Below are positions 1 to 64,000 of a stretch of 64,000 bases of DNA, in pieces; positions within the stretch are counted from its first letter, which is position 1, and each line of letters opens with the position of its first letter. A program made the translations under genes and the position numbers. The DNA is from Pandoraea communis. GTDB taxonomy: Bacteria; Pseudomonadota; Gammaproteobacteria; Burkholderiales; Burkholderiaceae. The notes beneath the pieces were generated by a model. That model worked only from the letters and a program-made list of their open reading frames with translations. It was not told the DNA's origin and did no database searches. Where the stretch lies: contig NZ_CABPSJ010000001.1 of NCBI RefSeq assembly GCF_902459745.1, forward strand, positions 1,054,001-1,118,000. Direction: 5' to 3'.

Positions 1-14
1 CGGCACGCGGGGGA

Positions 15-833
15 TTACACGGCCGAGGGCAGTAGCTCGGCAATAGGCGAGAGGGTCTGCTCCGGCCCCATGGCGGCATAACCACCGTCGACGGCCAGGT
101 TCGCCCCGGTAACAAACGACGCCTTGTCCGACACAAGGAACAGTACGGCGTTGGCGACTTCCTCCGGCTCTCCGATGCGGCCGAGCATATGGAACTTCGA
201 CGCGACAGCATTGGTTTTGGCTTTGTCGCCGCCCGAGATGGCGTCGAGTACGCCCGACCACGTCCAGCCCGGCGAGACGGCATTCACGCGGATGCCGTCC
301 TTGGCCAGATCCAGCGCCTGGCTGCGCGTCAGTTGCAGGATGGCGGCCTTGCTGGCCGGATACAGCCATCGGCCGGCTTGCGCTGCGGATGCGCTGGTAG
401 AACCGAAATTCACCACCGCGCCGCCACCCGCTTCGAGCAGGAACGGATACGCCTCTTGCAACAGCATGCATCCGCCCACCACATTGACGTCCAGCGCCGC
501 ATGCCACTGCGCGCGGGTGGAGGCTTGGCCGTTATCAACATAAGCGCAAGCGACGTTGACCAGAATGTCGATGCGTCCATAGTGCGCATGAGCCGTCTGC
601 ACGCAATGACGAATCGCTTCGTCGCTCGCAAGGTCAGTCTCGACGAACAACGCTTGCGGCCCGATTTCGTCGGCCAACGCGCTGGCTCGCGGCACATCGA
701 TATCGGCGATGACGACATTGGCCTGCGCCGCGCACAATGCCCGTACCACGGCAGCGCCGATCAGCGTGGCGCCGCCGGTCACGATGGCAGTCTTGCCTTC
801 GATGCCCCAGATCGTTGCGGAATTCCGGCTCAT
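15..833 (-). CDS. Short-chain dehydrogenase/reductase (SDR)
   Basis: NAD(P)-dependent oxidoreductase of the classical SDR family, 272 residues, a normal length. Visible are the nucleotide-binding glycine motif TGGxxxIG (residues 19-26), an NVAC variant of the structural NNAG motif (93-96), a serine in the catalytic zone (about 145) and the active-site pair Y158 and K162 in YPASK. Its start codon overlaps the stop of the upstream flavin reductase by 4 bp (ATGA), so it is the third gene of an operon StyA-like monooxygenase - flavin reductase - SDR. By analogy with indole operons of Acinetobacter (iif) and Cupriavidus (ind), it could oxidise a dihydrodiol made by the monooxygenase. That substrate is inference. 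The operon may continue past the left window edge. Confidence 0.9.
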   Translation of the reverse strand: MSRNSATIWGIEGKTAIVTGGATLIGAAVVRALCAAQANVVIADIDVPRASALADEIGPQALFVETDLASDEAIRHCVQTAHAHYGRIDILVNVACAYVDNGQASTRAQWHAALDVNVVGGCMLLQEAYPFLLEAGGGAVVNFGSTSASAAQAGRWLYPASKAAILQLTRSQALDLAKDGIRVNAVSPGWTWSGVLDAISGGDKAKTNAVASKFHMLGRIGEPEEVANAVLFLVSDKASFVTGANLAVDGGYAAMGPEQTLSPIAELLPSAV

Positions 834-1378
834 GCTTCCTGCTCCTGAAGTACGGTGTCAAAGGGGCGCAGCACGCCCTTGCAGAACACCAGTGGTGCGG
901 CGTCGTGCCAGCGGAAGCGTTGAACGCGTCCGACGAGAATGAGGTGATCGCCGCCCGGATGGATGGCTTCGACATCGCATTCGAGATGCGCGGCGGCACC
1001 GGTAATGAGGGGCACGTCGTGCGCGCCGGCGGTAATGTCCACCGTTGCGAACTTGTCCGCAGCGGGCTGTGCGAAGCGCGTGCAGATGGCGTCCTGATCT
1101 CCCGCGAGAATGTTGATCGCGAAGTGCCGGCAGTCGGCAAACGCCCGCGCGTTCGGCGAACTGCGAGCCAGGCTCCACAGGATCAATGGCGGATCCATCG
1201 ACACCGACGAGAACGAGTTGGCCGTGATACCGATACGCCGGCCATCGTGGTCGACCATCGTCACGACGGTCACGCCCGTGGCGAAGCAACCGAGCGCGCG
1301 CCGAAAATCGACGCGGGCGGCGGGCAGTTCATGGGCGTGTCGCCAGTCCGACGACGTGCGGGAAGCGTCAGGCAGCAT
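830..1378 (-). CDS. Flavin reductase domain protein (StyB/HpaC-like)
   Basis: Small NAD(P)H:flavin oxidoreductase of the flavin-reductase-like family that supplies reduced FAD or FMN to a partner oxygenase. The typical N-terminal FRRALGCFATGV segment and the GITANSFSSVSMDPPLI stretch are visible. The frame is open further upstream, but the extra N-terminus is arginine/proline-rich noise. I chose ATG at 1378 because a GAGGGGGGAG ribosome-binding site precedes it and the protein then has the usual length (182 residues). It overlaps the end of the upstream monooxygenase by 11 bp and the downstream SDR start by 4 bp, so it is translationally coupled. It is the reductase component of a two-component flavin monooxygenase. 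Confidence 0.88.
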   Translation of the reverse strand: MLPDASRTSSDWRHAHELPAARVDFRRALGCFATGVTVVTMVDHDGRRIGITANSFSSVSMDPPLILWSLARSSPNARAFADCRHFAINILAGDQDAICTRFAQPAADKFATVDITAGAHDVPLITGAAAHLECDVEAIHPGGDHLILVGRVQRFRWHDAAPLVFCKGVLRPFDTVLQEQEA

Positions 1379-2633
1379 CGCTCCCCCCTCGCGCCTCGAC
1401 GAAGCGCCGCGCGGCGGGCAGGTCGGCGATCCACGGCCAGAAATTGCGCGGCGTCTCGAAGCAGGCAACAAAGTCGTCGGCGATGTTGCGATGATTCGCG
1501 GCTGCACCCAACACGTGCATGATCGCTTCGCCGGGCGGCTCGAGCAGGGCATTCGTGAATGCGGTGGTATAGCTTGCGGAGGCGTCCCAGAAAGCGTCGA
1601 ACGTCTCCTGCATCCATTGGGCGCTGTGCGGTGAGGTGCCGTGCGTCACGATCGCATCGATAAGATGCTCGGCCATGCGCGACGCGTTGTTCGCGCCTTG
1701 CCCGGCGATGGGGTCGTTCAGGCACACGGCGTCGCCGACGCCCATGACGACCCGGCCCGACGGGAGGCGTCCGACGGGGTGGCGCACCGTCGGTGTGAAG
1801 GCGCCCTTGAGCCAGGCGTTCGGATCGGTCAGTTGCGCGTCGTCGAGGAGGCTGGCGTCTTCGGGTGCGAAGTCGCGTATCACGTCTTTGGCGATCTTGA
1901 GCATTTCGTTGCCGTCGGTGGCCCCCTGGAAGCGGTCCATCGCGCTGCCGGGACGGGCCTCGAACAGGAAACTGCGGCACTCGCCGGCGGAATGGGTGAA
2001 GAAGGGCAGCGAGAAAAACTCGCCGACGCCGAAGATGAAATTGAAGCGCAACGGCCGGAAGTCGGCCTTCGACCAAGGACGGTCACCAACGATTTGCGGG
2101 CCCTTGAGCAGCAGGGCGGCGAGATTGCGCGGCGGCGTGTCGTGAACGCTGCGAGAGGCGTCACGGGCGAAAAGGGCGTTGATGGCGCCTTTGCCGGACG
2201 CGACGAGCGTGAGGTCGCATTCTGCGGCGATGCTGTCGAGTTCTTCCAGGGAAACCGATTGCAAGATGAGACGCCCGCCTCGCCGCTCGAACTCCTGCGT
2301 CCAGCGGGCGAATTTTGTGCGCTGATCGATGGCTTGGCCCGACTTGTCAAACAGGCGGCCTTTCAGGGTGAGCAGCGACTTGCCCGACGGCTCACGGAAA
2401 TCGACGAGCATGCCTTCGCCCAGAGGGGCGACGTCTTCCCAGAAATTCAGGCCAAGGCGCCGCTCCATGTCGAGCGTCTGATTGAACAGGAACGCCGTGC
2501 TCGGAATCCTGCCGCCCAACAACTGGTCGGGCGTACGGTCAGTGTACAACGTGACATCGCATCCGCGATCGAGCAAGCCGAAGGCCAGGTGAAAGCCACC
2601 TTGGCCTCCGCCGATGATTGCAATCTTCTTCAT
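1368..2633 (-). CDS. StyA-like FAD-dependent monooxygenase (styrene/indole type)
   Basis: Oxygenase component of a two-component (group E) flavoprotein monooxygenase, which uses reduced FAD from a separate reductase to epoxidise styrene- or indole-like substrates. The N-terminal Rossmann motif GGGQGG (residues 7-12) is visible, followed by VTLYTDRTPDQ, typical of StyA, and a C-terminal GQGAN FAD-binding motif. I chose ATG 2633 because AACGAGAGG lies 9 bp upstream and MKKIAIIGGG matches family starts. A longer frame to 2708 adds 25 unlikely residues. The length of 421 agrees with StyA (about 415). The next genes are the flavin reductase and an SDR, an order also found in indole-degradation operons. 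The substrate (indole rather than styrene) is inference. Confidence 0.83.
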   Translation of the reverse strand: MKKIAIIGGGQGGFHLAFGLLDRGCDVTLYTDRTPDQLLGGRIPSTAFLFNQTLDMERRLGLNFWEDVAPLGEGMLVDFREPSGKSLLTLKGRLFDKSGQAIDQRTKFARWTQEFERRGGRLILQSVSLEELDSIAAECDLTLVASGKGAINALFARDASRSVHDTPPRNLAALLLKGPQIVGDRPWSKADFRPLRFNFIFGVGEFFSLPFFTHSAGECRSFLFEARPGSAMDRFQGATDGNEMLKIAKDVIRDFAPEDASLLDDAQLTDPNAWLKGAFTPTVRHPVGRLPSGRVVMGVGDAVCLNDPIAGQGANNASRMAEHLIDAIVTHGTSPHSAQWMQETFDAFWDASASYTTAFTNALLEPPGEAIMHVLGAAANHRNIADDFVACFETPRNFWPWIADLPAARRFVEARGGSDAA

Positions 2634-2923
2634 GTCAGCCATCCTCTCGTTGAGATTTTCCAACGTAGGGTAGGAGGATGGGCGTTCGCAGTAAATGGGA
2701 TCGGACACCTATGAGGGTAAAGGGAAATACCTAGGGCTTAACCAGTGAACAACACCCTTGATGTCGCCCCCCTGAACGGACGTTCACGATCCCGCCCATC
2801 GCTGGCTCCGCGAAACGATCTTGACGGTTTGCACGGCTCACTCGGCCTGAGCCTTGAGGCGACATTCGATACGCTTTTAGCCGAATTGGCGACTGCACCC
2901 TATCGCGCTCAGATCGCCCGGCA
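2634..2923. promoter_or_regulatory. Intergenic region: promoter side of the StyA-like operon
   Basis: About 290 bp between the StyA-like gene and the end of the aldo-keto reductase. It holds CCTAGGTA (minus strand, 2728-2735) followed by a C-rich stretch about 95 bp before the operon start. The same motif recurs upstream of the PfpI operon near 8.7 kb, so it may be an activator site. A plus-strand open frame from 2745 runs into the antisense of the reductase gene. It has no clear ribosome-binding site and no recognisable domain, so I see no supported gene here. Confidence 0.35.
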
Positions 2924-3805
2924 TCACAGCGACGCAGGGTTGGCGGTCACCGTCTCCAGCTTGTCGATCACCTCGCCGGGCAATCTCAGTTCGGCCGCCG
3001 CCAGATTCTGCCGCAGGTGCTCGACCGAGGAGGTGCCGGGAATGAGCAGCATGTTGGGGGAGCGCTGCAACAACCAGGCCAGCGCCACCTGCATGGGCGT
3101 TGCCCCCAGTTCTGCTGCCACCGCCGACAGAGCATCCGCCTGCAACGGAGAGAAGCCTCCGAGTGGGAAGAAAGGCACGTAGGCGATGCCATCGATCGCC
3201 AGTTGCTGAACCAGCGCGTCGTCACCACGGTGCACCAGGTTGTAGTGGTTCTGCACGCAGGCAATATCGCAGATCCTTCGCGCATCCTCGACCTGCCGAG
3301 CCGTCACGTTGCTCAGCCCGATATGGCGAATCAAACCCTGTTGCTGCAGTTCGGCCAGGGTTGACAGCGGCGCTTCGAGCGAGCCTTCCGCGGGGCCATG
3401 AACGTCCAGCATGCTGCGCAGGTTCACCACCTCCAGTACGTCGAGGCCCAGATGGCGCAGGTTGTCGTGAACGGCCTGGCGCAGCTCCTCAGGCGACATT
3501 GCAGGTATCCACGAGGCATCCGAGCCGCGCCGGGCACCAACCTTAGTGACGATCAGCAGATCGTCGGGGTAGGGGTGCAACGCCTGGCGAATAATCTGGT
3601 TGGTGATGTGCGGGCCGTAGAAGTCACTGGTGTCGATGTGATTGACGCCGCTTTCCACCGCTGCGCGAAGCACGGCCACTGAAGCCTCCCTGTCTCTGGG
3701 CGGACCAAAGACGCCGGGCCCGGCCAGTTGCATGGCACCGTAGCCCATCCGTCCGACATCACGACTGCCGACGCGGAATTTGCCTGCCTGATGGATAGTT
3801 TTCAT
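2924..3805 (-). CDS. Aldo/keto reductase, YdbC/PdxI-like
   Basis: NADPH-dependent aldo/keto reductase with a (beta/alpha)8 barrel, 293 residues. The catalytic D58 and Y63 (in IDTSDFYGP) and K88 (in VTKVG) are visible. The usual catalytic-His strand instead reads VVNLRSM. Later come KHIGLSN-type and PFFPLGG segments, then LLIPGTSS for the NADP phosphate. This pattern resembles Escherichia coli YdbC, described as a pyridoxal reductase (PdxI). That match is from memory, so the substrate is tentative. It is divergently transcribed from the LysR-type regulator at 3914, with a 108-bp shared promoter region, which suggests that the regulator controls it. Confidence 0.88.
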   Translation of the reverse strand: MKTIHQAGKFRVGSRDVGRMGYGAMQLAGPGVFGPPRDREASVAVLRAAVESGVNHIDTSDFYGPHITNQIIRQALHPYPDDLLIVTKVGARRGSDASWIPAMSPEELRQAVHDNLRHLGLDVLEVVNLRSMLDVHGPAEGSLEAPLSTLAELQQQGLIRHIGLSNVTARQVEDARRICDIACVQNHYNLVHRGDDALVQQLAIDGIAYVPFFPLGGFSPLQADALSAVAAELGATPMQVALAWLLQRSPNMLLIPGTSSVEHLRQNLAAAELRLPGEVIDKLETVTANPASL

Positions 3806-3913
3806 CGAGATCTCCTTTCAAGAAGTCCTCAATATATTCAACTTGACCTTGTGCGATAAGTATGTGTAATTGGTACAGTCTGTGCATATTGGCGAACAAT
3901 GGAGTGAATCTCA

Positions 3914-4822
3914 ATGGCAGAACAGCTCAGCGACCTGACGGCGTTCATGGCCGTCGCCCGGGCCGGTGGCTTTCGCGAAGCGGCCCGGGCCGGCGGTGTC
4001 AGTGCGTCGAGCCTGAGCGAGGCCCTGCGACGGCTGGAGACGCGGCTGGGTGTACGCCTGCTCCACCGCAGTACGCGCAGCGTGTCGCCGACCGAGGCCG
4101 GTGCGCGATTGCTGGAACGGCTCGGTCCGGCGCTCGGTGAGATCGAGGCCGCGCTCGACGTCGTTAACGGCTTTCGGGATCGTCCGGTCGGAACATTGCG
4201 GCTCAATGTACCGGCCAGTGCGGCGCGGCTGGTATTGCCTAGTCTGGTGCCGCCCTTCTTGGCCGCCTACCCGGACATCCTCTTGGACGTGGTGGTCGAG
4301 GAGGGGTTTGTCGACATCCTCTCGGCGGGATGTGACGCCGGCATCCGTTACGAGGAGCGCCTGGCCCAAGACATGATCGCCATCCCCATCGGTCCGCGCC
4401 GGCAGCGCATGGCGACGGCGGCCGCTCCCACCTATCTCGCCGCTCGCGGATGCCCGAACCATCCGCGCGACCTGCTGAACCACGCCTGCCTGCGTGGTCG
4501 TTTTGCCAGCGGCGCCATGCCAGCTTGGGAATTCCAACGCAAGGCCGAGGTGGTGACCGTGGAGCCCGGTGGGCCCTTGATTTATCGGATAAGCGGCGGG
4601 GTGGATCTGGCGATCGACGCAGCCGTCTCGGGCTGTGGCGTCATCCACCTGTTCGAAGACTGGTTGAGACCTCACCTCGATAGTGGCGCCCTGGTGCCGG
4701 TGCTGGAGACGTGGTGGCAGCCCTTCACCGGGCCCTTCCTGTATTACCCGGGCCGGCGCCATCTCCCGGCACCGCTTCGGGCCTTCGTGGATTTCGTTCA
4801 GGCGCAGCGGATCGGTGCGTGA
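3914..4822 (+). CDS. LysR-family transcriptional regulator
   Basis: LysR-type regulator of 302 residues, the normal family length. The N-terminal winged helix-turn-helix is clear (about residues 5-62, with FMAVARAGGFREAA and ALRRLETRLGVRLLHRSTR), followed by a periplasmic-binding-protein-like effector domain. It is transcribed away from the adjacent aldo-keto reductase, the classic arrangement in which a LysR protein regulates its divergent neighbour and itself from the shared 3806-3913 intergenic region. The effector is not predictable from sequence. Confidence 0.93.
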   Translation: MAEQLSDLTAFMAVARAGGFREAARAGGVSASSLSEALRRLETRLGVRLLHRSTRSVSPTEAGARLLERLGPALGEIEAALDVVNGFRDRPVGTLRLNVPASAARLVLPSLVPPFLAAYPDILLDVVVEEGFVDILSAGCDAGIRYEERLAQDMIAIPIGPRRQRMATAAAPTYLAARGCPNHPRDLLNHACLRGRFASGAMPAWEFQRKAEVVTVEPGGPLIYRISGGVDLAIDAAVSGCGVIHLFEDWLRPHLDSGALVPVLETWWQPFTGPFLYYPGRRHLPAPLRAFVDFVQAQRIGA

Positions 4823-4953
4823 GGTCCAATGCAGGAATCGTAAGCACTTACGGCCTGTGGTCAAGCGATTGCGTTCATCAGCGACACCAATCATCCGCAG
4901 CACGCTGGAGCACCTGGTGTCATTATTGAAAGCGTCCCATCGTGGACGCTGGA

Positions 4954-5286
4954 TTAGGCCCCGACCACCATCGGTCTGAAGCCACGGTCCATGATGCGGT
5001 CCACGCCGGGCTTTTCGCCTACTGAATTCAGTGAAAGGTAGCGTAGGCAGCAGACGCGCAAGAACGATGCGAAATTGACCGGTGGCTCGCCCCGCAAGAC
5101 CGTCAGCTCGTCATAGAGTTTGGCCGCAAACTGGCTGGTCGTCGAATGTTCGCGTACGGCGATTTCTTGCAGAACATCCCAGAAGAGATTTTCCAGGCGA
5201 ACCGTCGTGACGACACCGTGAATGCGAAGAGAACGAGTGCGGGATTCATAGACGATTGGGTCGGCAGTGATGTAGACGTTACACAT
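4954..5286 (-). CDS. Ribbon-helix-helix domain protein
   Basis: A 110-residue protein beginning MCNVYITADP, with a conserved SLRIHGVVTTVRLENLFW stretch and then EIAVREHSTTSQFAAKLYDEL. This is the pattern of the RHH_4 family of ribbon-helix-helix proteins, in which the beta strand TTVRLEN contacts DNA and the following helices dimerise. It is probably a small DNA-binding regulator. It lies between a LysR gene and the GMC oxidoreductase operon, on its own. The target is unknown. Confidence 0.72.
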   Translation of the reverse strand: MCNVYITADPIVYESRTRSLRIHGVVTTVRLENLFWDVLQEIAVREHSTTSQFAAKLYDELTVLRGEPPVNFASFLRVCCLRYLSLNSVGEKPGVDRIMDRGFRPMVVGA

Positions 5287-5390
5287 GAATCATCCCCCTT
5301 CATCGCAAAAAACAAAGATGCGACTGGATGTATCGCTAGCCATCCAGCCGCGCTTTAAGCGTCGCTATCCGTCTCCAATGCTACAAGGTT

Positions 5391-6977
5391 TCAGATGTGA
5401 CGTTTGCCCATCTGATCCGCGATGTAATCGGCTTGCCGAATTGCCAGGGTAACGATCGTGAGCGTGGGATTCTCGCCGGCACCCGTGGTGAATTGACTGC
5501 CGTCGGAAATGAACAGGTTCGGAATGTCATGCGTCTGCCCAAATCCGTTGCAGACGCCATCCTGGGCACGCGCACTCATACGCGCCGTACCCAGATTGTG
5601 CGTCGACGGGAAGGGCGGAGAACGGAACGTCGACTTCGCACCAACCGCCTCGTACACTGCCTGGCCCTGCTTGTATGCATGATTGCGCATGGCGGTGTCG
5701 TTGTCGTGATCGTCAAAATGGACGTTCGCCACCGGCAGACCGTACTGATCCTTGACGTCTTTGTTCAGCGTCACGCGGTTTGTCGCGCGGGGCATATCCT
5801 CGCCGACGATCCACATCGATGCGGTGTGAGCGTATTCATCCATGGCTTGCGTGAACTTCGCGCCCCAGGTGCCGGGATCGTAGAACGCAGCGAAGAAGGG
5901 CAGCCCGACCGAAAGTGTCTCCAAATGATAGCCGCCTGCGAAACCTCGCTTCGGGTCGTGGTGTGCCTCATCTTCGATGATTCCGGCCATGGTAGTGCCT
6001 TTGAACATCTCCACGGGCTTGTCAAAGACCCCATACACGGTTCCAGTCGTGTGACGCATGTAATTGCGCCCCACCTGGTCGGAAGAATTGGCCAGGCCGT
6101 TAGAGAATTTGCCCGACGCCGAATTCAGGAGCAAGCGCGGCGTTTCGATGGAATTGCCCGCAACTGCGACGATGCGAGCCTTCTGGCGCTGAAGCTTGCC
6201 TTTGACGTCGTGGTACAGCACCGCGGTGACCTTGCCTTCGGCATTGTGCTCGATGCTCACCACGTGCGATTGCGGGCGAAGCTCCATATGGCCTGTGGCT
6301 TGCGCCTTGGGAATCTCCGTGTAAAGCGTGGACCATTTGGCGCCGAAGCGGCAGCCCTGGAAGCAAAAGCCGCGCTGATAACAGTGGCTACGGCCATCGC
6401 GATTGACGCTGTTGATGGCCATGTGACCGGTATTACACTCCTTGTATCCGACCTTCTTGGCGCCGGCCGACATCACCTTGAAGTTGTTGTTCCCAGGCAA
6501 ACCGGGCAGACCATTCGTGCGAGTCACTCCCATCTTCTTCTCTGCCAGATCATAGTACGGCGCTAGATCCTGGAGAGTGACTGGCCAGTCAAGCAGGCTG
6601 GTGCCGTCGATCGCACCGTATGTCGTGCGTGCTTTGAATTCGTGCTCCTGGAAGCGCAAGCTGGCCCCCGCCCAGTGAGTCGTCGTGCCGCCGACGGTCT
6701 TGCAAATCCACGCGGGCAAGTTCGGAAAGTCCTTTGCCACGCGCCACGTACCCGACGTCGTCCGCTTGTCGAGCCAGGACAATAGCTGAAAGGAATCCCA
6801 CTCCTCCGTCTTGAAGTCCGCTTGCGTATGCAGCGCACCCGCCTCGAGCACAACCACGTCGATCCCTTTTTGAGCGAGTTCGTTCGCCAGGGTGCCACCG
6901 CCCGCGCCGGAGCCGATAATCACAACGACGCTGTCGTCGTTCAGGGAAAAGACCTTGCCCTTATCTTTCGTAGCCAA
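5391..6977 (-). CDS. GMC-family FAD-dependent oxidoreductase
   Basis: Large flavoprotein of the glucose-methanol-choline family. The N-terminal FAD-binding motif GSGAGGGT (about residues 22-29) and VVVLEAG are followed by VGGTTTHWAGA and a C-terminal catalytic His/Asn region (STHNLGTARMS, then GENPTLTIVTLA). It resembles the flavoprotein subunit of membrane gluconate or sorbitol dehydrogenases. I favour TTG at 6977 because GAGGAG lies 7 bp upstream. ATG 6992 and GTG 6995 are in frame but would place that site inside the gene. The preceding gene encodes a Tat-signal subunit 3, so the enzyme probably works as a periplasmic complex exported with it. No cytochrome c subunit is visible, so the electron acceptor is unclear. 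Confidence 0.86.
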   Translation of the reverse strand: MATKDKGKVFSLNDDSVVVIIGSGAGGGTLANELAQKGIDVVVLEAGALHTQADFKTEEWDSFQLLSWLDKRTTSGTWRVAKDFPNLPAWICKTVGGTTTHWAGASLRFQEHEFKARTTYGAIDGTSLLDWPVTLQDLAPYYDLAEKKMGVTRTNGLPGLPGNNNFKVMSAGAKKVGYKECNTGHMAINSVNRDGRSHCYQRGFCFQGCRFGAKWSTLYTEIPKAQATGHMELRPQSHVVSIEHNAEGKVTAVLYHDVKGKLQRQKARIVAVAGNSIETPRLLLNSASGKFSNGLANSSDQVGRNYMRHTTGTVYGVFDKPVEMFKGTTMAGIIEDEAHHDPKRGFAGGYHLETLSVGLPFFAAFYDPGTWGAKFTQAMDEYAHTASMWIVGEDMPRATNRVTLNKDVKDQYGLPVANVHFDDHDNDTAMRNHAYKQGQAVYEAVGAKSTFRSPPFPSTHNLGTARMSARAQDGVCNGFGQTHDIPNLFISDGSQFTTGAGENPTLTIVTLAIRQADYIADQMGKRHI

Positions 6978-6991
6978 TTTGGTTCTCCTCA

Positions 6992-7603
6992 TCACTGTGC
7001 AGGGATCGGACCACTGTCTTGTTCAGGGGGATTCGGCAGCCAAGCCAGGTCGTTGAATCCGTTGAACAGATAGCCGCCGTCACCTTCGCTGGCGCGATAA
7101 CCAAAATGCTTGTAGGCGAGTGTATTGCTGTAGAGAGCCACGATGCCGGTACCACGAACGGTCTCAAAGAATGGAGACTTCGAGATTGCGTCTACGTCTT
7201 GAATCTGGGCTTGCGCCGGTTGCTTGGTCCAATCCGTGCCGGGAGCGCGCCGATCCAGTTCTCGAATACCGTCCACCAGTTGCTTGCGCACGGTGGCATC
7301 TTTCTGGGCCTTGCCGTCCAGCGCCTTGACGAGGAGCGCGTAGACAGCATCGTCGAGGTTGCTGTGGGGGAAGATCTGCTTGCTTAGGGCGAGAAGGACT
7401 GCCCCTTGATGTGTGCTCAGGCGCTGTAGTTCCGCAGCCCAGACTCGGCTGGGTGTCACCATCGCCAGCGTGGATGACAGCGCAAGCGTACCGATCAGGA
7501 TGCCCGTTCCTCTTAGCATCTCACGGCGTGTTAGCTCGACCCGCATGCCGCTTTCGATGGCGCCGCTTTCCTGGCGTGCAATCGTGATTGTCTTGCCTAC
7601 CAT
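6992..7603 (-). CDS. Gluconate 2-dehydrogenase subunit 3-family protein (Tat signal)
   Basis: Small accessory subunit of about 203 residues. It has a twin-arginine signal (LTRREMLRG at about residues 24-32) followed by a hydrophobic stretch and a VWA-A cleavage site. The mature part resembles the gluconate 2-dehydrogenase subunit 3 family, whose members chaperone or accompany a GMC flavoprotein through the Tat pathway. ATG 7603 is chosen because AAAGGAG sits 7 bp upstream. The open frame continues to 7708 but would run into the preceding gene. The stop overlaps the alternative start codons of the GMC gene, which indicates an operon. Confidence 0.8.
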   Translation of the reverse strand: MVGKTITIARQESGAIESGMRVELTRREMLRGTGILIGTLALSSTLAMVTPSRVWAAELQRLSTHQGAVLLALSKQIFPHSNLDDAVYALLVKALDGKAQKDATVRKQLVDGIRELDRRAPGTDWTKQPAQAQIQDVDAISKSPFFETVRGTGIVALYSNTLAYKHFGYRASEGDGGYLFNGFNDLAWLPNPPEQDSGPIPAQ

Positions 7604-7649
7604 TTTTGTCTCCTTTGTGGGTTCCGGGCTCTTTGGCCCGATATATCCG

Positions 7650-8048
7650 CTACTGGTAGTGCCCGTGCTTCTCGAGCACCTCAATCTTGTAGCCATCCGG
7701 GTCTTCAATGAAGAAGTAGCGCGCCAGCAAGTCGCCGGATGCGTTGTTAAATTCCCGGATGTCCTTCGGTTGAAGTCCCAGGGCTATCAGACGTTCACGC
7801 TCGGCGTGAACGTCACCGACAACCACGGCAACGTGACCGTACCCATCTCCATGCGAGTACGGCGTTTCTCGCCCTTTGTTCCACGTAAGTTCAATCTCCA
7901 CCTCGGTTTCGGCGTTGCGGAGATACACAAGAGAGAATTCGTCGAAGTCCAGACGGTGGCTGGGCGTGAGTCCCAACGCGGCCTCATAGAAGCGCAGCGA
8001 CCGATCCAGGTCGACGACACGAATCATGGTGTGAATGAGTTTTGCCAC
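7650..8048 (-). CDS. Glyoxalase/VOC family protein (lactoylglutathione lyase-like)
   Basis: 132-residue vicinal-oxygen-chelate protein made of two beta-alpha-beta-beta-beta modules. The four glyoxalase I metal ligands appear conserved: H6, E53, H72 and E123. LDRSLRFYEAALGL and DPDGYKIEVLEK are typical of GloA. It would isomerise the hemithioacetal of methylglyoxal and glutathione, or a similar reactive aldehyde. It is the second gene of the operon PfpI - VOC - subunit 3 - GMC oxidoreductase, with 12 bp to the upstream gene, which suggests removal of a reactive carbonyl linked to the oxidoreductase. Confidence 0.87.
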   Translation of the reverse strand: MAKLIHTMIRVVDLDRSLRFYEAALGLTPSHRLDFDEFSLVYLRNAETEVEIELTWNKGRETPYSHGDGYGHVAVVVGDVHAERERLIALGLQPKDIREFNNASGDLLARYFFIEDPDGYKIEVLEKHGHYQ

Positions 8049-8060
8049 AACGTTGTCTTT

Positions 8061-8639
8061 TTAGTGCGTGATTCGGGTGCCAAGGAGCGTCAGAAACTGA
8101 GCCAGCCAGTTGGCATGCGACGTCCATGCGGGTGCGGTCACGAAATTGCCGTCGGTGATGGCATCGGGCCAGTCGAGAGATTGATAGGAGCCGCCCGCCA
8201 GGGTGACCTCCGGAGCGCATGCCGGGTACGCGGAGATGCGCTTGCCTTCAATGACGCCAGCGGCGGCCAGCAATTGGGCGCCGTGACATACCGCAGCGAT
8301 TGGTTTCTTTGCCTCCGCGAAATGACGCACAGCGCTGATGACTCGCTCGTTCAGACGCAGATACTCGGGCGCTCGGCCGCCGGGAATCAGAAGCGCGTCA
8401 TAGGCGCTCGGCTCTATGGTGGCGAAATCGGCATTCAACGTGAAATTGTGGCCACGCTTTTCGGTGTAAGTCTGATCACCTTCGAAATCGTGAATGGCCG
8501 TACGGATCGCGTCACCTGCGCGTTTGTCGGGCGCTACCACATGGACTGTATGCCCCACTGCGGACAACGCCTGGAACGGCACCATCAACTCATAGTCTTC
8601 GACGAAATCGCCGGCGATGATCAGAATTCGCTTTCCCAT
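8061..8639 (-). CDS. DJ-1/PfpI family protein
   Basis: 192-residue member of the DJ-1/PfpI superfamily. The nucleophile C118 sits in the [10 protein letters not shown] elbow followed by H119, and an acidic residue near E14 (DFVEDYE) normally tunes that cysteine. [13 protein letters not shown] is also typical. Members act as proteases, amidases or glyoxalase III/deglycase enzymes. Being first in an operon with a glyoxalase I-like protein favours a carbonyl-stress role, but this is inference. A GGAGG ribosome-binding site precedes the ATG. Confidence 0.86.
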
Positions 8640-9106
8640 TGTTGCGACCTCCTACATTAGGTGAAGAAGCGATACGGGGATGAATCTTGGGTACTACCTA
8701 GGATTTGAGATTGAAATGAAAACCCTCGAGTGCTTTAGTCGCGACGACAGGTAGCCACGGCCACCAATCAGCCACGAATGCAGTCAACTTTTGATCGAGT
8801 ATAGGAAGCCCACGATCACGCGGGTAATAGATGGCTAAATGGGGAACAATCTGGGGTACCTAACCCTCGCAGAATTTCGTCGGGTTAGCGAACGTAGTTC
8901 AACCACTGGGGCCGTGAATCTCTAGAAACCAGTGGTACGAAAATATCCGTCAGGTCAATTCCAGGACAGGGGGGGCCCGGATGAATGTTGCTGCCAGAGA
9001 GAGCACCTACGGAAGCCATCAAGCGCGAACCCGATGGTGCACCGAGACGCTGGAGCGGTGGCGTAGCGCGCGCTAGGACTACCGCTATATACGACTTCAT
9101 TATCAA
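8640..9106. promoter_or_regulatory. Intergenic region with PfpI-operon promoter and repeated motif
   Basis: About 470 bp. The part near 8640 is the promoter side of the PfpI operon. It carries CCTAGGTA (minus strand, 8695-8702) followed by a C-rich stretch, and a second related copy (TAGGTA then CCCC, AGATT and TCCCC) at about 8840-8865. The remainder towards 9106 has one short minus-strand open frame (8885-9106) without a convincing start or domain. I take it as non-coding or debris at the edge of the CDI island. Confidence 0.35.
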
Positions 9107-9436
9107 TCAGTCGACATTAATTTTATGTCGCCGACAATATGCATAAAACTCCTGCTCGTCACACAATCCAAGCAAATTAATTACAGTAGAAATTGAAGAA
9201 ACCAAATCAGGAAACGTTTCCCATATGTGCCACGGCCCCTCCGGTGAAAAGTAATACCAATATCCAGATAACACATCACTGGGCGCCTGAAGTTCTCCTG
9301 ATTTTATGTCATGAAAAATCGACTTCAACTGGCTTCTATATAAACCTAGAATTTTCTCATTTCTGCCAGCAATTTTAACGAGTAAGTCTTCAGTGCGACT
9401 AGCTTGATCTACAAGATACGTTGGCAATGTGATCAT
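9107..9436 (-). CDS. Small protein, probable orphan CDI immunity protein
   Basis: 109-residue acidic protein in AT-rich DNA, unlike the neighbouring high-GC genes. It has no recognised motif. The C-terminal part includes an aromatic-rich WYYFSPEGPWHIWE segment. AGGAAG lies just upstream of the ATG. It is the last gene of the descending series of toxin-tail/immunity units behind cdiA. In these arrays, small AT-rich genes after CdiA-CT remnants are usually immunity genes. That role comes from position only. Short toxin-like reading frames lie just upstream (9440-9570) but are too broken to define. Confidence 0.45.
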   Translation of the reverse strand: MITLPTYLVDQASRTEDLLVKIAGRNEKILGLYRSQLKSIFHDIKSGELQAPSDVLSGYWYYFSPEGPWHIWETFPDLVSSISTVINLLGLCDEQEFYAYCRRHKINVD

Positions 9437-9572
9437 GACTACTTCCTAGCGAATGATCCCCCCGGGCGCGCGTAAAGTTGTATCGATGATTCGCGCGCCG
9501 CTTGTCGGGTCTACGCACCCACTTCAACTCGGGCATCCTGTGGATTCACATAGTGCGCCAACGAGGGGGCAA

Positions 9573-9803
9573 TCATACGATATCGGTCCTCTTCACATGC
9601 CTTGGCAAAACGGCGATGCAAAAATACAAACAAATTGCAGAGGTCACGGCGAATAGACCAAGAAGGATGGACTCATCCTTTACGTGAAGAATCCGACGTG
9701 TAGCCACAACAACGATTGCGCCCCAAAAGGGGCTGGAGCATAAAAATGCGCCCCCAACTATTAGCACAAGGCGGACGGACCGAATGACGTGCGTAACATT
9801 CAT
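9573..9803 (-). CDS. Small membrane protein, probable orphan CDI immunity protein
   Basis: 76 residues with two predicted membrane segments (about 10-34 and 45-65) and a short basic tail. Its ATG overlaps by 4 bp (ATGA) the stop of a toxin-tail remnant at 9800-10000. This is the usual coupling of a CdiA-CT with its immunity gene. An inner-membrane immunity protein would suggest that the lost toxin acted at the membrane. That is inference. Confidence 0.5.
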   Translation of the reverse strand: MNVTHVIRSVRLVLIVGGAFLCSSPFWGAIVVVATRRILHVKDESILLGLFAVTSAICLYFCIAVLPRHVKRTDIV

Positions 9804-10000
9804 TTTCTTGAATCAAGGATGTCATTGGTAACCGTGACGCTCTTCGAGCCAACCCCGTACGTCAGCACCCCTTGACCGAAATACGGAGGCAACTGCTGTT
9901 TGGTAAACGGATTTAGCATTTTCTTATCCCATTTCGACGCCGTGACGCCGAAGATTCGCACGTGGATTGGTCCATTGTGCGCCGTTACATTCTCATGTTT
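9800..10000 (-). pseudogene. CdiA C-terminal toxin tail remnant
   Basis: A minus-strand frame of 66 codons, open but without a start codon, bounded upstream by an in-frame stop at 10001-10003. It ends with a TGA that overlaps the ATG of the membrane protein at 9803. The decoded tail contains NPFTKQQLPPYFGQG and TYGVGSKSVTVTN, which read like the C-terminal end of a secreted toxin. I interpret it as the 3' end of a displaced CdiA-CT whose upstream part has been deleted. No family was recognised. Confidence 0.45.
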
Positions 10001-10031
10001 TCACGACGCTCATTGCAACGGAGCACATTGA

Positions 10032-10337
10032 CTACGCAGCCAAGAGCCTCTGGGTAATTTCGAACAATATCGGTAAGTCTACGGTTTCAATCGGCTCTAT
10101 TGAAAGACCCTGTGGCCATTCTTCGTGGACTATCCTGAATCGTTTTCCATTGAAGGTGAAATTCCACCATTTTGCATCAACGGATATCCCGTCATCATTC
10201 GCAATCCTCGTCACCTCAACGGCACCAATAAGGCTAAGGATCTTCTCAACAATACTTGGAGCACTTTCCCAATCAACAGGCCCCAGGATCGCGATATATC
10301 GGAATCCCGTCGGTGATGTTTCCAATGAATTTTCCAT
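10032..10337 (-). CDS. Small protein, probable orphan CDI immunity protein
   Basis: About 101 residues from ATG 10337 (MENSLETSPTG). The frame is open to 10445 but that extension overlaps toxin-remnant sequence in another frame. It is a soluble, acidic protein with no membrane segment and no recognised motif. It overlaps the last 65 bp of the CdiA-CT remnant at 10273-10540, which puts it where a cognate immunity gene would be. The function is by position only. Confidence 0.45.
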   Translation of the reverse strand: MENSLETSPTGFRYIAILGPVDWESAPSIVEKILSLIGAVEVTRIANDDGISVDAKWWNFTFNGKRFRIVHEEWPQGLSIEPIETVDLPILFEITQRLLAA

Positions 10338-10540
10338 TATTCTCCGAATCCCAAATCTTGTCCGCCAGGGCGAGGTAGACGCCAGCGCCAGCTGATACCC
10401 CGTACCCCAGCACAAGGGGCCGCTCGGTCCAACAGTAAATGTCACCCCCCGGCAGTGATGTTCGGCCGCCTGCCAATAATCCGGCAGCGCAATCTCCAGT
10501 TACGCAGCCGTTAGGCGCGGGGGTGGTCTACTGCTTGAGG
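10273..10540 (-). pseudogene. CdiA C-terminal toxin remnant
   Basis: Reading the minus strand just upstream of 10337 gives a CdiA-CT-like sequence that includes TTPAPNGCVTGDCAAGLLAG, then GGDIYCWTERPL, then GVSAGAGVYLALADK. It ends at a TGA at 10273. The frame is interrupted by a TAG just before TTPAPN, and a second frame carries the preceding part (VGNGHISDAKAIAEIPQAV). This looks like one toxin region with a frameshift. The Gly/Ala-rich end resembles the style of the CT of the intact CdiA. It is a degraded orphan module with its immunity gene still open. Confidence 0.5.
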
Positions 10541-10620
10541 AATTTCGGCGATAGCTTTTGCATCGCTTATATGGCCGTTTCCGACTACACCGACATTCCA
10601 ACTTAGATCGACTCAGATTC

Positions 10621-11124
10621 TTAATCAAGGTCAGTCGATGGGTGAGAAATTAGACAACCGGATTTCTCAATCGATTCCGCCACAACCCTCTGAAACTCAC
10701 CACGCTCCAAAACTACCTGACCGACACTATTCGGATCGTTTTCAAAACCAAAAATTAGCTTTGCCTGGGTACCAAATTCCACAAGAAACACGTACCAACC
10801 ATCGTCAGAAAGACTCTCAGCTGAAACTAAATACCTAAAATCGCTATTCTCAGCATCAGAGTCTAGAGGCGGAAAAGATCGCGAACAGAGATTTTTGTAT
10901 GCAACCTGATCCGGGAGTTTGAAAAGCTCCTCATCTTCGACCGAATTCCCCATCGAATACATCGATTTCAATCTATAAAAATCGACTCCAAGTGTGGATT
11001 TCATAGAAAAAACAAACTCCCCCCCCAAGAAGTACCCAAAACACCCGTTTTTAAATCTCTCATTTGACCATGAATCAACTTGATCAAACCATATAGCAAA
11101 TGAATCAGGGTTTCCGAATAGCAT
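10621..11124 (-). CDS. Immunity protein, Imm42-like
   Basis: 167-residue acidic protein beginning MLFGNPDSFAIWFDQVDSW and continuing NGCFGYFLGGEF. This is the pattern I associate with the Imm42 family of polymorphic-toxin immunity proteins. That assignment is from memory. It starts inside the 3' end of the orphan CdiA fragment at 11001-12138, the usual position of a cognate immunity gene. It probably binds and neutralises the toxin domain encoded just upstream. The DNA is AT-rich relative to cdiA. Confidence 0.65.
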   Translation of the reverse strand: MLFGNPDSFAIWFDQVDSWSNERFKNGCFGYFLGGEFVFSMKSTLGVDFYRLKSMYSMGNSVEDEELFKLPDQVAYKNLCSRSFPPLDSDAENSDFRYLVSAESLSDDGWYVFLVEFGTQAKLIFGFENDPNSVGQVVLERGEFQRVVAESIEKSGCLISHPSTDLD

Positions 11125-12138
11125 TTACCCCCCTTAAAACCAAGTGACCGCTTTATTTCAATTGGAATTTTTGAGACATTCAATGACGCCGAAGCGTCAC
11201 CGGTGGATCCAGACCAATGATAAACACCGTTTCCGTTGGACGAAAATCTATTTATGTTCCCACTCTCGTCGATTGCATAGCGAACCCCATCTCCCCCTGA
11301 CACAGATGAATTAAATAGGTCGGGAGAGTTCTTTGGTTCAACGCCCGCATTCGGCCTGTTACCCCCCATGCCCGGTGTATATTTTGGATTAGACTCGACT
11401 TGGAGTCCGTTCTCACCCTTAGCTACGTCAGGAATCGGGAGGCGATTTTTATCGCCTCCCGACGCCATCACATTGTCCGGCAACTTCGCTGGCGTCCCCA
11501 CGCCTCCCGCAAGCTCGGCTCCCGTCGCACCTTGCATCAGCACCGCCCCAGGACTCACAGTCGGCGGCCTAGCACCGCCCATGCCAAGCAATGCGTTCAG
11601 CCCGTTAGCTACGCTCCGAGCAATTAAGTCTTCGGGTCGCTCCGATGCTTTCGCAAGCGCATCATCTCGCATCTGTCCCACGACTTGCCCGAAAGCTCGT
11701 CGGGGATCTTGCGCAAGCGCTACGGCGTCTTGCCCCACACGCCGAGCACCTCGGCTGGCCTGATCAAACTGGCTGCTGAGCGAGTCGCTAAAACGCTCCG
11801 ATATCGAGTAATCGAACCTCCCACCCGCCACCTTCTGGCTATCCACCCACTTCAGTTCAGGTCCTAAATCTCTTGCATCCACTGGGCTAACGTAGTTCGC
11901 CAGCCATTCTGGGCTGTTAGGCGAATACTGTGCCCAGCACTCCACCCGATAGCACGCGGCAGCGGTGAGGCGCTTTTCTGCCGCTGCATCGCCATTCGCT
12001 TTATTGTGAATCAGAGCCTTTTCTTCCGGATGCAACTGCCGGTTAAACCGATCAACATTAAATCCCGTGAACGCCCCAGACGCCCCTCCAGCCGCCGCGC
12101 CAACCGCGACTGGTCGTTGAGTAGATTCGGCAGATCAC
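11001..12138 (-). pseudogene. Orphan CdiA C-terminal module (pretoxin plus toxin), truncated
   Basis: A cdiA 3' fragment without signal or repeats. Similarity to cdiA starts near 12138 (DLPNLLNDQSR). It jumps through a deletion to VGAAAGGASGAFTGFNVDRFNRQL, then diverges into its own pretoxin (HPEEKALIHNKANGDAAAEKRLTAAA, a CdiA-type pretoxin with TAACYRVECWAQY) and a toxin domain with RYAIDESGNINRFSS and GVYHWSGSTG. The open frame runs from a TTG at 12035 to 11001, 124 bp into the Imm42-like gene. A run of six G (minus strand, 11128-11133) precedes the immunity start. One more G would end the toxin at a TAA that overlaps the immunity ATG. The module is probably silent unless recombined behind cdiA. 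Confidence 0.65.
11436..11461. repeat. Perfect 11-bp inverted repeat with T4 loop inside the toxin module
   Basis: CGGGAGGCGAT, loop TTTT, ATCGCCTCCCG. It lies within the open frame, in the linker between the conserved pretoxin part and the variable toxin domain (encoding SGGDKNRLP). It has terminator-like stability but lies within coding sequence. Confidence 0.6.
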
Positions 12139-12248
12139 TGCATGAACGCCAAGGCTCCCATATCCCTGAAGCAAATAGCGCGCACGCTCATCTCCGACTG
12201 AACGCCCTCCACAAGCAGCGAACCCGGCCAAGGCCGGGTTCGTCACGT

Positions 12249-12527
12249 CTACTTCGACTGATTCTCTTCGTCGCCCTTCGACTTGTAGCTGTCGCGTGCT
12301 TTCTTTTGGCTGTTGTCGAATGGCTTGATTCTTAGCAATGCTGCACGACTTGTCATCCCTCCCACCGCGGCTATACTCAAGCCGACCAGTAGCAAGGCCC
12401 CACTCCATATTGATGGCTCAATAAACTTGAACGTGCAGTACATAATGCCAAATCCCGCAGCGATCAAGCATAGCCTGAACCATCTTGTGAAGTTCCCTTC
12501 CTCGATAATCTTGAGCTTTTCCCTCAT
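12249..12527 (-). CDS. Small membrane protein, probable CDI immunity protein
   Basis: 92 residues. It has a charged N-terminus (MREKLKIIEEGNFTRWF), two predicted transmembrane segments (about 16-36 and 40-60) and a lysine/aspartate-rich cytoplasmic tail. The ATG at 12527 overlaps the stop of the orphan CdiA module at 12524 by 4 bp, so the pair is coupled like toxin and immunity genes. A membrane immunity protein fits the Ala/Gly-rich hydrophobic segments in that toxin and suggests a membrane-acting toxin. No family was recognised. Confidence 0.6.
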   Translation of the reverse strand: MREKLKIIEEGNFTRWFRLCLIAAGFGIMYCTFKFIEPSIWSGALLLVGLSIAAVGGMTSRAALLRIKPFDNSQKKARDSYKSKGDEENQSK

Positions 12528-14968
12528 TTCTCCCTGGATCCATTCACGCTGTTAATTATCTTGTTCAAGTACTTATTGATGAAATCCTGCGCGGACTGTG
12601 ACGTACTACCATTGTTTATAGCGTTCGCAGTCTCGTTGATCGCAGGCCCCAAGCCTGGAAACTTTTCCGTGGCTGCGCTAACCGCATACCCGACTCCGCT
12701 AGAAACCAAATATTGACCAATGTCCGGCTTTGCGATTTGGACCACAGCATCCGCCGCCATGCCTGTCGCGGTCGCAACGTAAGATGCTGTGACCAATCCC
12801 GGCGCAAAAGGCGAAGGTAGGGAAGCCCCGGCCGCAGTGATTGCCCCAAACCGCCCGGCCGCAGTCGAAACGCCACCCGCCACATCGGCCACCGTCCCCC
12901 GCACATCCGTCTTAGCCGGCGTCGGCGCGTACGTGAAGGTACTCGGCACTTGCCCCGGAGATGCTGAGTTGTAATTCGCCATGATAAACGCCTGCAACTC
13001 CTGATTCGGCTCCTGTAACGATTGGAAAATCAACGGGTTTCCGTTCTCATTCGTTAGACCCGTATTAATCCATCGAGCACCCGTGTCGGTCGGCGTGCGC
13101 CCATTTAGCTCCTCAGCAACACCCTCCGGAACCGCTCCGCCCCCTGTCTGCGAGACGCCCATAATTCGCATCTGATCTTCCACTTGTTCCTGTGTGTAGC
13201 GTCCGTTGCTCATCTTTGCGATGTTCTTCGCCAACGTATGCTCATCGGAATACAACTGCCTATTGAACCGATCAGTATTAAACCCGGTGAAAGCCCCAGA
13301 AGTCCCACCAGCCGCTGCACCAATGGCCGTTCCGAGCCCAGTCGTCACGATTTGCGCCAATGCCTGATCGATATCCGCATTGCCTGTCGGATGTGCGTTC
13401 TGAATATTGTTGCTCAGATCATTCAACACGCCGCCGAGCTTTGACGTTAGCCCCGCGCCCATCGCACCACCCAAGGCATTACCTCCGCCCAACCCCGCAA
13501 CAATCGCGCCTCCGGCCGCGTGCATCGCCGCGCGGTAATCCCCGCCCTCCGACCAGTCCTTTGCCTCTTGCAAGTACTGCGCCTTCAACGTGGGGTCTTC
13601 AGTGTTTTTCGCCTTCTCCTTAGCTTCCTCTTCCTTCCTATTCGCATACGACCCGATATCCCGCGCCACCGCCTCCCCGGCCGCCGTCGCCGCTGCCATC
13701 AATCGCGACTGGTCGTTGAGCAAATTCTGCAGATCCGGCGTGCGACTGACTGTGTCATTCAGGTTTGTCGTGTCGCGGTTCAGGCTTGCGAGGTCTTGCG
13801 TCTGGCTTGCGCCGTTCGTCACCGTGATGGTGCCCCCGCTTACGCCACTACGCGTCGTGCCCCGCTCGCCGCCGCTCTCCGACTGCGGCAGCATTGGCGA
13901 GATGCCACCGGTGTTCTTGCCCGACGTCGGCCCCGTCGTGCGCTCGTTCGCTCCACCGTTGCCCATCGTGAACCCGCCGCCAACGCCAAAGCTGTGTGCA
14001 CTGTAGTCCGAGTGGTTCTCGATATCGGAGAATGTCAGCGTACCCGTCGTCAGTTGATTCTTCGACGCGTCTGCCGTGCTGGCGATGTACGCACCCTTCA
14101 GATCGGTATTGCCCGTTACGTTGACGTCAAAGCCACCGCTCCCCGCCTGAATCCCCGACTGCTCGACGACACCCGCGTAGTTCCCGCTGGCGTTACCGCG
14201 CGAGTAACTGAAGCTCCCCGATGCGCCTCCCATGCTGAGGCTCAGCCCGCCACCCATGCTCTCCTGATGCGCTGAACTCTCGCTCGTGTCCTGCACGCTG
14301 GCAATGTTCAGATTACCTCCCACGCGTGCTATCACCTTATCGGCGTTCACATTCCCGCCAACGATGTTCGTGTCGCCACCGCTCACAATCACGGCGGTGT
14401 TACTCGCATTAATGTGGGAGTTGTTTTGGAATGTCGAATCCGAGTTCGCGTCGCCGCTGGACTTCGAGAGCGATGCCGATACGCCCCAGCCGCTCGTGCC
14501 GTACGACACGCCGAAGCTGCCGCTCTTCGATTCGTTCTCGCTGCGTGTCGACTCCGTGTCCTGGCTGCTGAGCACGTTGACTTGATTGTTCGCTTGCAGC
14601 AGAACGTCCTTTGCATCGATGTTCGAGCCGATGATGTTGACGTTGCCTTTCCCCGACGCCGCATCTCCAGTCGCTATGAACGCCGCAGTACCGCCCGCCT
14701 TGATGTTGCTCGACACGTTCTTCGTGCTGTCGACGGATGACGTCGAACGACTGCTCGACGAGCCAAAACTCACCTCGAACCGGACTTTATTCTCGGCACG
14801 TGCCTGCGCTCCTAATAGTCGTGCGGCGCAATCACTTACCACACGATTTCTCGACGTCGCACGGGCGAGCTCACATTTTTTCCTCGAACGCCCTTCAAGA
14901 CCCGGATGTCGATCGCCTAGTCGGCGACCAAGCGCTCGAGCCGCTGGTTCTCTTCCTCCAACTGGCAC
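12524..14968 (-). CDS. Orphan CdiA C-terminal half (truncated, no signal peptide)
   Basis: About 750 residues with near-complete identity to the 3' part of cdiA. The homologous block is about 13257-14764, offset by 2959 bp from 16216-17723. It includes the hemagglutinin repeat region and the AAMHAAGGAIVAGLGGG pretoxin segment up to FNxDRxNRQL. After that point it diverges into a different pretoxin and toxin. Hydrophobic Ala/Gly segments near the end (about VTASYVATATGMAADAVV) suggest a membrane-targeting toxin. The first 68 codons of the open frame are not CdiA but read through a decayed IS3-type element. There is no signal peptide or TPS domain, so it is not exported as such. It is a donor module for CT exchange. 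Confidence 0.75.
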   Translation of the reverse strand: MPVGGREPAARALGRRLGDRHPGLEGRSRKKCELARATSRNRVVSDCAARLLGAQARAENKVRFEVSFGSSSSRSTSSVDSTKNVSSNIKAGGTAAFIATGDAASGKGNVNIIGSNIDAKDVLLQANNQVNVLSSQDTESTRSENESKSGSFGVSYGTSGWGVSASLSKSSGDANSDSTFQNNSHINASNTAVIVSGGDTNIVGGNVNADKVIARVGGNLNIASVQDTSESSAHQESMGGGLSLSMGGASGSFSYSRGNASGNYAGVVEQSGIQAGSGGFDVNVTGNTDLKGAYIASTADASKNQLTTGTLTFSDIENHSDYSAHSFGVGGGFTMGNGGANERTTGPTSGKNTGGISPMLPQSESGGERGTTRSGVSGGTITVTNGASQTQDLASLNRDTTNLNDTVSRTPDLQNLLNDQSRLMAAATAAGEAVARDIGSYANRKEEEAKEKAKNTEDPTLKAQYLQEAKDWSEGGDYRAAMHAAGGAIVAGLGGGNALGGAMGAGLTSKLGGVLNDLSNNIQNAHPTGNADIDQALAQIVTTGLGTAIGAAAGGTSGAFTGFNTDRFNRQLYSDEHTLAKNIAKMSNGRYTQEQVEDQMRIMGVSQTGGGAVPEGVAEELNGRTPTDTGARWINTGLTNENGNPLIFQSLQEPNQELQAFIMANYNSASPGQVPSTFTYAPTPAKTDVRGTVADVAGGVSTAAGRFGAITAAGASLPSPFAPGLVTASYVATATGMAADAVVQIAKPDIGQYLVSSGVGYAVSAATEKFPGLGPAINETANAINNGSTSQSAQDFINKYLNKIINSVNGSREK

Positions 14969-15075
14969 AATCAGCGCGCCCCCGAGACATCCATGCCGCC
15001 GTAGCGGCTACACCAGTTATCAACCGCGGCCTCCGAAATGCCGTGTTTCCGGCAGCAGTCCAACCTGACCCTACA
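14785..15075 (-). mobile_element. Decayed IS3-family transposase orfA/orfB remnant
   Basis: The minus strand between about 15075 and 14785 decodes, in alternating frames, as the classic IS3 OrfA leucine-zipper region. It reads CRKHGISEAAVDNW, YGGMDVS, then after a frameshift QLEEENQRLERLVAD, an in-frame TAG and AIDIRVLKGV. Start-like RRREIV of OrfB and DCAARLLGAQ follow. No complete ORF or terminal repeats remain. It joins directly to the cdiA 3' duplicate, so the element or its loss probably mediated the rearrangement. Confidence 0.7.
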
Positions 15076-15158
15076 CCCGTATTAGTACCGGCGGATTCGA
15101 CCGGTCACTGCTCAAAACCTTTCTTCCGACTCAACCGCCATTTAAGCCGTCGGACGGA

Positions 15159-15476
15159 CTAAGGATTCTCCGATGCGTTTCCGTCAACGCTATCCCTCAA
15201 TGAATGCCCACACACTCTGCATCTGCTAGGTGCTAGGTCGATATAAGGAATCGGATATCCGCGTGGTAGCGAGTTGCAGAACGGGCAACGGTACAGACAA
15301 CCAATTATTAGCAGCAGCAAGATCACAAAAACAGCAACGTAAAAAACTACCAAGTACTCATACGATTTAGGCAACAATTTGAATAGCGGAAAACCTAGAA
15401 ATCCTATAAAAATAACGGCAATTATGGACAGTCTAATCACATTAAATCGCGAAATTTTCTTATCTTCCGATGCCAT
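15159..15476 (-). CDS. CdiI-like immunity protein of the intact CdiA (membrane, Cys4)
   Basis: 105 residues in AT-rich DNA, 6 bp after the cdiA stop. This is the position of the cognate immunity gene. It has two transmembrane segments (about 16-35 and 42-62). A C-terminal tail carries two CxxC pairs (CPFC and CRVC, about 28 residues apart), the look of a small zinc-binding knuckle on the cytoplasmic or periplasmic face. It presumably protects the cell against the CT domain of its upstream neighbour. The family was not recognised. A membrane immunity protein implies a membrane-located toxin action or a membrane receptor blocked by it. Confidence 0.65.
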   Translation of the reverse strand: MASEDKKISRFNVIRLSIIAVIFIGFLGFPLFKLLPKSYEYLVVFYVAVFVILLLLIIGCLYRCPFCNSLPRGYPIPYIDLAPSRCRVCGHSLRDSVDGNASENP

Positions 15477-15482
15477 TTTCTA

Positions 15483-18400
15483 TCATTTTCTCTTATAACT
15501 AAATTCAATAATATTCACTTTCGCTTCTACGCCTAACCCGACCGTTGGCGAGAGCGCTACTCCGCCCTTGGCCTGCCAGTACTGCCCAGTTATGGGCTTT
15601 CCTTGGACATTGGAGAAGAACCCGGCTCCTGCGCCAACCTGCCCAGCAACGGGACCAAATACCGCACTCCCGGATAACGATGAGCCTATCCGATAGTCAC
15701 CGGCGTTCGCGCTGGTCCCATAGCTGATAAAATCAGCATTCGCCCCTTGGCCTGCCCCGCTCAACCAGCCATGTGCGCCGAGGCCGACGCCGAAACCGAG
15801 CTTCACCTCAGTCGGGGAAAGGCCTGTGAAGCCGATTTCGAACTCACCGCCGATCCCATAGTAAACGCCGACACTTGCAGCCCAAGATGGCGATTGAACG
15901 TTGGGCACATGGCTAGTATTCAGTGCGCGCTGTTCCGGCGTAAGTGTACCGTTGGCGTTGCCGTTGAGATTCGTATCTCTGCGCTCAAGGTCCGTCGCCG
16001 TAAATAGGCGCCCACTGTTTATCGAGATGAATTCTGCGGCAACGCGGTCAGCCCCGGGCGCCTTAGCGGCTGCAGCATCAACCATCCGGTACCCTCCTGC
16101 AAGCAAGAGATTCTCCGCGTCCACCGTGGAAATCGCATCGCCAGTTTTCTTCTTGTAGAAGTCCGCGAACGCCTTAGCGCTGTCTTTCGCCCACTTCCGC
16201 TCATCCGGAGACAGTTGCCGGTTATACCGATCAACATTAAACCCAGTGAAAGCCCCTGACGCTCCACCTGCAGCCGCGCCTACCGCCGTACCGACCCCCG
16301 TCGCCACAATCTGCGCCAATGCCTGATCGATATCTGCGTTGCCCGTCGGATGGGCATCCTGAATCTTGTTGCTCAGATCATTCAACACGCCGCCGAGCTT
16401 TGACGTTAGCCCCGCACCCATCGCACCACCCAAGGCATTACCTCCGCCCAACCCCGCAACAATCGCGCCTCCGGCCGCGTGCATCGCCGCGCGGTAATCC
16501 CCGCCCTCCGACCAGTCCTTTGCCTCTTGCAAGTACTGCGCCTTCAACGTGGGGTCTTCGGTGTTTTTCGCCTTCTCCTTAGCTTCCTCTTCCTTCCTAT
16601 TCGCATACGACCCGATATCCCGAGCCACCGCCTCCCCAGCAGCGGTCGCCGCCGCCATCAACCTTGACTGGTCGTTGAGCAGATTCTGCAGATCCGGCGT
16701 GCGACTGACTGTGTCATTCAGGTTTGTCGTGTCGCGGTTCAGGCTTGCCAGATCTTGCGTCTGGCTCGCGCCGTTCGTCAGCGTGATGGTTCCCTCACTC
16801 ACGCCACTACGCGTCGTGCCCCGCTCGCTGCCGCTCTCCGACTGCGGCAGCATTGGCGAGATGCCACCGGTGTTCTTGCCCGACGTCGGCCCCGTCGTGC
16901 GCTCGTTCGCTCCACCGTTGCCCATCGTGAACCCACCGCCAACGCCAAAGCTGTTCGCGCTGTAGTCCGAGTGGTTCTCGATATCGGAGAACGTCAGCGT
17001 ACCCGTCGTCAGTTGATTCTTCGACGCGTCTGCCGTGCTGGCTATATACGCACCCTTCAGATCGGTATTGCCAGTTACGTTGACGTCAAAGCCGCCGCTC
17101 CCCGCCTGAATCCCCGACTGCTCGACGACACCCGCGTAGTTCCCGCTGGCGTTGCCGCGCGAGTAACTGAAGCTCCCTGATGCCCCGCCCATGCTGAGGC
17201 TCAGCCCGCCACCCATGCTCTCCTGATGCGCTGAACTCTCGCTCGTGTCCTGCACGCTGGCAATGTTCAGATTACCTCCCACGCGTGCTATCACCTTATC
17301 GGCGTTCACATTCCCGCCAACGATGTTCGTGTCGCCACCGCTCACAATTACGGCGGTGTTGCTCGCATTAATGTGGGAGTTGTTCTGGAATGTCGAATCC
17401 GAGTTCGCGTCGCCGCTGGACTTCGAGAGCGATGCCGATACTCCCCAGCCGCTCGTGCCGTACGACACGCCGAAGCTGCCGCTCTTCGATTCGTTCTCGC
17501 TGCGTGTCGACTCCGTGTCCTGGCTGCTGAGCACGTTGACCTGATTGTTCGCTTGCAGCAGAACGTCCTTTGCATCGATGTTCGAGCCGATGATGTTGAC
17601 GTTGCCTTTCCCCGACGCCGCATCTCCAGTCGCTATGAACGCCGCAGCACCGCCCGCCTTGATGTTGCTCGACACGTTCTTCGTGCTGTCGACGGATGAC
17701 GTCGAGCGGCTACTCGACGAGCCCCAGCTCAGCTCGATTTTCGCTTCAGGCGTTTTGCCGGCTGCGAGCGCACCGAGCGCACCATTGGCCTCTCCCAGTG
17801 CCCCCACAGCGCCGCTCGCGGCAGCATATCCGCGCAAAGCGGACACCCGTGCGTCGCCGCCGGAATTTGCCGCTGCACTTACCTGATTGGTGACGTTTTG
17901 AATCGCATCGATGACAGGCGATTTCACCGCCAGCGTGAAGCCCGAGCTCTTGAACTCATGCGTCTCGTCGTGATGCTCGCGCTCCACTGCCGATTCGATC
18001 GTGACGTTTTGGCCAATGCCGGTGATGTCCTTGCCCGCCATGATGTCGCTTCCGCGAACCAGCAGGTCGTTGCCCGCCACCATGCTGACGTTGCCATTCA
18101 AGCTGCCGACCAGGCTCCCTGTCTGCGTCACACTGCTGTCGTTGGTCCAATCGCGTTGCTCGTTCTTTCCGTACGAAATCCCCACGCCGCCCGAAGACCC
18201 AAGGCCCGAACTCTTCTTCTCATAGAAGGAACTGCTCTCGCTCACGTTCTCCGCCGTCTCGATACGAAGGTCGCGCCCTGCTTGCAAAGCGACGTCGTTG
18301 GTTCCGACCACCGTCGATCCGCTAACGATGAGATCCCTGCCAGCCGCGATACCCACCGAATCACCCGACACCGTCGAGCCCACCGCATTCGTCTGATGCG

Positions 18401-21400
18401 AGCGCGCCTCCGACGTCTCCTCCGTCTTGGAGAGAAACCCGGAACTACTGTCGTGTTGCCATTTGCTGCTGTTGTGTGTCTCCGACACCGAGCCGATCTT
18501 GACATCCCCCGTGGCAGCCAGCGCCACAGTGCCGGTCCCTTGTGACGACACCGACGAGCCAAGCACCGTCAGATTCCCTGACCCGGACGATGCTGCAACC
18601 GGACTGATCTGATAGGCGCCTAGTACGCCGTTGACGGCCCCCGTCTGGCCCGCACCGATCAATACGTTGTTGCCCGCACTCACGGAGGCACCATTCACCG
18701 CCTCATCGAACGACGACTTCGTGAACTGCAATGACCCGCCAAACGACCGCTCGTCGTGCGAATGCGAGTCCTTCACCGCCGTGATCGTCACATCATTGCC
18801 CGCGAGGACGGACGCGCTCCCTCCCGCAGCAATCGTCGCTCCGCTCAATGTCGTGTCGCGGCCGGAAACCGTCGCCAGGTTTCCACCGGCGGAGATCGCG
18901 CTGCCAACATGCTGGGTAACGACATCGCTCCCACCGTTCTGGCCATCGCTTGTGCCCACGGTTTGCGATTGTCCGACTTTCACCGTATTCAGATTGATGT
19001 CGCGCCCAGCGGCAACGATCACCGACCCGTCGCTGGCGATAGCCCCCGCGTTGAGCGTAACGTCGCGCCCAGCGACCACCGCTGCACTGTTCGTTCCCGA
19101 AATAATCCCGACCGCCCCCACGCCAGTGGCCGACGCCGACGATGAGAAGCCACCGTTGTTGGTGCCCGCCACCTGCGTCAACGTCGTCGACTCATTGATG
19201 ACGTCTCGTCCGGCCTGCACCACAACGTCCTTCCCGCCAATGCGCCCGCCCATGTTGCGGATATCGCCAATCGCGGAAAGTGCCGTCGCGCCGCCACTTC
19301 CAATGACGCCGAGGTTCACGATGGCGTCGCCCAGAATCGTGGTCGCCGTATCGCTGACGATCTGGCCGCTGTTGGTCACACCGTCCGTCGCGGCGAGCTT
19401 CACGCTGCCGCCGGACACAATGGCCCCCGAGTTCGTCAGGTCGATGGTATTGGCCTGCGCGAGATAGACCTGCGGGACGAGCACGGACTGAACGGAGCCA
19501 TCCGGCAATGTCACGTCTTGCGAGACCAGCCAGACCATGTCCGACGTCAGTTGCTTCATCTGGGCTTCAGACAACCCCACACCCACCGTCATCCCGAACT
19601 GCTTTGCGTAGGTCACGCCGTTGTTCAGCAGCGCTGTGTACTCGTCGAGATAGTTGGTGTAACTCCCAAGCAGCGTCTTGCCCGTAAGCGCCGTGATCTG
19701 GTCGCGAACCAGTTGCGTTTCGTAGAATGCGTCGCCGATACGCTTTTGCGTCGTCTGCGGATCGAGCCCCAACTGACCGAGCATGTAGTCGCTTGAGATG
19801 AATTTTCCGTAATTGGTAAAACGCGGATCGGTCGCGACCAGATATGTTTGTCCCGGCGCCGTTTTCAACTGAAACAGTCCATTGCGAGGCAACGTCAGGC
19901 CGGGAATCGCCTGCGCAGAGGAGCCGAGTGTCTGACGGTTCGCAACCGCCCCGGACATATTGCCGAGCTGCGTCCCCGACGCGTTACCGCCGGTCACACC
20001 CGCGCTGCCGACGGTATTGCCGGAAGGATCGACGCTCGACACCGTGATATTGCGCCCACTCGATTGAACCGATTGGTTGCCGGAAGCAATCGCCGGCAGC
20101 GACGCCAGCGTCACAGGCGGCAGCGGTGTGACCGGATAAGCCACGACCAGTTGTTCGCTGTCGCCGCCCGACTTCTGGTGCCAGTAGAAGGTCGATGTCT
20201 GCGTCTGTGTGACCGTCTCCTGCAAGAGGATGCCCACGTCGTTGATCGTGCCGCCCTGGGCCCGGCGAATGAGATCCCGGCCAGCCGTCATCGTCGACGA
20301 CTGGTTGTTGACGGCGCCGCCGTCGGCATTGATCCGGATCGAACCTTGCGCCTGCAACTTGGCTTCTGGGGATGCACTCACAAGCTCGTCCCGCGTGCGG
20401 GTGGTAGTCACGTAGCGCGCGATCTCGTTGTAGTCGCGCTGATCGATGCCAAGATCGCCACGCGAGATCGCTTGATCGGGGCGGATCATCGTATTCGGAT
20501 CCCAGTCCGGCCAGAACGTGATGCGATACGTCGAACCGTTGTCGACGATATTGTTGTAGTACTGCGTGGGATTCTTGCCCACCTCCCGCGTCTTCGTGGT
20601 CGACTGACACTGACCGTGGTCGTCGCACGGCCCCTGACCGTAGGTCGTGGGATCCTGGTATGACTCTTCGAGTGGCTTCGTCAGGCTGAACGTCTGAGCC
20701 GACATGTTCAGGTTCGTCACCTCAGACTTCGGCACATCGACCGTGATTGGCACCGCAAGGCGTTCCAGCAGCATCGACGAAATGGGCGCTGCACCCGCCC
20801 CCCAGTTCCACTCCTTGAAAGTCAGGCTGGTGTGTGCCTGTGTTTCCGTTCCGCCGACCAGCCCTGCTGTGTACAGGCCGTAGCCCTTCGCACTGGATTC
20901 CGGCGTGCCCGGCCGCGTCACAATGCTCGTGCGCGAGTTGTTCACCGCTCGTGCCGCGATGTCGAGATTACCGTCCGCGATGATGCTAGCCGAGCGGTTG
21001 TTCAGTACGGCAATCTGATTGGCGAGCAGACCTGCGCCATCACGGGTTCCGTCCCGCGCGATCTCGATATCGCCAATGCTGTACATCAACGCGCCATCGT
21101 AGTTCGACACGGCGTTCGTCGCGTACAGCGCAAGCCGCCGCGCACCGCCCATGACGGCCACCTCACCGTTGTTCTCGATATCGGTGGCGTTGACCTGTAC
21201 GTCGTTGCCCAGCACGGCGTTCGTGTTGACGAAACTGCCGGCCTGAATCCGAACCGTGTCGCCGCCAACGCTACCGGCGTTGGAGAACAACCCGTCGGCG
21301 CTCAGGCGCGTTGTCGCGGCGTTGAAGCCTCCGCCCGCCGCATTGACGATCTCTGCGGCGTGAATATCCAGCGTTCCAGGGGCGTTGAATGCGCCGGTAT

Positions 21401-24359
21401 TCGTCAAACGGCCCGTGGAAGTCAGCTTGAGCACGCCGTCGGCCCGCAGACGGTTGACGGACGAGTTGACGTAGTCGCCAATCGCCGCCAGCGTCAGATT
21501 GCGTCCCGCCGTCATCTGGCCTGCGCCATTCATGACACCGCCCACGCCGACATCCCGATTCGAACGGATCACGCCGCCCGCATTGTCCAATGACGCGACC
21601 TGAAGGGCGACATCGCCCGCACTCTCCAGGGTGCCGCCCGCATTGACGACGCTTGCGCTTGTCTTCGTCGCTGCCAGCGACGTGCCGCCAAACACACGTC
21701 CACCCGTGTTGTCGATTGTGCCGCTGACGCCGAGTGTGACCTCGCCGCCGCCGATGATTTTCCCGCCGGACACGTTGCTCAGCGACGCCGCCGCTACCGC
21801 GAGTTTTCCGTTGCCACCGAGCGTCCCGCCCGCGTTGCCGATGTCGTGCGCTGCGGTGAGTGCCGTATCACCATCGCCAGCGTTCGTGATCTGGCCCGAC
21901 GCGTTGGCGATGCTGCCAGCCGTGACCGTCAGCGTATCGTGCGCGCCATTGGCACTGATGCGCCCGCCAATGTTCGTGAGCGCACCCTTGGCGTCTACAC
22001 TCACATTGCCTGCCGCTTGCAGAGAGCCTGCGGCGTTGTCGACATCGCCCTCTGCCGAGACCATGAGGCCCTTGGTGCCATAGATCTTTCCGCCATCGCG
22101 ATTGCGGAGGTATGACGCCGACGAGAGCGTCACTGTGCCGCCCGCGCTCAACTCGCCGGCCGTGTTGTCGATACGCGCTGCCGTCATGGTCAGCGCGCCG
22201 AGACTGCCAAGAATGCCCGATGCGTTCGTGAACCCGCCCCGTGCAAGGACGTTCAGCACGCCGCTGCCGAGATGGCTCACCTTGCCGCTATCGTTCACCA
22301 AATCGCCGACATCGAGCGTCAGACTGCTGGCGTTCGATGCCACGTTCCCGCCGGCATTGTCGAAGATGCCACCAACCTTGATGGTCTGCACCGCCTGGCC
22401 GTACTGCTTGATCTGCCCGGCACCGTTCGAAACGTTACCCGTGACCGTAAGCGACAACGTATCGGCATCGATCAAGCCGTTCCGATTGTCCAGACTGCCG
22501 GATTGGAGCCTGGACGTCGTCGCGGAAACTACGCCCTGCCAGTTAATCAGCGCTCCGCTCAGAGTCGCGTCGATATGCTCGCCGGAGACGGTCCCGCCAG
22601 TGTTATCCAACTGGCGGCCGGTAACGTTCAACGCCTTGCCCGCTACGATCTGCGCCGCGTTGACCAGCGAATCGGCGTGAACCTTGAGATCGCCGTTGCC
22701 GCCGATCACACCGCCAGTCTTGCCGTTTGCGGTCGTCCCGCCGGCGTTTCGAAGTTCGCCGTCGACGTCGATGGTCGCATCGTCACCTGAAAGCGAAACG
22801 ACCCGCCCTGCCGAGTTGTCCAGCGAAGCGCCCTTGATCTTCAGCACCGCGCCGGATTGCAGCAACCCGCGCCGGTTGTCGATGTCCGTGCCGCTGACAT
22901 CGAGACGGGTCGTAGCGACCGATTGCGCGTCGCGGTTGTCGATCCGTCCCAACGCCGCCAGCGTGATGGTGTCGGCACCCAGATTGCCGCTCGCATTCAG
23001 CAGATGCTGCGCGGAGCTGATCCTCAGCGCATTAGCCGCCGAGACGATGGCGCGTTGAACGTCGATATCCCCCGCTTGCGACGTGAGTGTGAGGCCGCCG
23101 CTGGCGTCGGTCCGGCTACCCGACAGATCCAGCGCGCTGCCTGTGATGCTCAGATCGCCTCGCGCGACATTGCGTCCCGTCGCCGTCACCTTGCCGGAAG
23201 CCGCGACGCTTAGATTGCCGGTGAGCGTCGCCTGGCCGTTGGCATCGATACCCGCACCTAACGTCCCATCCGACACCACGCTCACGGCCTGCACCCCAAC
23301 GTTGCCCGCAGCACTCAACAAACCACGGTTTTCGAGCGCTCCGCCGGTGCGCACGTCAGCGCTTCCGCCCGCATACACGTTGCCCGGGTTGTCGATCCCG
23401 TCGCGCGCGTTGATCGCGAGATTCCCGCTGGCCTCGGTCTTCCCGGAATTGACGAGCTTGCCCTGTGTCGTCAGCGTCAAATCGCCGGCCTGCGCGGCAA
23501 CCACCCCCTTGTTGGAAACGCCAACGCCGTTTTCCGTACCGACCAGGAAGATGCGCTGCGCGTACATGCCGCCGAGTTGGCCGACATCGATGGAAACATC
23601 CGGAGTTGCGCCGTCGCCCGCGATCTTCTGGACGGTCAGACTGTCGTGATCGACGCGATTCGCGCCCGTCACCACATTGAGCTGTTTCGCGTGCAATGCG
23701 GCGTTGACCTGCACCGCACGCGCGATGAGATCGACCTGATCGACATTGGCGGCGTTCAGCCCGTCGCCTTGAATCGTCAGACGGCCACCATTGACCTGAT
23801 ACCCCATCAGACTGCCGTCCGCCCCCATGATGGGAATGCCGGTCGTCAACACCGCGCGCGTCGTGTTGATGAATCCGCCGCCGTCAACCATGATGCCCGC
23901 GCTATTCGCAACCACGACCTGCGCCGCCTTACCTGCGACTTCGAGATACCCCCGCAGTTGGCTGGGCGAATTGCTATTGACCTGATTGAGAATGACTCGC
24001 GCCGCCTGATCGCGTGCGAGGTTCGGATTCCCGTTGACGTAACCGGCCTGTTGCGTATTCACGACGGTCGGTGAATTGTTCAGGATCACACCCTGACGCG
24101 GCACGTCGAATTGCGAATAGACGTTCTTGGACACACCTGCGGCCGTGGGCGCCGTGATATTGACCTGCTGCAATCCGTTGGCGGTTTGCACGACATTGGG
24201 GCCCTGACCTCCCGGCGCCGCCACCACCTGCGCGCGCACCGAAACAGGCGCAATGATCTGCGCGAGCACCAATGCACGAACGATGCCCCGCTGCAGCCCC
24301 ACTTCCAAAGCACTTCCCCGAAGCGCGCCCCGAGCGCGCAGATTGACGTGTTTTTTCAT
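15483..24359 (-). CDS. cdiA: CdiA/FhaB-type filamentous hemagglutinin toxin
   Basis: 2958-residue exoprotein of a two-partner secretion system, carrying a C-terminal toxin delivered to neighbouring cells on contact. In order: an extended signal peptide (about 1-43), the TPS secretion domain (about 44-330, with the NPNL motif at 111-114), long hemagglutinin/beta-helical repeat arrays, a conserved pretoxin part ending FNVDRYNRQL (about 2716), and a unique 242-residue CT. The CT is unusual: its last 130 residues are Gly-rich alternating segments (GIGGEFEIGF, GVGLGAHGWLSG, QVGAGAGFFS) rather than a nuclease-like fold. A membrane immunity gene follows 6 bp downstream. The transporter CdiB is divergent upstream. 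The pretoxin block is duplicated in the orphan copy at 12.5-14.8 kb, a route for toxin swapping. Burkholderia-type (B-A-I) systems put small extra genes between cdiA and cdiI. None is seen here. Confidence 0.9.
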   Translation of the reverse strand: MKKHVNLRARGALRGSALEVGLQRGIVRALVLAQIIAPVSVRAQVVAAPGGQGPNVVQTANGLQQVNITAPTAAGVSKNVYSQFDVPRQGVILNNSPTVVNTQQAGYVNGNPNLARDQAARVILNQVNSNSPSQLRGYLEVAGKAAQVVVANSAGIMVDGGGFINTTRAVLTTGIPIMGADGSLMGYQVNGGRLTIQGDGLNAANVDQVDLIARAVQVNAALHAKQLNVVTGANRVDHDSLTVQKIAGDGATPDVSIDVGQLGGMYAQRIFLVGTENGVGVSNKGVVAAQAGDLTLTTQGKLVNSGKTEASGNLAINARDGIDNPGNVYAGGSADVRTGGALENRGLLSAAGNVGVQAVSVVSDGTLGAGIDANGQATLTGNLSVAASGKVTATGRNVARGDLSITGSALDLSGSRTDASGGLTLTSQAGDIDVQRAIVSAANALRISSAQHLLNASGNLGADTITLAALGRIDNRDAQSVATTRLDVSGTDIDNRRGLLQSGAVLKIKGASLDNSAGRVVSLSGDDATIDVDGELRNAGGTTANGKTGGVIGGNGDLKVHADSLVNAAQIVAGKALNVTGRQLDNTGGTVSGEHIDATLSGALINWQGVVSATTSRLQSGSLDNRNGLIDADTLSLTVTGNVSNGAGQIKQYGQAVQTIKVGGIFDNAGGNVASNASSLTLDVGDLVNDSGKVSHLGSGVLNVLARGGFTNASGILGSLGALTMTAARIDNTAGELSAGGTVTLSSASYLRNRDGGKIYGTKGLMVSAEGDVDNAAGSLQAAGNVSVDAKGALTNIGGRISANGAHDTLTVTAGSIANASGQITNAGDGDTALTAAHDIGNAGGTLGGNGKLAVAAASLSNVSGGKIIGGGEVTLGVSGTIDNTGGRVFGGTSLAATKTSASVVNAGGTLESAGDVALQVASLDNAGGVIRSNRDVGVGGVMNGAGQMTAGRNLTLAAIGDYVNSSVNRLRADGVLKLTSTGRLTNTGAFNAPGTLDIHAAEIVNAAGGGFNAATTRLSADGLFSNAGSVGGDTVRIQAGSFVNTNAVLGNDVQVNATDIENNGEVAVMGGARRLALYATNAVSNYDGALMYSIGDIEIARDGTRDGAGLLANQIAVLNNRSASIIADGNLDIAARAVNNSRTSIVTRPGTPESSAKGYGLYTAGLVGGTETQAHTSLTFKEWNWGAGAAPISSMLLERLAVPITVDVPKSEVTNLNMSAQTFSLTKPLEESYQDPTTYGQGPCDDHGQCQSTTKTREVGKNPTQYYNNIVDNGSTYRITFWPDWDPNTMIRPDQAISRGDLGIDQRDYNEIARYVTTTRTRDELVSASPEAKLQAQGSIRINADGGAVNNQSSTMTAGRDLIRRAQGGTINDVGILLQETVTQTQTSTFYWHQKSGGDSEQLVVAYPVTPLPPVTLASLPAIASGNQSVQSSGRNITVSSVDPSGNTVGSAGVTGGNASGTQLGNMSGAVANRQTLGSSAQAIPGLTLPRNGLFQLKTAPGQTYLVATDPRFTNYGKFISSDYMLGQLGLDPQTTQKRIGDAFYETQLVRDQITALTGKTLLGSYTNYLDEYTALLNNGVTYAKQFGMTVGVGLSEAQMKQLTSDMVWLVSQDVTLPDGSVQSVLVPQVYLAQANTIDLTNSGAIVSGGSVKLAATDGVTNSGQIVSDTATTILGDAIVNLGVIGSGGATALSAIGDIRNMGGRIGGKDVVVQAGRDVINESTTLTQVAGTNNGGFSSSASATGVGAVGIISGTNSAAVVAGRDVTLNAGAIASDGSVIVAAGRDINLNTVKVGQSQTVGTSDGQNGGSDVVTQHVGSAISAGGNLATVSGRDTTLSGATIAAGGSASVLAGNDVTITAVKDSHSHDERSFGGSLQFTKSSFDEAVNGASVSAGNNVLIGAGQTGAVNGVLGAYQISPVAASSGSGNLTVLGSSVSSQGTGTVALAATGDVKIGSVSETHNSSKWQHDSSSGFLSKTEETSEARSHQTNAVGSTVSGDSVGIAAGRDLIVSGSTVVGTNDVALQAGRDLRIETAENVSESSSFYEKKSSGLGSSGGVGISYGKNEQRDWTNDSSVTQTGSLVGSLNGNVSMVAGNDLLVRGSDIMAGKDITGIGQNVTIESAVEREHHDETHEFKSSGFTLAVKSPVIDAIQNVTNQVSAAANSGGDARVSALRGYAAASGAVGALGEANGALGALAAGKTPEAKIELSWGSSSSRSTSSVDSTKNVSSNIKAGGAAAFIATGDAASGKGNVNIIGSNIDAKDVLLQANNQVNVLSSQDTESTRSENESKSGSFGVSYGTSGWGVSASLSKSSGDANSDSTFQNNSHINASNTAVIVSGGDTNIVGGNVNADKVIARVGGNLNIASVQDTSESSAHQESMGGGLSLSMGGASGSFSYSRGNASGNYAGVVEQSGIQAGSGGFDVNVTGNTDLKGAYIASTADASKNQLTTGTLTFSDIENHSDYSANSFGVGGGFTMGNGGANERTTGPTSGKNTGGISPMLPQSESGSERGTTRSGVSEGTITLTNGASQTQDLASLNRDTTNLNDTVSRTPDLQNLLNDQSRLMAAATAAGEAVARDIGSYANRKEEEAKEKAKNTEDPTLKAQYLQEAKDWSEGGDYRAAMHAAGGAIVAGLGGGNALGGAMGAGLTSKLGGVLNDLSNKIQDAHPTGNADIDQALAQIVATGVGTAVGAAAGGASGAFTGFNVDRYNRQLSPDERKWAKDSAKAFADFYKKKTGDAISTVDAENLLLAGGYRMVDAAAAKAPGADRVAAEFISINSGRLFTATDLERRDTNLNGNANGTLTPEQRALNTSHVPNVQSPSWAASVGVYYGIGGEFEIGFTGLSPTEVKLGFGVGLGAHGWLSGAGQGANADFISYGTSANAGDYRIGSSLSGSAVFGPVAGQVGAGAGFFSNVQGKPITGQYWQAKGGVALSPTVGLGVEAKVNIIEFSYKRK

Positions 24360-24691
24360 CTGATCTTTGTATGACTATTTTTATGAGGGTCTTCGCCCAA
24401 TCTTTTACTTCTATCGATACAAACTTCGCATACCGAATAGTACTAAGAATTTCAGTATTCGTTCGCATTGCGAATCTATCTTCCTAAGATTGTTCAATAC
24501 CGGTAATATCCGGAAAAAAGTAAACAATCCGAATCAACATCGCCGGGGATCATGATGGATTTCGACGCCTGATTTAAGGTCGTCCAGCACAGGACGCGCA
24601 CATCCCGCCATTGACATCGCGCATCGGCCCGAGCTTTCGCGCCGGGAGAGCGTTCGTCTTGTCTCCGCGAGCCCCTTTCAATCGTTGCCTA
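24360..24691. promoter_or_regulatory. Divergent cdiA/cdiB intergenic region
   Basis: About 330 bp, AT-rich (far below the flanking GC), separating the divergent cdiA and cdiB genes. It must hold both promoters. No perfect consensus was found. ACCGGT-containing short palindromic sequence occurs at about 24500. A plus-strand frame starting with TTG at 24611 is continuous with cdiB but has no ribosome-binding site. Confidence 0.4.
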
Positions 24692-26470
24692 ATGAATCCC
24701 GTATCGAGTTGCGCTGCCACGAACATTCGCCATCTGCTTACTGTCATGGTTCTGGCATTGCCCTCGTTGCCATTTCAGGCGACGGCGCAGACACCTCCTC
24801 CTGCGCCTGCGGTCGACGCCGCAGTGTCGAGTGCACGGCAACAGCAACTCCTTGAGCAACAGCGCCAGGCTCAGGAACGTGCATCAGCAATCAGTGCGCC
24901 AGCAGTTCGCTCAGCGTTGCCCTCATCCGACGGATTTCCCACGCTTCCCGCGGAAACGCCTTGCTTTCGGATTGAGAAATTCTCACTGGATGTACCGGCA
25001 ACACTTCCGAAACGCGCGCAGTCTGCTGGGGCGTCGGCCCTTCCGATGGACCCGTTTGCCTTTGCGGCATCCTGGCTTGCCCACTATCACGGCCAATGCC
25101 TCGGACGCCAGGGCATTGCCGCGATCACAGCCGGTCTGACCCGGGAGATTTTGGCGCGGGGTTACGTGACAACCCGTGTGCTCGTGCCCGAACAGGACCT
25201 CACCACGGGCGAACTGAAGCTCACCCTGATCCCCGGCATCGTTCGGGATATTCGTTTCGCCGATGCATCGCAATTCGGCACATGGCGCACTGCATTTCCG
25301 ACAGCAGCGGGCGAGATTCTGGAATTGCGCGATCTGGAACAGGGATTGGAGCAAATGAAGCGGGTGGCGAGTCAGGACGTCACCATGCAGATCGTGCCGG
25401 CGGAAGCACCGGGAGAGAGTGACGTCGTCATTGAAGTCAATCGGGCGAAGCGATGGAGCGTGGTGACATCCATCGACAACTCAGGCTCTCGCGACACGGG
25501 GAAGTTGCAGGGTAGCCTCGCGCTCGGGATTGACAATCCATTAGGGCTAAACGACATCCTGAGCGTTGGCGCAACGCATGATTTGGCGTTTGCCGACAAA
25601 CGGTTCGGCTCGAACGGATGGAATGCCTTCTATTCGATTCCGTGGGGATACTGGACCGCCACACTGTCGGCTTATGCCAACCGGTACAACCAGCAGATCG
25701 CCGGGGTAAACGACACCTTCGTGACTCACGGGCAATCCCAGAACGTCGATCTCAAACTTTCCCGCGTTCTCCAGCGTAGTCAAAGCAATGTGCTGAGCGC
25801 TCAGGTCCGGCTGAGCAAACGTTTCGGGCGGAGCTTCCTCGAGGATGCCGAGATCGATCAGCAGTACCGCAACAACACGTTCATCGAGTTCGGATTCGTG
25901 GATCGGCACTATATCGGCGCCGGACAGTTCGACGGTAGCCTCATGTATCGGCAAAGCGTCGCCGGATTGGGCGCCGCGCCGGACAATGCCGTGCCCGGCA
26001 CGCCCACGTACCGCTTCAAGATGGCCGTTTTCGATGCCAACCTCTCGCTGCCGCTTGGCCAGTTGCCGCTGCGCTATGTCACGACGTTCCACGGGCAATT
26101 CACCAACGACGTTCTGCACTACATCGACGACTTGAGTATCGGTAGCCGCTACACAGTGCGAGGTTTTGATGGCGAGTCGTCCCTAGCGGCCGAGAAGGGC
26201 TTCTATTGGCGCAACGAACTTCAGTGGATATTGGGTGCCTCCGGCATCTCACTGTTCGCTGGCGTCGATTATGGGCGCGTGAGTGGTCCGAATGCCGCCT
26301 ATCTCGCCGGCACGCAACTCGCCGGGGCTGTCATTGGGGTGCGGGGTAATGCCAAGCTGCCGTTTGGTTTCGTTGCTGGAGAAGTCTTTGCCGGGACTCC
26401 GGTCTACAAACCGACAAGTTTTCAAACCGCACATACAACGGTGGGATTCTCGCTCACGGCGCAGTTCTGA
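24692..26470 (+). CDS. cdiB: CdiB/ShlB-type two-partner secretion transporter
   Basis: Outer-membrane TpsB transporter of the Omp85 superfamily, which secretes CdiA through its 16-strand barrel. 592 residues. A signal peptide ends near FQATAQ (about 32). A long Gln/Ala-rich linker follows, then POTRA modules (FRIEKFSLD, LTTGELKLTLIPGIVRDIRF). The C-terminal barrel carries the VRGF lid-lock motif (YTVRGFDGES) and ends with an aromatic residue (TAQF). ATG 24692 gives a normal signal peptide. The TTG at 24611 is an unlikely alternative. It is divergent from cdiA, whereas many loci place cdiB upstream of cdiA in one operon, so the two genes may be separately regulated. Confidence 0.9.
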   Translation: MNPVSSCAATNIRHLLTVMVLALPSLPFQATAQTPPPAPAVDAAVSSARQQQLLEQQRQAQERASAISAPAVRSALPSSDGFPTLPAETPCFRIEKFSLDVPATLPKRAQSAGASALPMDPFAFAASWLAHYHGQCLGRQGIAAITAGLTREILARGYVTTRVLVPEQDLTTGELKLTLIPGIVRDIRFADASQFGTWRTAFPTAAGEILELRDLEQGLEQMKRVASQDVTMQIVPAEAPGESDVVIEVNRAKRWSVVTSIDNSGSRDTGKLQGSLALGIDNPLGLNDILSVGATHDLAFADKRFGSNGWNAFYSIPWGYWTATLSAYANRYNQQIAGVNDTFVTHGQSQNVDLKLSRVLQRSQSNVLSAQVRLSKRFGRSFLEDAEIDQQYRNNTFIEFGFVDRHYIGAGQFDGSLMYRQSVAGLGAAPDNAVPGTPTYRFKMAVFDANLSLPLGQLPLRYVTTFHGQFTNDVLHYIDDLSIGSRYTVRGFDGESSLAAEKGFYWRNELQWILGASGISLFAGVDYGRVSGPNAAYLAGTQLAGAVIGVRGNAKLPFGFVAGEVFAGTPVYKPTSFQTAHTTVGFSLTAQF

Positions 26471-26952
26471 CCTCGCGTTGCCCGTCGAATCCACGAACAT
26501 CGGCGGCGTCCACGCGTCGCACTGCGCGAGCGCAATTCAGGCTCGGTGGAGATGGCCGACAGCGCTGCGGCGCTCGAAAATGTGGCATCCCAAATGAAAC
26601 CGGGCACTCCAAATGGAGTGCCCGGCGTCGAATCTAGATGATGGGTTGTGAGTGGCTCGAACACTCGCCCTATGGGTACCGTAGGGTGCCTTAGTTGATG
26701 AGACGCCGCATACCAAAAATTCAAAGACTTACGCGCAGCCGCGCCACAAGTGTTGTGTCAGAAGCAGCAAAGTTGCTGCGACTGGCCTACTTTGGCGCCA
26801 AAGTAGTAGCGTTTGCGTGCGATTCCAATCATTCACGAGTTCTCTTTCCGGCTGGTGCCGCTGTCAGTGCCAGACTTAGAAAAATCTCAGAGCGGCTCCA
26901 AGAGCCGGAAAATCGGCAGAAATCAAGGCCATGAAATCGCGACTCAGCACAG
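26471..26952. other. Intergenic region after cdiB, boundary of two islands
   Basis: About 480 bp. It contains an 11-bp inverted repeat (CCGGGCACTCC, loop AAAT, at 26600-26625, no T tract) that could end cdiB transcription. A tRNA T-arm-like stem lies at 26650-26666. Open frames such as 26695-26934 have no start signal or family resemblance, so I list none. It marks the junction between the CDI island and the SNF2/PLD cassette. Confidence 0.4.
26600..26625. repeat. Inverted repeat, possible terminator of cdiB
   Basis: A perfect 11-bp stem, CCGGGCACTCC / GGAGTGCCCGG, with an AAAT loop, 130 bp after the cdiB stop. It lacks a T tract, so factor-independent termination is not assured. It could also be mobile-element debris. 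Confidence 0.4.
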
Positions 26953-29616
26953 TCAGTAGTCTTCAAAAGGTCTCTCATCTCGTTTGAATGGGAATGGGTC
27001 TAAGAGAACGGGGAGCTGCGTGTCCACTCTCGGCTCGCGGAGGTAGCTCCGCCAAGTCTCGTTGACATGCCGAAGATCGATCTCCGAACTGACATCGGAT
27101 TGGCGACAAGCATCCATCCGCTCCTCGACACCGTGCTTGAGCGTGATGAACGAAGCGAGCTGTTCCTCGTCAAACGAGCGCCCAAGATAAGGATAATGAA
27201 TGGTCAACTCGGCCCTTCCGTCGCGCTCCAGGTGTGCATTTACCTTACCGAAAAGCCGGTCGACACGGCCCACGCGCTGCTCGTTGTCGCCGGGAGTCCA
27301 CGCAATTCCATAGTGATGGACCTTTCTGCACTGCAGATGTAGGTTAACTCCCTCCTGGAGCACGGACGTAGTAGCTAGTACGTTAGGATAGAAGGGACTG
27401 TTAAAACCCAGAATCAGTCGCTGCCGGTCTTTGACAGCACCACTTGCATAAAACGCGGGACTGTTCAACCCGGTTAGTACGTGCCAGTCGCGCCTCCAAT
27501 CGGCGATGTCTTCACAGAGCGCTTCGAAGGTTTCCAATGCGGCGCGGAAGTAGGCAAGCACGAGCGACCCGGTCAACCTCGGTTCGATGAAACCAACGAA
27601 CGACAGATAGCGCTGCTGCACATCACCGGTCAGTTTCAATCTTCGGAATTCCGCATACCAACAGTACAATTCGATGATAACTGGACTGGCAAACAGGAAC
27701 CCGTTCTTCAGGTAATTGCCGAAGTTCTCGGCAATATCAGAGTCATGCGCGAGCCACGAATCGATCCTTTCGCGATCCATCTGCGCGAGAAGGTCATACA
27801 TCGCCCCCCACAAGGTGGGCAAGGGCTTTGCGAAGTAGAACTTTTCGCCCGATACGCGAGTTATTCTTTCCCTTGCAATCTCATGACGGGCGTCACGTGC
27901 CGCGGCCCCATACTCGTCCCTGCCCCGCTCTCCAGGTAACTTTCGATGATAGTAGTACATTCCCTTTCGATAATCACTGGCGGGTTCAAGCAGAAGCGAA
28001 AACAGACTCTCAGGCTTGCGCAGGCGCAGGCTGAAATTTGAGCAGTCGGTACTACGATGAGCGCCAGCTTTCTTCACCACGAATAGGTCAGCGATCCTCG
28101 AATGGACGTCGGCATCCGAATCGTTGTGCCTCTGAGGCATCTCGTCGTCGAGGCCAAGCAGCGATTCCTCGTCCGCCCCCGCTTCCTTTGGGACACTCCT
28201 AAAGAATCGAATGAAGGATTCGCGTGACCAATGGTCGGCCTCCCATCGCTTTGCCACCACCGGATCATTCGGGGCCAGCGCATTGGCGATCATCATTCCG
28301 TACTGAAAATCGTAGGCCGAATTAATCCGCTTGGCGATTTCGCGAACCGATGGGATTCGACGAACGAATACTAAGTGCTTATGCTCATGAACATCGAGTC
28401 TCGCGTCGAAAACGTCACGAGGCACACACTGACTCACGAGAGCGTCATACTTTGGATGAGCCGGCAGTTTCTCCAAGCTCCTGTGCATCTGCGCAAGTTG
28501 TTTGAGAATGTCAGTATCACGTGCTCCCCTAAAGTCTCGACCACTTTGGTCAACGTCTAGGCCTGGTTCATCGTGTTGGGAATTCACCTCGAAGGACTCG
28601 AAACCTTCTAGGTAGCCGTACAGATAGCGCTTGCCCTCGGTGACTTGCTGCTTAACCAGTAACTTCTGATACAGCGCGAAGAACACTTCGGCCGAGGGAT
28701 CCTGATCAAAATCGGCTTCGATGGCCACTTCGTTGCGGTAACTGTACTTGTCGTAGGTGCCGTTCCTGCCATTCATGCGACGCAATCGGCGTAGCGCGTA
28801 CTTCTTCAGCAGCTCCTCGGGCGTATTGATTCCCACGTCTGTCACGTAGCTGAGTATCGAAGTGATGTTGTCCATCGACGAGTGACTTGGCGTAGCCGTC
28901 ATCAGCAGTGCCCTGCGGCTCAGCCTGTCTCCGTGAGTGCCGAAGAACTCACGTGCCGCCTTGGCTCGCTGGGACTGTCCCTCCTTGTTGCGAAAATAGT
29001 GAGCTTCATCCACGACCAACAGATCGAAACCCCGTTCTCCAAGCGCCCGCATCAACCTGCGATGAATATTCTTTGCGGCGTCCGCAGCGCCTGTAAGCTT
29101 GTCGAAGGACTCGTCATCTTCGCCGCGAACCAGCGTGCTGAGTGAGTAGATCGTGGTGATGAACAGCCTGCCGGATCCTGATTCCACGACCTCGGTCAGT
29201 TCGTCAAGTCGCCAGCACAACTGAGGCTCCTGGACGGGCCCTCCATCTACCATTCGGCCCACTACGTCGTCGGACTCGCGGTAGTGGCTCTTGACGAACT
29301 TCCTGAACTCCCGCTCCCAATGCTTGCAGATGTCCCGGTTGGGCGCCATTACCAGCACCTTGGCATCGGGCCTCTTCTTCCACAGTAGTGACATAACGCC
29401 GAGCGCCTGAAGTGTCTTCCCCGTACCCACTTCGTCGGCCAGCAAGGCCGCGTCGCGCAGTCCAAGCTTGTTCCAGAGTCCAGCAACGCCCTCAGCTTGG
29501 CGTGCAGACATCGACTCATCGCTTTCGCTGTAGACCCAATCGGTCCGATCGCGATCGAACGTGATCCAACGAGAGACTTGCTCCGGCGTCAGGGCGCCCC
29601 AGTCGTCAGCGCTCAT
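26953..29616 (-). CDS. SNF2-type DEAD/DEAH helicase, defence-like
   Basis: 887-residue superfamily 2 ATPase. Walker A is at 61-69 (DEVGTGKTL), the DEAH box at 203-206 (VVDEAHYFRN), motif III at 240-243 (TATP) and motif VI at 780-784 (QRVGRVDR), with ATTSVLQEGVNLHLQ (motif V) before it. DEVGxGKT and EGVNL are typical of SNF2/RapA-like translocases. The two helicase halves are separated by a large insertion of about 400 residues. The start overlaps the stop of the PLD gene by 11 bp, with an AGGGAGG ribosome-binding site. It ends a four-gene operon with PLD nuclease, an unknown protein and a PD-(D/E)XK protein. It probably moves on DNA for the nucleases. This is inference. Confidence 0.85.
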   Translation of the reverse strand: MSADDWGALTPEQVSRWITFDRDRTDWVYSESDESMSARQAEGVAGLWNKLGLRDAALLADEVGTGKTLQALGVMSLLWKKRPDAKVLVMAPNRDICKHWEREFRKFVKSHYRESDDVVGRMVDGGPVQEPQLCWRLDELTEVVESGSGRLFITTIYSLSTLVRGEDDESFDKLTGAADAAKNIHRRLMRALGERGFDLLVVDEAHYFRNKEGQSQRAKAAREFFGTHGDRLSRRALLMTATPSHSSMDNITSILSYVTDVGINTPEELLKKYALRRLRRMNGRNGTYDKYSYRNEVAIEADFDQDPSAEVFFALYQKLLVKQQVTEGKRYLYGYLEGFESFEVNSQHDEPGLDVDQSGRDFRGARDTDILKQLAQMHRSLEKLPAHPKYDALVSQCVPRDVFDARLDVHEHKHLVFVRRIPSVREIAKRINSAYDFQYGMMIANALAPNDPVVAKRWEADHWSRESFIRFFRSVPKEAGADEESLLGLDDEMPQRHNDSDADVHSRIADLFVVKKAGAHRSTDCSNFSLRLRKPESLFSLLLEPASDYRKGMYYYHRKLPGERGRDEYGAAARDARHEIARERITRVSGEKFYFAKPLPTLWGAMYDLLAQMDRERIDSWLAHDSDIAENFGNYLKNGFLFASPVIIELYCWYAEFRRLKLTGDVQQRYLSFVGFIEPRLTGSLVLAYFRAALETFEALCEDIADWRRDWHVLTGLNSPAFYASGAVKDRQRLILGFNSPFYPNVLATTSVLQEGVNLHLQCRKVHHYGIAWTPGDNEQRVGRVDRLFGKVNAHLERDGRAELTIHYPYLGRSFDEEQLASFITLKHGVEERMDACRQSDVSSEIDLRHVNETWRSYLREPRVDTQLPVLLDPFPFKRDERPFEDY

Positions 29617-31525
29617 AGTCGCAAACCTCCCTAAGCTGCTTCATGTATTGGGCGTTGCCACTGATTTCCGGCGGCAAGGATACCCGTTGCTTATTCAGTC
29701 TCAGGCTGTTCCACTTGCCTTTGTTTGGTGGCGTAGTGGGCGCGTATCGGGCCCGATTCTGCTCATAGACGTCCAACGCTACCGCGTGAAGAGAATTTAC
29801 TTCCTGCAATAGGAACCAGTTGAATACCGTATTTCCACTGGTGACAATTTGCTCATTCACTTTAACGACCAGCTCTTGCAGGCTTCCCGCGTAAACGAAC
29901 AGAAGTTTTTCGAGTTCGCTCATGGATCCCGCCGCCTGCAGTCGTTTCCGGAATTGCTCGAAGGCATGGAACAGTCGAAAGTAACTGAGGTTTCCGCCAT
30001 TCGCGCTGATGATCGGGCTTCCAAGCTCTTCCTCCGGCACGCCGTTATGTCTGAGCACCTTGCGCAGTTGCGCTGTCCCAATACCCTTCGGGTCGACGTC
30101 GTTCACCAGATCGTTCAGCAGATCCTTCAACGAGTCATAGCCTTGGGCTCTGCGATAGTCCTGCCCGGTCTCCACAATTAGGCCACGGAATTCGACACTC
30201 CCGCTCCTGACGACTTCATAGCAATGGTTCGCGAGCAACGCTTCGTCGTCGGTGACGTCCAGTTCGATTGGCTGTAACAAATACGCGCCATCGCTCCGAC
30301 GCGCCCTCCAGCGAAGCGTGACGGGCTTGACGACGCCTGGGAGGCGCAGGACGTAAGGTCTGCCGCTAATCGGCTCGAATAGTTTGCCATCTACGCAATA
30401 GCGGCTTTGTTCCCAGTCGAATCGAACCTGCAGATCGAAGGGTAGGGGATAAGGGGGGGCTATGAGCTCCTCCTCCAGTGACTCCTCCCTGCAAAAATCT
30501 TTCGTGGTCAAGGCCAACTGCCTGCCGCTAATAGTTGTCGCAGGCGATACATTCAGCAGAATTCCGGCTTCGACGTTTCTCCGTTCGAAACTCGAAATTC
30601 CCGGCTCTGTGCAATTCCATGAACCTACAGCGAGACGGCCCCTGTCTCCAGACACCAGCCAGAGTTTTGCATGCGTCATTTCAATCTCGGCCGCACGCGG
30701 TAGCGGATAGTCATGAAAGGACAGAACACCCGCCCGTTGCAACTTTTCGAGTTCTGCGGTCCAAATGGTTCGGAGTTGCCGATTGGCGATTCGATCGGGT
30801 ACGATGGAAACCCTCAGTTCACGCCCCATCGTCTCTTGAATCCGGTTGATCAAACTGGCGAGATCGCGCGAGAAATACGGCGACCATACCGTCAGCCTAT
30901 TGGCGCCGGTCTCTGCCATCAATTGCTGAAGGAAAGTCTTTTTCTGAAAGCTGTGAGCGAATCTCCAGTCGTCGTCTTCGCCATTAAATTTCCGGCGCAC
31001 GCCCAATCGCTGAGCTTCAGTCAGACCGAGTAACTCCGTGAGCGGATCGAAGAAGCGTTTGATTTGTTGGTATTGCTCGTTATTACTGACGGCACGAAAC
31101 GCAAACACCTCCTGGTTCCGTCCCCAGCCACTGACTGTCAAGTTGGCGCTGCCTGCGCCCAGCACCATCGAGCCGGACTTACCCTCTAGGAAAATTACCT
31201 TCGGGTGAAACAGGGAGTCCTTGTCAAATCCGTTTTCCGCAAGGTGGCCGGGCAGGACACCATGGACAGGGATCGCTGTGCGCTTAAGTTGGTCCGCTTC
31301 CATCATTCGCAAGTCGCAGAACAGGCGCAGGTCAATTTCGCGCTCGGCCACCTCCTGTTGCATGGTCTCGTAATCCATCCGGTTTGCAGGCTGGTCGAAA
31401 CCAAGTAGTACAGGCAGCACATGAGTCTCAAAGAAGGGGATACCGAGATTGAATGTCGTAAACCAAGCACGCTTCAACTCGCCCAGCCCTTCTACCTGCT
31501 TGCGAAACGCATCCAGAAGTTTCAT
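29606..31525 (-). CDS. Phospholipase D-like (HKD) nuclease
   Basis: 639-residue protein from ATG 31525 (MKLLDAFRKQ). Two HKD-type half-sites are visible: HPK at 107-109 with GSANLT at 125-130, and HAK at 285-287 with GSWNC at 301-305. Each supplies a histidine to a shared active site that cleaves phosphodiesters. In bacterial defence operons such PLD proteins act as DNA nucleases. The C-terminal 330 residues are a separate domain of unknown fold. The start overlaps the stop of the preceding gene as ATGA, and its own stop overlaps the helicase start by 11 bp, so the three genes are translationally coupled. An open frame to 31588 gives an extra 21 residues that look unlike coding sequence. Confidence 0.8.
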   Translation of the reverse strand: MKLLDAFRKQVEGLGELKRAWFTTFNLGIPFFETHVLPVLLGFDQPANRMDYETMQQEVAEREIDLRLFCDLRMMEADQLKRTAIPVHGVLPGHLAENGFDKDSLFHPKVIFLEGKSGSMVLGAGSANLTVSGWGRNQEVFAFRAVSNNEQYQQIKRFFDPLTELLGLTEAQRLGVRRKFNGEDDDWRFAHSFQKKTFLQQLMAETGANRLTVWSPYFSRDLASLINRIQETMGRELRVSIVPDRIANRQLRTIWTAELEKLQRAGVLSFHDYPLPRAAEIEMTHAKLWLVSGDRGRLAVGSWNCTEPGISSFERRNVEAGILLNVSPATTISGRQLALTTKDFCREESLEEELIAPPYPLPFDLQVRFDWEQSRYCVDGKLFEPISGRPYVLRLPGVVKPVTLRWRARRSDGAYLLQPIELDVTDDEALLANHCYEVVRSGSVEFRGLIVETGQDYRRAQGYDSLKDLLNDLVNDVDPKGIGTAQLRKVLRHNGVPEEELGSPIISANGGNLSYFRLFHAFEQFRKRLQAAGSMSELEKLLFVYAGSLQELVVKVNEQIVTSGNTVFNWFLLQEVNSLHAVALDVYEQNRARYAPTTPPNKGKWNSLRLNKQRVSLPPEISGNAQYMKQLREVCDYER

Positions 31526-32931
31526 GCATTTCCCCGAAAACCAGACAAAAAATGACGAAATTGAGGGACATAGTAGTGGTTGACCCAAGTCTCGACCCTC
31601 CGGTCTTCCTTCTCAGGCAATTCACGGGTACGGACGTCGATTTTCAACTGCTCGTCGTTAAGCAAGCGCAGCCAAGGCGACTGGCCTCGGTCCTCCATGA
31701 TCTTGGAGTGGTACCTCAACAGTCGCTCGCTCTGTTGCCGAATTTCGGTTTCGTTGGAGAGATCAAGCAGGTCTTTTAGACGCTCGGCAGCAGTGCCGAC
31801 AACTTGTTCACGCATATTCGAATGGGTCACGATACGCCCCGCGAGCTTGGGGAGCGTGTCCCTGTCGCGGCCGAGAGCCTTCCACTTGGCCACGACCTCA
31901 TTCAACGACTGAGACTTGGCGGAGAGCATGACGTTAAGCAACAAATCAAGTTCTCCCAGAAGCGGCTCCAGCAAGCACACATGCTCAAGCTTCTCTTTGT
32001 CCGAGGCCACTCGGAAGTTCCGTTCGACCGATCGCGCAAAAACCTCGGCAGCAGACCACGGAGCCGCGCCGCGCCGCTGCGATTCTTCGTTCAGCACTTG
32101 GTACAACGCGCCAGGGGCTCCCTGATCAAGCTCCGTGACCGACAGCCAAAAGTCGCGAGCATATGCACCTACTGCCCAGGGTGAACTGAATGCGTTGACG
32201 AACGCCTTCCTGAGTTCAGAAGGTATCTGAGCGAACCAACGCTCGGGTTCGCGACTGGGTTCTGCAAGGATGTCCGCTAGATGGGCACGCACGAGCTTGT
32301 GCAACTTGGTCAAGTGCCCCGCACCCGTCGTGAGTCGATTCGCGACTGTCTGCCACAAAGATCGAGCCGATGGCAGCGCATAGTCATAGCCGCTATCGAA
32401 GAATCCCATTTCTACTAGCGGTGTCTTGTAGCGGCCGCTGACACCGAGCAAGTTCTGCCGGACGAGTATATGAGCCTTGGACTCATGGCTAAAGACCAGT
32501 CGAGGGTTACCCTCGCTCTCGTCCCACTTGCGACGGGCCTTGGAAATACCAAGAACGCCGCCAGTCTCCACGCCTGCCAATTCCTGCGCGTCCATGATGC
32601 AATATACGAACAGATTCTCTAGGTAGAGCAGACACGCTTGCTTAAAGGCCTGCGCATTCTTTCCTTTGCCTGCGTAGGCCTTTTCTCCGTGCAGGCCCTT
32701 GCCTAGCTGAACCGAGTCGTCGTCGACGATGCTCCTGATCACCCAATGATTGAACAAATTGAGTGTGTAGTTGCGAACATCGTTAGAGATGGAGCTGATG
32801 CGATTGCGAAATATCCTCTGGCCGTAGGCAGACCAAATAACTTGCACGCCAAGCGGGTCGAGGTTTAGTTCGCTACTGATGCGATCATCGAACTCCGTGA
32901 GGATGTCTCGCAGCAAGTCCGGCGGAGCCAT
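31522..32931 (-). CDS. Protein of unknown function in SNF2/PLD cassette
   Basis: 469 residues, no recognised family. It is mostly alpha-helical and charged, without signal peptide, membrane segments or a nucleotide-binding motif. Features that can be seen: a C-terminal cluster of Arg/Glu helices (about 380-440) and a conserved-looking aromatic tail WVNHYYVPQFRHFLSGF. It lies second in the operon, 64 bp after the PD-(D/E)XK protein and in ATGA overlap with the PLD gene. It is probably a structural or specificity subunit of the complex. This is inferred from context only. Confidence 0.7.
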   Translation of the reverse strand: MAPPDLLRDILTEFDDRISSELNLDPLGVQVIWSAYGQRIFRNRISSISNDVRNYTLNLFNHWVIRSIVDDDSVQLGKGLHGEKAYAGKGKNAQAFKQACLLYLENLFVYCIMDAQELAGVETGGVLGISKARRKWDESEGNPRLVFSHESKAHILVRQNLLGVSGRYKTPLVEMGFFDSGYDYALPSARSLWQTVANRLTTGAGHLTKLHKLVRAHLADILAEPSREPERWFAQIPSELRKAFVNAFSSPWAVGAYARDFWLSVTELDQGAPGALYQVLNEESQRRGAAPWSAAEVFARSVERNFRVASDKEKLEHVCLLEPLLGELDLLLNVMLSAKSQSLNEVVAKWKALGRDRDTLPKLAGRIVTHSNMREQVVGTAAERLKDLLDLSNETEIRQQSERLLRYHSKIMEDRGQSPWLRLLNDEQLKIDVRTRELPEKEDRRVETWVNHYYVPQFRHFLSGFRGNA

Positions 32932-32995
32932 ATCGATAGTGCCTTTCCAATTTGAATTTTAATCAAAATGACTCGATCAATCTCAAGCGACGAAG

Positions 32996-33928
32996 TTACA
33001 TGCCCCAGTCGCGGACATTGGTCTCGCCGGTCTGGTAAAACTTTCTAACCAGCTTGATGTATTCCACAAAGTCCCGATTCTCTTCCGCGAGCCGATTACA
33101 CGTGTCCCAATCGACGTTTGGTCGCTCTCTCGCAGGAATTAGCACCTGGCTTGCGGAAACATCTGTCACATCTAACTGAATGACACCGATTCCGTGTGCA
33201 GTCGCCAAAAGCCGCAACTCCTTCATGATGTCAGGCCCTTCAATTTCGGCTGCAACCAAGTAACTAAAGTTTGCCCAAGAGGCGTTGGAGACGGTTTGGA
33301 AGAAGCTCCGGCGAACATTTGACCTGTTGAGCAGCAGCTTTACCTCGAACGCCCAGAGCTTCGTTCTGGTATCCGCATGTTCTCGCACGCAGGCTCGAAT
33401 CTCGGGAGCCCATTCGGTGGAGAGATCCTCCATTCCAACCACATCCGGATGCAACCATTCATTGGCGCCCGACCCAACTCGGTTACTAGATCGCTTCTCA
33501 TCGATCCGCATGGAATGTACGTTGTGCTCGGTCCAGAGATACTCTGAGAGAAGGGGATACAGCGAATGCTCGGTCCGCTTTGCCCCCTGCACCGGGCTAA
33601 CCGCCCCCTCCGCTTCGGCGACCTCCGTTTCGTCGTCTTTGGTCGACCAGAAGAAGCGGCGAGGCCGCCCCTCCGTGGTCTTCAACGAAGGATCTTGCCG
33701 TTGCCAGCTGCGCTGCGATCCATAGATCTCTGCGCGAAGCTGCGTCAGAAGCTGATCGTCAGTCTCCATCACGGTGCTGTTCGCAAGCTTTAAGGCGCAC
33801 TCCTCAGGGTAGTTCGCCATGATCCATCGGCCAATCTCTGACGCCGTCAGCTTTTCACCATGAGCGGATTGCAGGCACTCCAAAACACGCTTTCGCAACT
33901 CGAGCTTCAAAATTCCCCCGTCGGTCAT
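32996..33928 (-). CDS. COG2958-like protein: HTH plus PD-(D/E)XK nuclease-like domain
   Basis: 310 residues from ATG 33928. A longer frame begins with GTG at 34042, overlapping the preceding gene, but its N-terminal 38 residues look like non-family sequence. An N-terminal HARE/HTH-type helical domain (about 5-55) is followed by a linker and a C-terminal nuclease-like core. The core has a WLHPDVVG motif (PD at 161-162) and WAFEVKLLLN (E195-x-K197), the PD-(D/E)XK pattern seen in COG2958 proteins found in defence loci. It is first of the four co-directional genes, so it may mark DNA recognition or cleavage. The metal-ligand assignment is by eye. Confidence 0.7.
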   Translation of the reverse strand: MTDGGILKLELRKRVLECLQSAHGEKLTASEIGRWIMANYPEECALKLANSTVMETDDQLLTQLRAEIYGSQRSWQRQDPSLKTTEGRPRRFFWSTKDDETEVAEAEGAVSPVQGAKRTEHSLYPLLSEYLWTEHNVHSMRIDEKRSSNRVGSGANEWLHPDVVGMEDLSTEWAPEIRACVREHADTRTKLWAFEVKLLLNRSNVRRSFFQTVSNASWANFSYLVAAEIEGPDIMKELRLLATAHGIGVIQLDVTDVSASQVLIPARERPNVDWDTCNRLAEENRDFVEYIKLVRKFYQTGETNVRDWGM

Positions 33929-34041
33929 TGGTTCTGCTTGCCTGATTTTATCTCGACCATCTAGCACGGTGAAAGTCGTGTTCGTCTCGTCGCAGTCAAT
34001 GCCATACGTGAAATCCTCCGCGCCCCCTTGCAGATCTCCCA

Positions 34042-34587
34042 CTACAACTCGACGACCACGCCGGGATCGAACTGCGGATTAAGGTGTCGCGGCGAGTACC
34101 CGCGCGGATTACAAATGACGCGCGTCCCACGTACGGCGGCATCATCCTTCGGAGACTCGACGTAATCGAAGCTCGTATGCATATGCCCGTGAATCCATAG
34201 ATCGACGGCAGGACCCATCAGATCAGATAGATTCGAAGCGTATGCTGGTGTCAGCGAGTCTCCATCGTACTCAGGATCAACCGACTGAATCGATGGTGCG
34301 TGGTGGCTAATGACGACAGTCTTGCCGTCGAACGGTTCGGCTAGTTTATTGCGCAGCCATGCGCGCGAGACCTCATGGCGACGGACAGTGTCTATTGGAT
34401 AGAGCTTTCGAAACGAGGAGGTCGCTCGAATCAGGCGGAAGTCGCTCATCGAACTTTGAGCGTCTCGCATGCTTACCCCGGGAGACACTTCGCCTTCGTA
34501 CAGCTTGAAATCGGTCCACAGCGTGCAACCGATCAACATCGTGCAGACGCAGATGATGAACGTTGAGTACACGGACAACAGCCACAA
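34042..34587 (-). pseudogene. Metallophosphoesterase fragment (N-terminus lost)
   Basis: The minus strand decodes the C-terminal part of a calcineurin-like phosphoesterase. ISHHAPS supplies metal-binding histidines and WIHGHMHTSFDY the GHxH motif, followed by VICNPRGY and a terminal DPGVVVEL. The N-terminal metal ligands (GDxH, GN motifs) are missing. The first 35 codons of the open frame read as non-homologous sequence, so the gene has been cut upstream and is a remnant. It lies between the SNF2/PLD cassette and the broken integrase, which suggests loss at an insertion event. The stop (TAG) abuts a GTG of the next gene. Confidence 0.75.
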
Positions 34588-34830
34588 CGATATCCGATAT
34601 CACAAAGTCACGGCGATTGAGACTCGGGCACGTGAATACCGCCATATCTACGACATGTTCATGAGCGAAGAGACGCGCAGACGTCTGAACTTGCACTAGG
34701 CCATTCGCAGACCATTCGTAACGAGTGCGCACGTTGGCACGTAACGTTGAAGAGGATGAGCGGCCCCAAAGTGGCTTTGGTGCGATAGAGTCGTCAAATC
34801 CAATCGCGTTTGATAACGGAGGATTCTTCG
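34588..34830. other. Junction between phosphoesterase and integrase remnants
   Basis: About 240 bp with no supported gene. A plus-strand frame (34469-34699, ending RREYRHIYD-like RETRRRLNLH) overlaps the phosphoesterase antisense. It could be a phage or integrase-related scrap, but it has no start signal. GGAGG lies at about 34819, just before the integrase remnant frame. Confidence 0.35.
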
Positions 34831-35256
34831 ATGGTTGACCCGCCCGAAGGGATGAAGCCTTTTCAGGCTGCGCTGCTGCGTGGCGAGATTCAAGTGAAGC
34901 CGGGGGCGGTGCACCCCGACTCGCAAGACGCAAAGTGCAATCCAGCCGAAGACGACGAAAGCGACGCCAACCGTGTGTTCGAGTTTCGCAGCGACGCGGT
35001 TACCAGAGCCTTCGAACGCGCAGTGGCACGCGCCCGCACGCTTTACGTCGATGAGTGCCGTGCGGCCAAACTTAAGCCAGATGGCAAGTTTCTGACCGAC
35101 CTTCGCTTTCACGACTTACGGCACGAGGCGACTTCCCGCTTGGCGTCAATTTTCCCCATGCACTAACTGACAAAGATAACGGGCCACAAAGACCCACGTA
35201 TGTTGATGCGTTACTACCATCCGCGAGCCGAGGATCTAGCAAAGAAACTGCCCTAA
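34831..35256 (+). pseudogene. Tyrosine recombinase (integrase) C-terminal remnant with stop
   Basis: The frame beginning ATG 34831 (GGAGG 8 bp upstream) has about 50 residues of unknown origin (MVDPPEGMKPFQAALLRGE). It then becomes the catalytic domain of a tyrosine recombinase. FRSDAVTRAFERAVARARTLY, DLRFHDLRHEATSRLA (catalytic Arg and HxxR) and FPMH are visible. The next codon is TAA, followed in the same frame by LTKITGHKDPRMLMRYYHPRAEDLAKKLP, with the conserved His and nucleophilic Tyr, up to TAA 35254-35256. A GAA to TAA change explains the stop. It is an inactivated integrase fused to a foreign start, evidence of an earlier mobile element. Confidence 0.82.
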
Positions 35257-35279
35257 CTCCAGGAGCAGCTTGCAGGGCG

Positions 35280-36521
35280 TCATGCCCCCAGATGCCCTCT
35301 CTTGGTGTTCACCTTGCCATCAAGGGCATCGGGAAAACCGTCAGTCGTTCCGCTTGGCTGCACGGCGGGCGCTTGGTGCTTACCGAAAATCCGATCTAGT
35401 GTCGCTGGTATCAGGGCGGTATTGGACTGACGGATGGCGGCGTGCTTGACCTTGAGAGCGCCGATACTCCCTTTCAGGTCGCGCAATTTTGTCTGCACCG
35501 GCATGGGAGGTACAGACATTTCATATTCGAGGAAAACCGAAGGTTGCAGACGGCGGCGGCGAATATTTGTGCCGCCGCTCAGAGCTGCAAGCTGCGGCCA
35601 GACCGACGGCGTGCGGAAATAAATGTCTAACACTTCAGGAAGGACTGCTTTGGTATTCACGGTGAAAACGGGAAATTCCGGCGAAACAACCATGCCATCG
35701 CACTCCGGTGGAACAACGCCGAGCGCGCCTTCCCAAGCCATCAATTTCGGATAGGTGAAATCGCCAGCCTTAACAGTACTCAATCGCTCGTAGGCGAAAT
35801 CGCTGCCACTTTTCACCGCGCTGGTGAATACGCCGCGCCCGAAGGAATATACACCAGCGAAGCGGTATTCCCGTGTGTTGTCCACGGCCACATCGGTCGA
35901 CCGCAACGACACCAACTCTGACATCTTCCGTTTTTCATAGCAATCCGCTTGTTCGCCAAACATGTAAGAGCGAATCAGCGCATCGGCATCTGCTTCTACC
36001 GCGTCCAGATGCGCGTTGAGTTGGGTCGTCTTGTTGCTCAACTCGCCCAGCTTGGCGACGATAGCGCGTTGTTCTGGCAGCGGTGGGAGTGGAATTTCGA
36101 TTGCAAGGAATTCACCGGGCTTGATGCGATTCTTTCCGCTAGTACCTTGCGCCTTCTCGTCACACGCTCGCCAAAAACCACGCCACTTGGTGATCAGTCG
36201 CATCCACGCAGGCAAAATCCTCTCGCCATCGAGCGTATACGTTGGAAATTCCGTGCTGACGTAGCCGCCACAAAGTTCCGTCGTGGCAACTGCCACGCTG
36301 CCGTTCCGCGCCCAAATCTTGTTGACTATGAGGTCATCAGACTCGATCCGGTTGAAGTTGGAGTACTTCGTGTTCGCACCATCAATGCTTTCGCGTTCGT
36401 AAGCACCTTCACCCCACAACCGAACACCAATTTGTCGATAAATAGTTCCAGCCTGCGGCGCTTCAAACCGCAGCGCAGGCTGGCAAACATCCCCAAGCGG
36501 AACCAAAGGCCAGTCGCTCAT
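35280..36521 (-). CDS. hsdS: Type I restriction-modification specificity subunit HsdS
   Basis: 413 residues with two target-recognition regions separated by conserved segments. The N-terminal WPLVPLGDVC and the central PLPPLPEQRAIVAKL motif are typical of HsdS, with a coiled spacer following (about 155-200, ELSNKTTQLNAHLDAVEADAD). A second TRD follows. The last portion is somewhat shorter than usual and ends with an unusual NTKRGHLGA. The start overlaps hsdM by 4 bp (ATGA). It decides the DNA sequence recognised by the HsdR-HsdM complex and is the fastest-evolving member. Confidence 0.88.
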   Translation of the reverse strand: MSDWPLVPLGDVCQPALRFEAPQAGTIYRQIGVRLWGEGAYERESIDGANTKYSNFNRIESDDLIVNKIWARNGSVAVATTELCGGYVSTEFPTYTLDGERILPAWMRLITKWRGFWRACDEKAQGTSGKNRIKPGEFLAIEIPLPPLPEQRAIVAKLGELSNKTTQLNAHLDAVEADADALIRSYMFGEQADCYEKRKMSELVSLRSTDVAVDNTREYRFAGVYSFGRGVFTSAVKSGSDFAYERLSTVKAGDFTYPKLMAWEGALGVVPPECDGMVVSPEFPVFTVNTKAVLPEVLDIYFRTPSVWPQLAALSGGTNIRRRRLQPSVFLEYEMSVPPMPVQTKLRDLKGSIGALKVKHAAIRQSNTALIPATLDRIFGKHQAPAVQPSGTTDGFPDALDGKVNTKRGHLGA

Positions 36522-38110
36522 GCTGTCACCTTGCCGACCAGCGTTTCGATTTCACCCAGCAGGCGCAACACCTCGACCTCGTGCTCACGCATCCGCGCCA
36601 CCAGCTCCTCAGGCGCAATGTGCTCCAACTCCTGCTTGATATTCGGATTTTTCACATCGAGGTTGTAGCCGCGTGCAGCAACGTTGCTTGCGCTGACCTT
36701 CCACGCCTGCTGTGTTTCCTTTCGGTCGGCCCACCACGCTAGGCATTCAGCGAACTCCTCGAACTGCATGGGCGCAGTCTTGGAGTATTTCTTGCGGCCT
36801 TCCGGCAGCGGGATTTCGTAATACCAAATGTCCTGCGTCGGCTCGCCGCGCTGGAAGAACAGCAGGTTGGCCGGAATATCGGTGTATGGCGCGAACACGC
36901 CCTGCGGTAGCCGCACAACGGTGTGCAGGTTGAAATCCTTGAGCAATTGCTCCTTGATGACCGCCGCCACGCCATCGGCGAACAGGGTGCCATTGGGCAC
37001 CACCACCGCCGCCCGACCGCCATGCTCGGCGCGGTGCGCCTTTATGTGTCCAAGCTTCGGCACCATCACATCCTTGAAGCGCAGCTTGCGCATGATGTAT
37101 TGCAGGAACAGCAGCGCGGTTTCGCTGGTTTGCATGTTCGGCGGGAAGTTCGCCTTGATGCCCGCCTCTTCCTCACCGCCGAACGGCGGGTTGGTCAGGA
37201 TCACGTCCACGCGCTCATTGTGGCCGATGTCGTTGAGCTTGATGTCCAGAGTGTTGCCGTACCCGATTTGCGGCGTTTCCAGCCCGTGCAGCAGCAGGTT
37301 CATTTCAGCCAGCATGTACGGCAGCGGCTTGGCTTCCTTGCCGTACAGCGTGTCGTTCTGCAACATCGCGCGCAGCTTCAGGTCCTTGCCGACCTGCGTG
37401 CGCAGATGTTCGTAGGCTTCAACCAGAAAGCCGCCCGTGCCGCACGCCGGGTCGAGCACAGCTTCGCCCAAGCGCGGATCGGTCACTTGCACCATGAAAC
37501 GCACAACCGGACGCGGCGTGTAGAACTCGCCGGAATCGCCTGCCGCGTCGCGCATCTCGCGCAACATGGATTCGTACAGGTGCGAGAGGGTGTGGATTTC
37601 CTCGCTGGAGGTGAAGTGGATGGCGTTGATTTTGTTGAATACGTCACGCAGCAGGTAGCCACTGACCATGCGGTTCTGCACGCCCTTGAACACGTTAGCG
37701 ATGACCCGGCGCTGGCCGTTGCGGTCGTCGCGGTCGCCCTGCCCGCGCAGATAGGCGAACAAGCCTCGCCCTCGCTTGCCATCCGGGCGCACGGCTTCGT
37801 CGTTGCTCAGGAACGCGAGCAGTTCATCTCCATTGATGCCATCGGGCTTGGCCGCCCAATCGCGCCAGCGATATGGCGCTTCGATGAGCGGTTCGTAGTC
37901 TTCGCCATCGAGCGCGGCGGCGTCTTCGCGTGCTTGCTCAAGGTCATCCAGGAACTTCAGGAACATCACCCACGTCAGCAGAGGCAGACGGTCGGCATCG
38001 CCGTTCAGGCCCTTGTCCTTGCGCAAAATCTGACGCACGGACTTGATGAGGGCGGAAAGCTGTTGCGCTGTGGTTTGCGCAGGTTTTTCGGTTTTTGCTT
38101 TACGAGCCAT
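36518..38110 (-). CDS. hsdM: Type I restriction-modification methyltransferase HsdM
   Basis: 530-residue adenine-N6 methyltransferase subunit. The N-terminal helical domain (about 10-170) is followed by the SAM-binding motif DPACGTGGF (220-228) and catalytic NPPF (307-310), with EFYTPRPVV (195-203) typical of HsdM. Together with HsdS it methylates the host recognition site, and it is also part of the restriction complex. It lies 12 bp after hsdR and overlaps hsdS by 4 bp. The length and motifs indicate an intact gene. Confidence 0.93.
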   Translation of the reverse strand: MARKAKTEKPAQTTAQQLSALIKSVRQILRKDKGLNGDADRLPLLTWVMFLKFLDDLEQAREDAAALDGEDYEPLIEAPYRWRDWAAKPDGINGDELLAFLSNDEAVRPDGKRGRGLFAYLRGQGDRDDRNGQRRVIANVFKGVQNRMVSGYLLRDVFNKINAIHFTSSEEIHTLSHLYESMLREMRDAAGDSGEFYTPRPVVRFMVQVTDPRLGEAVLDPACGTGGFLVEAYEHLRTQVGKDLKLRAMLQNDTLYGKEAKPLPYMLAEMNLLLHGLETPQIGYGNTLDIKLNDIGHNERVDVILTNPPFGGEEEAGIKANFPPNMQTSETALLFLQYIMRKLRFKDVMVPKLGHIKAHRAEHGGRAAVVVPNGTLFADGVAAVIKEQLLKDFNLHTVVRLPQGVFAPYTDIPANLLFFQRGEPTQDIWYYEIPLPEGRKKYSKTAPMQFEEFAECLAWWADRKETQQAWKVSASNVAARGYNLDVKNPNIKQELEHIAPEELVARMREHEVEVLRLLGEIETLVGKVTA

Positions 38111-38122
38111 AATTTCTTTCGT

Positions 38123-40777
38123 TTACTGATACAAAGCCGACTGCAAACTGCCAAATGCCGCGCGCAGTGCTTTCGGGCCACCAAAATAAGCGGCGATTTC
38201 AGAAGGTTTGCCGAAGCTGTCGAAGGGCTCCACCGCCAGCAATTCGGAAGGTTTTTCGAACTTGGCAAGGCCGCGCTCGATATATCGATCAACTACCAGG
38301 CCAAGGATTTCGCGCGCGATGTCACCGTATTGCGCGAACAAGTTGGGATGCAGCCTCCTCGCGCGCTCGGCCCGCTCGCGGCGGGTCAACAGAGGTGCAT
38401 TCCATGCCAGATGACACAGCAAGTCCAGCGGATCGGCATCGGGTTGGCCGGTCGCGGCGATGAGCTCATCGAAACTGATGTGACGCTCAGCCAGTTCGTG
38501 CAGCACTTCGGCACGGGTGTCCGGCGTCGCCCATGCGCTTTCCAGTTCCTCGCGGGTGGGGAACAGCGAACGCACAGAGCGCGCAGTGTATTCGGTATAG
38601 CGCACCACTTGCAGCTTCTTGCCGTCTGCGTCGAGGTCATAAACCAGATGGCCGATGACTTCGACGTCGCCACCATCGACGTAATATTTGCGCGGTTCGG
38701 TCGGCTCGTCGACGCCGCCGATTTCGCCGCCTTCGCCTGTTTCGGATTCCTCATCGGCGCTATCGGCCGCAGGAATGTCCAACTGCTCCGGCTCGCTACT
38801 TTCGGTGACGTTGCCGTCATCGTCTACTGTCTGTTCTTCCAATAGCGCCGGGAAGCCGTCGAAATCCGGGTCGGCGAAGTGCTGGGTTGCCGTGCCGGTG
38901 TAGTCGATGATATTAAAAAACTCTTTGCCGTAGTCAACACGCAAGCGCGTCCCTCGCCCGATGATCTGCTTGAACTCAGATTGCGAACCAACGACGCGGG
39001 CGAGCACCACGTTCTTCACCGTGGCCGCGTCCACGCCAGTCGTGAGCATTTGCGAACTCGTCAGGATGGTCGGGGTCGGCTTGTCTAGGTCCTGAAAATT
39101 AGCGAGGTAGGCGAGGCCTATGTCACCCTCGTCACTGGTAACACGGCACACATAGTCCGGGTACTCCTTCACCAAGTCGGCGTTGATGTTCACCAACTCC
39201 TGCCGCATTTCGGAAGCATGTTCCTGATCGACACAGAACACGATGGTCTTCGCGAAGCGGTCGCTACCACGCATGAAGCCAGTCAGGTGCTTGGCGATAG
39301 CCTTGGTGCGAGCACGTAAAGCGACGACGCGCTCGAAGTCCTTGGTTTGGTACTCGTCGTCGGGAATGGCTCTGCCATACCGATCAACCTCGCCTCGGGT
39401 CGGTCGCCAGCCTGCGGCGTCGGCGTTAGTGATAATGCGATGCACACGATACGGTGCGAGAAAACCGTCCTCGATACCTTGCTTCAGGCTGTATAGGTAA
39501 ACCGGATTACCAAAGTAATCGTAGGTGTCCCGAGACTCGTCGCGCAACGGCGTGGCGGTCATGCCGAAGTGGGCTGCGTCGGAAAAGTAGTCCAGCACTC
39601 TTCGCCATGTGCTCTCGTCGCGGGCTGCGCCGCGATGGCACTCGTCGATGATGACGAGGTCGAAGAAATCAGGACGATATTGGCGGAAAACGTCCTCATT
39701 CGCTGTCGTCAGTGCCTGATAGATACCAAAATACATGTCGCGCGCCTGGCTGGCATCGCCGCTACTGATCTTATGGCGCGCATCGCCGAAGTGGATGAAG
39801 TCCTTGTCCTTCGGGTCGTCCACCAGAATGTTGCGGTCAGCGAGAAACAGGATTTTCGGGCGGCGATATTCACCATTGCGATTCCACCGGCTGTTCCAGA
39901 GTTTCCAGCACACCTGAAAGGCGACACTGGTTTTACCTGTGCCGGTGGCGAGCGTCGCCAGCACGCGCTTCTTTCCAGACAGGATGGCCTCGACCACGGA
40001 GCGGATGGTCGCGTCTTGGTAGTAGCGTGGCGTCTTGCCGGAGACGAGGTTGTACGGCTCCAACAGAGTTTGCTGTGCGGTTTCCGTAAGCCCTGTGGAT
40101 TGATTCAAGCGCGTCCATAGCTCTTCGGGCGTAGGGTAACGTTCAACTTCGCGTTCAGTACCTTTGGTGTAGTCGATCTCGATGATGCGCTGACCGTTGG
40201 TGGCATAGGCGAAGCGCAGATTCATCATTTGCGCGTATTCGCGAGCCTGCTGCACGCCATTCTCGGCAGGCAACCCGGTTTCCTTGGCCTCGACCACCGC
40301 AACTGGGAAATCGCGGCGGTAGTAGAGGATGTAGTCCGGCTTGCGCACCTTCGCCCGCCGCGCCTTGCCACCGATCAGCAGGATGCGCCCATCTGTAATC
40401 GACCTCTGCTCGCCAATGGCATAGGGAGCGTCGCCCCAGCCTGCATCTTGCAAAGCAAGGGTGACGTACTCGCGGCATGTGTCGGCTTCGGTCAATGCCG
40501 CTCCCCTAGCTTTGTTTATATCGATGTCAGCGCTAATCTTGGTACTTGTCGCTCGATTTTTCTCCATATGTTGTCGAGCAGTTTCGACTCTTAATTTGTC
40601 TGCTGCTGTCTTAGCCAGCAAATATGCCTCTTCCGCCATTTTTCCCGCGAGCTCTAAAGATGCGTCCGACTTCGTGTCGTCGAGCAGATCCTTTTCCGGC
40701 GCTTGGAGAAGTTCGTCGATATAAAGGTCCGCAATCAGCCTGATTTTGCTATGGGGGTCCGTTGGCTTAATCGTCAT
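38123..40777 (-). CDS. hsdR: Type I restriction endonuclease/helicase HsdR
   Basis: 884-residue motor and nuclease subunit. An N-terminal PD-(D/E)XK core is visible (D149, E164-x-K166, in PDYILYY...VVEAK). The helicase has Walker A ATGTGKT (278-284), DECH box (379-382), TATPL and a C-terminal GRGTRL motif VI, and a C-terminal domain that binds the methyltransferase. The translation starts GTG-ATG. I favour the ATG at 40777, which has GGGGAG 8 bp upstream and overlaps the upstream stop by one base. It is intact. Its length (about 885) is nearer to EcoEI/EcoR124-like families than to the longer EcoKI type. Confidence 0.93.
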   Translation of the reverse strand: MTIKPTDPHSKIRLIADLYIDELLQAPEKDLLDDTKSDASLELAGKMAEEAYLLAKTAADKLRVETARQHMEKNRATSTKISADIDINKARGAALTEADTCREYVTLALQDAGWGDAPYAIGEQRSITDGRILLIGGKARRAKVRKPDYILYYRRDFPVAVVEAKETGLPAENGVQQAREYAQMMNLRFAYATNGQRIIEIDYTKGTEREVERYPTPEELWTRLNQSTGLTETAQQTLLEPYNLVSGKTPRYYQDATIRSVVEAILSGKKRVLATLATGTGKTSVAFQVCWKLWNSRWNRNGEYRRPKILFLADRNILVDDPKDKDFIHFGDARHKISSGDASQARDMYFGIYQALTTANEDVFRQYRPDFFDLVIIDECHRGAARDESTWRRVLDYFSDAAHFGMTATPLRDESRDTYDYFGNPVYLYSLKQGIEDGFLAPYRVHRIITNADAAGWRPTRGEVDRYGRAIPDDEYQTKDFERVVALRARTKAIAKHLTGFMRGSDRFAKTIVFCVDQEHASEMRQELVNINADLVKEYPDYVCRVTSDEGDIGLAYLANFQDLDKPTPTILTSSQMLTTGVDAATVKNVVLARVVGSQSEFKQIIGRGTRLRVDYGKEFFNIIDYTGTATQHFADPDFDGFPALLEEQTVDDDGNVTESSEPEQLDIPAADSADEESETGEGGEIGGVDEPTEPRKYYVDGGDVEVIGHLVYDLDADGKKLQVVRYTEYTARSVRSLFPTREELESAWATPDTRAEVLHELAERHISFDELIAATGQPDADPLDLLCHLAWNAPLLTRRERAERARRLHPNLFAQYGDIAREILGLVVDRYIERGLAKFEKPSELLAVEPFDSFGKPSEIAAYFGGPKALRAAFGSLQSALYQ

Positions 40778-41343
40778 CACACATTCTCCCCAAGGTTCAG
40801 CTTGTCTAGCCGGCGCCGGATCAACCGCAACACGCTTGCATATTGCACCGGTCCGAGTCCTGTCATCGACTGGATTTCGTGAGGAGTCAGGCCGTCCGCC
40901 TGTCCCGACAAGACTACCTGGGCCATCTTGTGGTCACCGAACATTTTGTCGATCGCAACCAGCGTCTGATTTGCAAGCAAAATTTCGTCGGGCGTCGCCT
41001 TGTCGTGTTGGTGGACCAGAAGTTGTGCCTGCGCTTCATCGTCGGCATCGACGATGACGGCCTGTGCAAGTACATCTCTACCCCGTGCCTTAAGAATCGC
41101 ATCCTGATGGCTCCGCATCGCATTAACAAGAAAAACCATCACGGGAACGCTACGGGGGCAGCGCCGCTTGCCTGCCAAGGCGCGGGTAAGTGTCTCTTGC
41201 AGCAGGTCTTTCCCTTCGAGAGCCAATCCCCAGCATAGAGCGTCAGCGGCCCTGCCGAGCTTGATCCAGTCTCCCGGCAAAAAAGTATCAAGCGCACTTT
41301 TCAGCTCATCCGTCGAAAAGACGCCTTCTTGTACGTCAGTCAT
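40777..41343 (-). CDS. Sigma-70-like protein heading the type I R-M operon
   Basis: 188-residue protein. The pattern GKDLLQETLTRALAGKRRCP and VFLVNAMRSHQD resembles region 2 of sigma-70/ECF factors. The C-terminal LTPHEIQSMTGLGPVQYASVLRLIRRRLDKL resembles a region 4 helix-turn-helix. It is followed directly by hsdR, with stop/start overlap (TGATG), so translation is coupled. It may serve as a transcription regulator of the R-M genes, setting when restriction appears, or be a sigma-like accessory. No membrane or signal segment is present. The family is recalled from sequence style, without a search. Confidence 0.55.
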   Translation of the reverse strand: MTDVQEGVFSTDELKSALDTFLPGDWIKLGRAADALCWGLALEGKDLLQETLTRALAGKRRCPRSVPVMVFLVNAMRSHQDAILKARGRDVLAQAVIVDADDEAQAQLLVHQHDKATPDEILLANQTLVAIDKMFGDHKMAQVVLSGQADGLTPHEIQSMTGLGPVQYASVLRLIRRRLDKLNLGENV

Positions 41344-41504
41344 CCGGCCCCTCTATATATCTAGGCTCTCCCGTTAGCCCGTACAGACATCCGAAAGAAT
41401 ATTTTGATCGGAATGTCTGCGGCCACTTTTTTTGCAGCCATCACTAGTGAGGACGTCGTTTTCGCTTCCTCACAACACCGGAATTTAACATTAAGGAAAT
41501 CGCT
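41344..41504. promoter_or_regulatory. Divergent promoter region between R-M operon and DUF3892 gene
   Basis: 161 bp shared by the minus-strand sigma-like/hsd operon and the plus-strand DUF3892 gene. TATATATC and AT-rich stretches are visible, along with a GACATTCCGAT-type inverted repeat pair (GACATCCGA at about 41388 and TCGGAATGTC at about 41409). It may hold operator sites of the sigma-like protein. Confidence 0.35.
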
Positions 41505-41786
41505 ATGGCAGACGTCCAGATCACCTGCATCACCAAATCCGTTCCGCATGGAAGTCATGAACACATTACTCACGTGGGTAATCGCGCGGGTAACTGGAAA
41601 TGGCCCGTCGAGAAAGTAATCAACAGCATCGACAATAAGACCAATACATTCTTCGTTCAGGATCCGCGCTCGGGCAAGCGCGCGACCGTTGGCGTGATAC
41701 GTCCCACCGGCCAGCGACCGTACCTGCGGACCTATGCTGACGGGGTGTGGAATGACAACCTCCTCGCCCAGTCGCAATGCGTCTAG
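41505..41786 (+). CDS. DUF3892 domain protein
   Basis: 93 residues. MADVQITCITKSVPHGSHEHITHVG, then VINSIDNKTNTFFVQDP and YLRTYADGVWNDNLL, is the DUF3892 pattern, a small domain of unknown function often encoded in accessory regions. AAGGAA precedes the ATG. It is followed 70 bp later by a second small plus-strand gene. It is divergent from the R-M operon and upstream of gyrB's terminator. Confidence 0.8.
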   Translation: MADVQITCITKSVPHGSHEHITHVGNRAGNWKWPVEKVINSIDNKTNTFFVQDPRSGKRATVGVIRPTGQRPYLRTYADGVWNDNLLAQSQCV

Positions 41787-41856
41787 CAGGCTACGAGCTG
41801 CTTACCATGAGCAAGGCGGTATCGCCATCTTGCAATCATCTTTACAAGGACGGCAT

Positions 41857-42138
41857 ATGCCACGCTATCGAGTTGCTCACGTTCGGGAACAGGGGATTGA
41901 CCTGATTATCATCCCGTTGGCCAGCGATTTTGGCCATAAGGGAGGTGCGGTACAGCAAGAAATCATGGCAGAACTGCAGGTCCGCGCTCGAGCTGCCGGT
42001 CTGGCCGGAACGGTAGTGCCAGTATGGAATTCCGGTGGCCGGTCGAACTTCATCGCGCCAACAAACTGGCATCCATTTTTCCGAACCCTGAGCCCGGCAA
42101 CAATTGAAGCCAGCGTTAACAAGGAGATTTACTGGTGA
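41857..42138 (+). CDS. Small protein of unknown function, downstream of DUF3892
   Basis: 93 residues from ATG 41857 (AAGGA 8 bp upstream). The earlier part of the open frame overlaps the DUF3892 gene and is not coding. It reads MPRYRVAHVREQGIDLIIIPLASDFGHKGG, then VPVWNSGGRSNFIAPTNWHPFFRTL. It has no signal or membrane segment and the family was not recognised. It probably forms a two-gene unit with the DUF3892 protein. Confidence 0.6.
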   Translation: MPRYRVAHVREQGIDLIIIPLASDFGHKGGAVQQEIMAELQVRARAAGLAGTVVPVWNSGGRSNFIAPTNWHPFFRTLSPATIEASVNKEIYW

Positions 42139-42469
42139 TCTGGCAGCTGCACCCATCGCGCTGATCGGCGCAGATCCACTAGACGCGGATCCGCGCCACC
42201 TCATCACAGCTGGTGTCGTCTCGATGCTTGATAGAGCCGCGTGGCGTGCTTCTAGGAGTGGTTCGCCATCGCAGCACATTCTCGAAGATATCTCCCGTTT
42301 TTCAGGTAGGCCATTGCGCGAAACGTGCGATGACCGGGTTTTCGTGCCGTGTACCGCCCACCTTTTTGTAAGCGCACCGCAGCCGCCTATTCTCGAAATA
42401 GACTTCCTCAACCTTCCGTCATCTTCGCCGTTGATCGCAGATTGTCCTTGCCATCGGGGCCACGCGAAA
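42139..42469. other. Intergenic region, no supported gene
   Basis: About 330 bp between the small plus-strand gene and gyrB's terminator. Overlapping open frames exist on both strands (for example 42104-42679 plus). None has a plausible start signal or domain, and they cross gyrB's terminator. I see nothing here beyond spacer DNA. Confidence 0.4.
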
Positions 42470-42470
42470 A

Positions 42471-42489
42471 AAAGCCCGCTCGAGGCGGG
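42471..42489 (-). terminator. Rho-independent terminator of gyrB
   Basis: On the minus strand, AGCCCGC, loop of five, GCGGGCT, then a run of seven T (the A run just upstream on the plus strand). It lies about 155 bp after the gyrB stop, in the correct orientation to end gyrB transcription. Confidence 0.85.
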
Positions 42490-42644
42490 CTTCCAACAGG
42501 TCACGGCGAAAGACAACGTCTTGACAACTCGGTCATCTTTTTTGACTACGAACAATGTAGGGCAGTCGTACCAACTTTGTCGTACAGTCGCAAAACTGTG
42601 GCGCCAGTCGCACATACTCTGGCGCCCTACGGGCACACCATCAA

Positions 42645-45301
<2,657 letters not shown>

Positions 45302-46408
45302 TCAAATGCGCATCGGCATGACGACGTATTTGAATTCGTCGTTGTCCGGCAAGGTAATCAAGGCGCTCGAGTTGGCGTCGCCCAGACTCACCTTTACCTG
45401 TTCGACCTTGAGGTTCGACAACACGTCGAGCAGGTACGTCACGTTAAAGCCGATATCCACCGACTCGCCCGTGTAATCGATCTCGAGTTCTTCCTGCGCT
45501 TCTTCGGTTTCCGCGTTGCTCGCGCTGATCTTCAGCAGGTTCTCGCTCACCAGGAAACGCACGCCCTTGAACTTGTCCGACGTCACGATGGCCGCACGCT
45601 GCAACGAGCGATGCAACTCTTCGCGGCTGATGACGAAGCTCTTGTTGTAACCCTTCGGGATCACACGGTTGAAGTCGGGGAACTTACCCTCGACCAGCTT
45701 CGAAACCAACTCGACATTCGCGAAGGTGAACTTGACCTGGCTCGGCGCCACATCGATCTTCACCTTGTCGTCGATGTCCTCAAGCAGACGCTGCAACTCG
45801 AGAATCGTCTTGCGCGGGATGATGACTTCCTGACGCGCGAAATTCTGACCCTCGATCGTGGTGTTGCAGTACGCCAGACGGTGACCGTCCGTTGCCACCG
45901 CTTCGATCTTCTCGCCCTCGACCACCAGCAGCATGCCGTTCAGGTAGTAACGGATGTCCTGCTGCGCCATGGCGAAATGCACCATGCCCAGCAATTGACG
46001 CAGCGCACGCTGCGGCAGCTCGAAGCTCGCGGCATAGTCCTTCGCTGCGGCCACGGTCGGGAAATCTTCGGCCGCCAGCGTCAGCAACTGGAATCGGCTC
46101 TTGCCGGCCTGCACCGTCAGACGCTTGTCCGACAGCGACAGCGCCACTTCGGCATCCGGCATGTTGCGCAGAATGTCGAGCAGCTTGCGCGCCGCCACGG
46201 TCGTCGCCACATCATCGGCGCCGGCACCGCAATCGGCGGTGGTCGTGATCTGCAACTCAAGATCGGTCGACAGGAAGGAAATGTCCTGTCCGTGCTTGCG
46301 AATGAGCAAATTGGCCAGAATCGGCAACGTATGGCGACGCTCGACGATGCCACTCACAATTTGCAGCGGCCGCAGCAGATTGTCTCGTTGAGTTTTGACC
46401 AATTGCAT
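45302..46408 (-). CDS. dnaN: DNA polymerase III sliding clamp (beta)
   Basis: 368-residue beta clamp, which forms a ring on DNA and tethers polymerase III. The N-terminal MQLVKTQRDNLLRPLQIVSGIVERRHTLPILANLL and the C-terminal YVVMPMRI are characteristic. The length agrees with the family. It lies immediately after dnaA (240 bp intergenic) and upstream of gyrB, the canonical dnaA-dnaN-gyrB order. ATG 46408 is the only sensible start. Confidence 0.98.
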   Translation of the reverse strand: MQLVKTQRDNLLRPLQIVSGIVERRHTLPILANLLIRKHGQDISFLSTDLELQITTTADCGAGADDVATTVAARKLLDILRNMPDAEVALSLSDKRLTVQAGKSRFQLLTLAAEDFPTVAAAKDYAASFELPQRALRQLLGMVHFAMAQQDIRYYLNGMLLVVEGEKIEAVATDGHRLAYCNTTIEGQNFARQEVIIPRKTILELQRLLEDIDDKVKIDVAPSQVKFTFANVELVSKLVEGKFPDFNRVIPKGYNKSFVISREELHRSLQRAAIVTSDKFKGVRFLVSENLLKISASNAETEEAQEELEIDYTGESVDIGFNVTYLLDVLSNLKVEQVKVSLGDANSSALITLPDNDEFKYVVMPMRI

Positions 46409-46648
46409 ATTTATCCTTCGTAGTAACTGTTAACGGGTATCAGTTTCTGCTGAAAACCCGAAGATTCCCTTATCAATCAATCGCTTGTGGAAGGGATAAC
46501 AGGGCGGAAAACACTGTGGACGAACAGGGGACGCATTGTGCGCCGATCCGCTATTGTGCCCGAAAACGCCAGTTCCCCCCAAACCACACCCAGCTTATCC
46601 ACAGGGACGCGGACAACCCCGCCCGCCATCCCGCGTATCCGCCGGTTT
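46409..46648. promoter_or_regulatory. dnaA-dnaN intergenic region with DnaA box
   Basis: 240 bp. A perfect plus-strand DnaA box TTATCCACA lies at 46595-46603, about 45 bp after the dnaA stop. A second G/T-rich stretch at about 46480 (CTTGTGGAAG) may be weaker. It could couple dnaN transcription to DnaA. Confidence 0.65.
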
Positions 46649-48187
46649 TTACCCCTTGAGCGTCTGCTCCAGCACGTGCAACTCGTGATTGAGCTGCGCG
46701 TCCTTGCCCCGCTCTTCCGCAATCTTGCGTACCGCGTGAAGCACCGTCGTATGGTCGCGTCCGCCAAACAGTTCGCCGATTTCCGGCAAGCTCTTCTGCG
46801 TCAGTTCCTTTGCCAGATACATCGCAATTTGCCGCGGCCGTGCAATATTGGCAGGCCGTTTTTTCGAATACATGTCGGCGACCTTGATATTGTAAAAATC
46901 GGCCACCGTCTTTTGAATGTTTTCGACAGAAATCTGACGATTCTGAACCGTCAGCAGATCTTTCAGCGCTTCCTTCGTCAGTTCGATCGTGATCTCGCGA
47001 CCATGGAACTTCGAGTACGCGAGAATCTTGCGCAGCGCACCTTCCAGCTCACGCACGTTCGAGCGCAAATGCTTGCCGACGAAGAACGCTACGTCCTCCG
47101 ACAAGCCCACGCCCTCGGCCTGCGCCTTCTTGATAAGAATTGCCACGCGCATTTCCAGCTCGGGCGGCTCGATGGCCACCGTCAGGCCGGAATCGAAACG
47201 TGAAATCAGGCGATCGTCGATCCCGGTGATCTCCTTCGGGTACGTGTCGCTCGTGATGATCACCTGCGCACGGTTCGCGATGAGCGCCTCGAACGCATAG
47301 AAGAATTCTTCCTGCGTACGGCTCTTGCCCGAGAAGAATTGAATATCGTCGATCAGCAGCAAATCGAGCGAGTGGTAATAGCGCTTGAATTCGTCGAATG
47401 CCTTGCGCTGGTATGCCTTGACCACGTCGGACACGTACTGCTCGGCGTGGATGTACCGAATGCGCGGATTCTGCTTTTCCGCCAGCAACTGGTTGCCGAT
47501 GGCGTGGATCAAGTGGGTCTTACCCAGACCGACGCCGCCGTACAGGAACAACGGGTTATACGACGTGCCAGGATTATTCGCGACCTGAATCGCCGCGGCG
47601 CGGGCGAGCTGGTTCGATTTACCCGTCACGAAATTGTCGAACGTCAGCACGGGGTTGAGCTTCGAGCGCTCATAGATCGACTCGACCTCCCCAACCTGCG
47701 CCGGCTCTTGCGGCGTGACCCGCCAATTGCGGCGCACCGCCTCGGCTTCGCTGGCTTCGAGATCGGGACGCTCGCCGTCGAGCGACGCCGTATCGTTGCC
47801 ATGTCCACCGGCCACCGCAACCTGTGCCGCAGCGGGCGCCGGATTCGCACGCGCCACGCCGGCCGGCACCGCCGCAGGTGCGGCGCTCGGCGCAGGTGCC
47901 GGGGGCGGCGCGGGCGTCGACGACGGCACGCGCATGCCTGCCTTCGGATCGAGCACGAATGTGACCTCGATCGGTGCATTCCAATAATCTGCCGCCATGC
48001 TCTGGATCCGCCCGGAGAACTGGCTCTTCACCCAATCCAGCTTGAAGCGGTTGGGGGCGCCGATCTTGAGCGTGCGCGCCTGTTCATCGAAGTCGAGCGG
48101 CGCCAGCGGTTTGATCCAGGTGCGGAATTGCTGGGGCGTCAGCTCTTGTTCGAGTCGAGTCGCACAGTGTTGCCAGAAATCATTCAT
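46649..48187 (-). CDS. dnaA: Chromosomal replication initiator DnaA
   Basis: 512-residue AAA+ initiator, which binds DnaA boxes and melts the origin. Domain I is N-terminal (about 1-85), then a long Ala/Pro-rich linker (domain II, about 95-165). Walker [10 protein letters not shown] (about 217-225), Walker B LLIDDIQF, and the C-terminal DnaA signature [15 protein letters not shown] are all present. It is adjacent to dnaN and faces away from rpmH. Start ATG 48187 ([12 protein letters not shown]) matches the family. Confidence 0.98.
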
Positions 48188-48820
48188 GCAGCGTGTGTCC
48201 AGGTGGCGCGGAACCTATCCGACTGCTTCGGTTGGCGCTCTTGCCGTCCACTATCCGTCACACCAGATATGGGGGCAGAACGTCGCAAACCAAGCCGGTA
48301 ACCCCCGTCCCCAAACAGGGTTCAGATAGGCAACCGGCCGAGGTCGAGTCAGACCGGCGGCGCATTGCAGACGTCCGGAAACACACGAACCATGGCGCTG
48401 CGTTCGGATTTTGCCTCGCGCGGTGCGGCCGGCTTCGGCGCGCGCAGACGACAAAACCCGGCGCGCTATCCACATGGCGGCGTCACCGGTACTCTGCTGG
48501 GAAAAAATAGATGGAGGATTTTAACGCCAAAGCGTCGGCAAAGCGAGTTATCCACAGGAATGCCCACAGCACAGGCATCTCCGGGCGGGCGTGCCGCGTT
48601 AACCCGCCTGACTTTGCGCGCATGCTGCGCAAATGCCCAGCAATTGCGACGATTTGCCGCGACCGCCGGGATATCTCCCTCGCCAGACATTTATCCACCG
48701 ACGGAAACTGATGCCGGAGGCAATTTCTGCCATTATCCACAGCCGGAAGGCCGCCGGGTGGTGAATCCAGGACATCAACAACACCGCCGGCGCGCGAGCG
48801 CGCTGCGGGCGATGGCTAAC
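48188..48820. other. oriC: Replication origin (oriC) candidate between dnaA and rpmH
   Basis: The 815-bp space between divergent dnaA and rpmH. Plus-strand DnaA boxes: perfect TTATCCACA at 48548-48556 and 48733-48741. One mismatch: CTATCCACA at 48466-48474 and TTATCCACC at 48691-48699. AT-rich sequence lies around 48504-48530 (AAAAAATAGA and GATTTTAAC), a possible unwinding element. All boxes point the same way. The position between dnaA and rpmH is standard for betaproteobacteria. Function inferred from boxes and position; no experiment or skew analysis was possible. Confidence 0.8.
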
Positions 48821-48823
48821 CTA

Positions 48824-48852
48824 TTGACACACAACGGAAAAGCCGATTAAAT
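48824..48852 (+). promoter_or_regulatory. Sigma-70-type promoter of rpmH
   Basis: TTGACA at 48824-48829, 17-bp spacing, TTAAAT at 48847-48852 (4 of 6 match to TATAAT). It lies about 150 bp before the rpmH start and points along the rpmH-rnpA-yidD-yidC-mnmE direction. Confidence 0.6.
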
Positions 48853-49002
48853 AGCGGGTTCGTTAGAAAGACAACCGGATTCTTATCCAACTCCCGACGG
48901 CTGGGCCGCGCGTGAAAGTCCTTGAATTTGCAGGTTTTCACGGTGTCCATGTGGCGTTTCACGATGCTGCTGCGCGGGAATTTTTCACACAGTGAGTGCA
49001 TC

Positions 49003-49137
49003 ATGAAACGTACTTTTCAGCCTTCCGTGACGCGCCGCAAGCGCACCCATGGCTTCCTGGTTCGCATGAAGACCCGTGGTGGCCGCAAGGTCATCGCCGC
49101 TCGTCGCGCCAAGGGCCGTAAGCGCCTGGCCGTTTAA
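49003..49137 (+). CDS. rpmH: 50S ribosomal protein L34
   Basis: 44-residue highly basic ribosomal protein. [20 protein letters not shown] and the [16 protein letters not shown] end match L34 across bacteria. It heads the rpmH-rnpA-yidD-yidC-mnmE cluster, 61 bp before rnpA. Confidence 0.97.
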
Positions 49138-49198
49138 TCGCGGATCTCGGTCGTACCGCGGTTTGCGCGTCAAATCCGCAAGGCGCGAAGTCCCGGCA

Positions 49199-49636
49199 AT
49201 GGGGTTTCCCAAAGCTGCGCGACTTCTCAAAACGGATGAGTTTTCATCCGTTTTTAGTTTGCGCCCCCTGCGTCGCAGCGCGCACTTCGTGTTGTACATG
49301 CGCCGGCGTGAAACTGCGCCGGACACCCCTGTCGATGCCACGTCTGATGAAGGCCGCATCGGCATTGTCGTCGGCAAGAAGCACGCGCCCCGCGCGGTCA
49401 CTCGCAACCTGATCAAACGTCAGGCACGCGAGATGTTCCGCCAGCGCCGCGCGGCTTTGGCTGGCTGGGACTTCGTACTGCGACTGACCCGGCGCTTCGA
49501 CAAGGGGACGTACACTGCGGCGGCGGCACCGGTGTTGAACACACTGGTTCAGGCCGAATTCGCGCAGCTCTTCGATGCGGCCGAAAAAGCCGCCCGCAAG
49601 CGCCGCACGACCGACGACAAGACGGAAGGTAGTTAG
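49199..49636 (+). CDS. rnpA: Ribonuclease P protein component
   Basis: 145-residue protein subunit of RNase P, which matures tRNA 5' ends with the catalytic RNA. The signature RNLIKRQARE is at about residue 70, with the N-terminal LKTDEFSSVF and LYMRRR. I chose ATG 49199. The open frame continues upstream to 49076 but that part overlaps rpmH. It follows rpmH and precedes yidD, the standard order. Confidence 0.96.
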   Translation: MGFPKAARLLKTDEFSSVFSLRPLRRSAHFVLYMRRRETAPDTPVDATSDEGRIGIVVGKKHAPRAVTRNLIKRQAREMFRQRRAALAGWDFVLRLTRRFDKGTYTAAAAPVLNTLVQAEFAQLFDAAEKAARKRRTTDDKTEGS

Positions 49637-49714
49637 TCCCCAAACGGTAGCGCCCGAACCTGGGCATGCGCCGCCCACCCGGCCACCTCGGCCGGACTGA
49701 CAGGCGGAATCGAG

Positions 49715-50071
49715 ATGCGAAGCGTGCTGTTGTTGCTCCTGCGCGGTTACAAGCTGGTGATCAGTCCCTGGCTGGGGAACCGTTGCCGCTTTCATCCGAG
49801 CTGCTCCGACTACGCGCGCGAGGCCATCGTCGAGCACGGTGCCGGTTACGGCACTTATCTCGCGGCCCGGCGTCTATGCCGCTGTCATCCGTTTCATCCC
49901 GGCGGTTTCGATCCCGTACCGCCGGCTCGACACGTCTGCAACGCTCCCGATCCTACCGCCGAAGGCGCCGAGAAGGCCGCCGGAAGCGACACGTCGCGAA
50001 CCAAGCAGGCGGTCTCGTCCGGGCCCGCGGCCGCATCGGCAGTTACGCGCCGCGCGCCGGGCCATTCCTGA
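49715..50071 (+). CDS. yidD: Membrane protein insertion efficiency factor YidD
   Basis: 118 residues. The family core [27 protein letters not shown] (cysteines included) and the following [20 protein letters not shown] are both visible. It aids YidC-dependent insertion of inner-membrane proteins. The C-terminal 40 residues are an Ala/Ser-rich extension beyond the core. It lies 24 bp before yidC in the same direction. Confidence 0.95.
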
Positions 50072-50095
50072 GTTTCGTCCACCACGAGTTACCGC

Positions 50096-51751
50096 ATGGA
50101 CATCAAACGCACCGTACTCTGGGTCATTTTCGCGCTGTCTGTCGTGATGCTTTTCGACAACTGGCAACGCAGCAATGGCCATTCGTCGTTGTTCTTCCCG
50201 TCGCCGGAGGTGTCCACCCCGGCCGCCACGGGTAGCAATCAGACGCCGGCCAACGACCTGCCTCAAGCTGCCAACGCCGCTGCCGCTGCGGGTAGCGCAC
50301 CGGGCAATGCGCCCGCCGCTGCCACTGCGCAGAAGGTGCGCATCACGACGGATGTCTTTGAGGCCGACATCAGCACGCAGGGCGGCACGCTGTCGTTCCT
50401 CGCACTCACCAAGTGGCCTGACGCCGACGAAGCCGACAAGCATGTCGTGCTGTTCGACAACACGCCGAGCCATCAGTACTTCGCTCGCACGGGTCTGATC
50501 GGCGGCGACTACCCGAACCACAACGACATCTTCACGCAAGTGCCGGGTCCGACCACGCTGACCGGCGACTCGCTGACCGTGAAGTTCGAATCGCCGGTCA
50601 AGGGCGGCCTGCAGTTGGTGCGTGCTTACACGTTCCATCGCGGCAGCTACGTGATCGACGTGTCGAACACGATCGTCAACAAGACCGACGCCGCGATCAA
50701 GCCGACGCTGTACATGGAACTCGTGCGTGACGGCCGTGAAATCAGCGGCGCGAAGTTCTCGCACACGTTCACGGGCCCGACGGTCTACAGCAGCGACGAG
50801 AAATTCCAGAAGATCACGTTCAGCGACATCGACAAGGACAAGGCGAAATACGTCAAGCAGTCGAGCGATGGCTGGATCGGCATGGTGCAGCATTACTTCG
50901 CCACGGCCTGGATTCCGAAGGAAGGCGCGACGCGCGACAACTACATCGGCAAGCTGGACAACGGCCTCTATCGCGTGGGCGTGAAAGAGCCGCTCGCGAG
51001 CATTCCGGCAGGCGGCACCGAGACCGTGGATGCGCGTCTGTTCGCCGGTCCGCAGGAAGAGCACATGCTCGAGCAGATTGCGCCGGGCCTGGAGCTGACG
51101 AAGGACTACGGTTACTTCACGATCCTCGCCAAGCCGCTGTTCTGGTTGCTCTCGAAGTTGCACGGACTGATCGGCAACTGGGGTTGGGCGATCATCGCCG
51201 TGACCGTCATCATCAAGCTGGTGTTCTTCCCGCTGTCGGCCGCAAGCTACAAGTCGATGGCGCGCATGAAGGAAATCACGCCGCGGATGCAGGCACTGCG
51301 TGAGCGCTACAAGAGCGATCCCCAGAAGATGAACGCAGCGCTCATGGAGCTGTACAAGACCGAGAAGGTCAATCCGTTCGGCGGCTGTATCCCGATCGTG
51401 ATTCAGATTCCGGTGTTCATTGCGCTGTACTGGGTGTTGCTGTCGTCGGTGGAAATGCGCGGCGCGCCGTGGCTGGGCTGGATTCACGACCTCTCGACGC
51501 AGGATCCGTATTACATCCTGCCGGTGCTGATGGCCGTGTCGATGTTCATCCAGACCAAGCTGAACCCGACGCCGCCGGACCCGATGCAGGCCAAGATGAT
51601 GATGTTCATGCCGCTGATTTTCTCGGTCATGTTCCTCTTCCTGCCTTCGGGCCTGGTGCTGTACTACGTGGTCAACAACACGTTGTCGATCGCGCAGCAA
51701 TGGTCGATCAACCGGATGCTCGGTACCAAGAAGAAAGAAAAGGCGGCCTGA
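50096..51751 (+). CDS. yidC: Membrane protein insertase YidC
   Basis: 551-residue inner-membrane insertase. One N-terminal transmembrane segment (about 5-22) is followed by a large periplasmic domain (about 55-345). The conserved 60-kDa core is at about 360-540. [20 protein letters not shown] and [20 protein letters not shown] supply the hydrophilic groove and membrane helices. It places membrane proteins alone or with the Sec translocon. A strong terminator follows 31 bp after the stop. Confidence 0.98.
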
Positions 51752-51782
51752 CGATTCAGGTCCGACCGTCTGACTGACACTG

Positions 51783-51811
51783 CCGCCCGCGAGTCTCTCG
51801 CGGGCGGTTTT
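51783..51811 (+). terminator. Rho-independent terminator after yidC
   Basis: Perfect 11-bp stem CCGCCCGCGAG / CTCGCGGGCGG, loop TCT, then TTTTGTTT. It ends the rpmH-rnpA-yidD-yidC transcript in the plus direction just before mnmE, so mnmE probably has its own promoter in the short remaining space or depends on read-through. Confidence 0.9.
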
Positions 51812-51858
51812 GTTTGGTGCATGTCAAAATAAGCCTCTGTTTTTCAAAGAATCGTTCC

Positions 51859-53253
51859 ATGAGCGCCACCGTCTCGACTGTCCCGATCGCCGCCGTTGCC
51901 ACCGCCCCCGGACGCGGCGGGATAGGCGTAGTGCGCGTGTCCTTCGGCAAGCACCGCGGCGACGCCGTGCAGCGCGTGATCGCGCGTCTGGTCGGGCAGC
52001 CGCTCAAGCCGCGACACGCGTCGTATCTGCCGTTTCTCGACGCCAGCGGCGAGGCATTGGATCGCGGCATTGCGCTGTACTTCCCTGGTCCGAATTCCTA
52101 CACCGGCGAGGACGTGCTCGAACTTCAGGGCCACGGCGGGCCTATCGTGCTGCAATTGTTGTTGCAACGTTGCATCGACGAAGGCGCGGCACTGGGGGTT
52201 CGTCTGGCGGAGCCGGGCGAATTCACCCATCGCGCGTTTCTGAACGACAAGCTCGATCTGGCGCAGGCCGAGGCCGTGGCCGATCTGATCGAAGCGAGCA
52301 CCGAAGCGGCGGCGCGCTCGGCAAGCCGCTCGCTGGACGGGGCGTTCTCGCGCGAGATTCATTCGCTGGTGGATCTGGTGATTCATCTGCGCATGCTGGT
52401 GGAAGCGACGCTCGACTTCCCGGAAGAGGAAATCGATTTTCTGGAGGCGGCCGACGCCTTCGGGCAACTCGAGCGGATTCGCGCGCAACTGGCGCATGTG
52501 CTGTCGCAGGCGAAGCAGGGCGCATTGCTGCGCGAAGGGATCAACGTGGTGCTGGCCGGGCAGCCCAACGTAGGCAAGTCGTCCTTGCTCAACGCACTGG
52601 CCGGTGCAGAACTGGCTATCGTCACGCCCGTCGCCGGCACCACCCGCGACAAGGTGCAGCAGACGATTCAGATCGACGGCATTCCGCTTCACATCATCGA
52701 CACGGCGGGTCTGCGAGAAACGGAAGACGAAGTCGAACGTATCGGCATCGCGCGTAGCTGGAGCGAGATCGCCAAGGCGGACGCCGTGCTGCATCTGCTC
52801 GACGCGCGTTCGGGAATGACACCGGAAGACGAAGACATCGCGAAGCAGTTGCCCAAGCACGTGCCCATCGTGCGCGTGTACAACAAGACCGATCTGGCGG
52901 GCGAACCCGCGACCGTGTTGCCGAAGGAGGGCACAGCACCGCTTGGCGTGCGATTGTCGGCGAAAGGCGGGCAGGGGATCGATCTGCTACGCGCAGAGCT
53001 GCTCAAGATTGCCGGCTGGCAAGCGGGGAACGAAGGCGTGTTTCTTGCGCGCGAACGGCATTTGTCGGCGCTGCGTGCAGCCCGCGATCATATCGAGATG
53101 GCGGATGCACATGCGCGGCAGAATGCGAATGCGCTCGATCTCTTTGCCGAGGAATTGCGGCTCGCGCAGGAACAACTCAGCACGATCACCGGCGAGTTCA
53201 CGTCGGATGATTTGCTCGGGGTGATTTTCAGCCGATTCTGTATCGGGAAATAG
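51859..53253 (+). CDS. mnmE: tRNA modification GTPase MnmE
   Basis: 464-residue GTPase that, with MnmG, adds the aminomethyl or carboxymethylaminomethyl group to U34 of certain tRNAs. An N-terminal tetrahydrofolate-binding domain ([17 protein letters not shown]) is followed by a helical domain and the GTPase domain: GQPNVGKSS (G1), DTAGLRE (G3) and NKTD (G4). It ends with the diagnostic FCIGK. ATG 51859 is chosen; the open frame to 51814 is not needed. It is the last gene of the core cluster. Confidence 0.97.
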
Positions 53254-53541
53254 CCGGTTTTGAAGCCGGGTCTGGCAAAGCCGGGAAAGCAGTCCATCGC
53301 TACCGTTCGGCGGACTTCGGGCACATCACCCATTTTTCTCGAAAATTCCCGTAAAAAACGTAATGCTTTGAAACACTTCTAACACGTACCGTCATTGCTC
53401 CGGGAGGGGTACGGGCCTAGACTCGGAAGCGTCAGCTCCAGGGCGGCGTTGCGGCACATTTGGGGACATCCACCTCCTTGCGACGCGCGTACGCGAGGCG
53501 GAATCCACCGTGCCCGGAGTTTGTTCTTCGAGGTCCGTGTC
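53254..53541. other. Intergenic region after mnmE
   Basis: 288 bp. It begins with short GCCGG-rich repeats (AGCCGGTTTTGAAGCCGGG), possibly a weak terminator, and holds a TTGAAACACTTCTAACACG stretch that may contain a promoter for the following gene. No gene seen. Confidence 0.35.
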
Positions 53542-53889
53542 GTGAAACGTCTTCCGGTTGTCATCGGCTTCGTTGCCGTGGCGGCTGCCCTGGTCAGTGG
53601 CAGCGCCTTTGCCTGGCGAGGTGGCGTACGTGTCTGGGTCGGTCCCGGCTACTACCCCTATCCCTACGCCTACCCGTACTACGGGCCCAGCTATTACGCG
53701 CCCCCGGTCGTCGTCGTGCCCAGCCAGCCTCAGCAATACATCGAGCAGCCTCAGCCCGGCGCCCAGAACGCTCAGCCCGGCGCAAACAGCGACACCTGGT
53801 ACTACTGCGACAAGGCCGGTGCTTACTATCCCTACGTGAAGACGTGTCCGAGCGGATGGCGCGAAGTGCCCGCGCAGCCGGTGAACTGA
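53542..53889 (+). CDS. Secreted Tyr/Pro-rich protein
   Basis: 115 residues from GTG 53542, with GAGG just upstream. Starting there gives a signal peptide (about 1-23, VKRLPVVIGFVAVAAALVSG then SAFA). The mature part is Tyr/Pro-rich (PGYYPYPYAYPYYGPSYY), then Gln/Pro-rich. It ends with a compact WYYCDKAGAYYPYVKTCPSGWREVP, where two cysteines probably form a disulphide. I have seen this C-terminal motif in other betaproteobacterial exported proteins, but the function is unknown. It is followed by a lipoprotein gene after 14 bp, so probably one transcript. Confidence 0.65.
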   Translation: MKRLPVVIGFVAVAAALVSGSAFAWRGGVRVWVGPGYYPYPYAYPYYGPSYYAPPVVVVPSQPQQYIEQPQPGAQNAQPGANSDTWYYCDKAGAYYPYVKTCPSGWREVPAQPVN

Positions 53890-53903
53890 TCTGGAGACGC
53901 GCC

Positions 53904-54500
53904 ATGTCATTTGAATCGCCCCTCGTCTCCCAACCCCGCAAACCGTCGACGGCCATCGCGGGTGCCGCACACCACGTACGCGCCACCCGGCGTCTCGCTG
54001 TGCCCTTGACCATCGTCGCCGCCGCCGCCACACTCGCCGGTTGTGCCGTGGCACCTGCCGGCCCAAGCCTCATGGCATTGCCGGGCACCAACAAATCTTT
54101 CGATCAGTTCCGTCAGGACGATTTCAACTGCCGCCAATATGCCTCGGGCATGAATGGCGGTCTGGATAGCGCGACCGCCGCCAACAACAGTGCCGTCGGC
54201 AGCGCCGTAGTCGGCACGGCCATCGGCGCCGCAGCCGGTGCCGCCTTCGGAGGTGGCTCCGGGGCGGCGATCGGGGCCGGTGCAGGCCTGCTCGCCGGCA
54301 GCGCCGTGGGTATGGGCAACGCCCAGTCGTCTGCATATATGACGCAAAGCCGCTATGATCAGGCCTACGTTCAGTGCATGTATGCGTCCGGCAATCGCGT
54401 CCCCGTTCGCGGCGACATGGTATTGCCGCAGCCGGCGCAGCGCTATGCGCCGCCGCCGCCTCCGCCCCCGGGCTGGAAGCCGCCTCCCGGCACCTACTGA
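53904..54500 (+). CDS. Glycine-zipper lipoprotein
   Basis: 198 residues. A hydrophobic N-terminal stretch ends in a lipobox LAGC (about residues 44-47). A glycine-zipper region (VVGTAIGAAAGAAFGGGSGAAIGAGAGLL) follows, then a Tyr-rich segment and a proline-rich tail (APPPPPPPGWKPPPG). CTGGAGA lies 12 bp before the ATG. The zipper suggests outer-membrane association, as in YMGG-like proteins. The function is unknown. It sits between two other exported proteins. Confidence 0.7.
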   Translation: MSFESPLVSQPRKPSTAIAGAAHHVRATRRLAVPLTIVAAAATLAGCAVAPAGPSLMALPGTNKSFDQFRQDDFNCRQYASGMNGGLDSATAANNSAVGSAVVGTAIGAAAGAAFGGGSGAAIGAGAGLLAGSAVGMGNAQSSAYMTQSRYDQAYVQCMYASGNRVPVRGDMVLPQPAQRYAPPPPPPPGWKPPPGTY

Positions 54501-54581
54501 TCCCACATAAGACGTGACGCCGGCATCGCCCCCACAAGGTGACGATGCCGGCGAAATTGCGTCGCTTCGCCGAGACACCCA

Positions 54582-54953
54582 ATGACCCACGATTCGATTG
54601 CCCGCGCCGTTCGCAACATTTCCCCCCTGCGCAAATGGGGCTGGGGAATGCTGCCCGGCGCTATCGCCGCCGTGCTTGTGCTCACGCCGCATGCCCACGC
54701 GCAGAACACGCCTGCGCAGGCGAACCAGGCCGCGCCGGGGAGTGGGGCAGGAACGGCAGGCGCCACAGGCTCGGGCACCTTCAATCCGAGTGCCGACATC
54801 TCGCGCGCGGTCTCTCGCGACACGACCGACACGGCCATTCAGAACAACTGGAACAGCATCATGCGCCCGCCCGTGAAAGACAACCCCGAAGACAAACCGG
54901 TAGCGACGCCGCGCCGCGGTCGCGGCATCACACCGGGTATCTCGACAAACTGA
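54582..54953 (+). CDS. Exported protein of unknown function
   Basis: 123 residues. An N-terminal charged part is followed by a hydrophobic segment (GAIAAVLVLTPHAHAQ, with a signal cleavage at AHA|Q). The mature portion is Gly/Ala/Asn-rich (PGSGAGTAGATGSGTF) and polar. No domain was recognised. It lies 81 bp after the lipoprotein, same strand, and may be co-transcribed. Confidence 0.55.
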   Translation: MTHDSIARAVRNISPLRKWGWGMLPGAIAAVLVLTPHAHAQNTPAQANQAAPGSGAGTAGATGSGTFNPSADISRAVSRDTTDTAIQNNWNSIMRPPVKDNPEDKPVATPRRGRGITPGISTN

Positions 54954-55114
54954 CACGAGCGGCATGCCACCCGCTGCGTAGCGTCCGCTCCCGCGGGTGA
55001 CACCCGCCAAAGGGGTCCACACGACACCCCGCCCCCCTCGGGGCCCGGCTGGCATTCGCCCAATCGCCCGACTACTATGAGAATCATCAGCAGGACCCAA
55101 CCTTTGGTGTTCTC

Positions 55115-55699
55115 ATGCGACTTTTCCTTGCCCTATGGCCCGGGCCGGGTGTACGCGAGCAGCTTCACGCATGGGCCGTCTCGGCTCATGCGGAATGCGG
55201 CGGACGTGTGCTGCGCGCCCAGACTTTGCACCTGACGCTGGCGTTTCTCGACGAGGTCGATCCCGCCCGTCTCCCGGTACTGCTTGCGCTCATGCAACGC
55301 ACACCGCTCGTTCCGCTCACGCTCACCTTCGATCATCTTGGCTACTGGTCCGATCGCAAGATCGTCTGGGCCGGTGCGCCCGCAGTTCCCGACAGCCTCA
55401 TCGCCACCCGCGACACGCTGCTGTCTCAATGGCGTGCGACGGGTGCCCGAGTGGTGACGCAGTCGTTTCGCCCGCATGTCTCTCTCCTGCGCCATGCGCG
55501 TCGCGCGCCGTCGGATCCGTATCCGCGTCCGCTGATCTGGCATTGCGACGGCTACGTTCTCGTGCACTCGGTACGCACGCCGCGCGGGCCGCACTACCGC
55601 GTGCTCGCGGAGCATCGCGGCACCTTGCCCGATGGATTTTTCTTAACGTCGACGGAGAAATCGGCGATAGCCACAACGCAATACGGTATATTCGGATGA
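55115..55699 (+). CDS. thpR: RNA 2',3'-cyclic phosphodiesterase (ThpR/LigT)
   Basis: 194 residues of the 2H phosphoesterase superfamily. The two catalytic HxT/S motifs are at H39-L-T41 (TLHLTLAF) and H121-V-S123 (FRPHVSLL), both needed to open 2',3'-cyclic phosphates. MRLFLALWPG is a normal start. It probably acts on RNA ends, though the physiological role in bacteria is unclear. It stands alone, followed 53 bp later by a small gene. Confidence 0.9.
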   Translation: MRLFLALWPGPGVREQLHAWAVSAHAECGGRVLRAQTLHLTLAFLDEVDPARLPVLLALMQRTPLVPLTLTFDHLGYWSDRKIVWAGAPAVPDSLIATRDTLLSQWRATGARVVTQSFRPHVSLLRHARRAPSDPYPRPLIWHCDGYVLVHSVRTPRGPHYRVLAEHRGTLPDGFFLTSTEKSAIATTQYGIFG

Positions 55700-55752
55700 C
55701 GATGCGCCGACCGGTTGGCGCGTCGGTTTTTCGTCATTCGCAGGAGGCTCAA

Positions 55753-55968
55753 GTGCAAGTCGGATCGATCGTCAAATCCAATCACATCGCAGTGCCGCGT
55801 GGTGCCATTGGCATCGTCACCCGCATGCTGGGAGACATGGCGATGGTGTGCTGGTACTCCGGCCAGCCCGGTGCATCGAAACAACTCAACACAGAACCGT
55901 TTTTCATTGTCGACCTGATCGAAACAGGCGATGTGATGCCCGTCGGGGGAAGCCCCATCCTGCACTGA
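55753..55968 (+). CDS. Small protein of unknown function (SH3-like/KOW)
   Basis: 71 residues from GTG 55753, which has AGGAGG 5 bp upstream. The open frame runs further upstream but the ribosome-binding site fixes this start. It reads VQVGSIVKSNHIAVPRGAIGIVTRM, then DMAMVCWYSGQPGASKQL. The GxI/GIV turn pattern resembles small SH3-like barrels, but no family was recognised. A bidirectional terminator follows. Confidence 0.6.
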   Translation: MQVGSIVKSNHIAVPRGAIGIVTRMLGDMAMVCWYSGQPGASKQLNTEPFFIVDLIETGDVMPVGGSPILH

Positions 55969-56002
55969 ATAGTGTGTTGCGCCGAGAGGCGCTCGGATAA
56001 GA

Positions 56003-56040
56003 AAACGCCGGCCCGTCTTTCGATGGGCCGGCGTTTCGTT
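56003..56040. terminator. Bidirectional Rho-independent terminator
   Basis: AAACGCCGGCCC, loop of ten, GGGCCGGCGTTT, with T-rich sequence on the plus side (CGTTTG) and A-rich on the other. It separates the plus-strand small gene (ends 55968) and the convergent MHYT gene (ends 56063). Confidence 0.85.
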
Positions 56041-56062
56041 TGTCAGGGAAACGGAACGGGAT

Positions 56063-56857
56063 TCACACCTGGTCCGCGCGCTGGCGCATGAGCGCATCGA
56101 GTCGCGCCGCCATCCGCTCGCGCCGCTTGCGCGATGTGCGATGCAGCAGCACGCCCATGGCAAGCAACACCACACACGCAATCAAGAAGACGCCGTAGGG
56201 CAGCATATCGCCATGCAGACGCATGCTGACTTGCACGGGCGTCGCGGCCGTGCAGATGATCGTGCCCGCGCGCATGCCCGTGTAGTGCATGCCACACACG
56301 GCCACCGCCATGACCAAGGACGCCAGCCCGCGTTGCAGCGTCGTCTCCAGATGGAACGCCAGCCACAGCGCGACACTCGCCGCCACAATCGCAATGAGCA
56401 CCGACAGCGCAACGATCGTCGCGTCCCATTCGAAGTACGCCTGCGTGCGCATGGCGCTCATGCCCAGGTAATGCATGCCGGCCACGCCCAATCCGCCCGC
56501 CACGCCGGCGATCGTGCATTGCAGGCCATTGCGATACGGTGCGCGGGCGACATACCAGAGCGCCGCCCCCGAGACCACGACCGCCAGCAACAGACTGCCC
56601 AGCGTCGGCCAGAGGGAATACGCCACGGGGAAGGGCATGCGTTGCGCAGCCATGCCGATGAAGTGCATACCCCAGATGCCAATGCCTCCGAGGGCCAGAG
56701 CCGACACCACGAGATAACCCAGACTGATGCGTCCGTCGTCGTCGCGAATACGCGATGCGGCCACCAGCGCGACATAGGCCCCCAGCGCCGATATCACGAA
56801 GGAAAGCAGAACAAGAAGCTCGCTGTATTGAAGGGGAACGACGCTGCCTGGCTGCAT
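56063..56857 (-). CDS. MHYT-domain membrane sensor protein
   Basis: 264 residues. Seven predicted membrane helices carry the repeated MHYT-type motifs WGMHFIGM, AGMHYLGM and CGMHYTGM, whose His and Met residues may bind copper or sense oxygen, CO or NO. A basic C-terminal tail (RTSRKRRERMAARLDALMRQR) follows, with no GGDEF, EAL or HTH output domain, so any output partner must be separate. ATG 56857 is preceded by AGGA. The longer open frame to 56959 adds residues without a membrane or motif pattern. Confidence 0.85.
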   Translation of the reverse strand: MQPGSVVPLQYSELLVLLSFVISALGAYVALVAASRIRDDDGRISLGYLVVSALALGGIGIWGMHFIGMAAQRMPFPVAYSLWPTLGSLLLAVVVSGAALWYVARAPYRNGLQCTIAGVAGGLGVAGMHYLGMSAMRTQAYFEWDATIVALSVLIAIVAASVALWLAFHLETTLQRGLASLVMAVAVCGMHYTGMRAGTIICTAATPVQVSMRLHGDMLPYGVFLIACVVLLAMGVLLHRTSRKRRERMAARLDALMRQRADQV

Positions 56858-57282
56858 GGGCTTATCCTGTGGTTTCGCTGTCGCCCCGGCGCCGGAAGCG
56901 CGGGAGAGAGAGAACTTTATTGAGCCTGCACACACGCCCAGGGGACTGCGACGTGGCATCGTGCACGTCGGGCGTCAGCGCCGATTCAATCTTGCTCGCC
57001 CACTCGCGTCAAGGGATAAAAGCGTCTTGCGTTCGCAAGACGAAGGCGATTTGCCGCACCCGGCTGACGCGCGATGAAACGGCCCCGCTGGAAACCCTTA
57101 CGGGACGCGTGATTCGCGCAACGCCGGCGGATTCGAGTGGCCGACGGGCGGGTTTCCTGACGATTTAGAGCACGGTTTCCAAACTCACGTCGCACACGAT
57201 TGCCGTTCTGCGGCACCATCCGGTGAAAGATTTCGGTCGCGGTCCATCACGACGCGGCCGTCATTTCAGGGAGACGATGCAT
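56858..57282. promoter_or_regulatory. Promoter region of MHYT gene and EmrB-type exporter
   Basis: About 425 bp between divergent genes. A 20-bp palindrome CGTCTTGCG-TT-CGCAAGACG (57023-57042) could be an operator for a TetR/MarR regulator. AGGGAG lies just before the exporter start. No further gene seen. Confidence 0.45.
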
Positions 57283-58848
57283 ATGGCAGACGCCGCCACG
57301 GCAAGCGCCACCGCCGCGCCGCAAGGGGCGCCGCTGACCGGTGCGCGACTGGCGATCCTCACGATAGGCCTCGCACTGGGCACCTTCATGGAAGTGCTCG
57401 ACACATCCATCGCCAACGTTGCCGTGCCGACCATCGCGGGAAGCGTAGGCGTGTCGAACAGTCAGGGCACCTGGGTCATCAGCTCGTACGCGGTGGCCGC
57501 AGCTATCGCGGTGCCGCTCACCGGTTGGCTGGCACGACGCGTGGGCGAAGCAAGGTTGTTCGTGTCGTCGGTCACGGCCTTCACGGTGGCGTCGATGCTC
57601 TGCGGTCTGGCGCCCAACATGGAAACGCTCGTCTTCTTCCGTTTGTTGCAGGGCCTTGTGTCCGGCCCGATGGTACCGCTCTCGCAGACCATTTTGCTGC
57701 GCAGCTTCCCCGAGAAAAAGCGGGGTCTCGCGCTCGGGCTGTGGGCCATGACCGTGATCGTCGCGCCAATCTTCGGTCCCGTCGTGGGCGGGTGGATCAC
57801 AGACAATTACACATGGCCGTGGATCTTCTACATCAATGTGCCCGTCGGCATCTTCTCGGCGGCGTCCTGTTTCCTCCTGTTACGCGGGCACGAAACAAAG
57901 ACGCAGAAGCTGCCCATCGATCTGATCGGCCTGGCGTTGCTGGCCATCGGCGTGGGGTCTTTGCAGATGATGCTCGACCTCGGCAAGGACCGCGACTGGT
58001 TCAACAACAGCCTGATCGTCACGCTCGCGCTCTCCGCCGCGATCTGCCTGTCGTTCCTGATCCTGTGGGAGCTGACATCCGATAAGCCCATCGTCGACCT
58101 GACACTGTTCAAGGATCGCAACTTCGCGTTAGGCGTGGTGGTGATTTCGTTCGGCTTCATGACGTTCTTCGCCTCGGTGGTCATCTTCCCGCTGTGGCTG
58201 CAAACGGTCATGGGCTACACGCCGGGCAAAGCCGGGCTGGCGACGGCGCCTGTTGGCCTGCTGGCGCTAGTGCTCTCACCGCTCATCGGGCAGAACATGA
58301 ATCGGCTGAACCTGCGGGCAGTCGCCTCGTTCGCGTTCGTCGTGTTCGCCGGGGTGTCCTTCTGGAATTCGCACTTTGCGCTGAATCTGTCGTTCGCGAA
58401 GGTCATCGAGCCCCGGCTCGTTCAGGGCATCGGTATCGCATGCTTCTTCGTGCCTGTGACGACCATCACGCTTTCGAGCATTTCAGACGATCGCCTCGCC
58501 GCGGCCTCCGGGCTGTCGAACTTCTTCCGCACCCTGTCGGGCGCCATCGGCACCGCCGTGAGTACGACCCTGTGGGAAGACCGGGCGATCTACCATCACG
58601 CAAGGCTCGCCGAGAGCATCACCCCCTATTCCGACGCCACGACGAGCTATCTCGACCAGTTGCGCCAAGGGTTGGGGCTCGCAAACGGGGCCGACTTCGG
58701 CATGCTCAACGATCTCGTCACCCGGCAGTCTTTCATGCTGGCTACGAACGACGTCTTTCACCTCTCGGGATATGTCTTTCTCGTCATGGCGGCGCTCGTC
58801 TGGCTAACCCGCCCCAAGCGGGGCACCCAGGCTGCGATGGGTCACTGA
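57283..58848 (+). CDS. MFS multidrug exporter, EmrB/QacA (DHA2) family
   Basis: 521 residues with about 14 membrane segments. The first segment LAILTIGLALGTFMEVLDTSIANVAVPTI is the DHA2 signature (ALDxTIVNVALP type), and motif A follows as GWLARRVGEARLF. It exports drugs or fatty-acid-like compounds by proton antiport; in many proteobacteria it works with an EmrA-type periplasmic adaptor and OMP, neither visible here. I chose ATG 57283 (AGGGAG 9 bp upstream); ATG 57277 is 2 codons earlier. Confidence 0.9.
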   Translation: MADAATASATAAPQGAPLTGARLAILTIGLALGTFMEVLDTSIANVAVPTIAGSVGVSNSQGTWVISSYAVAAAIAVPLTGWLARRVGEARLFVSSVTAFTVASMLCGLAPNMETLVFFRLLQGLVSGPMVPLSQTILLRSFPEKKRGLALGLWAMTVIVAPIFGPVVGGWITDNYTWPWIFYINVPVGIFSAASCFLLLRGHETKTQKLPIDLIGLALLAIGVGSLQMMLDLGKDRDWFNNSLIVTLALSAAICLSFLILWELTSDKPIVDLTLFKDRNFALGVVVISFGFMTFFASVVIFPLWLQTVMGYTPGKAGLATAPVGLLALVLSPLIGQNMNRLNLRAVASFAFVVFAGVSFWNSHFALNLSFAKVIEPRLVQGIGIACFFVPVTTITLSSISDDRLAAASGLSNFFRTLSGAIGTAVSTTLWEDRAIYHHARLAESITPYSDATTSYLDQLRQGLGLANGADFGMLNDLVTRQSFMLATNDVFHLSGYVFLVMAALVWLTRPKRGTQAAMGH

Positions 58849-58981
58849 CATCCGCTTTCCTCCGGCCCGCACCGGCGATCGTTCCGGAAAAGCAACAATA
58901 CGTTCCGGCATCCTGGCTTCTGGCCGTCACGCCCGGGCGCTAACATGCGATATTGCGCTCATTCGCCAACAGGTACCCGGC

Positions 58982-59929
58982 ATGCTGTTCGATCTGATCG
59001 CCCGCTACGGGCTCTGGCTGGTCTTTCTGAATATCTTCGGACAAGCGCTGGGGCTGCCGCTGCCGGCTTATCCCACGCTCATCGTCACGGCGTCGACGTC
59101 GCTCTTCCCGGCGGCGTTGATTGTCGCCCTCGCGGTTTTCGCTGCGCTGCTGGGCGACACCCTCTGGTTCCTCGCCGGACGACGCTATGGCCACCACATC
59201 CTGCGGCTGATGTGCCGGCTGTCGATCTCTCCTGATACGTGCGTGAGCCGCACGGAGGGTGCGATGGGACGCCATGGCGTGCGAGTGCTGATGTTCGCCC
59301 GCTTCGTGCCGGGACTCTCGGCCCTGTCGGTGCCGATGGCCGGCGCGCTCGGCGTGTCCTGGCGCACGTTCCTGATGTACGACGCCATCGGTGCGGTGCT
59401 CTGGTCGGGTGTCGCCGTAGCCCTCGGGTTCGGCTTCGCGTCGCGCATCGTGGCCGTACTCGACGCCTTCGATACGCTCGGCCGTGGCGTGCTGTGGCTG
59501 GTCGCGCTGGTCTTCGTGCTTTATCTGCTCAATCGATGGCTCAACCGTTACCGCCTGCTGCGCTCGCTGCGCATGGCGCGTATCGGCGTTCAAACGCTTG
59601 AGGCGTGGATGAACGACGAAGTGACGCCGGTCGTGATCGACGTGCGCTCAGCCGCTCGCCGGGCGATCGATCCGTTCACGATTCCCGGTTCGATCGCGAT
59701 CGAGCCAGACGAAATCGCCGAGAAACTGCGGGATATTCCGCGCGATCGCCGGATTGTGGTGTTTTGCGCTTGTCCGAACGAGGTGACGGCGGCCCGTCTG
59801 GCGCAGCAACTGCGTGCGCAGGGCTTTGCCGAAGTGCGTCCGTTGCTTGGCGGCCTCGACGCCTGGCGAGATGCCGGCTACACCGTCGAGAAGATCGACG
59901 GCATCGACATGCTCGTCCCGGCACATTGA
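58982..59929 (+). CDS. DedA-family membrane protein fused to rhodanese domain
   Basis: 315 residues. The N-terminal two-thirds (about 1-195) is a DedA/SNARE-associated membrane domain with GQALGLPLPAYP and the RFVPGLSALSVPMAGALGV signature (F/GRF[IV]PGxR type) and several membrane helices. The C-terminal part (about 200-310) is a rhodanese domain with VVIDVRSAARR and the active-site loop FCACPNE, with C as nucleophile. It could join phospholipid/proton-linked transport with sulphur transfer. I know such fusions from Burkholderia, but the biological meaning is uncertain. It is flanked by a terminator. Confidence 0.88.
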   Translation: MLFDLIARYGLWLVFLNIFGQALGLPLPAYPTLIVTASTSLFPAALIVALAVFAALLGDTLWFLAGRRYGHHILRLMCRLSISPDTCVSRTEGAMGRHGVRVLMFARFVPGLSALSVPMAGALGVSWRTFLMYDAIGAVLWSGVAVALGFGFASRIVAVLDAFDTLGRGVLWLVALVFVLYLLNRWLNRYRLLRSLRMARIGVQTLEAWMNDEVTPVVIDVRSAARRAIDPFTIPGSIAIEPDEIAEKLRDIPRDRRIVVFCACPNEVTAARLAQQLRAQGFAEVRPLLGGLDAWRDAGYTVEKIDGIDMLVPAH

Positions 59930-59942
59930 TATTCCGCCGCTA

Positions 59943-59958
59943 GCGCAATGCATTGCGC
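59943..59958. repeat. Perfect 16-bp palindrome after dedA gene
   Basis: GCGCAATGCATTGCGC, perfect dyad, 13 bp after the DedA-rhodanese stop and just before the terminator. Confidence 0.5.
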
Positions 59959-59968
59959 ACCACTGAAT

Positions 59969-60007
59969 GACGCGCGCTTATCCGCAAGGAAGCGCGCGTC
60001 TTGCTTT
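59969..60007. terminator. Bidirectional Rho-independent terminator
   Basis: GACGCGCGCTT, loop of ten, AAGCGCGCGTC, followed by TTGCTTT. It separates the convergent DedA-rhodanese gene (plus) and OhrR/MarR-like gene (minus). Confidence 0.85.
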
Positions 60008-60010
60008 GCA

Positions 60011-60466
60011 TCACGCTTCGTTGAGGACTTCGCGAAGTTGGAGAAGCAGGGTTCGCAAGGTCTTCTGCGCCGCATCGGATTGCCCGGTGACAGCCTGCAC
60101 CTGTGCAGGCACCAAACGCGCCTCTCGACGTAGGTTCACACCTCTCGGTGTCAGGTCGATGAACACCTGACGTTCGTCGGCCTCTCCACGGCGACGCGTC
60201 AAAAGCCCCATGGTTTCCAGTCGTTTCAGCAATGGCGTGAGTGTGCCGGAGTCGAGTCCGAGACGTGCGCCAAGCTGATTGACGGCGAGATCGTCTTGCT
60301 CCCAAAGCACCGTCATCACAAGATACTGCGAGTACGTCAGACCCAATCTATCGAGCATCGGCTTGTGTGCTTTTGTCATGGCAAGCGATGCCGAGTACAA
60401 GGCGAAACCCAACTGCTCTTCGAGACGCACGGGCGATTTTTGTGCGGCTTTTTTGCTCACTGCCAT
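60011..60466 (-). CDS. MarR-family regulator (OhrR-like) lacking reactive Cys
   Basis: 151 residues from ATG 60466. The frame to 60709 gives an Arg/Pro/Cys-rich extension that is not coding. The sequence QLGFALYSASLAMTKAHKPMLDRLGLTYSQYLVMTVLWEQD matches OhrR-type organic-peroxide sensors, with the winged helix (VNQLGARLGLDSGTLTPLLKRLE) and the wing RRRGEADERQVFIDLT. The redox-active cysteine normally in QLCFALYS is a glycine here (G20), so it cannot sense peroxide by the classic route. No ohr gene is adjacent. It may sense another ligand. It is convergent with dedA. Confidence 0.85.
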   Translation of the reverse strand: MAVSKKAAQKSPVRLEEQLGFALYSASLAMTKAHKPMLDRLGLTYSQYLVMTVLWEQDDLAVNQLGARLGLDSGTLTPLLKRLETMGLLTRRRGEADERQVFIDLTPRGVNLRREARLVPAQVQAVTGQSDAAQKTLRTLLLQLREVLNEA

Positions 60467-60761
60467 TCCGGTATGACTTCTCAGTTCCAATTCGATTGCG
60501 CGCCATTCTATTTCACCGCGTGGAATGTGACCAGTTCGAAAGACGAACCGAATGACGCGCTTCTCGAGAAATTTCAAGGGAAGTCCATGCGGCCTGCGCG
60601 CGCGGCATACGAAGCGATGACACCGGGTCGGGAGGGATGGCGGTAAGGGGCAGGGCGGTGCTTTCGTGCCGGCACGCCAACACCGGCGGTGAAACTGGCC
60701 CCGGAACACAGTGAAGAAAAGTGTCCTAACCTTGCGCCAAGCGCTCGGAATTTACCTTTAT

Positions 60762-60776
60762 CTGAATAACGTTCAG
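60762..60776. repeat. Dyad CTGAA-N5-TTCAG, copy 1
   Basis: CTGAA-TAACG-TTCAG preceded by TTTAT and followed by AAAA. Member of a three-copy set. Confidence 0.55.
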
Positions 60777-60910
60777 AAAATCCCCACGGAGGTGGCTATC
60801 GCTGGCACCCAAAGCGGCGAAAACGCGGGAAGCGGGTCAAACGCTCGCCGCATCGCAGTCGCTCGAAGCGTGTGGCGGACCGCAATCGACAGGGCTTAAA
60901 AACACCTTAT

Positions 60911-60925
60911 CTGAGCATGCCTCAG
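60911..60925. repeat. Dyad CTGAG-N5-CTCAG, copy 2
   Basis: CTGAG-CATGC-CTCAG preceded by CTTAT and followed by TTTTT. Shares the flanks of copy 3. Confidence 0.6.
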
Positions 60926-61121
60926 TTTTTCCGATGGAATCGGCGGTGTCGATGGCATTCACGGCGTTCGCAGCGCAATGCTGAGACAGGCGCCGAATTC
61001 CGGTTAGCGGATGGTCATCTATGAAATCGCTTCGTCACTTGGCAATTCACGACGGAATCCCACCAACATCCAGCGGCACAAACCTGCTTCGGCGAGGAAA
61101 ATATCGTCAAAAAGACGTTAC

Positions 61122-61136
61122 CTGAGCACAGCTCAG
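61122..61136. repeat. Dyad CTGAG-N5-CTCAG, copy 3
   Basis: CTGAG-CACAG-CTCAG preceded by GTTAC and followed by TTTT. It lies immediately upstream of the ClC open frame. Confidence 0.6.
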
Positions 61137-61138
61137 TT

Positions 61139-62974
61139 TTGAGGCCGAAAATCGCCCGCCGGTCGTGCGCTTTCAAAAAAAGGCGCCGGTCGATACCATG
61201 GGACCCAATTTCGATCACGCACCGTCTTCTATCCGTGTCAGCAGTGTCCGCCTGGGCAAAATTGCCCATCGTTGTGTGGGTGCGGCGCCAATTCGCACCG
61301 AACACTCTGCAAATCACGCTGCTGCTTGCCGGCATCGTTGGTCTGCTGGGGGCGTTAGCAACCGTGGCGTTTCGCGAAGCGCTCTCGGGCCTGCAATTCC
61401 TGCTCGCCGGACACCGCAGCGGCATGGTCGAACTCGCGCAGAACCTGAACTGGTGGCAGCGACTGCTGCTGCCCACCGCCGGCGGACTGATCGCCGGGCT
61501 AATCCTGCAATACGCCACGTTGTGGGTGCCGAAGAAGGGCGCCGACGACTACATGGAAGCGATTGCCATCGGCACAGGCGTGCTTAGCCTGCGCCAGACA
61601 CTCGTCAAAAGCCTGTCGTCGCTGTGCTCGGTGGCTTCGGGGGCGTCGATCGGGCGGGAAGGGCCGATGGTGCAGCTCGCCGCGATGTTCGCGTCGCTCG
61701 TCGGCCGTATTCTCGCGTTTCCACCGGAGCGTCTGCGTTTGCTCGTCGCCTGCGGCGCGACGGCCGGGATCACGTCGGCTTATAACGCCCCGATCGCGGG
61801 TGCACTGTTCATTTCCGAGATCGTCTACGGCTCGATTTCAACGGCAACGCTCGGCCCGCTGGTCGTGGCCTCGGTCATCGCGAACATCGTCATCCGCCAG
61901 TTCCTCGGCTACGAAGCGGTCTATCAGATGCCGCGCTTCGACTTCGTTTCCGGCTGGGAAGTCTTCTTCTACGTGGGCCTCGGCGTACTCGCGGGTGTGC
62001 TCGCGCCGCTGTTCCTGCGTCTGCTCGACACCGCCAAGGCACGCTTCGGCGCATTGCCCGTGCCGCTGTTCCTGCGTCTGACGCTGGGCGGTCTCGTCGT
62101 GGGCGTGCTGTCGCTGCAAGTGCCGCAGGTCTGGGGCAACGGATACAGCGTGGTCAACTCGATCCTGCACACCCACTGGGCCTGGCAGGCGCTGGCGATG
62201 GTGCTGGTATTCAAAGTGCTGGCAACCGCATCGTCGGCGGGTTCCGGCGCGGTGGGCGGTGTGTTTACACCCACGCTCTTCGTCGGCGCTGCACTCGGTA
62301 GCCTTTACGGTCTGGCGATGAACGCGCTCGCCCCAGCGACAGCCTCGGTGGCCAGCAGCTACGCGGTGGTCGGCATGGGCGCGTTTCTGGCGGCGACGAC
62401 CTATGCACCGCTCATGTCGATCCTGATGATCTTTGAGATGACGCTGAGTTATCAGGTGGTGCTGCCTCTGATGTTGGCATGCGTGACGGCCTATCTCACC
62501 GCGCAGACACTGCGCGCCGACTCCGTGTACGCGAAGTCGCTGCGGCGCAATCGGGTTGCCGGCCGGTGGTTGTCGATGAGCAGCGAGGGCAGCGCGATGC
62601 GTCTGTCGTCGCTTGCGGTGGACAACGACGCCGTAGTGAGCGCCGCCGATCACTCGGAGAGCATCGGAGAGCGCTTTATCGCGACCGGCTATCGCAACCT
62701 CGTGGTGCGTGCACCGGACGGGCGCCTCGCCGGCACGCTGGACGCCGCGAACTGGTGGAAGCGTCAGGCCACCGGCAAGCCGGAACTGTGGACAGACGCG
62801 GTCACGCCATGCGAAGCACTCGACGGCGAAATGGCGTTAGTCGGCGCCCTGCGCGCGGTCGGCACGATGCACGCCGACTGGGTACCCGTGACGGATGGGG
62901 AAGGCAAGTGGCTGGGCGTCGTTTCGCTGCCGGGACTCATCGACATCGTGACCGAAGAGCGGGGGCGCGAATGA
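61139..62974 (+). CDS. Voltage-gated ClC-type chloride channel/transporter
   Basis: Up to 611 residues. The ClC selectivity-filter motifs are visible: GSGxP-like GASIGREGPMVQ (GREGP) and GSGAVGGVFTPTLFVGAALG (GGVFxPxL). There is a C-terminal cytoplasmic region of about 110 residues (GYRNLVVRAPDGRLAGTLDAANW) with CBS-domain features. The start is uncertain. The open frame begins with TTG 61139, without a ribosome-binding site, and its first 30 residues are basic. GTG 61235 (just before the conserved LPIVVWVRRQFAPNTLQ) is a more likely start. Its stop overlaps the ATG of mnmC by 4 bp. Confidence 0.88.
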   Translation: MRPKIARRSCAFKKRRRSIPWDPISITHRLLSVSAVSAWAKLPIVVWVRRQFAPNTLQITLLLAGIVGLLGALATVAFREALSGLQFLLAGHRSGMVELAQNLNWWQRLLLPTAGGLIAGLILQYATLWVPKKGADDYMEAIAIGTGVLSLRQTLVKSLSSLCSVASGASIGREGPMVQLAAMFASLVGRILAFPPERLRLLVACGATAGITSAYNAPIAGALFISEIVYGSISTATLGPLVVASVIANIVIRQFLGYEAVYQMPRFDFVSGWEVFFYVGLGVLAGVLAPLFLRLLDTAKARFGALPVPLFLRLTLGGLVVGVLSLQVPQVWGNGYSVVNSILHTHWAWQALAMVLVFKVLATASSAGSGAVGGVFTPTLFVGAALGSLYGLAMNALAPATASVASSYAVVGMGAFLAATTYAPLMSILMIFEMTLSYQVVLPLMLACVTAYLTAQTLRADSVYAKSLRRNRVAGRWLSMSSEGSAMRLSSLAVDNDAVVSAADHSESIGERFIATGYRNLVVRAPDGRLAGTLDAANWWKRQATGKPELWTDAVTPCEALDGEMALVGALRAVGTMHADWVPVTDGEGKWLGVVSLPGLIDIVTEERGRE

Positions 62975-64000
62975 GCCATCGACCGGGCCCGAGCCGCATC
63001 CAGCCGGCAGAACCGGCAACCGCCACAGACGGCACGCCTTACTCGAGGGTGTTCGACGACGTCTATCACAGCGTCAACGGAGCGCTGGGGCAGGCACGGC
63101 ACGTCTTTCTCGGTGGCAACGATCTTCCCGAGCGCTGGCGCGGCCGCGAGCAATTCGTGATCGTCGAGACCGGCTTCGGTCTGGGCCTGAATTTCCTCGC
63201 AACGTGGGCCGCGTGGCGAGACGATCCGCAGCGGCCCAAGCGGCTGCATTTCGTATCGGTAGAGAAGTTTCCGTTCCGCGCGCAGGATCTGCGCCGCGTT
63301 CTCGAGTCGATGCTCGTGCTGCCCGGCATGACCGAACTGGCGCCGCTCGTGCAGCGGCTGTGCGACGTCTGGCCGTCTCCGGTGGCGGGTTGGCACCGGC
63401 TGGAAGTGGCGCCCGGCGTGGTGCTGAGCGTCGGCTTCGGCGATTTTTTCGATCTGATGCCTTCGCTGCGGGCGGGTGCCGATGCCTTCTATCTCGACGG
63501 CTTCTCCCCGGCCAAGAATCCCGACTTGTGGACGGCCAACATCTTCAAGACGCTCAGCCGCCTGGCGCGCGACGGCGCGACGCTGTCCACCTACACGTCT
63601 GCCGGACAGGTGCGGCGCGATCTGATCGCCACCGGCTTCGCCATGGCACGGCGGCCTGGTTATGGCTACAAGCGCGACATGCTCGCGGGCCACTACGCGC
63701 CACCGTACCGGATGCGCCGGTACGATCCGCCCGTGGCCCCGCCGCCGCGAGCCCGAGAGGCCATCGTCGTCGGTGCCGGAATGGCGGGCGCGGCGATGGC
63801 GCGGCGGCTCATCGCGCGCGGCTGGCGGGTGCGTCTGTTCGAACGGGCACAGGCACCGGGCACTGCCGCATCGGGCAATCCGGCGGGCGTCTTTCATCCG
63901 CAACTCTCCGCGGACGACAATGTGTTGTCGCGCCTCACTCGCGCAGGGTTTCTGTACGCGCTCTCGCAATGGAGAACATTGCCGGGCGGGCTGCCCGGAC
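62971..64000 (+). CDS. mnmC: tRNA mnm5s2U biosynthesis bifunctional protein MnmC (partial)
   Basis: Runs off the window. 343 residues are seen. The N-terminal methyltransferase (MnmC2) domain is visible: PYSRVFDDVYHSVNGALGQARHVFLGGN, SAM-binding VETGFGLGLNFLATW and catalytic DAFYLDGFSPAKNPDLW. The start of the FAD-dependent oxidase (MnmC1) domain follows, with a dinucleotide-binding motif VVGAGMAGAAMARRL (about 266-280). MnmC finishes mnm5s2U34 by removing the carboxymethyl group and methylating. MnmE, earlier in the window, acts in the same pathway. ATG 62971 overlaps the ClC stop by 4 bp. Confidence 0.95.
   Translation, partial: MSHRPGPSRIQPAEPATATDGTPYSRVFDDVYHSVNGALGQARHVFLGGNDLPERWRGREQFVIVETGFGLGLNFLATWAAWRDDPQRPKRLHFVSVEKFPFRAQDLRRVLESMLVLPGMTELAPLVQRLCDVWPSPVAGWHRLEVAPGVVLSVGFGDFFDLMPSLRAGADAFYLDGFSPAKNPDLWTANIFKTLSRLARDGATLSTYTSAGQVRRDLIATGFAMARRPGYGYKRDMLAGHYAPPYRMRRYDPPVAPPPRAREAIVVGAGMAGAAMARRLIARGWRVRLFERAQAPGTAASGNPAGVFHPQLSADDNVLSRLTRAGFLYALSQWRTLPGGLPG

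Follow-up and report, generated by a model that had tools for sequence, protein, structure and literature searches.

The minus-strand genes at positions 26953 to 33928 of the window (the whole 64,000-nucleotide stretch of Pandoraea communis DNA analysed here) raise two questions: which of them belong together, and whether the unit they form is a defence system of a known or a new kind. The preliminary description had grouped four genes, with overlaps among them, into a DNA-targeting cassette, perhaps a new one.

Extent and identity of the unit

All four open reading frames are present on the minus strand. Gene A (31522-32931), the first gene of the operon, encodes 469 aa; gene B (29606-31525) encodes a PLD-superfamily enzyme of 639 aa from its ATG; and gene C (26953-29616) encodes an SNF2-like SF2 helicase of 887 aa. 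In the minus-strand sequence, the stop codon of A and the start codon of B share the 4 bp ATGA at 31522-31525, and the end of B overlaps the start of C by 11 bp at 29606-29616. The fourth, HrgA-like gene (32996-33928, minus strand, 310 aa from ATG) stops 64 bp short of A, on its upstream side, without overlapping any gene. The picture of four genes is therefore right about the genes themselves, but the overlaps join A, B and C alone.

As the preliminary description had proposed, PADLOC models were run on all four proteins. They identify A as PDC-M27A (PDLC04552, E 4.9e-188), B as PDC-M27B (E 2.7e-248) and C as PDC-M27C (PDLC04556, E 0), whereas the fourth protein has no match in PADLOC, Pfam, NCBIfam or PHROG. 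A, B and C match their respective models over nearly the full length and are encoded together, adjacent and overlapping, and we found no difference from PDC-M27. The proposal of a nuclease-helicase defence cassette is thus supported, since all three core proteins belong to a candidate system, but the further suggestion that the system might be new is wrong, because PADLOC already lists PDC-M27. According to an excerpt of PMC11811056, PDC-x entries are unpublished candidate systems from Payne et al. 2021, and a full-text search of open-licence PMC papers found none that names PDC-M27. A-B-C belongs, as a rare member, to a catalogued, apparently unstudied candidate family, and is not a new kind of system.

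The same three genes recur elsewhere. We compared 27 loci besides the window, 25 from a profile scan of genome contigs and two of three plasmid records, and in 22 of them tblastn finds the three genes on the same strand in the order A-B-C. Four of the other five (L011, L018, L019 and L027) meet a contig end before C; in the fifth, L028, A is truncated and B and C are absent despite about 8 kb of following DNA. L027 has a decayed appearance, and A is split in two pieces in L026, one of the 22. With the relatives' start codons chosen by script, A and B overlap at 24 of 24 intact junctions (by 4 bp in 18, by more in six), and all 22 relatives with both genes show a B/C overlap, of 1-14 bp. Overlapping junctions at both A/B and B/C suggest matched dosage.

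Searches of larger collections lead to the same grouping. The A profile finds 2 of 398 genomes of the phylum, and the B model finds 10, with B at full length in the same two as A and the other eight giving short matches; on plasmids, A and B match the same 3 of 72,556 records. Because full-length B is found in the very genomes and plasmid records that hold A, the linkage of A and B is beyond chance. PDC-M27A is also rare within the class, where the window's own genome is the only one of 369 to carry it.

Against this background we considered whether the unit might instead be restriction-like and comprise four genes, with the HrgA-like protein recognising DNA or cutting first. The fourth gene does lie on the same strand, close upstream of A, and inspection of its product by eye gives an HTH-like N-terminal region and a PD-(D/E)XK-like motif, the expected E195-V-K197 plus a D at 162 forming a D...ExK arrangement. 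However, tblastn (E <= 1e-4) finds the gene in none of the 27 other PDC-M27 loci (in 26 of these the sequence extends 1.3 kb or more upstream of A), so that the expected co-occurrence in other genomes holds for A-B-C together and fails for the fourth gene. The DNA alignment to the closest relative, a Paraburkholderia aspalathi locus (L010; 78.5% identity over 6005 columns), likewise begins at A. Its homology spans window positions 32933 to 26957, within 4 bp of the start of A (32931) and the stop of C (26953), and covers A-B-C alone, leaving hrgA out.

The relatives of the fourth protein also bear on this reading. In tblastn it shows 39-43% identity over 82-90% of the query to a plasmid 'HrgA protein' in nine records (H5, H6, H8-H14), and 11 of the 27 plasmid records that it matches carry the HrgA label, which we take to be COG2958. 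An alternative GTG start at 34042 would give 348 aa, with the ATG at 33928 as residue 39; of the plasmid matches, 12 extend over 80% or more of the protein and begin between residues 30 and 53, two (at 30 and 34) slightly before that ATG, and from these alignments 33928 is the likely start. Four plasmid neighbourhoods were viewed. Two place the HrgA gene within type I R-M loci: the Vibrio rotiferianus plasmid has it between hsdS and hsdR, and in the Shewanella plasmid it immediately precedes hsdR, with two other genes following hsdS. In the Alteromonas and Megaera plasmids, on the other hand, it lies away from annotated R-M genes, so the tie to R-M is not universal.

The window holds the neighbours that had been reported, type I R-M genes (hsdRMS) at 35280-40780 and integrase debris, the latter as a plus-strand ORF at 34810-35166 that shares 71% identity with an annotated site-specific integrase across 63 aa and has no Pfam match at E <= 0.01. 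The fourth gene thus matches proteins annotated as HrgA, but the window's copy stands beside PDC-M27 and the integrase remnant and not inside the hsd operon; it is perhaps a displaced R-M accessory. Taken together, we judge A-B-C to be one translationally coupled three-gene unit and the fourth gene an independent neighbour, which reduces the proposed set of four to three genes and makes a four-gene system extremely unlikely.

The surroundings of the family were sampled in a scan of 91 flanking proteins (150-1300 aa), with each locus contributing at most four from its upstream side and three from its downstream side. As raw counts among the best 25 of 86 Pfam families, resolvase, RepB, the type I S subunit and WYL occur three times each, and phage integrase, N6 methylase and NACHT twice each; among the best 25 of 243 PADLOC families, type I R-M families count three. 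PDC-M27 relatives are found on plasmids, and their flanks include R-M genes, recombinases and WYL regulators, which fits mobile and defence-rich surroundings.

The three proteins

C carries the DEVGTGKT (K67, T68) and DEAH motifs, with helicase motifs I, II and VI intact, and the Pfam models ResIII, SNF2-rel_dom, DEAD and Helicase_C score above cut-off. In an alignment of the window with 21 loci (a further locus with C, L025, was left out), K67, T68, D203, E204, H206, R781, R784 and R787 are invariant in 22 of 22 sequences.

B contains two HxK...N...E half-sites, H107/K109/N128/E139 and H285/K287/N304/E319, whose HPK and HAK motifs (H107, K109 and H285, K287) had been singled out from the sequence, as had DEVGTGKT in C and E195/K197 in the fourth protein; all of these were found. 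The half-site residues are invariant in 23 of 23 aligned sequences, Pfam reports PLDc_2, and structure comparison gives the predicted model a PLD fold. B is probably a PLD-superfamily nuclease built as a single-chain pseudo-dimer. Among other PLD-fold proteins, Foldseek matches the model to the NgoAVII R protein (E 3.8e-4) and SauUSI (E 1.9e-3), but polyphosphate kinase ranks above NgoAVII, and Tdp1 lies within 1 Z unit of phosphatidylserine synthase and other non-nuclease PLD proteins. Because of that tie and that ranking, the fold of B alone is no proof of a nuclease.

The resemblance to Tdp1 raises the possibility of a non-defence unit for DNA repair or processing, for example one in which a Tdp1-like B would remove protein-DNA adducts. 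The same structure comparison that suggests it weakens it, as Tdp1 is tied there with other PLD enzymes. A repair role also sits poorly with the rarity and patchiness of the family (found in 1 of the 369 genomes of the class and in 2 of the 398 of the phylum), with its carriage by plasmids and with the homology of B and C to the Azaca proteins ZacB and ZacC, and we regard it as very unlikely.

A has no Pfam, NCBIfam or PHROG match. Its AlphaFold2 model (mean pLDDT 85.1) is that of an all-helical protein with no PDB fold match at E <= 0.001, and contains a GRYKTPL loop that is nearly invariant yet flexible. The role of A is a guess, because the protein has no recognisable domain; with neither a known domain nor a relative in fold searches, it could be a new sensor.

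A candidate mechanism

We favour, with moderate confidence, the reading that A-B-C is the Azaca-like candidate defence unit PDC-M27, acting as an ATP-dependent DNA-degrading complex. In this model, the SNF2-like motor C would engage DNA and then move along it, and B, with two half-sites in one chain, would cut the DNA, probably without metal. The helical A may serve as an adaptor or sensor, either bringing motor and nuclease together or permitting the cut, and the assembled complex may act against phages or plasmids. No dedicated methylase is seen within the three-gene unit, as had been pointed out, and self DNA would therefore have to be spared on account of its state (damage, ends or replication intermediates) or because B is tightly gated, and not through a modification of the system's own.

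The missing modification gene makes sequence-based self-recognition less likely and lends some weight to a different model, a Hachiman-like sensor that kills the infected cell. Here C would patrol DNA while restraining B, and abnormal DNA would free B to degrade phage and host DNA alike. The division of labour is similar in the two systems, a helicase and a nuclease with no methylase; as described in an excerpt of PMC12278908, HamB keeps HamA in check until damaged DNA is met and then activates it, and all cellular DNA is degraded. However, B is of the PLD type whereas HamA is given in the same paper as DUF1837, so that the likeness is one of analogy only, and such a sensor seems rather doubtful as an account of A-B-C. 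For either model, the named residues of B and C would provide handles on mechanism.

Comparison with known systems

The superfamilies of B and C are shared with DISARM, which also combines an SNF2 helicase with a PLD protein. Nevertheless, DrmA, DrmB and a methylase are not seen within A-B-C, and the matches to NCBIfam DrmD (74.3 bits against a curated cut-off of 610) and DrmC (35 against 133) fall far short, so the earlier view that this is not DISARM holds. Among the PADLOC matches listed, no model is named Gao_RL (best 25 of 51 for C, all 7 for B and both for A), and the best 25 of 51 families for C include no Mokosh protein.

NgoAVII and SauUSI are PLD restriction enzymes that pair a PLD nuclease with an SF2 motor, which is either fused or partnered in another way than in A-B-C. 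Their PLD fold matches that of B over only about 150 alignment columns, and we know of no equivalent of A in either.

The closest comparison is with Azaca. Our sample comprised five genome loci found with the ZacC model and nine plasmid loci, and the ZacA and ZacB models were run on two loci, L035 and L036. In the eight loci with gene tables, the order is DUF6361, then a PLD protein (six loci) or a hypothetical protein (two), then a helicase. PDC-M27 has this order in common (first protein, PLD protein, helicase), and the sizes are broadly similar.

In hhalign comparisons of 45 pairs among ten profiles or single sequences, B aligns with ZacB over 282 columns in the PLD half (probability 94.6%, E 6.7e-8), and the DP score of 131.5 compares with a maximum of 106.2 in 25 shuffles. 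The signal is smaller elsewhere: a ZacB profile of 5 sequences gives a probability of only 47%, and the PADLOC ZacB model scores only 44 bits on B. C aligns with ZacC in two helicase-core segments (98.5% and 98.2%); among the other pairs, helicase-HsdR reaches 49.8 and 20.0%, and no remaining pair exceeds 2.0%. No alignment was obtained for the part of B outside the PLD half or for the stretch of C that separates the two helicase segments. On these profile alignments, B and ZacB, and C and ZacC, are homologous and collinear.

How close the helicases are is a separate matter. Among the PADLOC matches listed, the best for C outside its own family is ZacC (85.7 bits), and a single ZacC that was scanned has PDC-M27C as its best PADLOC match (67.7 bits). 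Among those PADLOC matches ZacC is thus the closest other helicase family to C, but PHROG 62 scores 113 bits. C also resembles this family and DrmD, so C and ZacC need not be sisters.

The first proteins show no such likeness. With HMMER filters on, DUF6361 (ZacA) matched neither the window's own A (E up to 1) nor any of three A-family members (E up to 5). The A-ZacA profile-profile P of 0.035 is reached by 24 of 100 block shuffles, and in a second shuffle test the real value is reached in 17 of 80 and 7 of 60. The A-ZacA signal thus does not survive shuffling; A, which has no detectable similarity to ZacA/DUF6361, may either have diverged past detection or be a different protein.

Two of the three proteins therefore link the unpublished candidate PDC-M27 to Azaca. 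One possible explanation, which we consider unlikely, is that PDC-M27 and Azaca have a common motor-nuclease pair (B/ZacB with C/ZacC) in the same gene order, and that unrelated, swappable first subunits retarget an ATP-driven PLD nuclease, with the GRYKTPL loop of A becoming ordered on a partner or ligand. If so, an Azaca-like superfamily would have PDC-M27 as a second type, and A would be a new sensor. An excerpt of a 2023 survey (PMC10482375) places Azaca among the systems of unknown mechanism, and work on either PDC-M27 or Azaca could therefore explain both.

Genes around the cassette in the window

The PDC-M27 cassette adjoins a two-partner secretion exoprotein gene (15483-24359, minus strand), whose 2958-aa product carries TPS and haemagglutinin repeat domains, and the gene for the ShlB/FhaC-type transporter of that exoprotein (24611-26470, plus strand). 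The HrgA-like gene is abutted by a C-terminal piece of a calcineurin-like phosphoesterase (34042-34587, minus strand), which scores 19.5 bits against Metallophos, under the 21.5 cut-off, and is probably a remnant. Between hrgA and hsdS lies a site-specific integrase fragment (34810-35166, plus strand), 63 aa of which are 71% identical to a Paraburkholderia plasmid integrase. A 188-aa ORF (40777-41343, minus strand) overlaps the start of hsdR, called from GTG, by 4 bp; it had no match in PADLOC and Pfam scans.

Other PDC-M27 loci

In the Zoogloea locus (L026), gene A is split into two pieces about 0.9 kb apart (6578-8885), and beside it B and C are matched nearly full length. A DUF2779 protein is encoded upstream of A both here (4923-6413) and in Rhodoferax (L002, 7352-11966), where one neighbouring gene codes for an ATP-binding protein and the one on its other side for a WYL regulator. 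This DUF2779 protein may represent a linked system in the Rhodoferax/Zoogloea lineage.

Azaca-type loci

On the rhizobial plasmids L051 (842-6897) and L052 (916-6983), a PD-(D/E)XK nuclease and UvrD-like helicase pair is followed directly by the DUF6361-PLD-helicase genes, the gene order of Azaca (ZacA-ZacB-ZacC).
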